Shown here piece by piece: positions 1-64,000 of a stretch of 64,000 nt of DNA (the first letter of the stretch is position 1; every line of letters starts with the position of its first letter). The notes beneath the pieces are model-generated. The model had not been told where the DNA came from. It did not search any database and was given only the letters and a program-made list of their open reading frames with translations. Location: assembly GCF_029227915.1 (NCBI RefSeq), contig NC_079888.1:14801001-14865000 (forward strand), read 5' to 3'. A program made the position numbers and the translations under genes. The stretch comes from Hydractinia symbiolongicarpus (taxonomy: Eukaryota; Cnidaria; Hydrozoa; Anthoathecata; Hydractiniidae).

Positions 1-4
1 TCAT

Positions 5-145
5 AGGTGTTTGTTTCAGTACAGCCGCAATGCATTAGCTTTTCCATCATCCCTGTAAAGGGGAGAATACAGAGGTTTTCCAATTGCTTCTTATTCTTTG
101 GAGAAAAACCTCCTTTTTTTTCATTAACATCTCTGTCTTAAAACC
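5..145 (+). repeat. Interspersed repeat, LINE 3' tail-like, copy 1
   Basis: This stretch matches 21628-21765 over about 135 bases with scattered differences. Both contain a short stem-loop written as CTTTGGAGA, three to five A-rich bases, then CCTCC, followed by a T-run. The layout resembles the 3' tails of the USP-carrying LINE elsewhere in the window (hairpin, then a T-rich end) but the sequence is different. It is probably the tail of a related retrotransposon. The element body is not recognisable here. Confidence 0.5.
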
Positions 146-389
146 CCAGGTATATCTGCATTGCGATGTAGTTGCTCCTATTCTCTGAAGATAATAACAG
201 TAATGTTAATGTATCAGCACGCTCAAAGAGGAAAACCAATTCCTGAAAAAGAATGTGGATGTGAAGACTTTTTAAAATACGTAAATCCAAAGGAGAATTG
301 AAGAACTTCTCTCTTGGGTTTCACCATTCACATATAAGAGTTTTGGAACTCCAGACGTAGCAACACTCAGTGAATGACTTTGTATTACA

Positions 390-660
390 TAAAGGTATGT
401 AGCTACTGGTGATGCACAAGGAACAATTGCTAGTTGTTATCCAGTAAGTCCGTCAGTTGTAAGTTGAATAATCCGAGAGACGTGTTTTGTAATTTGGAAC
501 ATTCATCAAGACAATGGTTCTCTTGCTGTTCCCTCAACAGTTAAGGAATGGATAAGGATTTCTCATGAAGTTGGATAAAAATGGAATTTTCCCATTGCCT
601 TGGTGCTATAGATGGTAAGCATGTGGTTATGCATGAATATCAAAAAACATGAGTCCGTGA
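390..660 (+). pseudogene. PIF/Harbinger (HARBI1-like) transposase fragment
   Basis: Conceptual translation gives pieces typical of Harbinger nucleases: ATGDAQGTIASCY, then SPSVVS-stop-IIRETCFVIW, then after a stop WNFPHCLGAIDGKHVVM. The last block holds the family hallmark GAIDGKH, which contains the first catalytic aspartate of the DDE nuclease. The protein would normally be 300-400 residues; only about 90 can be read here. It is broken by at least two in-frame stops, and the remaining catalytic residues are absent. A Mutator-like fragment follows about 200 bases downstream in the same orientation. This is a dead relic. The family assignment rests on motif recognition and is fairly secure. 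Confidence 0.7.
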
Positions 661-849
661 ATCATAATACAAAAAGAATGGGAACTGGATTGAGATCACT
701 TTTAAAAGAGTGTAAGCGTGAGATTATTACATGGTCTATGTATCATGTATGATTTCACTGTGACCCGTGTCTAATCAAGTTTTCACAGAGTGGAAAGATT
801 TTACTTATTATTTTGGGCAGAAAACTTTCTGATGGAAAAAGTTTTGGAG

Positions 850-1458
850 GCAGACGAGGAGGTGTGACGTTATTCAGAATTTTTACAGTAAATCAATCCG
901 CGATAATAAGGGAGATGCAAAAGCGATGTCAGAGGCTGTTTGGGCAATTCTAGAGCATTATTCAAGTTCCTCTGATGATCCACGACATCAAAGATGCCCA
1001 GTCGGGTCCACATCTTGCAGCTATAACCGTGATTTGTGCTTAGGCATTAATGCTCATAAACCGTTGAAAAATCCACTGAGACCTGCTGTTCGCGAAGCTT
1101 TGATTCCACTGTTTACGCGTTTAACCAATCAGGAGTTTTTAGAAGGTGTAAAACAATGCTATACACAGAATCCAAACGAATCTCTCCACCACTTAATTTG
1201 GACAATTGTGCCTAAGGAGCAAAACAACTCTACTGAAGAAATATCGCTTGGAATCAGTCTTGGTGTATGCGTCCTTCAATAATGGTATAAATTACACCCT
1301 AACAAGTTTATTCAAAAAATGTTCCCTGCAGTACACTGAAACCATGTCAAACAAGTGGAAAGCAATTGATAATGAGCGCATAAAGAATGTTGAGTATAAG
1401 AACCAAGAAGCTCCAAAACTACGTCGGAAGGAGAAGAAACGTCCGCGTTGTAAGAAGT
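850..1458 (+). pseudogene. Mutator-like transposase C-terminal fragment
   Basis: The reading frame opens upstream of the first ATG (926), with NFYSKSIRDNKGD before it. It continues as AMSEAVWAILEHYSSSSDDP, RCPVGSTS, NRDLCLGINAHKP and TQNPNESLHHLIWTIVPKEQ. These match the Mutator-like transposase domain (Pfam PF20700 type) found in many invertebrate genomes, in which TQNPNES and IW..PK are strongly kept. A single frame change near 1260-1280 moves the protein from the frame ending at 1282 into one ending at 1460, where a basic KLRRKEKKRPRCKK tail closes it. About 200 residues remain, so the N-terminal part is missing. The copy is not functional. Confidence 0.72.
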
Positions 1459-1589
1459 AGGATGTAAGAAGCATACTCAATACAAGTTAGGGGCTTTTCA
1501 GTCAAACTGTTCAACAAGAGAGCGTGGCTCGAAACGAAAAAAGAAATAATTGCGTTTATGTATTTTATATTTTTTATGTTTGACAATGG

Positions 1590-1725
1590 AAAAAGTAAGA
1601 ATTGTGTTCCTTTATATGAGCATATTCCTCAGAGGAGCAAAACCTCTAGACTTTAAATTTTAAGACTTAACTGGTCGAGTTTATCATTGTGCGTGCACTT
1701 CGTAATTTTCATTCTCATTTTTATA
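1590..1725 (+). repeat. Solo 3' UTR tail of the USP-carrying LINE (copy C)
   Basis: About 130 bases match the 3' ends of LINE copy A (14775-14905) almost base for base, and copy B (29571-29690) more loosely. Shared landmarks are GAATTGTG, a stem-loop AGAGG-AGCAAAA-CCTCT, AAGACTTAACTGGTCGAGTT and CATTGTGCGTGCACTT. No coding part precedes it, so it is a severely 5'-truncated insertion, as expected from target-primed reverse transcription. Confidence 0.7.
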
Positions 1726-1729
1726 TATA

Positions 1730-3595
1730 TTTTTTTTATATTTCATGCTGTTATTAGTGGAAGTTCTAAAGATCCGCAGAATTCTGTCATTGAAACTTCG
1801 TATGCGTTCTAAAAGAAAAATAGAAATTCTTTTATATAAAACAATTATACTTCAATTTCATAGTTTTAGCTTCATTTTACTAACCTCTCTAAATTCGCCT
1901 ACTATATCTCCTGTACAGAAGGATTGAAGATAGGATAGCATCGAGGGTGGAAGTAATCGAATTTTTTTTTTACCAAGAGGTTTCTAGCCCAATAGCAATA
2001 AAAAGAAAATCGAATTTTTCTTGATGTTTTCGATGTTTTCTTTCTAATATTTACGGCATCTTTTAGTGTAAAAATGAGCAGGCTGCCATCGTATCTAGAT
2101 AAAATAAAAATTGAATTATTTGAAAGAATGTAAACAAGGTGGAAGCTTGTTTATTGAACAAATCAAAACTGCTTACCCTGCATCTCGCATGTTTTTTCTA
2201 ACTTGTTCTTCCAACGACAAAACATTGCCTGGGTTTCCTTTGCTGTTTTTTTTCTGCAGTGTTTTATTTGCTTTTGACATTTTTATATTCTTATTGTCAC
2301 AAATATTTTCACCAAACAAAAATGAAAGTTGAATAGAAACGTTTTTTCGAACCCCCTGACGTGACAAAAATATCATCATGTTAGAAACAAATGCTTTGAG
2401 AATTATTAATTTTGTTTTATTATGACAGGAGGCATTCGTATGCACAAAAAATGTTGATTAAGAGTTCCGCAAGTTCACTTTAAATCACTAATGAATAATT
2501 AAATATTCTCCTTATTTAATTCTTTTTTATATTAATATATTTTTGAGATATACAAGACAAGATACTTCAGTGCAGCTTGCGTTACTGTAAACCTTTTTCA
2601 TTTTCAATTTCTTGCAAACAATCACAGGTCGAAATAAAAAACTTTCCCTGAATAATTTTTTCTTAAAAAGGATCTGTCTGAAAAATTCATTAGATGACGT
2701 CATGAAACTTTCGTTTTCGGCTTCACGAGTGTTTGATCTCTATTCGCGTGTCTCATTTTAATTGTCAGCGAATTTGGATGCAAAAGTGATTGAAAGAGAA
2801 AGGAAAAAAAAGAGTTTTATTTTTATGATCTCACCCTCTGTCAGAAAGAATGGAAATTCTAGAATCCACCATTTACCATCATGCTTCCCTTCTCTTTGGA
2901 TTTAAGGCTCAACCCGGACATGCCCCATCTGGTTTAAACACACGTGCCTTACAGTCCATCTCGTTGGTAAAAGAGAAAAATTCTCTTATTTAACAACTGT
3001 AAAACGTGTCAGACTTAATGCGGAGGGAACATTTACAAACTTCGCTAGGCAATGTTAAATTAAAGTTAACAACATTACGCCGGGGAGAACGAAACAGTAA
3101 AAAGCGATAGAAAATCCGCAATGCAAACCGTGCATTTGGTAAGAATCCTTAACAGGCTGGTATGATCTGGTGGATCCCAAATGCTCTATTAGGCTTAATG
3201 TTCCTAAAGAATCCCTAGATCCCCACAAAGCTTCAGTGTTAATTGACCCCTTATACGAGATACCGCTTTCGACCCTTCCTGGTTTGCCTAACAGTCGGGG
3301 CGGTGAGTTGGATAATTTAGGAGAACTTCTGATATTCACACAGCACAATCATCGTATATATAAAAGCATTTAAAAATCATTTACTGGCCTTCTTGAATTT
3401 TCTTGCTTGTCCTATTTTTAGAAATGACGTCACAGCATAAAAAAGCTAAAGCCACAACTATAAAACCTCACAGAAAACATATTGCCGTGAGCATTTTTTA
3501 TCGAAATGTAAAACAAAATGGGACTCAATAACGCTGAAGTTACTTTCGGCTCCGTAATTGTGATATTAATGCGCATAAATCTTGTCACCAAACCT
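1730..3595. other. Non-coding or unrecognised stretch
   Basis: I recognise no gene here. Short open frames on either strand lack family motifs. About 90 bases at 2510-2605 match 15320-15640 with an internal deletion (shared landmarks TTAATTCTTTTTTATATTAA and GACAAGATACTTCAG), so part of this region is another interspersed repeat. Confidence 0.4.
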
Positions 3596-3599
3596 CTGT

Positions 3600-5070
3600 A
3601 TGTGAAAATATCGAATATTTGACAGGAAATACACTAACTAATTTATTATCTAACATATACTTAAAAACCAAGAATATTAATGTTAATTTGAAAATAAAGT
3701 TTCTTCATCTTCTGTGTCATCCTCACTTTCGTCATCAGAACTATCGACTTCAACATCATCTTCGAGAATTATCTCGTCGTTGTCTGATCCTTGATCAACA
3801 CAGTTACATGAGCATAAATCTATGCAAGGCAAACACAAGTTTCTTTGGCGCAAGATGATGACTTACGGCAAGAGCAAGAAACCATTTCCAATAGAGTATT
3901 TGGTGCAGGTCGTCTTAATAGCCAAATGATCTCTAGTTTCTCACCGTTGACATTCCATCCATGTCCATTTGGGCTTGGTATGTTTGGGTTTGTAACCAAA
4001 GAATTTCGAACTATGGCTGTGATATATAAAACTTTTTTACAATGATTTAGTAGTGGATCTCAAGTTGGGGGAAGCTGTTGCGGCTCAGGTGTAGGTTTAC
4101 ACGAACAGAACTTTTTGTAGCTTGCGTCATGTGTGTTAGTTGCACTGACTCCTTATAATTTGCAAACAAATTGCTCAATGTGTGGAAAGAGGTCAACATC
4201 AAATGTCGCAGATTTACCTAGCTTGGCAAACACATTTTGAAATATTTCGTTAGCTTTCAATAAGTTGTATGGCTTCACTTTCCCTATGCCGTAAAATGCA
4301 CTTGTGAAGTCATTACCTGTAAAAGCATGGAAAGCTGGAAGAGCCTCTGCAATTGCGGGACCAACAGCATCTCGAATTTTGGTCACACTTAAGATTCGTT
4401 TCCGTCCACCCGAACCGATCTGTAGATAAATGTTGATTCCAATTTTATTTTCAAAATGTACAGCATATATGACAATGTCACTGTCCACAGTTACAATGCA
4501 TGCATTATCAACGCCAGTCACGCTTGCGTGGTTGCAACAGAGAAATACCTTGGTGTCTGTACCTAAAAGCAAGAAACTCCATTTCATTAAGAACAGGACT
4601 TACGTATTTCTCGGTACTAGGCAGGGTTCACACTTCTCTCAAATTCATGGGACTTTTATAAACAAAGGAACACTCACCCAATATGTTAGATTCAATATTC
4701 AAGTCACGCAAACCACCATCAGCGAACCGCTTACCAATTACAGCTAGTTCGATCGGTGATACCGCCCTTTACCGAATGTTTGTTATAAATGTCAACCAAA
4801 TCCTTCAGTAGTAGCACTTCGCATTTATTTAGAGTATGTAGCTCGACAAAGTTAAAAGTATGCTGCAATGCCTCTTTGTCTACTTGTTTTAACGGGCTTG
4901 GTGAAAGCTCGATAGCATGTTACATAATATCGCAATTCAAGTGCAACTATTCCTGTCCAATCGCGACCAGAAATATATCCTATCAACCCATCCTTTGCCC
5001 CATTTTAAAGGGCTGCAGTCTGTAGCGTGAGATCAGAACTTTCCGTTACAGTTTTTCGTAGTCACTACCT
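3600..5070 (-). pseudogene. Relic of a conserved transposon-associated family (EALPAFHAFTG)
   Basis: The clearest piece, 4153-4587, reads VTVDSDIVIYAVHF, IYLQIGSGGRKR and EALPAFHAFTGNDFTSAFYG. This is a block I know from many repeated genes of cnidarians and other invertebrates; its function is not established to my knowledge, though the D-rich TDSDIV pattern suggests a PIN/FEN-like nuclease fold. Downstream on the same strand (4000 to 3700) comes the usual C-terminal Cys cluster: PAPNTLLEMVSCSCRKSSS, then CAKETCVC, then after a frame change DLCSCNCVDQ and a long acidic tail (LEDDVEVDSSDDESEDD). Several frameshifts and stops interrupt it. It is most likely a domesticated-looking but dead mobile-element gene. 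Upstream to about 5400 only weak coding traces remain. Confidence 0.5.
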
Positions 5071-6215
5071 GTGGAACTCGTTTTTCTTTTTTGGCAGTTA
5101 CAGCACTCATCTTACTTGGCAAGTGATTGACCTTAAATAAGATCAGTGAGGCATTAGAAAAGTCACAAGAAGTATAAGTCAGAATAGGCTGTTTGTGCAC
5201 GATTACAACATAAAATTATAAAATTAAAATAAATATTTACCTGTTCTGCCTCTCTGTGACATTCGGATAGTTGAAGTTGGTTGTTGTTCTTCTATGCCGT
5301 TAACGTCTCCCGTTTCGTCGTCGCTTGCTTCAGCTTTTTCTTTTTCTTTTGTATGGTAGCTAATGTTTTTGGGTGGACTACGCATCTAAACAGTTCTGAT
5401 GAAATTTCAAATCGGAAAGATCGCTGCTCACTAAATCAGTGACATTTTCATCATTTTGAATTGCACTAAAAAAAAACGGAAGTATAGCGCTGTTACAATA
5501 AAGTCATGAAAACCATAAATTAAAAAAGTAAAACAATATAATCAATCTTGCAACATACCTTGCTTTTTTCACTTTTTTGGCTGATATTTCTGTGAATGCT
5601 CTTGAATTTGTTCCTTTCATATAATTGTTGTTGTGTGTAATACATTTCACTTCTTGCTTACTTTTTTAGCTGGAGATAGAACGAGTTTCATTGGTTTCTT
5701 TCAGCTCATTTTCGATAAATTTTCTTTCGCACATTCATTGCAACCTGTTTTTTATCCCTCCTCCAGCTATAGAAACTCCCGCGTTACCACATTTAGCTCA
5801 CGAATAAGAACACGGGGGTTTGTGTTGTTTGTTCAAATGTAACATATTTAGTTTCGAAAGAACAAAAATCTAAACTATCTGCTTTTACAAAAGCATTATA
5901 TATTTAAAAAAAGAATGAAATATTGAAAATTGATAACAACAGGTAATAAAATGCATTGTTAAGGAATTCGTTTTACATTCACCCCCGTGAAATTATTCGA
6001 TCGGAAATAAAAGAATGTTTTGCAACATTCGATTTTATAAAAATATGGCGGTGAAGGACAGAAGAAAAACATTGTTAATACATGGTAATATTTTTTGTTT
6101 TTCGAATAAATGCAAGTAGAATTAAGAAGGCCAGTAAGTAAAATCGGTTATACTAAGTATTTATGTATCATATGGTGAAGTTTTTGTAAGTTCCCCCGAA
6201 TTTGCGCGAACTCGT
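5070..6215. other. AT-rich spacer, nothing recognised
   Basis: I see no gene, RNA or repeat that I can support. Short minus-strand traces around 5250-5450 could be N-terminal exons of the relic at 3600-5070 but carry no diagnostic motif. Confidence 0.3.
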
Positions 6216-6219
6216 TTAT

Positions 6220-7191
6220 TTTTAATGCTCCCAACGTCACGTCTGCATTTGATTCCTCAAAGTTTAATTTCACGGACTTTCAAACCATCCTTCATACTCG
6301 TCGGAATGCATCGTCACCCGGATTGAACCAAATATCCTACACTGTTTACAAGAATTATCCTCAAATTGCGTCCTTTCTTTTCAACCTTTTCCAATCTTGT
6401 TTAAAGAATTCCTACATTCCTGTTTAGTGGAGAGTCGCTTCAGAAGTTTATATCCCTAAAAACAAGCATTCATCTTCATCATCCATTAAGGACTTTCGCC
6501 CAATAGCTCTCCTCCATGTGGAAGAAAAACTTTTTTTCAGTCTTGTGTCAACCACTTTATTAACAAATCCATTCCAAAAGGATGTATGGAAAAAGTCCCT
6601 GGTTGGTGGGAGCATATGTCTCTTGTCTGGGCTGCTCTGACAAACGCAAAGTCTAGGAAAAATACGCTATCTGCAATGTGGCTTGATGTCGCGAATGCGT
6701 ATTCCACCCTGAGAAACGCCAAGTCTAGGAAAAATACACTATCTGCAATATGGCTTGATGTCGCGAATGCGTATCCCACCCTATGTAATCATTGAATATG
6801 TGTGCGCCGAAGAAGAGTTAAATAGTTGTGTTCCGCCTGGCGATTTTGAACATCTTCCGGTTAAGGCCTTTATGGATGACATATTTTTAATGTCTTCAAG
6901 TGTCCCTCAAACTCAGAACTTGTTTGATCGTTGTGTAACAGCCCTTCATTGGGCTGGAATGGGCTTTAAACCTTCAAAATCACGAAGCATTGTTATAGCT
7001 AATGGAAAATTTTTAGATCAGTCTTCTTTTTGTGTCCTGCAAAAACCAATCCCATCTATTCACGCAAACCCAGTTAAGTTTCTTGGTCGGACGATAAATT
7101 CAACATTGTCAGATTCAGCTGTTGCCAACAGGTTATTGTTAACGCTGTAGAGCAAGTCAAACTCATAGATAATTCTTCCCATAGAGGCATT
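6220..7191 (+). pseudogene. LINE copy A, reverse transcriptase part (5' of the hAT insertion)
   Basis: Pieces of an R2/NeSL-like reverse transcriptase can be followed in order. They are SPGLNQISYTVYKNYP and WRVASEVYIPK, then DFRPIALLHVEEKLFF, VPGWWEHMSLVWAAL, LDVANAY (motif A), AFMDDIFLMSSS (the catalytic x-M-D-D box) and KFLGRTINSTLSDS. A stop interrupts NSYIPV-W, a frameshift lies near 6545-6585, and about 60-70 residues between motif A and the MDD box are deleted. The frame runs up to the hAT element and resumes on its other side, so this is the upstream half of one LINE. The N-terminal part of the LINE protein is absent, consistent with 5' truncation near 6.2 kb. Confidence 0.8.
6647..6790 (+). 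repeat. 72-bp in-frame tandem duplication of RT motif A
   Basis: Two copies of a 72-base unit (second copy starting 72 bases after the first, for example AAGTCTAGGA at 6649 and 6721) lie head to tail with a handful of differences. Because 72 is 24 codons, the frame is kept and the block AKSRKNTLSA-x-WLDVANAY appears twice. The duplicated block includes the first catalytic aspartate of the polymerase. Confidence 0.9.
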
Positions 7192-7494
7192 CAGGGGCGG
7201 ATCTAGCAAATTTTCTTTGTAGGTCATGATGAATATACAGCTGGGGGTCTTGGGGGGCGCTTTAAGCCCCCCAAGCAGGGTCTGGGGTGGAGCCTCAGAA
7301 GCTTTCGCTAAAACGGGCTTTGCGAACCCTAAAATAGGCTTAAACGGGGACAAAAAACAACCTCGTATGCAGACGTTTTAGACCTTGATAACAGAAACGA
7401 AACATTCTCATAAACGCCGCAGCTCCGCATAAACACTTCAAATAGAAAAAGAATGACAACTTAAATGTTTTTCGTTAGCATAAATCATTTTTAG

Positions 7495-8050
7495 ACTGTT
7501 TCGCCCAATGTCAGGGCTCGTCAGCATGCCTAGGACAAACGAAAAATAGATTGAAAATATAGTTCGTTAAGCCCGACATGGACAGTCATAATGCCGCTCC
7601 GGAAACCAGGTACTGTCGGCTGGAGTCAGGCCGAGCCCGGAATAAGGAAAATTTATTTATAGAAAGAAGTTATTGTTAAAGTGGAAGTAAAGAAATGGCT
7701 CTGTCAACTGCACGCACAGGAATTAATTATCATTGCAGCTAGCTGTTTTGTCACATCATCGTATGATGATTGTAAAATTTTCAGAGGGTTGAGTATTATC
7801 ATTGCAGCTTGCTGTTTTGTCACATCATCGCAAAAACAAATGTACTGTATATAACTACTGTAAGAAGGTAAATGAAAAAAACTAAAAAGAAGGTAATTTG
7901 ATTCATAACGTTATCATCACCTTCATCACCACCACGTAAAATTTAAGCATTCGAGAAAGCTTAGAAGGAAAAAAAAGACTTAGTTACTCCTTGACCCAGG
8001 TACTGTCAGCGGAGCCTACTGAGCCCGGGGACAATTTTGAATCAATCAGG
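7495..8050. repeat. Short direct repeats in the hAT 3' flank region
   Basis: Two motifs repeat inside the left arm of the hAT element. ATCATTGCAGCT, one to three bases, then CTGTTTTGTCACATCATCG occurs near 7729 and again near 7798. A block around CAGGTACTGTC followed by GAGCCCGG occurs near 7608-7640 and again near 7997-8030. No gene is present. These are probably subterminal transposon repeats. Confidence 0.5.
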
Positions 8051-8319
8051 TTTGTCATCACCAAAAATAGGGAGGGGGGGGGGGGGGAGAGGAGAGAGAG
8101 AAATATATTAAGTATGAAACTTATTACAGAAAGTAGTTTCTTAGGTATGGATTTGTACAAAAAATTATACTTTATTTTAAAATTTATTTATATTTATATA
8201 TTTATTCAGAAAAGGAAGAAACAATATTATTTATTTTATTACTTGTTAATTTTAACTTTAGATATAAACAATATGAGTATATATTGAGGCTACATAGAAA
8301 AATAATTGATTTAAACATT

Positions 8320-10660
8320 TTACTTAAAATCCAATCTCCTGTTTTTAACAGCAAACTTATTGATGACTGATGAGGTGGATGGTACAAATTCTTTGTGTAT
8401 ATGTAACAAAGCTAAGCCATTCAACCTATCTGCCACCATTGTACTGCGATTGTAGTTCTTAAGCCTTCTCATTGCAGAGAAAGAGCGTTCACATTCGCAG
8501 GATGTCACTGGTAATGTGGCAAGAATTCTTAAGGCTACAGTCAAATTATCAAATTGTAATAATGGAATTGCTTTAAGAGTGGCTGAAATATTATCAGGAT
8601 AACTATCCTGCATCTCCCAGTACTTATGCCAGAGATCTAGCTCATCATCAAGAGCTAAAAAGTTTGGCATGTCATCAGAATAAAAGCTACAAAAAGCTGT
8701 AAACTTGTCTTTCCATCCCAATAGACCATGTTTAAGTCACAGTAGATATGTCAAAACGTAACTTCAATTCAGAATTTAAATGGTCCAACATTGGAATAGT
8801 TGTTGTCCTTTTAAAATAATCCGAAATGTTTTCAGCAGGAATGTTAGATCTGTTTTTTTGACGTCCACAAGTTCTAGGTTTTGTAGGAGTAACACATACT
8901 TTTTGAGCTAGAGATACAGCTTTCTCATATCACATTTCATGGTAGGCATCAACTGCATTTCGTGTAGCCATGGCTGCACTTTTAAGAGCATCAATCATAT
9001 GAAGTCCCTCAAAAATATCGTTGGATTTGCTCTGAAGCATTCGTGTTACTGGCAGTGTTATATCAAATACAGACCGAGTAATTACCATTGTAATAATAAA
9101 ATCAAAACTTGTAATTAATTTATATAAGGACAAGGCTTTTGATGATGTGTCAATATTGCATTGCCTTTGAAAACAAGAGGGACATAAAGTTCTTGGAATG
9201 TATCCATACCTTCAACACGTTCAATCCACCTTGTGCGACAAACATCCTTAAGCTTATTTTTTAAGGAATCAGGAGCATACAATTCAATATTTTTCACAAA
9301 CATGTCTTCCCTTACTTGGGAAAAATTAAAAAAATAGGAAATCTCTTTTATGTTATCAAGCACATTTCTAATTGTTTGGACTGAACAAGAGGCACATATA
9401 CAGAGGTTGAGGCGATGACTATGACAATGAGTATAAATAGCCTTCCTGTTGATTCTCAAAATATGAGCAGAAAGACCATTAATTCTACCAGCCACAGCAC
9501 CAGCCCCATCATAACCCTGGCCTCTACAGTCTTGAACATTTAGAACTAGGTCATCACTTAGAGCTTTGGGAATAATGGAAGCAAGAGCACTTCCAGATAA
9601 ACCTTCCTTACAGTGAAGAAATCGAATGAAATCTTCTTTAATGTCAAAATTGCTATCTACATAGCGTAAAACTAATGATAACTGCTCTTTATTGGATGTA
9701 TCTGATGCTTCATCAGCTATAATCGTAAAAAACTTGTTTTTCTTAACTTCAGAAACAATATTTTCTGTGATTATATCTGCACAACAATTAATTATTTCAT
9801 TCTGTGAAGTTTTAGAAATGTAAGAAGAATTCTTATTACATTTTAGAAGATGATTTCCAAGGGTTGTGTCTCCACCACGTACTCTGTAATTTAAAAGATC
9901 AATAAAATTGCCAGTTGAACCAGTTGAAAAATTTCCAACTTCAGGATGATATTTACTATCATCCCTATGGCCACGAAGAGGAATACAAACACGACCACAT
10001 AAAATTATGGTGTCAACAATTGGTGTTAAGAACTTTCGATTATCAGCAACCTGTTTTTTGTAGTTGGAATCTATGATTACACTGATTGGTTGAGTTTGTC
10101 CTAAAAAATTCTTTACAAATGCACTAAAAGTTAGGCTGGTTTGAATATGTAAACCATTTTTTGATGTTTCATGTTGTTTAAAACAGTTTTTGGCAGCTGG
10201 CCAATGTCGAAAAGGTTGAGAAAGCAATTTCTGTAACTTAGAAGTTTTGTTAGCAACCTTGTGACTAAAAAGGATACATGGCAAACAAAATGCTCCATCC
10301 AAAGTTGGTGAATATTTAAGCCATGAAAAGGTCTTTAGCCATTCATGCCGAAAGGAACGCCCACTTTTTTTAGGAAAAATAAAAGATTTATCGGGCACAA
10401 AAACATTGGTGATTAGGTTGTGTACACCTTTATCATCTAGACCTGAAACTTTAGAAAGGAAAGAGGCAACGTCATATTGATGTTCAAAATTTAAAACAGT
10501 ATCAAAGGAAATATCATTTAAAGCTTTGTCATTGTTATTAAAATCTTCAGCAGATGTGCTATTATTGTTACTATCTTTATAATCTTCAGTTAGTTTATTG
10601 TTAAAGGAAGCTTTATTAGGAAAGAAATTAAACTGTTTATCCTTTAATCACAGGTTTTAC
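8320..10660 (-). pseudogene. hAT transposase (TTF zinc finger, DUF4371, hAT dimerisation)
   Basis: Read on the minus strand the order is as follows. An acidic linker is followed by a TTF-type finger region (FRHEWLKTFSWLKYSPTLDG then AFCLPCILF). Next is the DUF4371/RNase H-like core with DEASDTSNKEQLSLVLRYVD, GQGYDGAGAVAG and THCHSHRLNLCI, then CRTRWIERV. The hAT C-terminal dimerisation block is LPVTSCECERSFSAMRRLKN at about 8440-8520. The aspartate-rich and CxxH-like motifs match the large family also annotated in vertebrates as 52 kDa repressor of PKR inhibitor-like. Breaks include a frameshift near 10640-10660, an exit at about 9115-9133 and a TGA after DAYHEM near 8930. Usual length is about 750-800 residues for this part. 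Upstream it is fused to the OTU domain. Confidence 0.85.
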
Positions 10661-11861
10661 GAGAGATAATTTCCCTGTTGCCTGTGCATCCGGAAAGAAC
10701 CTTGTTTGCCTTTTCACAGGAGGAGATAAAACTTTTGTGTCCGCAGCTGAACCTGACTTGCGTTTACGTATCTGCTTAAAAATAATTGGAACGAAATGAT
10801 TAGGTGCAAAATTTTCTCTGGATGGAAGTAAGCCCTCATAGCAAAACAAAATGTGAATAGCAAAAGCAGAGCTTGGTTGTCTAGGCTCTATTAATTAGTT
10901 AAACAACATTTGAGCTTTTTTGCATCCATAATCTGGGTAATAAGAAAATATATTCCTGTTTGTGACAGATGACAGAGCAAGCATAGCAAGAAAGGAACAA
11001 TATTTCCTATCTACTAAATTTAAAATGGCTACCTCCTTAACTAAGTCTTCTTGTTTTTTGTCTGTGTTAAATGCAGAATTGCAGACAGACATATTGAGAA
11101 TATCTTCCATAGATTTAAAGAGACTTTCTGGAAGAGCAAGGATAGAAGAAAATAGAGGATGCTTACAGTAAAAGCTAGCATTCATCATTAGCTCCACTGA
11201 TACAAGAATTCGTAAGTCGTCAACCATCACATTTTTCCCAAACAAACACAACGCCAAAGAACTGTACAGGCAATTTCCATTGACCTGAGACCTGTAATAA
11301 AAATAGGTATTGCTAGCTATTCTAAAACTTTAACTACACATTTTGCCAAACTGCTGCCTATTAAAGGTTTGTTTATGAAATTCAACTTGCTCAATATATA
11401 AATAAACTAAGAATGCATCAACAAAAGAAACTGAACAAGCAAGACATATTTGAGATGACCTTTGCACATTTTAAAACAACAAAGATTATTCATAATCTTT
11501 TTTTAAGATAATATTCAGCTGCATAGTTAGTGGTCATAGTAACAAAAACGCATAGCTATTATAGAAACAACAAAAGATAAACATAAACAACTCACTTCAA
11601 CGTAATTGCGCAACCATCCTTCTTTGCTTTCACATAGGCAGGAAGGTAGTATTCTGCATGGTAATTTCTTTGGATAAAACCAAAAGTAAGTTGTTTTTGC
11701 AACACGTCAGTAGATGGCAAAACAGAATTACATTTAAACTTTTTATTTAATTCGGCGTAAATTTGAGGTAGCTCATCGAAATTTTCGTTTTCAAAAACTA
11801 ACTCCACACGCTCTCTCAAGCTCTTGCAAGCCATGTTGAGAACGGAAAGAATCTTCCGCAT
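10640..11861 (-). pseudogene. OTU/vertnin-like cysteine protease domain, N-terminal part of the hAT gene
   Basis: The first exon (11861 down to 11596, starting MRKILSVLNMACKSLRERVE) ends at GAA|GTGAGT. The second exon starts at 11291 after ATTACAG and joins in phase to give SQVNGNCLYSSLALCLFGKN. This matches the OTU nucleophile box (usually D-G-N-C); here the aspartate is asparagine but the cysteine (about 11270) is kept. LRILVSVELMMNASFYCKHP follows, and the histidine box appears as PNHFVPII near 10800, as in vertnin-like OTU proteins. A TAA at 10895-10897 interrupts the domain, and after RKRKSGSAADTKVLSPPVKR and a basic linker one frameshift leads straight into the hAT frame with no intergenic gap. 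OTU proteins usually cleave ubiquitin; activity here is not shown and the N for D change could matter. Confidence 0.7.
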
Positions 11862-11904
11862 GCCTTACTTATATTTATACCAACATGCTACAAATTTTGA
11901 CAGG

Positions 11905-12345
11905 TTTGTCTAAAACTTTCTGATTAAAAATAGGTCAGGCCCACATAGGTTGATTCTAGTCAACGGTGAAAGCCTCACGGGATAACCTAGAGCCAAGACT
12001 GGCTGGCTTCAAAATTTCTGACTAAAAATAGGTCAGGCCAAGATAGATTGACTCTAATGTATGGTGAAAGCCTCACGGGATAACCTAGAGCCAAGACTGG
12101 CTGGCTTCAAAATTTCTGACTAAAAATAGGTCAGGCCAACATAGGTTTGATTCTTGTCGACGGTAAAAGCCTCGCGGGATAACCTAGAGCCAAGACTGGG
12201 CTGACTTCAAAATTTCTGACTCAAAATAGGTCGGGCCCACATTGGTTTGATTCTTTCTAGTCGACGGTAAAAGCCTCGCGGGATAACCTAGAGCCAAGAC
12301 TGGCTAACACAGGTCAGGTCAACATAGGTTGATCCAATTCGCGTT
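11905..12345. repeat. Minisatellite of four ~100-bp units
   Basis: A unit carrying GATAACCTAGAGCCAAGACT repeats at about 11979, 12079, 12179 and 12282, giving spacings of roughly 98-103 bases. Each unit also carries AAAATAGGTCAGGCC. The array lies inside the right arm of the hAT element, just upstream of the start of its OTU-transposase gene, so it occupies the promoter side and could bind transposase or act in transcription. Confidence 0.85.
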
Positions 12346-12472
12346 ATGAGAAAACAAGGAGAAATATTTCGATCTTCAGATTCTTGGTAAATTCGACAGA
12401 ATTCGATTTCAATCCTCGGCATTTTTTTACTAGGTCGCGTGACAGGGTTGACCTAGTCTAAATCCGCGCCTG

Positions 12473-13560
12473 GCATTCACAAAGTTTGGTTTTTGCATCA
12501 TCTTCTAATTCCCCGAATACGATGACTCTTTTTAATTTACGAATTTCCGCAATCTCGTATTGTTTCACTAGAGTAAAAGTTTTCTTTCTTCATAAGAAAG
12601 TGGTTGAGACTGCATCACTCTGTTTCTAACATAAGTTTGTATTCCGCTTCATCGCCATGCTCATTACCTTTAAAAAAGTCTATCCTCTGTACTAAAATCT
12701 GCTAAGATCAGCGGTCATCTCCTGCGAGATTTGGCTGATCCTCTAGTCTCAGACTCTCCTCCAGACTTAAGGGCTGGACACTGGAAGGTAGATCAGACAG
12801 TAAAATCAGCAGAGAGTCAACTCGAGTTCAAGAAAATACTTGGTTTCCACCAGTTTGGTAGAGCAGGCTTGGGACTGGTAAGCCATAAAAGTGTCCCAGC
12901 AATTGGTACCCATTCTTACCGCAAACTTGTATGAGCTGTTGTGCAGGACAATGAGGAAGACATCTATTATGCTCGAGCCGTTCAGCTTTATGTCCAAGGT
13001 AACTGGACTAAATGGTGCTCGTTTATTAAATACGATCTTTCTTGGAAGAACCTACTGTCTTTGCCGCAAAGTTTATCTTCGTTTTGCATCGGCGCAACCT
13101 TTGACACGCTTCCTTTTCCTACAAATCTTGCCAAGTGGGGAATTCAAAATGACAAAAGTTCCCCCTGATGTAAAAAACCCTCTTGTAACGTGTCCCACAT
13201 TTTAGGCGCTTGTAAATTAGCCCTTTCACAAGACAGATTCACGTACCGCCAGGATACTGTTCTACGTGTGTTAGTGACAGCCATTCAGAAGTTCTTATCC
13301 GATTATGAGCCAGCAAAACCATCTAGATGTCATAAAATATCCTTTGTTCCAGCGGGTAAACGTCTTCCCACCAAAAAGCCTTCAAAAATTCAAGGTATCC
13401 TTCACCTGGCCTCTGATTGGAGATGTCAGACTTAGATTCAACCTTAACAGTACACCTTATCTTGCTGTACCGCAACTTCGTCCGGACATACTTTTAACTT
13501 CTGCCATCACCAAACCTGTAATTATCCTTGAATTAACTTGCCCATGCGAACACTTCTTCA
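12473..13560 (+). pseudogene. LINE copy A, reverse transcriptase C-terminus and R2-type endonuclease
   Basis: The frame resumes from the hAT junction as GIHKVWFLHHLLIPRI, AKISGHLLRDLADPLVSD and KILGFHQFGRAGLGL. After a frameshift at about 12930 it reads ARAVQLYVQGNWTKW and DTLPFPTNLAKWGI, then a region matching the HILGACKLALSQDRFTYRQD zinc-knuckle block. After another shift there is PYLAVPQLRPDILLTSAI and then KPVIILELTCPCE. LRPDI followed about 15-20 residues later by ELTCP is the PD-(D/E)XK-like signature of R2-type (restriction-like) endonucleases. A deletion then joins ELTCPCE directly to the middle of the USP domain. The order RT, zinc knuckle, endonuclease is as in R2/NeSL-like LINEs. 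Confidence 0.8.
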
Positions 13561-14245
13561 TTTCTAAATGCATTAAAAGGCCATGTTTCGATTACAAGGA
13601 GTGCTGCTTTTAATCCGTTTTCTCAGCAAGATGCCCCAGAGATTCTTGAGTATCTCATACCAGAGTTGTTCTTATCCTTTCCTTTCTGGTAGATTATTCA
13701 ACACTCGTGTGAAAATCTGCACTACTTGCAGCGCTTGCCATAATATTAGCACCTCTGAGCAAGTAAGTCCATTTCTTCAACTGCCCTTGACATCGACTGT
13801 ACAATCTTAAGTAGATAACTTTTTGGAGAGCGAAGAATTGTCAAGTGTCAACTCGTACTTCTGTCACTACTGCAATAGTCACCAAACTGCAACAGTTGAA
13901 AAAGAGGTCGCAGAGTGCAGTTCAATTTTGGTTCTGCAATTTAAGCGCTTTGCCTATAACAAAAGTCTTGTGTCAAAAGGTTTGTTCTCCTGTCGCATCT
14001 TACCTGGGCACCGCTTCTATACCTATCACTGTAGACAGTGAAGTCTCTTGTCGCAAGCACTACAACTTAAGGGCTGTAATTAATCACGCTGGAAATTTGA
14101 AAAATGGTCATACACTACTGTTGCTTATAACCAAGTGCATGGTAAGTGGTTTCGATGCAACGACAGAGCAGTGGTCCCTTGCAAACAAAGCTTGCTTAAT
14201 GGTGTACAACCTTACATCCTTTTCCTTGAAGAGCTTAGGTAAATT
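13560..14245 (+). pseudogene. LINE copy A, USP-type deubiquitinase domain (Cys box deleted)
   Basis: In frame after the endonuclease remnant come FNPFSQQDAPEILEYLIPEL (the USP QQDA box), CTTCSACHNISTSEQVSPF (a zinc-ribbon pair) and ESEELSSVNSYFCHYCNSHQ (the second CxxC). Then come ILVLQFKRFA and, after a shift, NLRAVINHAGNLKNGH (the catalytic histidine box). These are in the correct USP (peptidase C19) order. The Cys box that should precede QQDA is missing because a deletion joins endonuclease to USP, and compared with copy B roughly 600 bp are gone. Several frameshifts follow. USP enzymes remove ubiquitin from proteins; this copy cannot be active. Its value is that copy B shows the same fusion independently. 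Confidence 0.82.
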
Positions 14246-14905
14246 GCAGTCAGCACCACAACTTCCGGCTTATGTGAGCAAGGGGGTTTTGACTATTCTT
14301 ATTTTTTTTTTTTTTATTTTTTTTTTTTTATTATTATTTTTTTTTTTTTTGTAGTCTTGTCTTTGGAGAGTGACGACTCCACCTATTACCCCAGTCAAGA
14401 TAAAAGCGAAAAACAAAAAAATTACGCCAGCGAGGAGGGTTTCACTGTACCAGGTCCTATCTTTGGAGAGTGACGACTCCACTTATTACACCAGTCAAAA
14501 AGGAAAAAACAAAAAAAAAAAACATTATGTCAGCAAGGGGGTTTGACTGCACTGGTCTCTTCTTTGTAGAGTGACGACTCCACTTCTTACCCCAGACACA
14601 CAAGATTGTACAGAGTACAACAGATGAAAAGTTATGGATAAAAGAAATGTCTAGTTCCTGCTGAAGACTGTTTGCAGACCTCTTGTGAGGTGACTCAGCT
14701 AGACAGAAGTCCTGTCCTACTCTCTCTGTCTGTTTGTTTGTTCAATTTTTGTGCCAATTATCTTCTTGGAAAAAGGAAGAATTGTGTTCCTTTAAATGAG
14801 CATATTCTTTAGAGGAGCAAAACCTCTAGAATTTAAATTTTAAGACTTAACTGGTCGAGTTTATCATTGTGCGTGCACTTTGTAATTTTCATTCTTCATT
14901 TACGG
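14246..14905 (+). repeat. LINE copy A 3' UTR with three 100-bp hairpin repeats
   Basis: After the USP stop there is a T-rich tract (14301-14352), then three tandem units with CTTTGGAGAGTGACGACTCC at about 14361 and 14461, and a variant at about 14561 (spacing 100 and 101). GGAG...CTCC forms a short stem. Near 14775-14905 comes the terminal block shared with copies B and C, with stem TAGAGG-AGCAAAA-CCTCTA. The homology ends around TTTTCATTCT, taken as the LINE 3' end. Confidence 0.75.
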
Positions 14906-15734
14906 TATATTTTCAAAACGATTAAAGTTGAGAAAAATGATACACGCGATTTAAATTCAGACTGTGGTGAATATGTGGACATATTTTTTTTCTGTAAACT
15001 TGTAAACTTTTGAGACAAATCCCTTCACAGTTGGCCACACCGACTTTTTAAGAATTTTGACTATATTTTTTTAATAATAATATTGTAGAACAAACTTTTA
15101 TATTAACAAGTACATGTATGCTTTTATAATGTTTTTTTAAAGGAAAGTTGAAAAAAATGCTTTATACAGAAGAGGTGTTATTTACAATACCGCTACCTTA
15201 ACAACCCTGCCGTCCTTAGTCAAAATATTGACAGGGTGGTCCTGTCGTGACAACCTCCTGTGTAAGGCTGAGTGTTGGGGCCCTGTAACACATGTGGAAA
15301 GCCAGAGTCACACAGGAGGGTTTTATTTAATTCTTTTTTATATTAATATATTTTTGACACATACATTTTTTCTATATGTGTTCAAACTGTAACCAGTCCG
15401 TTTATGCTGTTAGCTCTGTCTTTTGTCGTATTGTTTGTGATAGAAGGATTGTTTTTCTCTTTACGATTTTCTTAAAAAATAGCTTTAGTTCCAAGTTGGG
15501 CAGTACTCATGCTTGTAAGAAGCAAGAAAGTGTATTCAGCACCTTCTTCTGGGAGCCGAATCCTAGTTTTTACAACCACCGTCCCTGTAGACAAGATACT
15601 TCAGTACAGCTTGCTGTATTGTAAGCTTTTCTTAACTCATGAAACTTCTTTGCAATCTCCGTTGTCCCCTTTTTTCAACCCTAAACCTTGCATTAACATG
15701 GCCGTAAGCAAGCTTTAAAGCCAAAGAAAGTTTG
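14906..15734. other. Spacer with repeat fragment
   Basis: No gene is recognised. About 15320-15640 shares two blocks with 2510-2605 (TTAATTCTTTTTTATATTAA and GACAAGATACTTCAG), separated here by about 200 extra bases. This is probably an old interspersed repeat downstream of the LINE. Confidence 0.4.
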
Positions 15735-16032
15735 TTAAAGGGAAAGTTCGGTCAAAAAAAAGTTTTTTATTTTATAAAACTTTACTTCATTAAACTTGGA
15801 GTTTCGGAAATGTCCCCAATGTTTACAGAAAGTTTTTTAAGAAGCGCGTCTGAAAAAAAAGCTGGGTTCTAACTCTAGTATGACGTTTCATAGTTCAAGA
15901 CATTGCATCGTATGAAAGAGTCACAACACAGGCTACACAATTTGCTAGAACAATCTACTTTTGTCTAGCTATATTTTCAAATCTGTAACAAGTTACTTCT
16001 TTGAAAATGCAGTGTTAGTTTTGTAAGCAATG

Positions 16033-17041
16033 GATTAAATTCGAAGCGATTCAAGTTCTTATGAAGATGAAAATGATGACATACCTGATTTATCCACTCT
16101 CAGACCCTTTAATTTTGAACCAGAACTTTCTTTGGAAGAACTGAATAAATTAGAAACGTGTAGTTCCGAGTGATGACGAAGAGAATGAAGTTTCAAGGAT
16201 CGGCAATAATAACTGATGCTAATGCGTTGGTCACTGTAGAGCAATTGAGTCGTACAGTGAAAGGGATACAAATGAAATTCCTGACAACCATTTTGAAGGT
16301 AAAATAAACAAAAAAATTAGCCAAGCATAATTTTCTTTTTCGTGTTTAAAACCATAACAAAACTCTGCATATTCCCTTTAAATATTGCTCTTTGCGTTGA
16401 TAAAAAAAATATGCCTACGAACAGGTCAACTGACGCAAAACTTCTTTCAAAATATTTTGCGTAACATGTGTGTTTTCTTAAAAACATTAAACTCTCCTTT
16501 GCATATATTTTATTCTTTATCATTCGCTACTGCCACAACAATCTCCCAAAAAAATATTCCGCTTTACAAATCGAATGAGAACGTGCGCTCAAAAATCAAA
16601 ACTTGAGACGGGGATCATTTTTTAAGATTTTCTTTTTAGGAAAACAATGTATAACTGAAGCCGAAACTTTCGGGATGGTTTGTCAGTGTAAACCAGTACT
16701 AACCACTGCACTGTCTGCCCTAAGTAATTTTAGGGGCGTACAACGCACACGGATAATTGTTACGTTTTTTCATTACATCTTATTTTAGGCGTTCAGGGCA
16801 AGAAAGGACTTCGGAACAAACTTGTGTTATATCACAATTTCTTTTTAGTTCACTACGTTTTGCCGGTTATAAACAGTACACGTGGTGGATACATAGCAGA
16901 TTGAGAGAAAGTGTGCAAAAAGTTATACCGTCGTGTGCTTTATGGACAATTCGTATTAAATATCCATCTGAAAATAGTATTTATATTCCATTTACGGAGA
17001 GCTATCCGACGACAAACGGCTGTATGAAAACACGATTCTGA
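16033..17041 (+). pseudogene. P2X7 C-terminal-like (ballast domain) gene of the Kolobok element
   Basis: Three exons can be followed. Exon 1 (to 16298, donor GAAG|GTAAAA) reads SDSSSYEDENDDIPDL, RPFNFEPELSLEELNKLE, then after stops GHCRAIESYSERD. Exon 2 (from 16640 after TTTTTAG) reads GKQCITEAETFGMVCQC. Exon 3 (about 16850) reads RFAGYKQYTWWIHSRL, QKVIPSCALWTIRIKYP and SIYIPFTES. The pattern RF-x-x-Y-x-Q-x-T-W-W, VIPSC and IR..YP is that of the cysteine-rich intracellular domain of P2X7 (PF20478 type), which occurs without the ion channel in many fish and cnidarian genes. Stops at the start (M-D-stop) and after CSSE show it is dead. No transmembrane channel part is present. Its role in a transposon is unknown. 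Confidence 0.72.
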
Positions 17042-17874
17042 TTCTGCGTAAAAGAACCAACTTCAACCTTAGAGCTAAAGAAGGGATTGAATACTAATGA
17101 TTAAAAAAAATATTACTATGTAAACCTTGTTTTCATATTTTCAATGGCTTCTTTTTTATCTGGTTCCTCTCTTGGCGCTATATAATTTGGAACATCGCCG
17201 ACTTTGGGAGCTGGGTACCCTTCTTTAGTTGTAACCAAATGCTTAACTTCACTAACAATATCCTCTACTTTTCCATGTAGACTTTTTTGACAACCCATGA
17301 GTCTGTAATCATCGAGTATTGTTGCTTATAGTGATGCTCTCCAGACGATGTTTGTGCGTGGGAGGAGCCAGCTCCTGCATTAAAGCTAAGAACGGCGAGT
17401 TGTGACTAGCAATCACTCCTGCAAAGGTAAAATGTAACCTCTTAGGGCAATATTTGTTGTAGAGTGAGTGGTAAAATTCGAATTTTCCTGTCTGTTTGAA
17501 CTCGACGAAGTACTTTAAATCACGCAACAAAGACTTAGACCGAACTACAGTTTCAAGGTCTTTGTAGACAGGCGTTCCTTCCATCAACCATTTTTTTGAT
17601 CGTTGTTCTAATTTAGATAGTTTAGCGTGTTCACATTTGTCACATATTTTGTTGCTTTCCCATTTGTGTTTGTTCTTTACATGACATAACAAACTCAGTC
17701 ATTTCTCTCGTAACTCTACCACGTTACCATTACAAGAGGCGCAACACCACCAGAAATGATTTGCGGCAGCTTTTACTCAAGGAAGCAAATCTTTAGCATT
17801 TGTTTTCTTGGCACAATTGACCAACTTCTTTTTAATGTTTTTTCCCATTTGCCATACATCAAAATAGTGTTTAA

Positions 17875-17975
17875 TATACTAACGTTCTTCTCGCATGTAC
17901 TTCCGGACAAAATGGTGTTTGATATCCTTCCGTTCTCGCGTGTACTTCCGAATTTGAACGTGCCTGTCAGTTACA
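17875..17975 (-). repeat. Short tandem duplication inside the transposase
   Basis: On the minus strand, CGGAAGTACACGCGAGAA is followed about 57 bases later by CGGAAGTACATGCGAGAA, giving RKYTRERKDIKHHF then RKYMREER-stop-YIKHYF. The unit lies just after the catalytic VTDRH motif, so the nuclease core was altered by slippage or unequal exchange. Confidence 0.75.
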
Positions 17976-18445
17976 ATGCCATCAATTAAAAATAACAATC
18001 AATCCTTGTTTTTCCATGCGTGACGAATTTCCAACTTGGCCGGCATGAACTGCATTAAAGTCAACTATTTCATTTGATTTTAAATTATGTAACGTGCAAG
18101 TTCTGTACTTTGCACTGTAACCTGGTGAATCACACCTCCCTTCGCCTGTTATGTGTAGTACCTTTTTGCTTTCTAGGTAAGACTGAAATCGTATTCTCCG
18201 AAAATATATTTTGTGAATCGCTTGGAATATGTAATTTTTTGTATTTCGTAAAAGGTGGTTTTGGACAAAAATGTATTTTTTGCGATCTGCATCATTTCTT
18301 TAACGCGTTGGTGTGTGTTACCGGAAATTAAAATGGCTTACTCACCAGTGGTTGCGATGACCATTCGTCAGCATGATGATCACTGCACAACAAATGTACG
18401 ATTAGTTGAGTCCTTTTAACTGCAATTTTATTCATTTCAGCTGGC

Positions 18446-19193
18446 TTAACCCTATTCGGACCGGGGGGGGGGGGGGGGGCGGATTCCGCCCCCCTCCCCT
18501 GACGGGTTTTTTTTTAATAACTCCTAATTGCTTTCTTATATGGCTATGATACTTACTGAGTTTCAACATTTATCTATTAAACACCTGCATGCTAAATTTT
18601 TAGGTCCCCTACCTTTCAGAGGCTTTGATATTGGCCATTATTCGAAACTACCCCTAATCCTTATAATGGGGAAAATGTAATAACTCCTGTTAGGATTATC
18701 CTTAGAACTTAAAACTTGCAACACAACTTTGTTTCATCGAGAAGAATCATTTTGAATAATTTTGACACGTGACTAATCCAATTTCCCGATTTTGTCGGAT
18801 TTTACCAAAAAATCGGAAAAAAAGAATTTACGGGCAATTTTTGGCAATTTTTTATCCGATCCATGTAAAAACCGGAAGATATGTTAAAAAATTTCATTTA
18901 GCTTTCAGAAACTTCAAACAGAATGTAAAAATTCGCTCTAGAACAAAAGTAATTATATTTTAAGCAGATAGTTGCATTTTTATCAATTTTCAAGCTTATG
19001 ATGACGTCACAGAATATGTACTGTCGCAAGCAAAAAATTTTTGCCACCATTTTGTGCCTTTTATGACGTACTATAAGTGTGCCAAGTTTGATTCAATTGG
19101 AACAATCCTATGGAAAGTTATTGAGGGAATCCGCCCCCCCCCCCTTCCCCCCTGTCATAGTATGTTCAAAAAACCCGGACCGAATAGGGTTAA
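18446..19193. mobile_element. MITE with TTAA ends and G/C-run subterminals (copy 1)
   Basis: The left end TTAACCCTATTCGGACCGGG and the right end (minus strand) TTAACCCTATTCGGTCCGGG differ at one base. TTAA at both ends suggests a TTAA target duplication. Just inside the ends are long G and C runs (about 18465-18480 and 19132-19152) that pair as inverted repeats with GGCGGATTCCGCC-like palindromes. No protein is encoded. It interrupts the Kolobok transposase gene. Related sequences occur at about 22975-23440 and 44415-44740. Confidence 0.85.
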
Positions 19194-20833
19194 AACAACG
19201 AAACAAAATCGTAGCAGGTAGAAGGCAAGACCAACAAACGATAAAACACGTGCAGTTTAGGTTGGGAATGTCCGCATAGGAGTCGATATCATTCTCACTA
19301 TCTGGTAGATTTTCCAAGTTGAACGATTCTCGTATTCTGAAAATTCTTCTATGAGAGACATCGATATTTTTTCTACGTCGGGTGAGAACGAAAAATTGGT
19401 ATTACAACATTTGTCCTTCTTTTTTTTTTGCTTTTGGAATCTTTACTTTTATTGGAGCAACTAGATTCTAACCTTCTCATGACTCACACATAGTGATGAT
19501 TGACATTGAAATGTCTTTAATGACTTGATAGCATTGACATATTTATCAATGCATTTGTTTCAGTCTGGGTTTCCATTACTTGTTTTTTTCAGATTGTGTA
19601 GTATCACTTGCGTCTATTTCCAGCATAGAGTCAATTTGCTAGAAGATAACCAAACAAAACTTCATTTTAAACCAACCCTTTGTATTGCAAAAACATATAG
19701 ACACTTATTTTACCTGTCGTTTCGGTCTTCGATTCTTTTTACTGTTCTGTTATGTTTCCCAGGCTGTTTCGTAAAATTAAACAAGGTCGGAACAGCACCA
19801 TCTTTTAATTTCTTTCCCGGTGGGGAACCCATTAATTCAGCCTAAAAATTTAAAAATAATAGATTTTCATTGCCCCTAACTTACGAAAGCACATGTTCTT
19901 GTAGGGTTTTTTGATGTGAAAAAAACATTCAGCACTGGGTGAAAGAAAATGCGAACATGCGGAGGAAATTTAATGATTGACATGGTTTTGGTTTAGAAAT
20001 GGCTATAATAAATGAAACTGTGTTGGTGAAACATAGGTAACAAAAGGACTTACTTGTAAATCTCTTTCGAAGCACTCTGGTTCAAAATGTTGAGAACAAA
20101 TATAAAACCCAAGAGACTTTCGGCAAGGTACCACTTCTTTTTATATTCTGTAGCCATTATTCCGAAGCTCTTTATCTTTTTTCGCACTAGGAATCTAATA
20201 AAATACTACGCGGATTTTTCTTTCATTGTTACATTTTCCTTCCTCGTAAGCTTTTCGTTGTCTACCTCCTTATTTTCCTCGCTTTCCTTACCCTTTTTTG
20301 TCTTTTTATTATTGCTACTTCGATTTGTACAACCGATGGCAGCACAGTTTGGCATATTGAAATAATAAGTATGTATAAACAACACCCTTCTTCATGTAAT
20401 TACACCTAATTCCTAACAGCAAACTTCGCTTTTTGAAGTATAAAACGTCATAATTCAAACTCGACCAACCCTTTGAAAAAACGTAAAGGGGTCAGTATAC
20501 GAAGGTGTTTTTACGTGTGGTTAACACAAATTATTTCAAAAAAATAAGTTATCGTATTATTTTTTTTCCTTTATGACCATTGATTATGAAAATATAATCT
20601 TTGACCGAACTTCCCCTTAAAAGCTAGGTACGTTTTCTCCATCATCATTTCGAAGGAAAAACCAGCCAAACGTTTGGTTGCTTCTAAAACCAAATAAAAA
20701 TATTTGTGAAGAAGACAACCTTTTAATTAAATACAATGCATGGATTCGTTTTTACGCATTTCGAAAACGAGTCCGCCTAAAATTCGCATCTTCTGTGAAG
20801 TGTTTGAAGCCTTTTTTAATCCTTTCCCACTTA

Positions 20834-21126
20834 CAATGAAAGAACCATAGGTAAGGATTAACTCGTCTTCCATGACTAAGTGCTTAATTTCATCATTGTT
20901 AATGGGTCACACAACAAACTCTTCCAACTCTAAAGAACCTCCAGCTGGCTTTTTATGTGGGTAAAGTACCAGTTCGCACTGACTTTGAATACCAGTAAAA
21001 CTATCGGATGACTCTTTTCTGCACGCATCTATGACAATGCTTTTTTTCATATCACCAGAAAAGTAAAATCCCAAGCAGATTGTTTTTTCATTCGACTGTC
21101 TACAAACAATTATGTCCCCATAACCA
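20834..21126 (-). pseudogene. Unknown minus-strand coding exon
   Basis: A frame without an ATG, possibly entered through an acceptor AAG near 21128, reads GYGDIIVCRQSNEKTICLGF, YFSGDMKKSIVIDACRKESS and CELVLYPHKKPAGGSLELEE. It passes one TGA after EEFVV and continues NNDEIKHLVMEDELILTYG. The GDIIVxR...F layout resembles the DITVGHILSVY..DDNETFWL exon at about 31.5 kb, so both may belong to one kind of transposon gene. I do not recognise a named family. Confidence 0.4.
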
Positions 21127-21439
21127 GCTTAACCAACCTTAGAATTATGAAAAAAGTCCCGTTATTTTCTTAACGTCTCGAGTAGAATTTAACACGTGTA
21201 AAGCTACAGCCAGGTACACAAGTCCTGGCGCACAGATCGTTGCATGCTTTAGTTTACATTTGTTCCGTTAGAAATTATTCTATGATTTATCCGTTTAAGG
21301 ATAGTTTAGTGATAAGTCCTTTAATGTTTTTTTATTAGTGTTTTGTGCTTTGTCCTTTTTAATGGTCATTATTTTTTCTGAGAGAATCCATTTTTAAAAG
21401 GGAGAGTTACAACCTCTATAATATCTAACCAGCCGTCAT

Positions 21440-21770
21440 TAGACAAGCTATATCACAACAGCCACCTGCTTTGTCACTTCATCATCAATTTGCGACAGTT
21501 ATTGGTTTTGGCAGACGGTGTCAATGAATGTGGCTAGTTTCTTGCGGGAGGCAGGGGATACTTACTCAAGTGCATGCACCAGATCCCAAGCATGAGTGAA
21601 TTTTACCAATCCTCATGTTTCCACATTCATACGTGTTTGTTTCTGTACAGTCGAAATCCATTACCTTTCCGATTATCCTTGTAAAAGGAGAATGCAGAAG
21701 TTCCTCAGCGGCTTCTTATTCTTTGGAGAGAAACCTCCTTTTTTTTTCATTAAACTTTCCGTCTTAATTT
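21440..21770 (+). repeat. Interspersed repeat, LINE 3' tail-like, copy 2
   Basis: The segment 21628-21765 matches 5-145 (CGTGTTTGTTTCTGTACAG, GGCTTCTTATTCTTTGGAGA, T-run, TTCATTAA). The 190 bases before it look like the upstream part of the same tail (CACTTCATCATCAATTTGCG and CAATGAATGTGGCTAG) but have no second copy in the window. No coding sequence is seen. Confidence 0.5.
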
Positions 21771-21892
21771 TTTAATATGTGGAGTCCTGTACTTTTGTTT
21801 TTATTATTGAAGTCAGATTAGACCTGTCTTGCTTAGATTAGCGGTTGTTTATTAGATATTCTGTGATATAAAATATAAAGAATCAAAGATAT

Positions 21893-22610
21893 TCTCATTG
21901 TAGACTGAACAGATTCAGCATCGTCATCATAACTTTCTACGTCCTCATTTACTGTGTCGCATATGCTAGGGAAGTCTCCAAATAATCCAGAGTCGTTCCC
22001 TAATGACATCTTAAAATTTAAAGCAACAACAAATCAAATACTTCGTCAGAAAGAGTAATATCAACCATTACTAAGGTTCGTTCAAACAAAAAAACAGCAA
22101 CAAGCAAACAAGTAACTGAATCAGTGTACCTTTTGATCTTAAAATACGTTACCAAATATCTTGACAAAAAAATCTTTATTACTTCACCACGCCCCACACT
22201 ATACTATTTACTTACATGATTGAGCACACTAGCATTATTGCCTTCACCAGGTGGTCCAAATTGTCATCGTTGTCAAGTCTAACAACAGCCTAATGAAATA
22301 ACGTAATCGCATAGGTAATTTAGCATCAATTTAAAACGTTCTTCATTATTCTTTACAAGACGTATACATTCTAAATTATCTCCACTTGACAAGCCAACTT
22401 AATCTCTTTTATGGTTGGACACTATACGTAAGTGAATAAATTTGTAAAAACAAAAAATAAGGCATTACGCATTACATTATGCAACGTGTTAAATTAACTA
22501 CGTATTACAAACCTTACGAAGTGTCATATCGTTACCATCATCAACTGTAGGATCGAAATTTGCTTCTTTTATAACAGTTTCATCACAAATGGTCTGAAAT
22601 AGATTAAGAG
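21893..22610 (-). pseudogene. Small acidic exons of an unknown minus-strand gene
   Basis: Three short open pieces with plausible splice borders occur on the minus strand. The first is TICDETVIKEANFDPTVDDG (22594-22515). The second is AVVRLDNDDNLDHLVKAIM (about 22290-22220). The third is MSLGNDSGLFGDFPSICDTV, NEDVESYDDDAES (22010-21900, after TTTTAAG). They are rich in D and E and resemble the acidic spacer exons of the Crypton-SET gene and of the gene at 30-32 kb. They may be the 5' part of the unknown exon at 20834-21126. There is no recognisable domain. Confidence 0.35.
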
Positions 22611-22974
22611 AAAGTCGAAGCATATAACATCAGCGTATATTAAAAAGTCTATCCATGTAGTTTACAATAAGAGACATGTTATTCCTTCGGACATTGCAAG
22701 CCAGCAATATTAATTTACCTGGTTCATACTAGGGGGTAAATTCTCTTTTTCTTACATTTCCTAAAGAACAAAAATTAATCAGGTTCACTTCGCTCCATAA
22801 TTAAACCCGAGACAGCATCAAAACTTAAAAAAATTTTCCTCGTGTAATGTAATTATCTATACTATATAAACTTGCTAGGATGGTTGCAAGTTATATTTGT
22901 AAGAACATAGGGCCTGGACATATACGGCTAGGTTGGCTTGGTTCGCTGTCATTCTTGGTTGTACACAAGATACA

Positions 22975-23440
22975 AAATTTTGAAAGACAATGTTTTTCTT
23001 GGCTTGACCCTATTCGGCGCCCCGTAATAACTTTTCATTACTTGTCCAAATTCAATCAAACTAGGGACACTTTCTACTACTTCAAAAAAGGAAAAAAAAG
23101 GCAGCAATAAATTTTTGTTTGCGTTAGCATATTTTTTGTGACGTCATCAAAAGCTTAAAATTTGTTCAAAATGCTAATATCTACTTAAAACTAAATTGCT
23201 TTAGTTATATAGCGATTTTTTACAATCTGCTTGAAGTTTCAGAAAGGCAAATATTAGTTATTTTCCCTATTATTAGGATTTTATGGCGATTTTTAGGAGT
23301 AGTTTCTAGTGATGGCCAATATCAATGCCTCTGAAAGCTATGGGACCTAAAAATATGGCATACATGTGTCTAATAGATAAATATTAAAACTTAGTAAGTA
23401 TCATAGCCATGCATAAAGGTGCCCTGAATGAAATCTATGA
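22975..23440 (-). mobile_element. Diverged copy of the TTAA MITE (copy 2)
   Basis: One end reads GACCCTATTCGGCGCC near 23007. Inside are blocks shared with copy 1 in opposite orientation, such as TCAATCAAACTAGGGACAC against the TGTGCCAAGTTTGATTCAAT stretch, and CTCTGAAAGCTATGGGACC against GGTCCCCTACCTTTCAGAGG. The second terminal repeat is not clear, so the copy is partial. Confidence 0.6.
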
Positions 23441-23739
23441 TTATTTTTTATTTAAAATGATTTTTGCCTTTAGCTGCTACGTACCAATGGACATAACGAT
23501 CTGCCCATTGATAACAAAAAATTGTTACCAGCTCCTCACACTTTTAATACTGTAGCCACAGCTATACCTAAATCCCAATTGTAAACCCACTAACAATATC
23601 TAATTTATATAGAAAGTCGGTCGGAAACAAATGGGATTGAAATTCATGGTGAGAAAATCTCAATAAAACATAAGCCTTTTCTTTGATGATGCTCCTATCC
23701 TATGTATCAGGAATTTTGCATTGGGCTATATGCATATAA

Positions 23740-24010
23740 TTTGTGTAGCAGTAGTAAGGCGAGTGCTACTGTATTAAAAAAGATCCTCGTATATATAAGC
23801 TTTCATCAAGACAAATTGGTCAACTCTCTGACAATTTTCAGCAGTTTAATGGTACTATACGAAAGGAAATAACAAGACAGTCCAGAAGGCTAAATGATTT
23901 TAAATGTTCGATAGTTACAGAACTTCGCCAATTCCTGCTTCTATACTGGTCTGATTGTTTTAACAACCCATCATTGCGAGAAAAAAACTATGATAATCAT
24001 ACTCTCTAAT
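23740..24010 (+). pseudogene. Transposon gene fragment (TELRQFLL block)
   Basis: An open stretch reads YCIKKDPRIYKLSSRQIGQ, GTIRKEITRQSRRLNDFKCS and IVTELRQFLLLYWSDCFNNP. It resembles the WKATEFRQFLLY...VL block common in repeated genes of cnidarians and other animals, often next to cysteine-rich transposase genes. It is short and has no start or end. Function is unknown. Confidence 0.4.
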
Positions 24011-24278
24011 ATTTGCGTTAAACTATGATAATCATATTTCCGCTGGATACCAATGCGCTCATATGTACTTAACTGGTTCGGATAAATTTTTCAGTCATAA
24101 AGCTGAAAAGACCGTGTAAATTGGTTGCCGTGATTTTCATTAGGCGATTGTTGATAATAATGGCAGGCATATGGCAGATTGACACAGATTGTGGCAGATC
24201 CTGCGTTTTGGTTTGATGGCTGTGAGATGACATTAATAAGTAGAAACTAGTTGGTTATATGAACAGAATTTTATTCAC

Positions 24279-27074
24279 ATGGATAGCAGTAAAAGTGGGA
24301 AAGCTGAAGGGACTCGCGTAGAGGTGAAGGAAGGTAAGCTAGATGCTATAATGTTATGAGCTCTATTATGGGCCCCAGCCCAGGCCAGTATAATATTTAG
24401 TAGGATATGATATACCCTAGTCCTAAAGCTATAAAACTACATAAAAAACCTCTTTCCATGTTTTTATTGCATTTGAATTTGAATCTGTTTGCCACTGAAT
24501 TTTCTTTGTACCGTGTATTATAGCATACAACACATGTTCAGCTCAGTGGGCATTTTCTTCACTTTTGTACTTGAGCTAGCAGCTAGACGGTTTTAAATGT
24601 TTCAGAAATTCTTTGAATTTGTTCTCGCTTCCTACTACAGTAAGAAAAATTTTTTTCATTATTATAGCTCACAAACTCTTGCAAACACTGCTGAAACCTG
24701 GTTTACCGACCAGAAAAAAAGCAAGATTTTTTGAATACAGCAGAAGTTCCAAGACTGGAGAAAGAATACTCGAGGAGCACGTAATAACAAAACGCAGGTA
24801 CAAAAAGAAAACAAAGCCGAGAAATAGAACTGCAGAAACATACTCATCAAAACAGAGAGTTATTTGCTCTAGGTGTTATACATACATAGGCAGTACTGTG
24901 CCAGTACTCCTATATATTTTGGATAAAAAAAGAGAAAATTATGAAATGGAAAATGATAGCTATGCATTCATATTATATCTTTGTTTTCTTTTTAGATAAT
25001 GTCACGCCTGAAAGTAGTATTGCAACAAATGAAATTGTCAATAATACTGAAAATATATATGGTATATTTCTTGAATTATATATCCACTAAGTTAACAATA
25101 ACTACCCAGCTGCTAAAGAGCATTCAATCTGGCAAAGCAAGCTAGTAATAAAGTAATTAAAATAAATATAATTACATCTATTTTAAGGTACTGAAATCAG
25201 CAATGAAATTCCTAATAGAAGGGAAGATGTGTTCACCAGGAGCACTGAGTTGTTAAGGACTATGATTCGGCCAGTTGGTAGGAAAAAATAAAAAAATAAA
25301 TCTTGGTTTGACCGAACAAAATCTAATAAAGATAAGTGGCGAAGAAATAGACCTTTAATTTGGGAAATTATGTTGGCAGTAGAAGAACTTACTGGGTTTT
25401 GTTCTGTATGCAATGACAGAGGTGCAGTCATTAGATGTGATGATTGCTGTAACAGTGCTCTTTTTGGATGGAATTCAACAACGTATAACTCCGTTGGAAG
25501 CAATAAATGATAACATGGACATTAAACCAACAGGCATGTGTACAGTAGCATTTATTGTATAATGATTTAGTGTAAGGCACTGCTTTTATAACTTTCGCAC
25601 CTTCATTGATAACTGTGCCAATAGGAACTGAAGAGGTTGTCCTAACTAAATAATTATAATGTAAATATTGTTTTTTATGCTGCAGTAAAATCCGTAAAGC
25701 TCAAGTGTTTCTCTTGTGAGCATTGCGATGGAAAAAACATAAGACAAGAGGATACTGATAATATCTGTATGGTGGTTACATTGAAAGATTTGTATGTCAG
25801 ATAAACATATGCGACAAATAACGTTATTTTCAATATATTCATATTAATTTATATCCATGTGTATTGTATATTTATAGGGCGGTATGACATTTTCAAATAT
25901 AGAATTTATGTGAAGACTGTGGCGGCATTCCCATTTGATATTAGCTCAGTGCTAAAATCAGGGTATTGTCCTGGGAGTCCGTGTTCCATTAATCATCTGA
26001 TTAAAGAAGTTGTTTTTATATTATGGGATGCATTTCGTAGCAGAATGCCTGGTAGCTCTTTAAAGGCATTCCTTACATCATTATGTGATATTGGTGAATA
26101 CTATGGATACGTTTATTGCTTCAATATTTTTTACTTTGTTCTATATTAAGAAATGATATATAGTTCATGCATATTTCAAATTCTGAAAATATTTTGTATG
26201 CTCAATAAAAAATTTGCTTACGTGTATATATATATACATTTTCTAGACAAACATGATCAATGTCAACACATTCTCATCGTCATTTAAAGAATGGAAATAT
26301 TGAAGACATGAGAAAGACGTGATTCAAATGACGAACTGGCTTGATTGTCTGCCATGTACAGTAAAACAACACAGGTATCATGTAGATGGAAACTGTAAAT
26401 TATACAGATATTCCTCTTCCGGCAAGTAAGACTAAACTAACAAGTTTTTGCCATATAAGTACCAGTTCTATTATTCAAGTGCAAATTTCTATCTTAAAGG
26501 TATTTTTAATGCATTAAGTATAAAAGACAATTATTAATTTTTATAAGGCGAAGAAGGCCATCATATTATGGTGAATTGCTCTTTTGGTCAAATGAAAAAG
26601 TATATTCATATATGGAACAACTATATGAAAATTGGTCTTTTGTAAGCAAGGTTTGTGTTTTTTCTTAAATGTATCTCTTTTCATGTTATCTGTAATAGTA
26701 AATTGAAATATACTTTGTAATATCCATATATTTGAAAAATGTGTTTTGATTTTACTTAACAAGGGTGACACACAATGTGGGGGCGATGGTCAGCAGCAAG
26801 AAATGTGAAAAGGAAAGCGAAATCGCTAGATAAAACAGGCCTTGAAGGCATGTTATAGGACAGAAAGCTGTAAATATGTTCCAAGGAGAGGTTTTTGGGT
26901 ATTCCTTGTTTATAATGAAGGAATTCATGATTCCAAACAGTGTGACATTTTATTTTGCTGATGTAATATGTAAACTTTGGAAATTCATCTGCAAACATGC
27001 AACTGACATTTCAATTGCAATTAAACCAGCTCTATCTATTGTGCATGCTAAGGCACATGCCCACGACTGCCAAG
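24279..27074 (+). pseudogene. KDZ (Kyakuja-Dileera-Zisupton) transposase-like gene, interrupted
   Basis: A multi-exon plus-strand gene. Exon 1 (24279-24333) is MDSSKSGKAEGTRVEVKE before GTAAGC. A basic exon (24668-24797) and exons at 24996, 25189 and 25290-25500 follow; the last has TGFCSVCNDRGAVIRCDDC. Later exons give KLKCFSCEHCDGKNIR, SGYCPGSPCSINHLIKEVVF, then MTNWLDCLPCTVKQHRYHVD-GNCKLYR at about 26330-26425. Then come GDTQCGGRWSAARN, AVNMFQGEVFGYSLF and PALSIVHAKAHAHDCQ (to 27074). The W-x-x-C-x-x-C....HVDGN-x-KLYR motif and HAKAH are hallmarks of KDZ transposases. Some exon joints do not keep phase and one exon has a stop, so it is degraded. The C-terminal part expected after HAKAH is not found; LINE copy B starts about 400 bases later. 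Confidence 0.75.
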
Positions 27075-27474
27075 TATGTTTTTTTTGTAATAATATTTTA
27101 TATAACATACATGACATAAAGATTCTGGTTTATACAAAAATGTTTTTAAGTTCAGACCCCCAAAATATTTTTATTTTGCGAGAAAAACAGGCGACCAAAA
27201 TTACAAATTTATGATTTAGTGAAAATGAGTTGTACCCTTTTATCGTAACTGATGACAGCATGTCTTGACATAATGTTGATTAAATGTTGATTATGTAGGC
27301 CTTAAACTCGACAAGAAAAAAAATACTTGGATTTCCTTCTTTGCGTTTTGTTTTTGTGTTATTCGCTTGTAGCCACTTTTTTTTCTTTGTGTTCCTCTTG
27401 GGTAGAGCGTATTTCTTATGCTTTCATGCGTCATTCGCTTGTTCATTAGTCTGCGTCGTGTGTGGTTCTTATTT

Positions 27475-28178
27475 CAAAAGGATTTTAGGTTTGCATCAGA
27501 CTGGTCGAGCTGGCTTAGGGCTCTTACACCACAAAAATATATCACCAAAAGGCACTTATGTCATGACTCGGTTTTAATAGTTTTGGTTAAGGCATTAAAA
27601 GAGTTTTTTGTATCATATGAACCTCTTAAGGTTTCCAAGTGCAACGAAATTAATTTCATTCCAGCCGGTCAATCACCATCTAAGAAGAGGCATACAAAGT
27701 GTCCAGGCCTTCTTCACCTTGCTTCCGATTGGAAAATACTGTCAGATTTAGATTCCGTTTTAGTTGTTCCACCATACATTGCAATAACACAACTACGCCC
27801 AGACGTTATTAATATCCAGTTCTTCCAAAACTGTAATTATGTTAGAACTGACTTGTCCATGTGAAGAGAATACGGAATATTGGCACAAACGAAAGCTTAA
27901 CAAATATTCTTCATTTTGTTATGCTATGAAAAACAATGGATGGATCGTGCATTTCTTTGCCATTGAGGTGGGTGCAAGGGGTTTCTGTTCAGAATCAGTA
28001 AGGACCTGTTTTCGTCGCCTTGGTTTCCCTAACAAGCCTTTGCGTTCCCTATTAAAATCCCTAACTTTTGCCTCCATGAGTGCTTCTTTTTACATCTGGA
28101 TGTCTCGAAATTCTACCACTTGGGTTGAGCCTGAAAAAGCCCCAATCATTCCTGAAGTTTGTTACAAATATGGAATGT
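27475..28178 (+). pseudogene. LINE copy B, RT C-terminus and R2-type endonuclease
   Basis: The frame reads GLLHLASDWKILSDLDSVLV, PYIAITQLRPDVINIQFF and, after a 1-base shift near 27835, MLELTCPCEENTEYWHKRKL-NKYSSF. It continues CYAMKNNGWIVHFFAIEVGA and RGFCSESVRTCFRRLGF. LRPDV ... ELTCPCEE ... HKRKLNKY is the PD-(D/E)XK-like core of R2-type endonucleases, more complete than in copy A because the downstream part is kept. The endonuclease is followed by about 45 residues of linker before the USP Cys box. Confidence 0.8.
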
Positions 28179-28179
28179 G

Positions 28180-29156
28180 AGAAATCAAAAACCCCTGAGA
28201 AATCTTCCGCAAGTGCCACAAACTCTTGTAAAATCAAAAAACCCGAAGAACTTGCTACAAGGTCTTCCAAAACAACAGTCGCATTGCCATCTAACCCGGA
28301 TTTTAGGAATAGCGGTCTAAAAAACTTGGGAAACACATGTTATGCAAACTCAATCTTACAATGTTTTTATAACCTTCCAAAAGTTAAAGAAGCCATTTCT
28401 GGCAGCTAAACAACCTCAAAGTTAGGCGAAGCATTTGTAGGTGTTTTTCAAAGTTTGGCTGTTTCTAGAAGTCCAGTTGATCCCTCCCATTTTTTTGCGT
28501 GCTATGCAACATCATATCTCAGCTGCGAAGGGAAGTGCATTTAGTATCTTTGCTTAGCACGACGTCCCCGAGGTTCTTGAATATCTCCTACCTGGTCTGC
28601 CATTAGTCTTCTTAGTATTGGCATCAAGACATCAACCACTTGCAATTCATGTCATATTACCAGCTCCTCAGAAGTTATAACACCATGCATCCAACTTTCT
28701 CTGCACCCTACGTTACAATCTTCTTTAGATAAGTTCTTTGAAAGCGAGGAGTTGTCACACACCAATGCCTACTTCTGCCATGCTTGCAACGCTCATCAAA
28801 CTGCTCTAGTTGAAAAAGAGGTAGTGTCGTGCGGTTCCCATCTCATTTTACAGCTAAAACGTTTTGCCAGTGCCAACGGCCTTGTTTCAAAAATTGTCTC
28901 TCGTATTACTGCTTACCCTGGTACCCTTTCCATACCTTTTACCGTAGATGGAGAAGTGAAATTTCGTAAAAATTTTCAATTAAGGGCTATTATCAACCAT
29001 TGCGGCAACTTAAATAATGGTCACTACACAACCATAGCATTCGACCAAATGGTTCACAGGTGGATCCATTGCAACGGTAGAGCAGTAATTTTCTGTGATG
29101 ACCGACTTATTAACAGTCACGAGTCATATGTTTTCTTTTTAGAAGAGCTGAGGTAA
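28180..29156 (+). pseudogene. LINE copy B, USP-type deubiquitinase domain
   Basis: The Cys box GLKNLGNTCYANSILQCF (about 28313-28366) holds the expected nucleophile C. After a stop near 28407 follow a QQDA-equivalent box with Q changed to stop (A-stop-HDVPEVLEYLLPGL, about 28555-28605), a zinc pair region and ESEELSHTNAYFCHACNAHQ. The tail then reads LILQLKRFASANGLVSK, FQLRAIINHCGNLNNGHYTT (histidine box, about 28980-29030) and WIHCNGRAV, ending FLEELR at 29156. All USP (C19) boxes are in order, so this copy defines the full domain that copy A lost in part. Two or more stops and frameshifts make it inactive. A host USP pseudogene is unlikely because endonuclease and LINE tail flank it. Confidence 0.85.
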
Positions 29157-29700
29157 GAATATTTTAACCAGAATGAGTCAGCAATTGTGCTTGGCTACAC
29201 TCAGTCTTGTCTTTGGAGAGTGACGACTCCACTTATTACCCCAGTTAAAAAAAAATAAAAAAAATAAAAAATATAATATTAGCAGGGGGGTTTGATCACA
29301 CACGATCTTGTCTTTGGAGAGTAACGACTCTATTATTGCCTGAGTTAAAAATAAAGAATAGCAAAGTTAAACAGAAAGTGATCAAAGTTTATTATAAGAA
29401 GATAGGGATGTCTAGTTTCTGCTGATGACCGTCCGCGGACGTCTTCGTGGTGACCCAGCTAGACATCCAGGGTACTTAGGTTCAGAAATATGGGTTGAAA
29501 CCTACCTGCCCTTAGTTAAAGTTCTGTTCATCTTTTCAAATGTGTTGTGTCCTTTTAATTCCTTGTAAAAGGGAGAATTGTGCTTTTTGAGGCATGTTCT
29601 CTAGAGGAGTACAACTCTAGCTTATTTCCAAAGACCTAACAGGTTGAGTTCATCATTGCGGTGGCTTGCCACCTCTTTGTAAATTATTTTTTTTTACAGT
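29157..29700 (+). repeat. LINE copy B 3' UTR with two hairpin repeats
   Basis: Two tandem units carry CTTTGGAGAGT-A/G-ACGACTC at about 29211 and 29311 (100-bp spacing). A terminal block at 29571-29690 matches copies A and C. Its stem-loop reads CTAGAG-GAGTACAA-CTCTAG, differing from copy A (TAGAGG...CCTCTA) while keeping the pairing. Confidence 0.75.
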
Positions 29701-30099
29701 TCCCTTTTCATGAAAGGTCGAATGCACGCGTTTTTACTGTACTACTGGAAAAATCCACGGGTTTGCCTGTCCTTTTTAGGTACAGGTTTTTTTTGTAAGC
29801 AACAAAAAAGAAATTAAGTGTGACTTGATATTGCTTGTTCTTATTTTTAAAGACTAAGCTGTTTATTAACAATTAACTTCGACCAAATTCACATTTAGGC
29901 TAGCTTTTACGTTTTTCATACTGAACTCACAGAACACGATAAGTATCGGAAGCTTGGTGCTAATAAAATTTCTTATTTCTTTAACCTATTTTCAAGCTGG
30001 GAAATGATTTTAACAATTAGCGCCAATTGCTGAATATATATTTCAAAAAATAAATTGGTCTTACAAGTTACATAACAAGAATAAAACCCTAAAAACTAT

Positions 30100-32205
30100 C
30101 ATATTTCTTCTTTAAAGCCTTATCGAAACGGCGGGAAATCGACAAAACTCTTTTGCTGTTTTCTGTAGTGTGTTTTTGACGTGTGTCATAAATCTGTCGA
30201 AGTATCTAAAATAAACAAACTACATGTTTCATAATGTGGAAAAAAAGAGCTTTAAGGCGAGAGGCCCTTTCGTTAATATAGCATTGACAAGACACGTAAA
30301 AATAGTCAAAATATATATTTTTGTACGGACTTTTCATAATAAAAAATAAAATAACATATACCTGTTACAAGCTTTACAAGGAAGAGGTTTGACTTGACCA
30401 ATATGATAAATCTTCGTGTAATAATTAAGCAGTCTAACTTGTCTTGATTTGAAAAGTCCAGCCAACTTGTCTGAAACCTAGTGCACAGCTTTCATATGAC
30501 GGTCAACTTTACCTCCTACATATTGACATCTATTGAATGGACATTTCACTTCATATATTATTCTGCTATTTATTGCTATGACCTTTACAGCATCTGTACT
30601 ACCAAGATGATTCTGTAGATCGCTTAGGATCTCAGTGCACCGTCGACGCACGAAGTTGATAGCCTGAATATGTCTGAAACTTATAATGCATAATATAGTA
30701 ATTTCTTTAAGTAAAAAACATTTTCGCATCAACTTTCGCATTTTTAATTCAATAAAATTAAAATTTTGGCAATGTACAATGAACCAAAACAATAACAACA
30801 GCAAAAACAACAACAACAACTAGAGTGAATTATTTAACTACCTTGGATTGTTGTCGGCAGGAATATAAAAAAAGTACCTGGATAAAAGTTACGATCACCA
30901 GAATACTTGAACTTCAATTCATTCGATTTTGACATTGTTTTTTTTATTTATAATGACCTAATGAAAGAACGTATATATAGACATTTTCTCAACAACTAAC
31001 AATTTTCTTCTATTAACAGTGCGCAAATTTTACATGCCTTTATTCAATTTTGAAAATTTATCCACACTAATGAACAAAAAAAAGAACAAAAACATATATA
31101 TTTACATCATATGTATTTCAATATACATTAATATACATTCAATTTACATCAGCAGTTTCTCTTTTGGATCTGTATATTTGGATTTACGTAAAATAATGTA
31201 ACAATGTGTTGTAAAATGTGCAAATTTCTCAAAGCATATTCGCAATACAAATCTATGTATAGATAGAAAAGTATACAATTCTATGTCATAGAGACAAAAA
31301 AGAGAAACTGTATTAGTTACAATTAGATATGAATAATTGCTCAGCTTCTCCTGATATATGGAACATACCAGCCTCACTCAGAGCATGAAGGACGAAGTAT
31401 GTTTTACCATCCTTTGAAATTCTCCACACAACCTTACTTGGGTCACCAATGCCATATCTACATTCTGATAGCTTATTCGGCCACATGCCTTCAATTTTAC
31501 GCCCAGTTGAAGAGTTTTTACTTTTAAAAGCCAAAATGTTTCATTGTCATCAGGTTGAGCATATACAGACAATATATGCCCAACAGTTATGTCTGATTTT
31601 GGTAACACTAAACAAAAAAAAACATGATATTTACTTTTGTCTCAGATCAGCTAAAAATAAATTGCAGTCAAAATTTTCTCACCTGATACACCATCCACAA
31701 AGTTTCCACCATACACGCTCTCTTACACAACATCAGGTGTGGCATTGGTTTCTACAAATAATTTTTAAGAAGCAAGTATTTAGTTGGATAGAATCTTCAT
31801 GCCTAGAAATAAAAAATGTAGAATATGTTAAAAACATTTAAATTTCTGAAACAAGTACCATTGTTTTGGTTAGGCAGCTCCTCCAAAAGTACGTTTGCAC
31901 CATCCTCATCCATATTTCTGTTTTGTTCTAAAATAAAAAAATGTATTTCTAAATTTACAGTTTGAGAAGACCAAAGGAAGACAAATTTAGAGAATAAGAA
32001 AGTAGATTAGAAAAGTGTTCTGTAAGAGCTGCTTGTGGTACTATGACAAAATATGCCTTTGAAAACCTTTTTGTTTGAATCACACAAGTGGTTTGTGCAA
32101 CTCTATTTATCTACCTTCTAAATTTTCTGGTACAGATATCTGATCTACTTCAGAATCTTTGTTCACATGTCGTGTTGCGCTGATATCATGTGTTTCTATA
32201 AAAAT
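30100..32205 (-). pseudogene. Unknown minus-strand transposon-like gene with a C2H2-like finger
   Basis: Exons from right to left begin with ETHDISATRHVNKDSEVDQ (about 32190-32120), EQNRNMDEDGANVLLEELPN (31928-31860) and ETNATPDVV-stop (about 31755). Then VLPKSDITVGHILSVYAQPD and, after a frameshift, KSKNSSTGRKIEGMWPNK and VVWRISKDGKTYFVLHA (31612-31316). Next is HIQAINFVRRRCTEILSDL with VKCPFNRCQYVGGKVDRHMK (finger C-x4-C...H-x4-H, 30675-30480). It continues past a TAG through KSRQVRLLNYYTKIYHIGQ-VKPLPCKACN, and ILRQIYDTRQKHTTENSK (30200) ends KKKYDSF-stop. The layout (acidic exons, fingers, SRxVR basic block) resembles the N-terminal half of Crypton-type genes. It lies tail to tail with the KDZ gene. 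No recombinase core is present. Confidence 0.45.
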
Positions 32206-32283
32206 TAAATTGTTAGCTGCTAGATGGATATGGATTTAATCCACACCTCGTAATAACGACGCACTAGCGTTTTATTTTATCAG

Positions 32284-32365
<82 letters not shown>

Positions 32366-32448
32366 CATCTATCCATCTATCCATCTATCCATCTATCCAT
32401 CTATCCATCTATCCATCTATCCATCTATCCATCTATCTATCTATCTTT
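32284..32448. repeat. TCTA tetranucleotide microsatellite with TCCA variants
   Basis: About 165 bases of TCTA repeats, with alternating ATCC variants in the second half. It is followed directly by TTTAGATTCA and a 488-bp tandem repeat containing GGGAGCA motifs. The much longer array at 60.8-61.5 kb also ends in GTAGATTCA and also has GGGAGCA motifs next to it. Confidence 0.98.
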
Positions 32449-32456
32449 AGATTCAC

Positions 32457-33436
32457 CAAATTGCTGGATTGCTCCCGAAATGCAAATTTCGTAATCAGTC
32501 TTTAAATCGATCTAGCATCTTCTGTAGTAGGAAATACGTGGCTGTTAAGTGCCGAAAAGAAAGTTCCATGCCTCTTTGATGGAATTGAAGTTAAAAATTT
32601 CTATAATTTACATTTACAAAAAAAATTGAGCAGAAGTGCGCAAAGCGTTTGCATTTCGGGAGCACGCATGTTTTCTCGGGCTACATTGACCCCCATAAGT
32701 TGTCCTTTGGTCCCATATTAGCTTGCTTTATTCCCTCTTAAATGATAGAATCCCACTCCATTCCACCTTTATTTTATCATATCTATCTAGGAAAAATACA
32801 AAAATTTTGATAAATTTGATTGAGTGAAGTTCATAGTGTAATATCGGGTATGTGTTACGTACGCTGATGTAAAATGCGACTTCGATAGCGTTTGATTTTT
32901 TCAGTGTAACTCTCATATCATCTTTAAACACTACAAAACCAGTTCAAATTGCTGGATTGCTCCCGAAATGCAAATTTCGTAATCAGTCTTTAAATCGATC
33001 TAGCATCTTCTGTAGTAGGAAATACGTGGCTGTTAAGTGCCGAAAAAAAAGTTCCATGCCTCTTTGATGGAATTGAAATTAAAAATTTCTATAATTTACA
33101 TTTACAAAAAAAATTGAGCAGAAGTGCGCAAACCGTTTGCATTTCGGGAGCACGCATGTTTTCTCGGGCTACATTGACCCCCATAAGTTGTCCTTTGGTC
33201 CCATATTAGCTTGCTTTATTCCCTCTTAAATGATAGAATCCCACTCCATTCCACCTTTATTTTATCATATCTATCTAGGAAAAATACAAAAATTTTGATA
33301 AATTTGGTTGAGTCAAGTTCATAGTGTAATATCGGGTATGTGTTACGTACGCTGATGTAAAATGCGACTTCGATAGCGTTTGATTTTTTCAGTGTAACTC
33401 TCATATCATCTTTAAACACTACAAAACCAGTTTAAA
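32457..33436. repeat. 488-bp tandem duplication
   Basis: Two copies of a 488-base unit (32457-32944 and 32945-33432) differ at only a few sites, for example GTGCGCAAAGCGTTT against GTGCGCAAACCGTTT. Each unit has a TTGCTCCCGAAATGC block near the start and GCATTTCGGGAGCACG inside, which can pair. No coding sequence of note. It belongs to the microsatellite-linked repeat family also seen at 60.6 kb. Confidence 0.95.
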
Positions 33437-35165
33437 TCCTTTTGCTTCTTAACAAAGTGGGTCTGGGGTATGTTTAAAGGATGGAATGGAATAGTAAATA
33501 TTTTTTGAAAAAAAATTATAAGCATTTTCTCGAGTTTTTGCCTTCAAAAAATTTGATTTGAATTTCGGGAGCAAAAAGTTAAGGCGTTTTTGTGTAATTA
33601 TTCTTAAAAAATGTAATTACACAATGCGGTTCAGTTGTTTAAAGAGAAGGAACAATTCACACAACTCAATTCAAGAAAAAAATTGTTACAATTTATATCA
33701 ATGTGCTCGATTTGACGCATGCGCAAAAAGACCCAATTTTGAAATTTGGATTTCAGGAGCAATTCCCTGGATAAATTGTTACCTTAAAAAGCGCAAGTTT
33801 ATTCTTGTTTCAATAGGTTTCCAGTTGCTTATTAACGTGCAGTACTACAATAAATGAATTAAGTTAATTTTCTGTCAGTTCTTAACAAGTAGTTGAAATA
33901 TTCTTGCCCCCTATTTTGTGGATAAGTCGTATGTAGCTTGTTTTTATGTATTTTTTATCTTACCAACTCCCGTATTCCTCATAGATAGGACACGCAGGTA
34001 GAAAGTTGGTATAGGTGATTATTATGATGACACAACGACAGGAAAATTGCTGACGTCAGCATTTTTGTGAAGGTTCCTCATTTCTGCTGACATCATCAAG
34101 TTCATTGTTGTTTTAAAACCATTGAAGAAGCTTCTTTCTTCCTCAATTATTTGAGGGGTAGTCATTAGTATGTGCCATTTGCAGGTTCGAGTTTTTAGTT
34201 AAGAAATTGTGGTTGTTTCACCGGACTTTTACATTTTTTGGGGTATTTCCTATGTATGTTTTCCACATGTTAGTCTGTCTTAATGTTTAGCGGAGGTGCC
34301 CGCAAGAAGCTTGTACGTGGCGTATTAGTAATTATAGCGTTTCGTTGTTTCATTGATGCACAAGACAGATGTGTTGCACATAACATTATTGCGCGCAAGA
34401 AGATCGGTGCTACGGAAACATAAAAAACGTCCGGGCTGGGCAAATTCGTGGGTTTATCCATGGACTGTGGACTTATATGAATTTATTTTGTTTACATACG
34501 GAAAATCTGCACCATTTTTACTAAGTACCATCCCTACGTAAGCGGTGCTTGCCAGAACAGCAGTTAATGTATTAGTTTTAGAACATTGTATGTAGCTATA
34601 TCGACTCCTACAGTTTATTTTACTAACATTATGACAATTACTTCAGAGTAACATCTTTGGTACTACCTACGAATGTCCTGTGGGAGAACATCTTTCTCTA
34701 TACTGTATCTAAGAATAGTTTGATATGTTGGTTAATACACGCCATAATAGACACTGTAATGTTAAATGTGTTTTATTTAGTCAGAGACGCCGTGAATAGT
34801 AGTTTCTAAGGCAGAACAATATGTTAATGCTGGAAAAAGGTAAGTTCCTTACAGAAATGTTCATTTAAACAAAAACGTTTACTTGAATTATTATTTCTAA
34901 CGGAATAATTATCGGGAACATTTGTTAATACAATGTTGAAAATTAATAACAATATATCGTGTTGCAACATACAGTTAGATATTCATTAGTTAAAAATAGC
35001 TCTGAAAGCGTATTATACGAAAGAGGTGTATGAGAGGATGGTAAATTAAGAAAATGATTAGAAACATTTTGTTGGTGGGAATTGATTTGGTGGGAAAATA
35101 AATTTCACTTTTTGATTATATTTTTTTATTGCTACTTTCTATATGCATGCTGGGAAATATACTAA
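33437..35165. other. Spacer with scattered GGGAGCA repeat pieces
   Basis: Around 33550-33780 are TTTCGGGAGCA and TTTCAGGAGCAATTCCCTGG, single pieces of the family at 60.6 kb. From 33.8 to 35.1 kb I see no gene. A short plus-strand open frame at 34353-34541 has a basic WANSWVYPW stretch but no family I can name. Confidence 0.4.
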
Positions 35166-35169
35166 TGTT

Positions 35170-35505
35170 CTAACTAGCATTGTCCTTTGCAAATTTCTTT
35201 TTCTCAGTGCGAACTTTCATCACTATTGTGGTTACACCGTATTTTTCGATCAAATCTTTCACAACTCTGTCAGCTTTGCTTGCACTGCGAATATCTGCCT
35301 CCTTAATTAATTTACTTTCTGTTATCAGGTCTCCAAATTTTCCCCAAATTGATTGGTTATCTTCGCTGGAAAACTTCACCCTATCTTTTCTAGTTCCAAA
35401 CAAGGATGAAGTCGTTTCACACGTCGAAATCGATGTATTGTCGCTGATCAGAGCTTCATTATCGTTAAAAGGGGCTTCTGGTTCGTGCACTGTTAATTCT
35501 AAATG
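35170..35505 (-). pseudogene. C-terminal Myb/SANT-like exon of the Crypton gene
   Basis: The exon begins after TTAACAG at 35491 and reads HEPEAPFNDNEALISD, FGTRKDRVKFSSEDNQSIWG, KFGDLITESKLIKEADI and DRVVKDLIEKYGVTTIVMKV, ending KKKFAKDNAS. The pattern FS.EDN..IW..F.DLI ... I..KVR resembles the short helical tail found after Crypton recombinases in other animals. It joins in phase to a donor AAAG|GTAATA at about 36148 if the recombinase frame is shifted by one base near 36195. Confidence 0.55.
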
Positions 35506-36149
35506 TTTAATTTTCTATTTTAATTATGTACATTTTTAAAGTTATCCGTTTTAATTTTCCTTTTAAAAGCTATATAGAACAGGGTTGTATGTAAATGTGT
35601 ATTATTTAAGTATAACTGAGTTATTGACGCAACAACTTTTCATTTTATTTTAACCATATATGAAAAGCAACTTCAACGCCTCACTCACAAAATATTAAAA
35701 GTATATTGACGGAGAACAACATGATTAGCAATGTGAAGTTAATACACCCCAAGAGTCCTTCGCCTGTTACCCCAGTACGGCAGTTTGTCATTATTATTTT
35801 GGAAAAGCAAAATCTAGTGACTACAGTGACTGGACACTTTTTCTAAAAGCAGAATATATTTTTTACAAGATTAAGTCTCCAAGTGTCACGCGAGACAACG
35901 CAGCGAAACTTGTAAATTACATTTGTTTTGAAAATATGATTTTTTGGGAAAGAAATGGTTAATAGTAGTCACTTTCTTTTTTAAAAGTCTAAGTTTTTTA
36001 AAAAACGTAAAGCTTACAGGGGAATTATAACGTAATGTGCAGAAAGAATGGGATAATAATAAATTGCGTAATCAGGTTAAAATTTTAATAAGAAAACTAA
36101 AAATCAATTTGTAAAAACGTATTAAAATGCTATGTCTCAAATTATTACC

Positions 36150-37516
36150 TTTATCTCTAACTTCATCGTTATTCTGTCTCTTCGTCTTCACATGATGAAA
36201 TAACGAATTTTATCTCGTAGCTGTAGTGAGGTAAGATTAAAAAAGCTCGGATGTAATGTTGACTTTTCTTTCACGACAGTCAGAGTGATTTTACCATCAC
36301 TTATCTCCTTTGCAAAATGCACTTCAATGGCATCCTCTAGAGACACATCAACGTTATTCCCACTTTGGCGTAGGACAGATCTCAGCTCCCTACTTGTTTC
36401 TGCGGCATTTTTTGACTTTTCTTGCAGAAAGTACGACCGTCTGGCTGCTTCCTTGGAGTGGCACATTAAATTTGCCAACTGTTGCTCCAACTCTGGCCTC
36501 AAAGAATGAGTTTTAGTGACACACGTCTTGCGGACTAGTGTTGCATTAAGACGTGGTCGCAGCAAACTCCTTCCCACTGCTTTATTCCAAAATGAGTTCA
36601 ACTGGCCTGTGGCCATTGAAGAAGACATTTTATTTCCGCTCCAGCTGGTAAAAAACGGGTTGTTGGCAGAACCTTTTTCGTCGTCTAGGCCTTCTAGCCT
36701 ATTTCGGAAATGTTGAAAGAATATCGATGATTCTTTATATAGATTTGCTGTGAAGCAAATTGTCGCTGGTCCCGACGTCGCTATTGTTTTGTGGTTAAAA
36801 ACACTTACAATATATACTCCATTTTCCATTTTCCCCGTCATGAACTCTTTGGTTGTCATGTTAGCCAAAGCACCGGTCCTTGACGCGTTATCCAAGCAGA
36901 GATAAGTTAAGATATAATCTCGAACAGAGGTAAATTGCTTGAATGTTGGAACTTTACCAGTGGCCAACACTTCCTTGATATTCCTGCGACAATTGGATAC
37001 GTGTGTTGAATTATCGAAGGTGTTGACCTCTTCAGCTGTTATGAGCTGATCTAACTGCTCCAAATCTTTCATCCATTTGTCACTTTTTCTTTCTATACTC
37101 CACAATCCAGTTTTCCATGATAACTATCATGCTTGGACAGTCCTTAACGAAATCTTTGAAAAGCACAGGTGTGTCACACAAAATATACTTGTAAAAATGA
37201 CATAGAGAATGGAGATAACTTTTTATAGTTCTAGCTTTTCTCCGTTTTTCAAAATTCAGTAACCATTGATTCCTGATCTTCATGCGGTCAAAAAGAACGG
37301 ATAATTCGTATGAATCTTGGCTGGTGTCCTTTAAAATCAGCTGCACTTGTCTGGAATGTTGTTTCGCAGCACGTTTATTTTTTCGCTTACCATCAGGGCT
37401 AACCAACCACAATTCAAATTTGTCAAAATGTGACTCATTCCTCCATGGTGTAATTATAATATCCATATTCTCATCCTCCTCATCTTCATCCTCACTTCCA
37501 TCCAAATCTTCAATTC
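36150..37516 (-). pseudogene. Crypton tyrosine recombinase
   Basis: The N-terminal SAM-like part (37505-37080) begins with an acidic DGSEDEDEEDENMD, then HFDKFELWLVSPDGKRKNKR, QHSRQVQLIL, NQWLLNFEKRRKARTIKSYL and HSLCHFYKYIL. The catalytic part (37105-36188) has LDNASRTGALANM (first catalytic R, about 36880) and LVRKTCVTKTHSLRP (second box), then LMCHSKEAARRSYFL, where H and the terminal Y (about 36430) fit the HS..A...Y box of Cryptons. These enzymes cut and rejoin DNA through the tyrosine. One extra A in an A-run at about 37090 separates the two parts, and a one-base shift near 36195 puts a TGA after YFIM. The domain is otherwise complete, about 440 residues. Confidence 0.85.
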
Positions 37517-38340
37517 TACATTCTAGAAGGAAAAAAACTTTTAAATGATGATTTTCCTCAGGGAGATAAATTAAATTCTTTACACTAAGCTATTGAAAGG
37601 CTAAAATAATATAATACTATGCATTTTTTACTAAGAAAATCCTTATGGTTCAACAGATTCAAGTATTATCAAGTTACTTACGCGACATGTCTTTGCGGAA
37701 AATTTATAGGTAAAAAATTCCTTTAAATACTTAATATTTTCTTGTAAATAAAAATTAACAAAATAATTTTTTTTAGAATATCCTGCTACTTACAAACAAT
37801 TAGAAAATGTTCTTATTACGGACTGTTTTTTGTTTAAATCCTTTTAGGTTAAAAATTCTGCTCACTGTTTAAGTTCAAGTTTCTTAAGCATAAATTTTAA
37901 GTTGAACAAAAGTGGCAAATTTCTTTAAAAAATTAAATCCTGTTTAATGCTGGATAGAAACAAGTTTAATGAGAAAAGTTACGCAAAAATCATGTACAGA
38001 GAATAAAGTCGATATTTTCTTCATAACTTGTACGCTTCAATATATGTTCATATCAAACGCTCATATCTTAGGAGCAAAATTTTTACGCAGCGTTGTTACA
38101 AAAGAGGAGGGATTGCATACTTTTGCGGTAAACAAGTCAAACCTTACATACCTAGTGAATCGTTTTTGCTTGTTATTGGCAATTTACTACGGACAGGTTC
38201 TATAAATAAACAAATTAAAAGTAGAGTACGTCACAAGAAATACATTAAAGGTCTTCTGTTATCAAAAGAAAACTGTAGTTTTTAATGGTTGTTTATAAGA
38301 CAGGTCATAGAATGAAAAATTATACTTTGTTCTTGTTTTT

Positions 38341-38815
38341 CTTCGAAACGGACAGATAAAGGCTCAATCGTCGTTATGGAAGGAGCTGAGATGAGATAAA
38401 GACGATTTATTGACAATTATTGTGATATCATAACAGAAAGGATGAATTAAACAATCAAGAGTGCCATGACGACTTCTTATCAAATATGCACTTAAAGCTA
38501 AACATACATACCTAGTGTCTCATTGAAAATTGGGAAATTTGAGTCAGGTTCTATAAATTAACCGAATAAATTGTAAATAAGCAGCAAAATTTTGTTTTTA
38601 ACGGTTTAAAGTGCTAAAAAAGCGCTAACTGGGACAGAAAACATCTTTTCTTTTTTGTATTTGAGAGAAATTAGGATAGTTTTGTGAAACGGACATGCGC
38701 TTTCGCAGAAATTAGGAAAATGGTTATACCTATTTCTTCCGTTTCTTCTAAATCGACAGATAAAGGACCAACACTTGCTATGGAGGGAGCTAAGATGAGA
38801 CAAGGAATCGTATAT
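38341..38815 (-). repeat. Two duplicated small exons of the Crypton gene
   Basis: On the minus strand, TCATCTTAG|CTCCCTCCATAGC (about 38785) leads into APSIASVGPLSVDLEETEE. TCATCTCAG|CTCCTTCCATAAC (about 38383) leads into APSITTIEPLSVRFEEKQE. The exons are clearly paralogous and have the same acceptor context, so an exon-intron unit of about 400 bases was duplicated. Confidence 0.65.
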
Positions 38816-39439
38816 TATTAACAGTGAAAGTAATAAAATAGCGAATCAACGAAACAAGCAGCAACCAATCACCCTAGAATTATTTTTTTTATAAGCGCCC
38901 CCCTCATTTAAGCGCCCCATGTAACAAGTATTGTTCCCTCTAAAAGAAAGAGGCGCTTAATAGAATTTTTTTTCAGATTCGTATCAACCAAAACAAAAAA
39001 CAAAAAAACTCGTAAATGATCTTAAAAAAAATCTTCTTATTAAAAAAGTTACAGCTTAATTTTCTGGGAATTTTAACTGCCATGTAAAACTTTTAACGTA
39101 GTATTTCTTCTTTTCGCCCCAACAAAAGAAAGAATGAACTTAACTGGTTATTCATATTCGAATCACTAGAATCTTTGAAATGTTATAAGGGTCTCCTTGT
39201 TTTAAATACACACCCCTGTGATAATCTCCCTCCCCTAAAAACTGGAAAATTATACTTGCCTTGGGCAACTATGAAAATTCACATTTTAGAGCTTAGACGG
39301 TGACGTGTTTCAGTGAAAATCTGCTTTTTTTTAAATTTCGCGATTGAAAGTAGCCTTTTTTTGGAAAAATGAATGAATGAGTGAATGAAATAATGAATGA
39401 ATGAAGAGATCGTTTATTTGTAATAGTTAGTTATAAAAC

Positions 39440-39520
39440 ATACAAACCTACCTCTAGAAATCGTGGAAGAAGATTTTCGATGCTTAACCAAACCAGTTTC
39501 TTCTTGTCTTTCGCCTAGTG
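39440..39520 (-). pseudogene. Small linker exon of the Crypton gene
   Basis: Minus-strand piece LGERQEETGLVKHRKSSSTI ending SRG before GTAGGT. Basic and serine-rich, no domain. Placed in the gene because of its strand, its splice borders and its position between the finger exon and the recombinase exons. Confidence 0.35.
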
Positions 39521-39954
39521 TACATAAAAATAGTTTTCTAAGCAAATTATCACCCTAATTTTTATTAATTATTACACCCCAGATCTGTATTGAGGGTTTT
39601 GGGTGTATATTGATTTCGTTATTAAAGTCATTGTTCAACTCACTAGGTCATAAAGATTTTTAGATTCAAAGCGCAAAAAAACATTTGCATAATGTCACAT
39701 GAGAATAAATTTTTCCGACTTTAAAAACATCTTTGCTTAACCTAGTCTTTTAACAGCGCACTTTTGAAAGTAATCTTGTTTGATTCACCTGTTTTTTAAT
39801 CGTAAATAAAGTGTGATTTGAGAAGTATGTTTTTTTTAACAGGGAATTAATCAACAGGTTAATGTTTTAATTCCAGTGCGTCTCACTTTAAGAAGAAAGA
39901 AATTATTACGGCAACCAATATCAAACATTTATTTTTTGAACAGGCACACAATCG

Positions 39955-40610
39955 TATGTCAACAAAATCTGCAATTAACAAAGTTAATAATTTTCTTACT
40001 AGTTCTACGCTCTCTTTCTTCTCGCCTACGTTCCGCAATATTTCTAACCTTTCTCGAAAACCAATCTTCATCGCTGCTATCATTGGAATTCACAGGCGAC
40101 ATATTTTCAGCAACTTTGAGGTACTTCATTCAACCATTCCTCATGATCTTGTTTTCCTCTTCCCGTTCGCTACTTTCGCTGCAACTACTTGTCGCGCTAT
40201 CTTCGCTTAAACCATTTTTAGGTGTAAATTCCTCGAAAGCAATGGCCTCTTTCAGAGCAGCCTTAAATTTTTTGTTATCTTTAATTTTGTGTGTTTCTCT
40301 CAAATGATTTTCTATTCGAACAACCACTTTTGAGCAGCCCAGAATGGAACAAATCTTTTTCCGGTAAAATCGAGGTTTGGTTTTCCTTTGCTCGTTGGCT
40401 AATCTTTTTCTCTCGTTATTTGAACTGATTCCGCTTTTATAACTTTTGGCATTCTCTTCCGTTATCTGATGTACTCGAACAAGATGAACCACTAAATCAG
40501 TCTTGTCTTGAAAGCAGACTGGACAAGTGCACACTTTTCGTTTTCGTTTCTGTGGAAAAGTGCTCCTCAAAGATTTTTCCCATAGATTGAAAGTCTAAAT
40601 AAAATTTTAA
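39955..40610 (-). pseudogene. C2H2-like finger exon of the Crypton gene
   Basis: Reads TFNLWEKSLRSTFPQKRKRK, VCTCPVCFQDKTDLVVHLVR-VHQITEENA, then a basic linker KRLANEQRKTKPRFYRKK, ICSILGCSKVVVRIENHLRE-THKIKDN. Two fingers of the C-x2/4-C...H-x3/4-H type precede an acidic serine stretch (SEDSATSSCSESSEREEE). A frameshift near 40130 leads to VNSNDSSDEDWFSRKVRNIA and ERRREERERRTSKKIINF. Paired fingers with the spacing HL..VH and HL..TH are usual in front of animal Crypton recombinases and probably bind element DNA. Confidence 0.65.
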
Positions 40611-40664
40611 CAACTATTAATTTCGGTAGGTACCTAATGTTAACCATAAACAAAGGTGAATTGC

Positions 40665-42615
40665 TTACTTTTTTGGCTTCAGCTACATTTCCACTCCGAA
40701 TCAACTGACACAATCTTTCTGTGACGTTCAAATCCTTCAATAAGTATATTTTTCAGAAATACTTAGTAAATGTTACAAGATATGTCAAAAAATAAGTGGG
40801 AAAAGTTATTACTGTAATACCTTTTCATCACAGTTTTCTTTTCGCTTCACACGTTTCATAGGTGGCATTTCTGGTAGCGGGTTATCCTAAAAATGGGTAT
40901 ATTGTCAGTGTAAATTATTTGCCGATCTTGAATTAAATCTACATTTTAATTATTTTGTAAAATTGAAACAAAACAAATGCTTGTCATTTCCTTGTGTCAT
41001 ATTATGGTATTTTGTTATTTATTTCTACGAAAATAGCATAGGATATATTTCCAATCGCTTTTAGAACATTTCCTCTTATAACGACGTTCCTTTAAATGAA
41101 ATAAGATCGTAAAATCGTAAAATAAAATAAAGTAAAGAGCCTAAATCGATAAACTCAGATAGTTTTACAGAAGATCCTAAGTAAACATACACGTAAGCGT
41201 CTAACTTCTAATGTTAATTCATCGACATCAGCAATCTAAAAGTAAACACGTATTGCTACTATAACTATAGCATTCTGTTACCACTGATAGTCATTTTGGC
41301 ATTTGTAAAGAGTGTTAGGCAACTTGTCAGTCCAAAATGCTCATATAAAAAACTTCCTTAAGTGCTGATTAAGCAGTAAGGTACGTTACCTTTTCCTGAG
41401 CATCGGTGGGATTAAAAATTTCATTTAACATTTCCGCCGCATTGTATTCTTGAGTTGGCAATACTTCCACTTTCTACAGGCACAGAGAGTAAAAATAACA
41501 AGCTCAAGAAAATGTATAAAATGCCCTACAAGAATACTAAATAATGAAGGAATTAATAAACAAATAAACTTGTTTTTACTCTTCCATGTCTAGCAGGTAA
41601 CAGTCAAAATATATTAATACATTGCAATTATACATGCACTTACATTTTAGCTTCGGTTAAGAAAACTGGTAATGTAATTAGAAAGCCAGTTTAAAATGAG
41701 AAATGTTTAAAACTAACCATATCTAGAACTGGTTTTAAGCTCTCAGTTGTATCGTTAATGCTTCCCTCACCTGTCGCCTGTCTTTTATCCTACAGGAGCA
41801 AATTTTTGGAATGAACAGCGTGTTATTATTGCGATATCAATATAGATTTAGAAATATTAAAAACTAACTGTATTTGAAAATTCCCTTGCGCTCTCAACTG
41901 TATTTTCCCCGCCTTTGTCAACTGTCTCTTGTCTTCTACCCTACGAAAGTAATACAATTCATAGTATAAAGGCTATTTTACCAAAGATTGCGTGTTATAA
42001 TTGCGAAATCGATATATAATGGAAAATAATAAAAACTAACTGTATTTGAAAATTCGTTCACGCTCTCAACTGTATTCTCCCCGCCATCGTCAACTGTCTT
42101 CTGTTTTCTAGCCTGCAGAAGTAAAATAATTCATAGTATAAGGGCTATTTTACGTGTTATAATGAACTTGAGATATTTTCAGCCTTGTGATTTTGTTAAA
42201 ATTTCTTAAGATTCTGGACTTTCAAGACTAAATTTCATATATTGGGCATTAGCTAAGTTTAAAAGTTTTTTTGGTAAATCTATTTTGAGTATCTAAGCAG
42301 AACGTATACTTTAACAAGATTCAAAATCTTATGATACCAATTTTCATTATGTAGATAAAGTGCCCAATTATCAAATAGTACCTTATTCTGTGGATCCACA
42401 TCAATAAATGTTAATCCATCTTTTATGTATTGACTTCTTGCCAGTGCAAAGCCAACGTCACAATCACTGTTTTTCTAAAAGGTTGTGTCAAATGTGGAAT
42501 GGTTATTATTTTAAAATTAATCACATTTCGTGCACATCTAAATAATATAATCACCTTCTTATTCTTTTCCTTTAGTTTACTTAAAGTGTATTTTACCTTG
42601 GACCTCTTATCCTAT
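40665..42615 (-). pseudogene. Acidic linker exons of the Crypton-SET gene
   Basis: About eight short exons with GT-AG borders, each 15-95 bases. From right to left they are DKRSK (42611), KNSDCDVGFALARSQYIKDG-LTFIDVDPQN (42474-42380), three homologous exons (see repeat 41725-42118), KVEVLPTQEYNAAEMLNEIF (41474-41391) and IADVDELTLEVRRL (41235-41193). The last two are DNPLPEMPPMKRVKRKENC (40887-40821) and DLNVTERLCQLIRSGNVAEA (40738-40671). They link the SET domain to the finger exon. No domain is recognised; composition is acidic with one basic patch. Confidence 0.5.
41725..42118 (-). repeat. Three tandemly duplicated 72-base exons
   Basis: Three successive exons each of 24 codons read ARKQKTVDDGGENTVESVNE, GRRQETVDKGGENTVESARE and DKRQATGEGSINDTTESLKP. 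All are followed by the same donor context (GTTAGTTTTTA). The first two are close in exon and intron; the third is older. Being multiples of three they keep the frame whatever the number. Confidence 0.75.
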
Positions 42616-42682
42616 AAAAAGACAGTATTCAATGTAGGCACGCATAGGCTTGATGCATTAACATAAAGAGAAATTCACAAAC

Positions 42683-43807
42683 CTTTCTCCACCAAAGACC
42701 GCTAGCTCCATACGAGTATCGCAACTCCTCACCAGGGCAAATGTCTTTTAGTGCAAATAAGCACAAGTCATTGCAGAGTTGGGAAACTTTGAATCGTTGA
42801 CGTATTTTCCTAACCTTTCTTCGTGTGTTGCATCAATGCTATAACATAAAAGTCAGATGTTACATCAACAATCTTACGTACTTGTTTAAGTTTACACATT
42901 TTATATTCGAAATGAATCGTGTGCTTTTGAGGTAAGAAAATATTTTTTGAGAAAATATTCTGTCTGAAAGAAAAAGTAACGGTAGGTGACTTACCATTTA
43001 TTTTTATAAAAAAATAGGAACGATCCTATGTCATCTGGATAAGTTTTCATCAACTCATCACCTTCCTCTTCTGTTAGCAAAGTACCAGGGTACTCCAACA
43101 AGAAATCATTCTTCTGGAAGTTAATCGTCGCAAAAATTCCATAACCTACACGAGATCAATAGACTCAAAAATAGACCTACAAATAAACGAGCGACTGAAC
43201 AAACGACTGCACGAACGACTATTCTTACCAATGTAGTCATCGATGTAACATTTTTCAAATCCAGGAGGATCGGCTCCGAGCTCGCAAAAGATTTTTGCTA
43301 CCTCTTCTCCAGTTTTTTTTCTTGATTTTTGTGGCTTAAGATAAGATGTTCATTGTTAGACTATTTTATGGTTACATTTAAATAAAACAACGGTTTGTAA
43401 GAAGCGGATATTTTCAACATCACCATCAAAATTTACTAAGGAATTGATTTTTCGAATACGTTAACTGATATAATAGCTTTTGTGAGCATGGCAAACCACT
43501 CTTCGTATAAATACTAGGCGTTCGTTGGTTGGGTGATAGCTTTTTGAAGACTCAAGTATTGTTTGTTTTACACAAACTCGTCCCCAGCGCCTTTTCTCTC
43601 CTATTAGTAAAAAAGAGACAAAAGGCACTGGTACGAGTTTGCGTTTTACAGTTACTATAATCTTCTTAGTACCAAATAACTTCTTATACAAATACATTGC
43701 CTTCTATTTCATTCATCTTCGCTGAAACTCTACAATCTCTAGTTTAAATTTTTTTGTTCTATATCAACTAAATAACTCACCTCTCTTGATCTGATTCCTG
43801 AACTCAT
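42683..43807 (-). pseudogene. SET-domain (histone-lysine methyltransferase-like) N-terminal part
   Basis: Exon 1 (43807-43781) is MSSGIRSRE before GTGAGT. Exon 2 (43334-43229) is PQKSRKKTGEEVAKIFCELG, then PPGFEKCYIDDYIG. Exon 3 (43145-42995) is GYGIFATINFQKNDFLLEYP-GTLLTEEEGDELM and SFLFFYKNKW. Exon 4 (42838-42683) is CIDATHEERLGKYVNDSKFP then, after a frame break, LCLFALKDICPGEELRYSYG and LWWRK. All joints keep phase. GxGIFAT, EYxG, LFF, W/CIDA, VNDS.xPN and GEELRYSYG are the SET core in order, most like KMT5A-type domains. About 12-15 residues after the VNDSKFPN motif are deleted with a frameshift, removing part of the cofactor pocket. SET enzymes methylate lysines, usually on histones. 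Confidence 0.78.
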
Positions 43808-44414
43808 TTTCGTGTTCTGACTTTAAATTAACTATTTTTTCTGACTATTGTTTATAACCTGATTTTTAAAAATATTTATACACTAAATGTTGTACATTAT
43901 TTTACAGGAATGTGTAATGTGTCAAACCTTGCTCGACTAAATAAACACTGACACGACAACATATATACAAACTGAAAGCTGCCCTAATTAAAAGCCATAC
44001 ATCACACTTACGTCTTTGACGTAGCTTATAAGTTGTTTCTTAGTAAAAACTTACACGTTCTTATTAAAACTGGTTAAATTATTTACCCTAATTCCTCGGT
44101 TGAGCACTATACTGGGGCCATTATTAAAGGTAAATAGTGTATTGAGCCTTATAATCGCCTCATTCAGGGAAAAGAAAGTTATTCAAATATTTTGACAATG
44201 ATTTTAACAATGATAAAACAAACCATAGAGATATTTTAATGATATTTCTATGATAAAACTAAAAATGTACTTCGGTTAGTTTAAAAAACATTTTACTGAA
44301 TACAAAGTTCTGCAGTGTTTTTTACTCCTGAAATTCTCCTGTCAATTAAATGAAGAATTTCATTCACTTCAGAATTTCCATATATGTTTACTTTGCGTGC
44401 CCCTGTTTAAAACT

Positions 44415-44740
44415 ATTGGGTCCAGGGTTTTTTAACATACTACTCCCCCTCCCTCCTTTCACAACTTTTGATAGGCTTTTTCTTTAAATTCAATCAAACT
44501 TGGCACACTTATACTACGTCACGACAGGAACGAATTTCTGACGTTATTTAACATATTTTGCATAATTCGCGTGAAAAAGGATAATATTTCATCCTTACCC
44601 TTATAAAATGATTTCAAAGAAATTTAAAGGGTAGTTTTACATATTGATCATACAGCATAGCAAAAAAGAGTTATAAAAAAAACCCGGCAGGGGGTTCGGC
44701 ATCCGTCCCCATCCCCTGGACCAAGTAGGGTTACAGCCTG
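44415..44740. mobile_element. Diverged short copy of the TTAA MITE family (copy 3)
   Basis: The ends read GGGTCCAGGGTTTTTTAAC on the left and GGACCAAGTAGGGTTA on the right. Inside is TTCAATCAAACTTGGCACAC, the same as in copies 1 and 2 (opposite strand in copy 1). C-rich tracts lie just inside both ends as in copy 1. About 320 bases. Confidence 0.55.
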
Positions 44741-45860
44741 AGATTTAAGTAAACACACTTGCAATTTTAGAGAAAACATAGGTTCTTTGTTTGGGCTAAT
44801 GAAAACAAGTCTAAGAAGAAAGTTTGTGATACATTCGCACAAAAAAATTTCTTTGATCTACGTACAGCATACGCACTCACATGAAAACAGGCCCGAAGAG
44901 AAAATTTTGAAAGCTGGGGGGTAAAACGGTACATAAGTATTTAGTATATAAGGATACCCCAGTATGGTTGGTGCTGAGGAAGAAGAAAATATTGTCAATT
45001 TTACTCCAAATTCTATAATTTCGCTTTCAGGTTTCAGGTACAAAGGTACAAAAATTATACTGGTAACGTCTTTTTGGTGGATGATCTCAAGGAGCATAGC
45101 TCATTTTCACGTTTGCGCAGCATGTTTTGCGCTTTGATACAGAGGCGCGTAAAAAGGTTTTCTTGTCTCGCACCAAAAAAGTAGGTTGGAGGGAGTATTA
45201 TGATCTTGTGATTTACAAATAAAAATAGGCAGGAGCAATAGCTTGTGTGCAGGTCAGAAGTATTAAATACTTCAGGTCAAATTCTTTTATATTTGTTTTT
45301 ATGGTTATTTATTTGTAACAGCTTAGAGTACTGCCGAAGATAGATATTTTCAAGTTACGTCGGCGGATCGTTCTTAATGCGTTAAATTTAATATATGATT
45401 TTCAAGTTACTTTTAAAAGTGACATCATAAAAATTTTAATGGTTCTAGAAGGTTCGAATATTTGGAGGGCAAAATCAAAATCAAATCAATCTCCCATTTA
45501 TATATTTTTAGCATAAAAAGAAGAAAAACTAGTTGGACAAGTTGATGGAAAAAATCTGGTCTACTTGAAACGTTAAACACATTATTATATAACTAACATA
45601 ACTTTTGGATGAGGTTTAATGTTAATGTTGCTTTCAAATTTCGGTTTTTAAAGGAGTTGAATTTTATGCTGCTTGCATAAAAAAGGCGTATAAATGAATT
45701 TCTTTTCTAAATTCCCTACCTGGAAAACGCCCAAAATAAATTGTTTATTTTGAAACGATGTCCCGGAGCAAAACTATTTCTAGGTCCCTGAGTTTAAGCA
45801 ATATAAATATGCGACACATTTTCTGGTTTTCTACAGAATAATAATCAAGCTAAGCTATCA
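44741..45860. other. Spacer, nothing recognised
   Basis: No gene or repeat that I can support. Short open frames lack motifs. Confidence 0.3.
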
Positions 45861-45862
45861 AG

Positions 45863-48335
45863 ATGGCGGAGAGCGCGGGCGTGTTGTTGTTATACTTCTT
45901 TTTACTTGGCTTATATGTTTTTAATTATGAAAAGCAACGTTTTACTACATCGAATCGTATTAACGAAACTTGCAGTGATAGAGAATCGTTCGAAAAAGAT
46001 GATTTATCTACTCGACGTAGAAATATAACAAATCAATATTCGAAATCTGTTACTGCTTTCATATTAATCTGGCCCTAATTTTACATGTATCGCGGACTCT
46101 GTTAAATCTAAAGGTTTTACTGTGCTCCATCAAAATATTAAAGGGTTATGTGGGAAGAAAGATCTCCTTGAAGATATTTTATTTGAAAATAAAAAAATCG
46201 ACATTCTCTCCTCGAGTGAAACATTTGTTGCTAACGACGAGTTGTTTGACACAGAAATCCGAGGGTTCGACTTCGTGCATAAGAGTCGTACAACTGGAAT
46301 GGGAGAAAGAGTGGGTGCATATATCAAGCAAGGTGTTCCATATGTGAGAAGAAGAGAAAAAAGGATATTGAAATTTTATGGCTCTTGGGAGATATAAATT
46401 GTTTTTCTTATAAGAATCGATCACAAAGAGATAAAAGATATATTCACTACCTTTGGTTTCAAACAATTAATTACACAACCAACGAAAATAACCGAAAATA
46501 GTGCAACTTTAACAGACGTTGTACTATCAAATTCTCCGAACACTATTTCACATAGTAAAACGCTTTCATCCAGTCTAAGCGATCACGACACGGTTGACTG
46601 TATCAGAAAGAAATTTGTTACAAAATTCGCTCCAAAGAAATTAACGAGTCGAAATTACAAACATTATAATTCAGAAACAGTCTAGATGAGTTAGGGACAA
46701 TACAACACGCAATTTATTACGAAAAGCAAGAAAGTCAGGTTAAGATTGCGACGTCGGTCTATTAACGCAAGAAAAACTACGTAAATATTCTGATCAAAAA
46801 AGCCGAGATAGAATACTGTAAAAATCAACTCCAAGACAATATTTCAAGTTTGAAACTTTCTGGAAATGCTGGAAAAATCTCTTTCCTGCGAAGGCAAAAA
46901 GGACTATATCAAACGCTAAACGGAACCGAGACCGCAAATAAAAAGAAATTGCAAATGGGTTCTGCTTGTTTTTCCACAGATAATCGAGAAATGTATTCAT
47001 CAACAACTTTCAAAATACATGGAATCAAATAATATTTTGTCATGAAAGCAATTTTGGGTTCCATAAGCATAGATCAACTGAAACGGCTGCAACTTTGTTC
47101 TTGGATGACATTCACAAAGCAATGAATAAATCACAACTAACTGGCGCCATTTTTTATCGATCTTGGCATGGCTTTCGATACAATAATTCATAGCGCCATT
47201 CTAAATAAACTACCGAATTATGGCATTCTCGATCATAAAAAACAATCTTTTACAGATTACTTAACCGTTTAACCGTTGGCAGCACGTTTCCTACAACATC
47301 ACCCTATCTTCGAGTCAACCCGTATTTTATGGTGTCCCTCAAGGATTAATACTGGATCCGCTGCTTTTTTTACTCTATTTTAACGAGACTGAAAAGCAAC
47401 TCGAGAACTGCGAAATTATGATGTATGCCACGGTCATTAACTTTCATCACAACAATATATTTTCAATCGAACATGCACTCACCAAAGACTTAAAGAATTT
47501 ATCTGACTGGTTAGAAGAAAATGAACTCATCTTGAACCTTAAACAAGAAAAAAACAGAGGTCATACTTTTTAGGACACAATCACGACTTACAAGACAAAA
47601 CCAAAACATCAGCATTATGTATCGCTCAGATAAAATTAACAATACAGAAAGATACCAGTATCTAGGAGACAACCTGGATCCACCACTGACTATGGTTGAT
47701 CATTTCAACTCTGTATACAGGAGAGTATCTGGGAGACTTCGAATGTTACGTAAAATTAGATCTCATCTATCAGCTACCGCAGCACTGCGTATCTATCAGG
47801 CTATGATCGTACCGAACGCAACATATTGTTCACTTACAAATTACTTCCACCAGCCATACAGAATGCATATGCTCGAGTTACTAGATAGCACATAGTATTA
47901 TCCGACACGACACTCACATTACAACAATTCATAATTATCAGATGCGAAAGCTCTGTACCACCGTGCATGAATGTTTAATAGGCGACGTTCCTATGTTTGA
48001 AGAGTATTTTAAGGTGATATGTCACAACATCGGGATAAGGAACAATCACCACCTTCTTCGTGTCCCAATAGTTAAGCTTTAATCGACAAAAATCAATGCT
48101 GCACTAAACTATAATAAACTTCAACTTGATATACGTTCAGAAATTGACACAAAGGACTACTGCCAAGTTAAAGTTTTATTCTGTATGAATTAAAATTTGA
48201 GTTTTTTGGAATGTTTATATACCTATCAGTTGAGTATGTCATTTGTGCTATGTGCTTTCTCTTTTTTCTGTGGTCCTCTTTTTTGTTTGTGATTTCTAAT
48301 ATTTTAATTGTGTTTATAATGTACATATAATAAAG
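45863..48335 (+). pseudogene. CR1/L2-like non-LTR retrotransposon, decayed
   Basis: An N-terminal hydrophobic stretch (MAESAGVLLLYFFLLGLYVF) opens the copy. An endonuclease part follows at 46122-46397 with LHQNIKGLCGKKDLLEDILF, DILSSSETFVAND and EIRGFDFVHKSR, as in the apurinic-type endonucleases of CR1/L2/Jockey LINEs. The reverse transcriptase part (47100-47895) shows MAFDTIIHSAILNKLPNYG, SSSQPVFYGVPQGLILDPLL, YATVINF at the place of the YADD box, LSDWLEENELILNLKQEK and YQYLGDNLDPPL. The catalytic DD is lost and many frameshifts occur. The end at about 48335 has AATAAAGAATG. There is no USP or other extra domain. Confidence 0.8.
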
Positions 48336-48339
48336 AATG

Positions 48340-49452
48340 TTTTTAACTTTTCATATTTATTAACAAACAGGACTTTATAGAAAGAACAGTTTATTTTTAA
48401 CTGATATTTAGAACCTGTAAAATATTATTGAAATAAATTAAATAAATTAAAAACCTTAGAAAACAGTATATTATTTCATTTTAACCCAATTTTTTGACCT
48501 GCGTAAGTATTTGAGGGTAGCATAACGTGCATGCTATCCATAAAATCTGACAGAGTTATACCTCGGCACATTTGACGTCAGCATTCTTTGTGTGTCGTCT
48601 TGAGAAATTTTTAGGTCAGGTAAAATATTATTACCTATCAAAACGGTGTTAGAGACCGTTCTGTATAATACTTGGCTATTTTGCTATAATTTTCTTTTGG
48701 TAATATACAATGGTGTATAACATCATCTATTTTTACACATAGTGTATCCTGATGAATATTATATCTCGCATTAGAAGCGTAAAAACCAGGGAAGACAGAA
48801 TTTGCAATCGAGAAAGCATTTTAGATATCAAAATTTAAATTTGCCGCAGGCACATTATGACCCCCGCCCATGATAAATAGAGTTAATAAAGAATAAAAGT
48901 TAGAATAAATAAAGTTTTAAATTTTTCAAATATCTTTGTTGCTTCATCCAACTTTAAAACGCTCTATAAAAAGAGGACAGCCTCAGAGAGCACTTTTTTC
49001 CTGCTATTTTATCATTTAAGGCTGGTTATTACTTACAAGTCGTTTCATTCTTAAAAAAAATTGGAGCCCCGCGTTGCTTGAAAGATGCTGATAAAAAAAT
49101 TTTCATTTCAGTGCATTAAAAAACCCTTTTTCTCTCACTCGAGCAATGTAAGACAGCTTAAACTTCCCCAACAATATTCTTCCGTTGGCCATTAAAAGGC
49201 TACCACCTTATATTTTGCGCAAAAAAACTGAAGATTTAATTATCGATGTTCGGATGTAAAACTATGGAGGTGTGGAGAAAGAGGAGAGCAATTAATTAAA
49301 AAAAGAAAAGGAAACATTGTTGTAGTGCAGCCTTGAAGGAAAAGTTGTGAAATAAGTTAAGTTTTTAACATTTTTGATCTAAACAGAGCGCTTATGTGAT
49401 AAAAGCGCTTAATCAACGCATCTTAGTAACAAAAAAAGAACGAATAAGAAAT
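48340..49452. other. Spacer, nothing recognised
   Basis: AT-rich, no gene or repeat found up to the border of the tandem duplication. Confidence 0.3.
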
Positions 49453-51183
49453 AATTTTCAGTAGCACCTCCCTAATGCAAGAATTTGTCTGTCGTATTTA
49501 AAATGTGACGCATTGTAAAAAAATCCTTGTTTTAGTTAAGTTTAAATCCCTAACGTTCTTAATACTTTTATATTTGACACGTTGTAACAATTTGTGTAGA
49601 AACTTGGTATATATGCAATCCTGTTAGAAAGGAATATTTAAACGATTTATCAGTTTGATCAACGTGTGCAACGCAACATAAGATAAAAAACACCTACAAA
49701 AAATTTAAATAATTATGTTTATTTGTTGAAAAAAGCTGTTATATTGTGGCGACCTTATTATATTAAAATCTAATCATACAAAAAATATGCAATATCAAGC
49801 GTGTTCATAATTAGCTGTAGTTTATCGATTATGGTTATGTTGTTTAAATAATATAATGGCAAGCGATATTTCGTATATGTGTGCATGTAAGCGTCAGGAA
49901 GTGTGTACCGGAATTCATTTTGTATTCATTGTATATCATCATCAGCATGCGGTCGTTGCTATCAAGAGAATTTTTCATCTGTAATCTACAGGAAAGTAAC
50001 AAAGTTAAAATTTATCAAACAAATGTTTTATATCTTTGTGATCATCGAAAAATTTATTCATATACTTTAAAAAGACAATCCAAATTATTGCATTAGGATA
50101 AGTAATTTTACCTATATAACACGCCAAATATTTCAAAGCTGAGAAAAATGATAAATAAGCTTAACAATCTGATTAGTAGAGTTGAAAAATGTATATGTAC
50201 ATACTTTGGAACAATTGACTTCCCCACAAATGCCACATAATCAAACTGTCATTAATCCTGTTGCCATTTTCTTGCTCCTGGTACACTATTTACTTTATCT
50301 AAATGACAGAACTAAACTTAAAAAACGCATTGTAATAGGAAATCCATTTACAGTGATAAATATTTCGAATTTAAAATTCTATGGATTGTGTTGTCAGGAG
50401 TTTCATATTTAGACAACTATCTGGTTTTTTGAGAAAGCTTCAAAACCTATTGCATTGTGGAGTGTTTACAAGGTTCGTTAAAATGCACTGAATGCATTGA
50501 TAAACTTTCTACCAGCATTTTTTTCCTTAATACTTTTAACCGAAATGAAAAATAAAATAATGAAAAATGATTTGTAAAAAAAAAATATACAGAATACATA
50601 ATCAAGAATTTCATTTTTAGAAAAATAATTTCTTGAATCGAACTTTACAAAAGACTTAGTATAGACTCAGTATAGACCACACACTCAATTATTAATAACA
50701 AACCTGCAACTTAAATTCTTACAGCCTAATTGGTCAAGGAAAGCAAGCAGAATTCTGTTATATCATATCTGTTAATATGATATGCACTCACAATTGCTCT
50801 CCACATTGGAATGTGGATATAGAGGATGTACACCAACCACAATCTAGGAAATTAAGATCTTAAAATAATTGAGTGTCACAACCATGACTCTGCTGCTTAT
50901 ATGGTGGCATAATGTATATATACATCTTTCATGTCTTATATTCCTTTACTGCAGCTAGATACCATATTAAGACAAACTTATTATTAATTTGAATGTTTGT
51001 TGCAAAAAATATAAAAACAATCAGACATACATGGAATATGTGGTACAAACAGTATTTTGCCGTGTAAACCCATTTACGTCATTGAAAACATTTCGTTGCA
51101 TCAAATTATTTATATAACTTTCATTCATTATTTTTTATTCGACGTGTAAACTACACAAACAGACAATCTTCTGTACAACAATA
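49453..51183. other. Flank of the transposon inside the duplication, no gene seen
   Basis: This 1.7-kb stretch and its copy at 53049-54779 hold no recognisable gene. Short open frames (for example at 49881 and 50182) show no conserved motif. It is host-side DNA left of the original transposon insertion. Confidence 0.4.
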
Positions 51184-53048
51184 GCTACCTACGATGGCCC
51201 ACAAGGGTCACAGTGCGAGAATTTTTTATACACTGCGCGAGAATTCTAAAATGTGCAAGAATTTTCCACTACACTGCGCGAGAGCTTATAAACTATGCGA
51301 GAATTTTTTTGTACACTGCACGAGAATATTCAACAATGCGCGAGAATTTCCAAATATTGCGAGAAAATTTATATAGACTGGACGAAAAAATATTTTAAAT
51401 ATCGCAGGCCTACATATCATCGATCTGGTCTTTAAAATTAATTTTCTTTCGCGCTTTTTTTCTCTTTTAATGGAAACAGCATGGACTTTCGAAAGCATAG
51501 CTCGAAGCCATAATGCCTATACCAACGCACTTGCCATGCATTTCAGTGAGTGTTAACAGTTATCGTGATTCTTTGATATCGCAATACTTCTCTCAAGATA
51601 TGACAAATCTTGAAATAATATCTTTTCTTGCAATTCATCACAGTATTTACATAAGTTTGTCAACATTGAAAAGAAGTTTAAGAAAAATGGGCTTGAGACG
51701 ACGCATTGGTCAGTACGAGTCCAGAGAGGAAGTGATTCAAGCGATTTCAAGTGAATTGACTGGAAGTGGAAAGTCACTAGGTATTATAGCATGAGTATAC
51801 GAACAGGAATTTTTTAATGTCTTGTTCCCAAGCATTTTCTACCAGGCGTGAAAACTGTTATTACAGTTGTTTACTTTTTTAGGCTACAGAAAGCTGTGGA
51901 ATGCCATAAAGGCAAACGGAATACCAGCCAGAAGATCATCTGTTATGGAAATTTTAAGAGAGTTGGATCCAGTAGGAGTTGAAAGTCGCGCAAAGAAACG
52001 GTTGAGGCGCCGAATCTACAGCGTACCTGGGCCAGATTTTTTATGGCACTTGGACGGGCATGACAAACTGAAGCCCTACGGTTTCAGTATACACGGTTGT
52101 ATTGACGGGTTTTCCCGCCGATTAATTTGGCTCAAAGTTGGACCCACAAATAAACGACCAGAATTGTTGCCAACTATTTCTTAGAAGCTGTAACCCAGTT
52201 GAACAGACTACCTACTAGAATAAGAAGCGACGACGGGACCGAGAACAGCATAATCGAGGCCATTCAGATATGCATGAGGGCTGATCACACGGATGAGTAT
52301 GCTGATCTCGGCAGTTTCATCGTGAGATCCTCTCCGAACAATCAAAGGATTGAATGTTTTTGGTCGCAGTTGGCCAAGGATAGACCAATGTGGAGGAGAG
52401 AGTTTTTTGCAGAGCTTTCTGGGATGGGCTATTTGGATGGTGGCAATGTATTGATTGCTCAATGCGCTCGTTTTTGTTTCATGCACTTGATTCGAAAAGA
52501 TTTAGATGATATGGCGGTGCGCTGGAATCAACATATCATTGCACCGAGCAGAGGTTCAACCCTACCACGCGGACGTCCAGATACCTTACATTTTATACCA
52601 GAGCTATACAATAGCAAATCATACAAGAAATTTGTTGACATTAGTGACATCAGCGAATTCAACGATCCTACATTTGCTATTGCTGTTGCAGACAACGAGC
52701 CTGAGTTTATTGAATTTGCAGACACAGTCCTTGCAATGAAAGGACACCCAAATGGACGTCCAAGTACAATTCAGCAAGCCTTAGAAATATACTTTCTTTT
52801 ACTTGATGCTGTAGCAGAATTTACGTAGATAACAATGTAACAAGTTGGTGTTGAAAAATACAGATGTAATCTTGAAATCTTCAATCTTGAAACAAAATGT
52901 TTAATGCATTTGAAACAGCTGTATTAAAAGTTAAAATAAAAAACAAAATAGAAGAATGGTCCATTATCAATGATAAAAAGCACTGATTCAGCTTCATTAA
53001 AAATAAAATACAGAACAAAATAGAGGAAAGAAAATCTGTGTCATTCAG
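51184..53048 (+). mobile_element. Duplicated left half of the DDE-integrase transposon
   Basis: This copy has the GCTACC target sequence (51184-51189), the left terminal repeat from 51190 and the full integrase gene, but stops at the duplication border and has no HECT gene or right end. It exists only because of the 3.6-kb tandem duplication. Confidence 0.85.
51513..52828 (+). pseudogene. DDE integrase-type transposase, copy 1
   Basis: Exon 1 (51513-51780) starts MPIPTHLPCISVSVNSYRDS and has a helix-turn-helix-like SLSTLKRSLRKMGLRRR. The intron is 51781-51882 (GTATTA...TTTTTTAG). Exon 2 (51883-52828) reads YRKLWNAIKANGIPARRSS, PGPDFLWHLDGHDKLKPYG (first catalytic D), IHGCIDGFSRRLIWLKVG, RIRSDDGTEN (second D) and NNQRIECFWSQL (E). 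This is the rve/integrase core found in IS3EU-like and related eukaryotic transposons. The two exons sum to 1,214 bases. One base is missing between RPE and the following VANYF-like segment (about 52162), which shifts the frame; with it the protein would be about 404 residues. The same lesion is in copy 2. Confidence 0.85.
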
Positions 53049-54785
53049 AATTTTCAGTAGCACCTCCCTAATGCAAGAATTTGTCTGTCGTATTTAAAAT
53101 GTGACGCATTGTAAAAAAATCCTTGTTTTAGTTAAGTTTAAATCCCTAACGTTCTTAATACTTTTATATTTGACACGTTGTAACAATTTGTGTAGAAACT
53201 TGGTATATATGCAATCCTGTTAGAAAGGAATATTTAAACGATTTATCAGTTTGATCAACGTGTGCAACGCAACATAAGATAAAAAACACCTACAAAAAAT
53301 TTAAATAATTATGTTTATTTGTTGAAAAAAGCTGTTATATTGTGGCGACCTTATTATATTAAAATCTAATCATACAAAAAATATGCAATATCAAGCGTGT
53401 TCATAATTAGCTGTAGTTTATCGATTATGGTTATGTTGTTTAAATAATATAATGGCAAGCGATATTTCGTATATGTGTGCATGTAAGCGTCAGGAAGTGT
53501 GTACCGGAATTCATTTTGTATTCATTGTATATCATCATCAGCATGCGGTCGTTGCTATCAAGAGAATTTTTCATCTGTAATCTACAGGAAAGTAACAAAG
53601 TTAAAATTTATCAAACAAATGTTTTATATCTTTGTGATCATCGAAAAATTTATTCATATACTTTAAAAAGACAATCCAAATTATTGCATTAGGATAAGTA
53701 ATTTTACCTATATAACACGCCAAATATTTCAAAGCTGAGAAAAATGATAAATAAGCTTAACAATCTGATTAGTAGAGTTGAAAAATGTATATGTACATAC
53801 TTTGGAACAATTGACTTCCCCACAAATGCCACATAATCAAACTGTCATTAATCCTGTTGCCATTTTCTTGCTCCTGGTACACTATTTACTTTATCTAAAT
53901 GACAGAACTAAACTTAAAAAACGCATTGTAATAGGAAATCCATTTACAGTGATAAATATTTCGAATTTAAAATTCTATGGATTGTGTTGTCAGGAGTTTC
54001 ATATTTAGACAACTATCTGGTTTTTTGAGAAAGCTTCAAAACCTATTGCATTGTGGAGTGTTTACAAGGTTCGTTAAAATGCACTGAATGCATTGATAAA
54101 CTTTCTACCAGCATTTTTTTCCTTAATACTTTTAACCGAAATGAAAAATAAAATAATGAAAAATGATTTGTAAAAAAAAAATATACAGAATACATAATCA
54201 AGAATTTCATTTTTAGAAAAATAATTTCTTGAATCGAACTTTACAAAAGACTTAGTATAGACTCAGTATAGACCACACACTCAATTATTAATAACAAACC
54301 TGCAACTTAAATTCTTACAGCCTAATTGGTCAAGGAAAGCAAGCAGAATTCTGTTATATCATATCTGTTAATATGATATGCACTCACAATTGCTCTCCAC
54401 ATTGGAATGTGGATATAGAGGATGTACACCAACCACAATCTAGGAAATTAAGATCTTAAAATAATTGAGTGTCACAACCATGACTCTGCTGCTTATATGG
54501 TGGCATAATGTATATATACATCTTTCATGTCTTATATTCCTTTACTGCAGCTAGATACCATATTAAGACAAACTTATTATTAATTTGAATGTTTGTTGCA
54601 AAAAATATAAAAACAATCAGACATACATGGAATATGTGGTACAAACAGTATTTTGCCGTGTAAACCCATTTACGTCATTGAAAACATTTCGTTGCATCAA
54701 ATTATTTATATAACTTTCATTCATTATTTTTTATTCGACGTGTAAACTACACAAACAGACAATCTTCTGTACAACAATAGCTACC

Positions 54786-54900
54786 TACGATGGCCCACAA
54801 GGGTCACAGTGCGAGAATTTTTTATACACTGCGCGAGAATTCTAAAATGTGCAAGAATTTTCCACTACACTGCGCGAGAGCTTATAAACTATGCGAGAAT
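54786..54900 (+). repeat. Left terminal inverted repeat with CGCGAGAA motifs
   Basis: This repeat is identical to the right end for 67 bases. CACTGCGCGAGAATTC and close variants (GTGCAAGAATTTT, CTGCGCGAGAGC, ATGCGAGAATTTT, CTGCACGAGAATAT, ATGCGCGAGAATTT) recur about every 20-25 bases to 54965. They are likely transposase binding sites and also lie in the promoter side of the integrase gene. The duplicate is at 51190-51369. Confidence 0.85.
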
Positions 54901-55108
54901 TTTTTTGTACACTGCACGAGAATATTCAACAATGCGCGAGAATTTCCAAATATTGCGAGAAAATTTATATAGACTGGACGAAAAAATATTTTAAATATCG
55001 CAGGCCTACATATCATCGATCTGGTCTTTAAAATTAATTTTCTTTCGCGCTTTTTTTCTCTTTTAATGGAAACAGCATGGACTTTCGAAAGCATAGCTCG
55101 AAGCCATA

Positions 55109-56424
55109 ATGCCTATACCAACGCACTTGCCATGCATTTCAGTGAGTGTTAACAGTTATCGTGATTCTTTGATATCGCAATACTTCTCTCAAGATATGAC
55201 AAATCTTGAAATAATATCTTTTCTTGCAATTCATCACAGTATTTACATAAGTTTGTCAACATTGAAAAGAAGTTTAAGAAAAATGGGCTTGAGACGACGC
55301 ATTGGTCAGTACGAGTCCAGAGAGGAAGTGATTCAAGCGATTTCAAGTGAATTGACTGGAAGTGGAAAGTCACTAGGTATTATAGCATGAGTATACGAAC
55401 AGGAATTTTTTAATGTCTTGTTCCCAAGCATTTTCTACCAGGCGTGAAAACTGTTATTACAGTTGTTTACTTTTTTAGGCTACAGAAAGCTGTGGAATGC
55501 CATAAAGGCAAACGGAATACCAGCCAGAAGATCATCTGTTATGGAAATTTTAAGAGAGTTGGATCCAGTAGGAGTTGAAAGTCGCGCAAAGAAACGGTTG
55601 AGGCGCCGAATCTACAGCGTACCTGGGCCAGATTTTTTATGGCACTTGGACGGGCATGACAAACTGAAGCCCTACGGTTTCAGTATACACGGTTGTATTG
55701 ACGGGTTTTCCCGCCGATTAATTTGGCTCAAAGTTGGACCCACAAATAAACGACCAGAATTGTTGCCAACTATTTCTTAGAAGCTGTAACCCAGTTGAAC
55801 AGACTACCTACTAGAATAAGAAGCGACGACGGGACCGAGAACAGCATAATCGAGGCCATTCAGATATGCATGAGGGCTGATCACACGGATGAGTATGCTG
55901 ATCTCGGCAGTTTCATCGTGAGATCCTCTCCGAACAATCAAAGGATTGAATGTTTTTGGTCGCAGTTGGCCAAGGATAGACCAATGTGGAGGAGAGAGTT
56001 TTTTGCAGAGCTTTCTGGGATGGGCTATTTGGATGGTGGCAATGTATTGATTGCTCAATGCGCTCGTTTTTGTTTCATGCACTTGATTCGAAAAGATTTA
56101 GATGATATGGCGGTGCGCTGGAATCAACATATCATTGCACCGAGCAGAGGTTCAACCCTACCACGCGGACGTCCAGATACCTTACATTTTATACCAGAGC
56201 TATACAATAGCAAATCATACAAGAAATTTGTTGACATTAGTGACATCAGCGAATTCAACGATCCTACATTTGCTATTGCTGTTGCAGACAACGAGCCTGA
56301 GTTTATTGAATTTGCAGACACAGTCCTTGCAATGAAAGGACACCCAAATGGACGTCCAAGTACAATTCAGCAAGCCTTAGAAATATACTTTCTTTTACTT
56401 GATGCTGTAGCAGAATTTACGTAG
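55109..56424 (+). pseudogene. DDE integrase-type transposase, copy 2 (inside the complete element)
   Basis: Same gene as at 51513-52828, shifted by 3,596: exon 1 55109-55376, intron 55377-55478, exon 2 55479-56424. It carries the identical one-base deletion at about 55758. The catalytic residues D (HLDG), D (RSDDG) and E (QRIE) are all present, so only the frame is damaged. This copy is the transposase gene of the element bounded by 54786 and 59543. Confidence 0.85.
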
Positions 56425-56684
56425 ATAACAATGTAACAAGTTGGTGTTGAAAAATACAGATGTAATCTTGAAATCTTCAATCTTGAAACAAAATGTTTAA
56501 TGCATTTGAAACAGCTGTATTAAAAGTTAAAATAAAAAACAAAATAGAAGAATGGTCCATTATCAATGATAAAAAGCACTGATTCAGCTTCATTAAAAAT
56601 AAAATACAGAACAAAATAGAGGAAAGAAAATCTGTGTCATTCAGAATTAAAACACAACAAAAACAGAAGACAAAACAAAAGACA

Positions 56685-56704
56685 CCCCCCCCCCCCCCCC
56701 CCCC
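56685..56704. repeat. Run of 20 C
   Basis: A pure C20 tract just beyond the duplication border and between the two convergent genes of the element. A second C-rich tract (C11, T, C7) lies at about 57804-57822 in the HECT intron. Such runs are prone to sequencing and replication slippage. Confidence 0.95.
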
Positions 56705-56845
56705 GTGTCAACGGCTATGAAAAACACAATTCAAGCATTGTCGTGGGCAATATTTGCAAAGCTGAATGATGTTTTAAAAAATATGATAATTCAAAAAACA
56801 ATAGAATACCACTGATAAAATATACTTATCAAACAACAAGTATTT

Positions 56846-59342
56846 TTAAACAATGCCAAAGCCCGGCGAATTAATAATATCTTCGGTAATGTTTCTAGAA
56901 AATTTTGACCCAGTATATCTTGGTACAACCGGAAAAGTGAGCTGATACTGACATGTCGAAACACTGATTCTTCCCTTTCTAGTTATATGATCAAAAAGAA
57001 CTTTAATTTTTTCGTTATTAGGTACAACAGTAGAGCCTGTGAGAAACATCATAACATCGCCTAGTGAAAGTTTTTTCTCTGATTTAGCACTCTCTTCTGT
57101 TTTTTCATTCTCGACATCAGATACGGTGAAAGTTTTAACAGTGATAGACTTACCGTGACCCAATTCATCGAGGAAGTTTTTCCAATTGTAAAAAATATCT
57201 TCCTCTGGGGCAGCTTTATCACTTTCGTTCGAATATGTTACATCAAAACAGGACTTGATAACCTCAGGATCAACAAGATCTTGGTTGTAAGTGAATAACT
57301 TCATGGCTTCCAAAGGATGCTTTCTAAGCAGATCAAGAACACCAAAAGTTTCAAGTCCCTTTAAAAATTGCTGAATTTCCTCTAATTGCATAGATATTAT
57401 GATGTGGTGAGCAACCTTTTGCAATAAATCAGTTTTGTCTGCTAGTTTCGGACATGGTTTGTTGTAACCATAGTCAAATCGTTCATGGAAACGTTGAACT
57501 TGAGACTGAAATTCTGCTTCTTTATCACAATTTCTGATATTTTCAAGTTTAATTTTGAGGTCAATGCTGGGTATGTCATCAATGCAACATAAACAGTCTT
57601 TATGCCCTGAAATAGATTAAATAATCTCAGGCATAAACAAGAAGTCAATATCAAAATTTGCCAAATAATTCACTGAAACACATGCAAACAAGGCCTTTTT
57701 TAAAGCTTCCATACATCAACACTAATGTAAACCAAACGCCACCTTGGAAATCACATGTTAGTTAATCCTTAGACTCACCAACCCTGAACCTTTAAAACCA
57801 TATCCCCCCCCCCCTCCCCCCAAACAATGTCGAAATGTACATATTTCATGAAGCAGTAAAATGACATGAAGGCAAAAATAGGTTTTCGTTTTTAAAGAAC
57901 TCACCCACTATAAAGCCACTGAGACCAGCACTGAAGTATGGTGGATTGCAACCATGTAATAAAGATAATGACACAAATTTTCCAAAAAACATATATTGAT
58001 CTTCTGTTAACTTTTGCAGATCATGGATGAAAAATTCATTATTTTGACGGCCATATGTAAGTTTACCAATTGTGCTTTGATAAAATAGCGATATTAACTC
58101 ACGAGTAGGACCACCTGTGTCTACACCAGCTTCCTTACCACCCATACTGGTGAATTCTACCTTGAAAGGAGACAATTCATCATCTGAAAAAAACACCTCC
58201 ATTTTTTGCATAACATCATTAAATACACATCTTCTTCTGATATTAAAAGTTACTTTACTTTTTTTCATGAACTTCGCTGACAAAACATTCAACTCTTTCT
58301 CCAAGTTTAATTTTGGTGAATTACTAGATAAAGCTTTAATACGTTGTTCTCGCAAATTTTCGATAGATCTGTCAGTAATATTTTCATTGGATGGTTCTTC
58401 GGATGTTGATCCACCTTCAGAGTCAAATGAATTCTTTTGACTATCTTTCTGCAATGACTGTTCAAACTCCTTATCTTGCTTACATCTGATGCAAAACCTG
58501 AAGTAAGTGCCCGAGCATGTGTCACAAATTTTTCTTTTCAAAGCAGGACCAGCAGCAGTAATAGGCTCAGAATCAGAGAGTGACATACAATCATCATTGT
58601 AATCATAATCAAAATAATTTTCAAGCTCTGGACCATTATCATTTAAACTAGTTCTCAAAACAAACCATGTTTTTGATGGAAACAAACCCCTTTCTTTAAG
58701 ATAATCTGGAATACTGTCCCGTAAGTTGACTGTAGTACCGGTAACATCTTCCAGTTTTGCAGTCACTTCTAGTTGGTCTTCATTGAAACAGTTCTTTCCA
58801 CACACACCAAAATAAACATCCAGACTTTTGGTCAATAAATGCTCGAAGGTTTGATTCTCCTGATTTAAAGCAATGAAACGGCTTCCTCCTCCCTCTGCTT
58901 GTTTCACATTTATCCAATTTCCTCCAACCTCTCTCATCCACCTTACTTGGATTCTAATATCCTTTTTATTTGTTGAAGCATTGCCAGCAGCACGAACACT
59001 TTTTTTGGTTATCTTTGTCAACAAAGTGTTCAATCTGGTAGTGATGTTTCCATGTCTCTTCTGTTCGTTCTTGATATCACTGGATTCTCCATTACAAGCT
59101 TGGTCTTGGTCTTGTTTTGACAAAATACTTCTTTCAATTTCTTCTTTCACCTCTTTCCTGACTTCTTCCTTAACTTCTTCCCTCACTAAACGTGTGAGTA
59201 CAGAATCCATTTTGAATTTGGAAAACAAACAGAACAACTTTGGTGTCACCCCGAGATACCTAAATAAATCCTCCATAAATGGTATGGGAGGCGCTGTGGT
59301 GGAGTTCAACCTCGGTTCCAGGATACTGCAGATAAACTTCAG
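56846..59342 (-). CDS. HECT-type E3 ubiquitin ligase-like protein of the transposon
   Basis: The large exon (about 59342, after TTTTACAG, to 57905) contains LFRYLGVTPKLFCLFSKFK, a charged coiled coil (EEVKEEVRKEVKEEIERS), a CDTCSGTYFRFCIRC zinc pair and RRRCVFNDVMQKMEVFFSDD. It also has the HECT N-lobe: KVEFTSMGGKEAGVDTGGPT, RELISLFYQS, FGKFVSLSLLHGCNPPYFS. It ends G|GTGAGT and joins in phase to the last exon (57615-56846): HKDCLCCIDDIPSIDLKIK, FHERFDYGYNKPCPKLADKT, NFLDELGHGKSITVKTF. It closes with the C-lobe ISVSTCQYQLTFPVVPRYT, where STCQ fits the catalytic cysteine (about 56952), and NSPGFGIV-stop. HECT ligases take ubiquitin on this cysteine and pass it to substrates. The domain resembles G2E3-like proteins. 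No stop or frameshift was found. The first in-frame ATG is FMEDLF (about 59276). Confidence 0.8.
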
Positions 59343-59399
59343 ACCAAGGTCTGTAAAATAGCATAAATTTGATTTTCATAAGAAACTTTCTAACACAAA

Positions 59400-59543
59400 T
59401 ATAAATTCTCGCGCACAGTTTTGAAATTCTCGCGCACAACAGTTAGATTTCTCGCGCAGTGTAGCAGAAAATTCTCGCACATTTTAGAATTCTCGCGCAG
59501 TGTATAAAAAATTCTCGCACTGTGACCCTTGTGGGCCATCGTA
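59400..59543 (-). repeat. Right terminal inverted repeat, HECT promoter side
   Basis: Reverse complement of the left end: identical for 67 bases, then similar. At least five CGCGAGAA-type motifs sit between 59404 and 59520, directly upstream of the HECT gene, so both genes of the element have the same upstream DNA and may be controlled together. Confidence 0.88.
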
Positions 59544-59800
59544 GCTACCCATTATACAGAATTTATCACAATGACCGCAATCTGGGTAATTCTCACTTGA
59601 CGCATCAGCTGGTTTTCTTAAGAATTATGCCCAAATACGTTTACAACAAGTATATATCTTTTAGAAACCAAAATAAAGCCAGCGTGTTGTCACTCTATGG
59701 CAAACAAAAATAATAAAGAGAAAAAGAAATATCTAATCAGTTACATATAAAAGATAAATGTAATATATATAGCTAGCTACATATAGCTATAAAACTTAGC

Positions 59801-60139
59801 CTAAGGGGCCTTCGAAAAAAATTTTCGGGCCCCGTTAGCAGGATATCGCCGCTAAGATTCAGAGACCCTCCCCCTCTTTTAGTGGATTTCCGTCTGTGAA
59901 ATACACACATTCGGATAAATTCTTGGAAGGCTCAGGGGCGTGCTTTGTAGATAAAAGTTATCGGAATTGATGAAAATAGGAATTATGCTCACGAACAACG
60001 AAGAATGTTCAGGCCACGAACAAATTTTTAAAATTTCTCAATCCTTAGCGGATTTCTTTTTCAAGCTTCAGACCCCCTCCCCCCTTAGCGGTGATATCCC
60101 GCTAAGGGGACCCGAAAAAAATTTTCGAAGGCCCCTAAG
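59801..60139. mobile_element. Palindromic MITE
   Basis: The left end AGGGGCCTTCGAAAAAAATT and its continuation TTCGGGCCCCGTTAGCAGGA pair with the right end (60080-60137) as inverted repeats of about 55 bases, with a second inverted block CCGCTAAG/CTTAGCGG. No protein is encoded. A target duplication is not clear. Confidence 0.7.
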
Positions 60140-60585
60140 TATGGTAGCTTTGCACTTTGAAATTAAGAGATTATATATAGCTATGTTAAGAGGCCATGTT
60201 CATTTTTTCAACAATTATTTCCTCATGCAACTTATTATGTATATACTATTTCTAGTTTTCAAGGATGTTGTATAATAGAAAATCACAACTTTGAACTTTC
60301 ATCTTTACGATAGCTAGCTAGCTATACATAAACTGCTAACATAGATAACTAGCTAGCTAGCTAACTAGTTGAATATCAAAATAAAAGTCTATGATATTGT
60401 ACATATTCTTAGCATGTTAACAAAAAGATTAATAAAGAAGCAAAAATATAATCAACACAGAACAAGAAACAATCCTACACCTCTGTAAACTTTCACTAAC
60501 CAATATTCACTGTTTGTAATAACCTCGATATCCTCCGTTTGTTTTTATTGTCTTGATTGCTTTGTAACACGGGAGCAATAAATAT
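60140..60585. other. Spacer with AGCTAGCT-rich stretch
   Basis: No gene is seen. Short runs of GCTAGCTAGC occur near 60311-60365, with a similar one at 59770. Confidence 0.3.
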
Positions 60586-60587
60586 GA

Positions 60588-60812
60588 ACATCGGGAGCAC
60601 TGCTCCCGATATGCAAAATCGACAATGTGCATTTCGGGAGCATTGCTCCCTGGATGCAAAATGAAATTTGAATTTCAGGAGCAAAATTGTTACAGGGAGC
60701 AGGCAATTTGAATTTCGGGAGCAATGCTCCCTGGATTCAAAACTAAATTTGAATCCAGGGAGCAAAATTGTTACATAGGGAGCAAATAATTTGAAAATCA
60801 GGAGCATGAATA
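60588..60812. repeat. GGGAGCA palindromic repeat cluster
   Basis: GGGAGCA-n-TGCTCCC palindromes and single GGGAGCA or TTTCAGGAGCA motifs recur at about 60592, 60638, 60680, 60716 and 60776, alternating with AAATTTGAAT and AAAATTGTTACA. The same motifs flank the other TCTA array at 32.3 kb. No coding. Confidence 0.85.
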
Positions 60813-60814
60813 TT

Positions 60815-61493
<679 letters not shown>

Positions 61494-61499
61494 GTAGAT

Positions 61500-62280
61500 T
61501 CATTTAGGGGAGATTTTCTACGCGTAAATTAAGGCTGTATCTTTCCTATATATGTCCGCGCAAATGCAAGTTTAATTAATTTTTTTAAAAATTTGTTCAA
61601 TGCTTTCTGCAACCCCAATAATTGTTTTCCTAAGATCCCTTTCAAATTTTCGCAATAACGATTTAAAGTTGTCAATGTAACTAATCTCCCCTATATCGGA
61701 AATTGGGCCTAAATAAGGCCCAAATGAGTCAAAAAAATTTTTAGTCGTGTTGAGACACCCCAATAGCATAGAAATATACTATCCACTAAAATCCCTTTGC
61801 TTTTAATTTGGAGTTATGTTTTGAATACGACAGTCAAGTGGGGTTCGTGTAACTAAACGCAACCTTGGAAAGGAGTTCGTTGGAGGAACGAAACGCGACA
61901 TCGTTAATTTCTGAAAATGTGTTTTGCGGCCTTATTTGTTGATGAATTAACTTAAAATTAGGTATGTGTATAGATATATCATTCAGCAACTATCATGCAA
62001 AAATTCATGTCAGTGGGATTTTCAAAACGGATAAAATTTAAGGTTTAGTGACAGTACTCCAAATTTGCTGTTGACGTAACTAATCTCCCTCAATTTTAGG
62101 AGATCCATGGATATTAATTATGTTGCTGCGCTTTTAATAAAAAAGATTAAAAACCCACTGAGAAGGAAGATCAAAGCACTCTGCAATACTAAAACCACAA
62201 ATTAGCACCTGTGACAGTCATTTAGACCGCAGAATTGGAATATAAATTTTGTATCTTTTAGGGGAGATTAGTTACGAAAT
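61500..62280. repeat. Repeat unit with GTAACTAATCTCCC motifs in both orientations
   Basis: GTAACTAATCTCCCCT lies at 61677-61692, a 15-base version at 62076-62090, and the inverse AGGGGAGATTAGTTAC at 62260-62275. Related AGGGGAGATT starts at 61505. The first and last copies form perfect 16-base inverted ends about 600 bases apart, as in a non-autonomous DNA element, but no target duplication is clear. Confidence 0.55.
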
Positions 62281-63280
62281 TTTATTTCGCAAAAAGGCCA
62301 TAACCATGCGTTTTTTTGTCAATATTGCAAACTTGTTTTGATTAACACACATTAAACTTGGGACTGTCGAGTTCATAATAGTTTGGCGTTAGTTAAAAAT
62401 AAAAAGAATTTTGCCGCCAGCACAGCAGGTGGGCATTTACAGCCTTGTTGTTAAGGCACAAAAACGAATAATAAACTGGTAGTTTAATTGAATGCGGTCA
62501 ACGGAAATATAGGTGCTAAATGTTGTTTCCATATAAGTCCTGTTGACGTAAGATCCGTGTTCTTCCAAACACACAACGCGTGGGCGAAACGTACATAGGG
62601 AGATTTATTATCATTATTACTAATTCATTTTAAGCATTACAGCATATATAAAACAGTTGTATAGATCGAAAAGGTATCAATCTTGGCAATAATAATAGTT
62701 ATCTTAACATAGACTGTAATTACATTGGTAGGCTAAAGGCATTCTAAACGTCGCAACAACCTGGAAAGCTAAGATAAGGGTTAGGAAAATCATGAAGTCA
62801 ACCGTGATTTTAATAAACGATATAACTACCGTAACACAAGGCCCGGAAGTAAATCTCCAGTGACCTAATTCTCTCGAGTTACCGCTTTAACATTTATTTA
62901 AAATTTTATAACTGGAACCCCAGAAACTGTACGTCAAAGCCATTGGATGTTGGAACGATAACATTCAAGCTGGAACTCTAGCTGCAAGTAATGAGGCGAA
63001 AAACTTTGACTGACAGTTCACCTTATTTTCGCGCAATCCTCACACTATTCGCAAAATTGCACATACTAGAAACGATGGGAATTTTTTTTTTTGGTTGTAT
63101 AAGCTCTTGGGCGTTTCATTTACGTATTGCGACAAGTAAACTTAACAAGATTGTTTCTCCAAATAATTATTAGAATGGGGTATACAAATAAAAGACTCAA
63201 CTTAATAAATTTGCATGGCATCATAAAAAATATACATAAAAGCGGCTCAAAAACATGTAATAAAAACTTATCGTTTTCAA
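62281..63280. other. Spacer, nothing recognised
   Basis: No gene or repeat that I can support. Confidence 0.3.
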
Positions 63281-63284
63281 AAAT

Positions 63285-63412
63285 AAAAAACTCGTTATTG
63301 TTTAATAAAATATGAGTCCTTGTTGTTGTATCAAATAAAGACTCACTATCGTTTTATCAAATATAGACTCGTTGTAATTTTATATAAAATAAGCACTCGT
63401 TATCTTTTTATT
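63285..63412. repeat. Degenerate ~33-bp tandem repeat
   Basis: Four to five imperfect units built on GACTCGTTATCGTTTTATCAA follow one another. AT-rich, non-coding, just downstream of the gene on the minus strand. Confidence 0.6.
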
Positions 63413-63609
63413 AATACAAAATACGGAACTAATTTCAATAAAACCTTTCAAACTTTAGGTAATTGTTAGGCATTTCTTAACGTTTTCTCCTATCATCAAA
63501 AACAGATAACATAATTTTCGTAGCGATCACAGAAACTATGTGCTCAAAAAACAAAAACAAACAAAGAAAAAAGAAAGAAAAAGATATCGTTTCCCATTAC
63601 TTAAATGTT

Positions 63610-64000
63610 TTATCGTTTTTTCATTCTGTACATTCGGCGTTCGTATTTCAGTCTGGTCTGGACTTGCATAATTTTATACTTTTGCAGAATTTCTCTACCA
63701 ATTTCTGATTTACTCAATTTTTCCAGTATGCGTTCAGCAGAAATTGGACCACCTTTTATGATGTCAAAACAAAGACTTTTGATTTCATTGGTTTCAATAG
63801 AATCAAACAATTTCTGCTGACCGGAAAGATTAGACGATGTTGTTGGTGGTATTACGTCAGTCGCGATAGACGAACAGTCGTCATGCTCACATTGCTGATA
63901 AAATGATGGATCAACGGGAGGACAAAGTTCAAGAGCTGCATTTTCTTTTACTTTTACTTGATCTTTAACGTTGCTACTTGTACCTGCATCGTAAATAAAA
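63610..64000 (-). CDS. C-terminal exon of a second Crypton-type gene (partial)
   Basis: The minus-strand frame is open from the window edge region (about 63985) to the stop at 63608-63610. It reads TSSNVKDQVKVKENAALELC, then QQCEHDDCSSIATDVIPPTT, then LFDSIETNEIKSLCFDIIKG, GPISAERILEKLSKSEIGRE, KYKIMQVQTRLKYERRMY. The E(T)..IK.LC.D.I..G.IS..RI.E.L......L.KY....V..R pattern is similar to the C-terminal exon at 35170-35505 and to Myb/SANT-like tails of animal Crypton proteins. The recombinase itself would lie beyond the window. No frame break is seen. Confidence 0.5.
   Translation of the reverse strand, partial: FIYDAGTSSNVKDQVKVKENAALELCPPVDPSFYQQCEHDDCSSIATDVIPPTTSSNLSGQQKLFDSIETNEIKSLCFDIIKGGPISAERILEKLSKSEIGREILQKYKIMQVQTRLKYERRMYRMKKR

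What the first reader, a model, noticed from the sequence alone, without database searches (positions are those of the whole stretch)
12473..29700. A LINE family with a C-terminal USP deubiquitinase after an R2-type endonuclease
Copy A and copy B are separate, diverged insertions, yet both have RT C-terminus, LRPD...ELTCPCE endonuclease, then USP boxes in the same order, followed by the same 3' UTR. Copy B retains the Cys box (GLKNLGNTCYANSILQCF) and His box (GNLNNGHYTT); copy A retains QQDA and its His box. I know of LINEs with ULP1-type proteases but not of one with a USP domain in this position.
Basis: partly seen in the sequence, partly recalled or inferred. Interest (0 to 1): 0.87.

Follow-up and report, generated by a model that had tools for sequence, protein, structure and literature searches.

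The report
LINE retrotransposon carrying a deubiquitinase domain
In a small colonial sea animal, a family of jumping genes makes one long protein that joins the usual copying and DNA-cutting parts to an enzyme domain that removes ubiquitin tags, which may help the element escape the cell's protein-disposal system.

Summary
The genome holds at least eight stop-free frames of 1,422-1,426 codons; those examined carry RT, CCHC knuckle, restriction-like endonuclease (KPD...E, KX2KY) and a complete USP (Pfam UCH, E=5e-32). An endonuclease-to-USP query gave 145 match rows, 112 across the junction (lower bound). Six subfamilies share the arrangement; endonuclease and USP trees agree. Catalytic Cys is kept in 21 of 21 USP rows, His in 19, Asn/Asp in 19; amino-acid-changing sites differ far less than silent ones. 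I infer one old capture, vertical inheritance and selection for deubiquitinase activity, most likely protecting the element's own protein. Activity is untested. Five copies have different flanks and no target-site duplication beyond chance. All 11 detected 5' starts of subfamily F1 lie directly behind a unit's 3' end, a pseudo-LTR layout like Penelope elements. Transposons with Ulp1, OTU or VTD proteases, and one transposase with a USP, are in print; six full-text searches listed no LINE with a USP. Repbase and other cnidarians could not be searched.

The parts
2555..2601 (+). Copy A: 47-nt 3'-terminal fragment of an upstream unit, directly before copy A's own 5' region (pseudo-LTR-like junction)
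   Evidence: 93.6% identical to the 3' end of subfamily F1
2838..3295 (+). Copy A: N-terminal coding part, frameshifted
   Evidence: tblastn to the F2 protein, residues 101-254
6230..7193 (+). Copy A: RT part, frameshifted
   Evidence: tblastn to F1 residues 267-624 in pieces; 84-97% DNA identity to L018
12472..13550 (+). Copy A: RT C-terminus, linker and first part of the endonuclease (LRPD...ELTCPCE)
   Evidence: 92.9% identical to L018 over 1,088 nt
13548..14240 (+). Copy A: USP remnant without the Cys box (about 590 nt missing relative to L018)
   Evidence: tblastn to F1 and F2; Pfam UCH E=0.009, below cut-off
14241..14705 (+). Copy A: 3' UTR with three ~100-nt tandem repeats (GTCTTTGGAGAGTGACGACTCCAC...CCCCAG); may run to about 14914
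   Evidence: (D4, D7)
15197..15630 (+). 3'-UTR fragment of an F1-type unit
   Evidence: 86.5% identical to F1
21192..21487 (+). 3'-UTR fragments of F1/F2-type units
27471..27810 (+). Copy B: 5'-truncated start, linker region with about 330 nt missing relative to L025
27800..28129 (+). Copy B: endonuclease with ELTCPCEE and the KX2KY motif (KLNKY)
   Evidence: tblastn to F1 982-1087, 48%; translation
28170..29153 (+). Copy B: USP domain with Cys box, zinc CxxC pairs and His box, frameshifted near 28483
   Evidence: Pfam UCH E=5.9e-13 for 28581-29156
29154..29693 (+). Copy B: 3' UTR with the same conserved repeat as copy A
   Evidence: (D4)

Best explanation
A lineage of restriction-like-endonuclease LINEs in Hydractinia symbiolongicarpus carries a complete USP-type deubiquitinase fused to the C-terminus of its single protein, just after the place where R2 proteins end. 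SHOWN: the fusion in stop-free frames, its presence in six subfamilies, agreement of endonuclease and USP trees, conservation of USP catalytic and zinc residues, near-identical dispersed copies, no target-site duplication beyond chance in five copies, and a partial tandem (pseudo-LTR) layout. INFERRED: the element moves by target-primed reverse transcription, the RLE nicking DNA and the RT copying from a fixed 3' end of a tandem-unit RNA. INFERRED: the USP was captured once, from a cellular USP gene, before the subfamilies split, and works in cis on the ribonucleoprotein by removing ubiquitin from the element's own protein (or bound host factors), so that it is not degraded or dislodged before integration.
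For: Stop-free ORFs. R2-like RT (R2 retrotransposon protein 9nl2, E=2.9e-20), weaker collinear stretches over CCHC and endonuclease, the alignment ending at F1 residues 1069-1075 near the end of the R2 chains. USP: Pfam E=5e-32; profile of nine element USP sequences (several with endonuclease parts attached) against USP8 chain 2gfo E=1.8e-38. Catalytic columns. Fractions of changed amino-acid-changing/silent sites for USP .37/.77 (F1-F2).30/.87 (F2-L020).28/.78 (L026-L027); for endonuclease .31/.73.25/.81.25/.65. Congruent trees. Junction rows. Recent spread: 99.6-99.7% identity over about 5.5 kb with different flanks. [quoted passage not shown]
Against: No activity, expression or transposition data. 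Silent sites are saturated, so no reliable dN/dS exists between subfamilies. USP is less constrained than RT (.37 against .20 of amino-acid-changing sites changed, F1-F2). Comparisons among copies of one subfamily mostly give ratios of 0.3 to 1.5 (one of 5.3 on very few silent changes), as for decaying copies. Two of 21 USP rows lack the His; one has Ser and one a gap at the Asn/Asp. The 21 rows come from six subfamilies and are not independent. The substrate is a guess.
Confidence: 0.6

Rival explanations
1. The USP acts on chromatin or repair factors at the target (for example ubiquitylated histones or repair proteins), helping nicking or second-strand completion, rather than protecting the element's protein.
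For: The Ginger paper suggests that transposon Ulp1/OTU domains may activate repair factors during transposition (PMC2836005, passages). The USP sits next to the endonuclease, so it would be delivered to the nick.
Against: No direct evidence either way. The ranking of solved USPs (USP8, USP15, USP46, USP2, USP12, USP36 and others) does not decide it.
Confidence: 0.22
2. The USP domain is kept as a binding or structural module (for ubiquitin or RNA), and its enzymatic activity does not matter.
For: USP is less constrained than RT, and a few copies have lost a catalytic residue.
Against: Cys is kept in 21 of 21, His in 19 of 21 and the four zinc cysteines in 20-21 of 21 rows, across subfamilies whose USP sequences are 32-46% identical to F1.
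Confidence: 0.12
3. The USP is a protease that processes the element's own polyprotein.
For: Viral proteases do this (recalled); the ORF is one long protein.
Against: No GG dipeptide anywhere in the 1,426 residues of L009 and no ubiquitin-like domain above Pfam cut-off in four ORFs (a weak APG12 match in L016, residues 613-670, is below cut-off).
Confidence: 0.04
4. Artefact: a host USP gene picked up next to a few LINE copies, or a misassembly.
For: None found.
Against: 112 of 145 match rows span the junction, on at least ten contigs, in several diverged subfamilies, and eight frames are open throughout.
Confidence: 0.02

Closest known systems
R2 and other restriction-like-endonuclease LINEs (CRE, R2, R4, NeSL, HERO clades)
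   Same: Single ORF; RT with FxDD; CCHC knuckle CX2CX8HX4C; RLE with KPD...E and KX2KY; R2 proteins align collinearly
   Different: C-terminal USP domain; no N-terminal zinc finger pattern found; no fixed target site in five copies; partial tandem copy before every detected 5' start of subfamily F1
NeSL and Utopia-1_TSP elements with a Ulp1-like protease (PMC4640811, passages)
   Same: RLE LINE with an added ubiquitin/SUMO-type cysteine protease
   Different: Theirs is N-terminal and Ulp1-like; here it is C-terminal and USP (C19)
Helitrons/Helentrons with VTD or OTU deubiquitinases (PMC9741609, passages)
   Same: Transposon-encoded deubiquitinase with conserved catalytic residues; VTD members assayed active
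   Different: DNA rolling-circle elements; different protease families
Ginger1 transposons (C-terminal OTU or Ulp1) and a T. vaginalis transposase_11 + Peptidase C19 protein (PMC2836005, passages)
   Same: Ubiquitin-type protease on the mobility protein, C-terminal in Ginger1; the Trichomonas case is even C19
   Different: DNA transposases, not retrotransposons
Penelope-like elements with pLTRs (PMC11167929, passages) and tandem HeT-A (PMC5537684, passages)
   Same: Units in tandem or partial tandem, so that 3' sequence of one unit precedes the next
   Different: PLEs of that paper use a GIY-YIG endonuclease; HeT-A is telomeric; the passages mention no USP

Membership tests
Restriction-like-endonuclease LINE | LINE-type reverse transcriptase | tested here: met
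   RVT_1 E=8.2e-16 in L009 and over cut-off in 4 of 4 ORFs; R2 protein 9nl2 E=2.9e-20; FMDD at 528
Restriction-like-endonuclease LINE | CCHC knuckle CX2-3CX7-8HX4C before the endonuclease | tested here: met
   CX2CX8HX4C at residue 872 of L009; definition from PMC5678591 passages
Restriction-like-endonuclease LINE | PD...D/E and KX2KY endonuclease motifs | tested here: met
   KPD 978 ... E 995 and KVAKY 1011 in L009; KX2KY also in L020, L025, L026, L028 and others
[quoted passage not shown]
   No Pfam match at E<=0.01 and no C2H2-like pattern in the first 320 residues of F1 and F2; F2 (L014) aligns only from F1 residue 34. PMC5678591 gives these motifs for the group; the C-terminal features are met, so I keep 'RLE LINE' as what it is built like and do not claim R2 membership
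R2 clade proper | Insertion at one 28S rRNA site | tested here: not met
   Five copies have five different flanks
R2, R4, NeSL, HERO or CRE clade | Position in an RT tree with named clades | not tested
   Only R2 and LINE-1 references were at hand, through the PDB search
NeSL/Utopia with protease | N-terminal Ulp1-like protease | tested here: not met
   No Ulp1 match; the protease is USP and C-terminal
USP (peptidase C19) domain | Complete domain with catalytic Cys, His, Asn/Asp | tested here: met
   UCH 1-254 of 254; Cys 21/21, His 19/21, Asn/Asp 19/21 rows
USP (peptidase C19) domain | Zinc-binding CxxC pairs of the fingers | tested here: met
   21, 20, 21 and 21 of 21 rows
USP (peptidase C19) domain | Cleavage of ubiquitin | not testable with these tools
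   Needs an assay
Penelope-like element | pLTR / partial tandem units | tested here: met
   11 of 11 detected F1 5' starts follow a 3' end; also F3 (L020, 560 nt) and copy A; not seen in L014, L016, L018, L028
Penelope-like element | Penelope RT with GIY-YIG endonuclease | tested here: not met
   RT matches R2; endonuclease motifs are RLE; no GIY-YIG in Pfam

The most novel reading that the evidence does not exclude
A clade of restriction-like-endonuclease LINEs captured a cellular ubiquitin-specific protease once, long ago, and now depends on its deubiquitinase activity to get past ubiquitin-based control of LINE ribonucleoproteins. The same clade propagates as obligate partial-tandem units, with a promoter supplied by the upstream unit's 3' end, a life cycle between R2-type LINEs and Penelope elements.
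Probability: 0.4. Interest if true: 0.78.

Novelty: new variant of a known kind. Interest (0 to 1): 0.64.

Why it matters
Ubiquitin-family proteases have been acquired by several unrelated transposons, but what they do there is open. A LINE with a C-terminal USP, with intact near-identical copies in a laboratory cnidarian, gives a direct test: one catalytic residue in one protein whose RT and endonuclease relatives (R2) are already studied in vitro. The partial-tandem layout offers a second test, of how a non-site-specific RLE LINE gets its promoter.

Tried and rejected
Rejected: (a) the USP as chance similarity, because the domain is complete and in stop-free frames. (b) Host-gene capture at two loci, or misassembly. 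(c) A USP-less subfamily in the C13 tandem array, suggested by match rows that stop at query residue 124-125: the one unit fetched (L037) has its USP after a frame change. (d) Site-specific insertion: flanks differ in five of five copies compared. (e) Target-site duplication: longest matches under 4 nt in three copies, 4 and 6 nt in the other two, against mean 4.1 and 95th percentile 6 nt in 500 random pairs. (f) An Rfam family in the window, L009, L011, L014 or L015: none at gathering score.

Led nowhere: a viral-contig scan with the 1,426-aa protein found nothing. PADLOC gave only a generic RT match. PMC11943222 was not relevant (passages). Structure prediction was not used: its rule names window sequences and loci from other tools, not whole-genome loci, so I did not send any. 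Of the ten paper searches, six were aimed at protease-bearing LINEs or transposons: 20 of 121 papers listed; 0 found; 20 of 49 listed; 12 of 12; 15 of 17; 10 of 23. I saw the listings, and passages of the papers cited; none named a LINE with a USP. The library lacks most subscription papers, and Repbase is not in it. Searches had other aims (host, tandem copies, pLTRs).
Full report
SOURCE. The window is C14:14801001-14865000 of a 480,894,487-base assembly of 76 contigs. C1 (42,572,105 bases) and C7 (33,314,500) equal the maximum length and N50 printed for Hydractinia symbiolongicarpus HSymV2.0 (PMC10411563, passages). The printed total (482,928,323 in 84 sequences) is slightly larger, so this may be another release. 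That paper's repeat table lists 1,415 R2/R4/NeSL elements (0.18%) and 48% unclassified repeats. Whether this family is in either class I do not know.

THE WINDOW COPIES. blastn and tblastn on both strands place copy A in pieces at 2838-3295, 6230-7193 and 12472 to about 14705, all on +. It is interrupted by about 2.9 kb at 3296-6229 and by a hAT-like element at 7194-12471 (DUF4371 ORF on -; 8-bp duplication GGCATTCA). Copy A lacks about 590 nt between endonuclease and USP relative to L018. Copy B is 27471-29693, 92.7% identical to L025 over 2,192 nt, 5'-truncated and frameshifted. Neither has an open frame for the whole protein. Further 3'-UTR fragments of related units lie at 15197-15630 and 21192-21487.

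INTACT ELEMENTS. A UCH (PF00443) search of the genome scored 149 of 1,016 candidates and gave 150 matches (0 of 14 control genomes). In eight the open frame is 1,422-1,426 codons without a stop (six of 1,426, one of 1,423, one of 1,422). Seven of these eight and a 1,379-codon one were fetched. Pfam was run on four ORFs (L009, L013, L014, L016): UCH at E 5e-32 to 3.3e-30 and RVT_1 at E 4.7e-17 to 3.1e-13 in all four, zf-RVT below cut-off. In L009 the order is RT 339-609, CCHC knuckle at 872, endonuclease KPD 978...E 995 and KVAKY 1011, USP 1137-1423; first Met at codon 6; no GG dipeptide. The motif definitions come from PMC5678591 (passages). PDB sequences named R2 retrotransposon protein (9nl2, 9nl3) and R2Tg (9dou) align through RT (best E=2.9e-20). 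Weaker stretches, not significant alone, cover knuckle and endonuclease in the same order and end at F1 residues 1069-1075, within about 25 residues of the end of the R2 chains, so the USP is an addition at the C-terminus. LINE-1 ORF2 matches less well (1.4e-11).

THE USP. A profile of nine element USP sequences (several with endonuclease parts attached) matches PDB chains of USP8 (1.8e-38), USP15, USP46, USP2, USP12 and others. Of 29 loci, 28 gave a USP row of at least 80% coverage; seven near-identical F1 copies were dropped, leaving 21. The catalytic Cys is kept in 21, His in 19, Asn or Asp in 19 (16 Asn, 3 Asp), zinc cysteines in 21, 20, 21 and 21. The second residue of the QQD box is Q in 13, H in 7 and R in 1. 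The 21 rows come from six subfamilies and are not independent.

SUBFAMILIES AND SELECTION. Separate maximum-likelihood trees of linker (9 rows), endonuclease (13) and USP (21) recover compatible groups: F1 (with L037 in the endonuclease tree), F2, F3, A-type and B-type; L019 appears in the USP tree only, as a sixth, though its endonuclease lies before its USP too. Where F1, F2 and F3 join is weakly supported, and treekit warns of long branches. The RT tree has only six rows and is less clear. Fractions of changed amino-acid-changing/silent sites: USP F1-F2 .37/.77, F2-L020 .30/.87, L026-L027 (A-B) .28/.78; endonuclease .31/.73.25/.81.25/.65; RT F1-F2 .20/.78. Silent sites are saturated, so I give no dN/dS from these. 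Copies of one subfamily mostly give 0.3 to 1.5, with one value of 5.3 on very few silent changes, as expected for decaying copies.

COPY NUMBER. A 270-residue query (F1 961-1230) across the endonuclease-USP junction gave 145 match rows (142 of 898 candidates scored). Some copies give two rows. 112 of 145 run from query residue 130 or before to 200 or beyond. Ten rows are identical to the query at the top score, the query's own place included. These are lower bounds.

INSERTION AND UNIT LAYOUT. Five F1 copies (L009, L011, L012, L013, L015) have different flanks, nearly the same 3' end (...ACCTTTTTCA plus 0-2 bases) and no target-site duplication beyond chance. All six F1 full-length copies fetched are preceded head-to-tail by a fragment of a unit's 3' end, of about 112, 208, 291, 480, 756 and 1,035 nt. 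The junction, searched as a 35-mer with up to 2 mismatches, occurs 16 times (control 0): 11 exact, and 5 with two mismatches in a C13 array with ~5.3-kb spacing. A 38-mer of the 5' start alone (up to 3 mismatches) occurs 11 times, all at the 11 exact junctions, so no F1 5' start without an upstream 3' end was detected. F3 copy L020 has a 560-nt, 99.1% identical repeat of its 3' end just upstream of its 5' start, and window copy A has 47 nt. L014, L016, L018 and L028 showed no such repeat; L014, L016 and L018 align to F1 only from residues 34, 139 and 217, so they may be 5'-truncated, and L028 from residue 31. The simplest reading is that the template RNA starts in the upstream unit, as described for Penelope elements, whose promoter likely lies in the pLTR (PMC11167929, passages), and as 3'-UTR promoters of HeT-A arrays would allow (PMC5537684, passages). 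R2 template jumping (PMC12180492, passages) could have made the first dimer, but identical junctions in 11 places favour inheritance.

MECHANISM. Most likely the protein nicks DNA with its RLE and copies the tandem-unit RNA by target-primed reverse transcription (inferred from relatives). Its USP removes ubiquitin from the element's own protein or bound factors (inferred). [quoted passage not shown] A chromatin or repair role is the main rival (PMC2836005, passages).

NOVELTY. Ulp1 in NeSL/Utopia (PMC4640811, passages), OTU or Ulp1 in Ginger1 and a Trichomonas transposase with Peptidase C19 (PMC2836005), and VTD/OTU in Helitrons (PMC9741609) are in print. Six searches of an open-access library aimed at this listed no LINE with a USP; non-LTR retrotransposon plus deubiquitinase plus restriction-like endonuclease gave 0 papers. 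Verdict: a new variant of a known kind.

Noticed in passing
window 7194-12471: hAT-like element (DUF4371 ORF on -, 9115-10647, E=1.2e-23) inserted in copy A with 8-bp duplication GGCATTCA; contains at least three 98-nt tandem repeats at 11899-12193.
   Followed up: partly
window 3296-6229: About 2.9 kb of unidentified sequence inserted within copy A between its N-terminal and RT parts.
   Followed up: no
L009 6773-6812, L020 and window copies A and B, 3' UTRs: A conserved 3'-UTR motif (CTTGTCTTTGG, then GACCCCACTT or GACTCCACTT, then CCCAG) recurs across subfamilies, in tandem ~100-nt repeats in A- and B-type copies; another 76-nt stretch is 89-91% identical between F1 and F2 while the RT region is 66-67%. 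It may be the RNA signal the RT recognises.
   Followed up: partly
G000 C13:23678939-23703694: Array of at least five head-to-tail units at ~5.3-kb spacing; the one unit fetched in part (L037) is frameshifted.
   Followed up: partly
window 49453-49752 and 53049-53348; inverted partners 51180, 54776 and 59450: Identical 300-nt copies 3,596 bases apart, with inverted repeats at matching offsets: probably a recent 3.6-kb tandem duplication.
   Followed up: no
window 32119-32574 and about 60662 onwards: Long tandem repeats of mostly 8-base period at two places.
   Followed up: no
L001:478-3135 +: An 886-codon open frame with the best-scoring full USP match, only 28% identical to the element USP over the matched part; probably a host USP gene without introns in that part.
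   Followed up: no
L013, 3' flank: By eye, an F1 copy whose 3' flank resembles the body of a B-type copy (window near 27497), so members of the clade seem to nest in one another.
   Followed up: no
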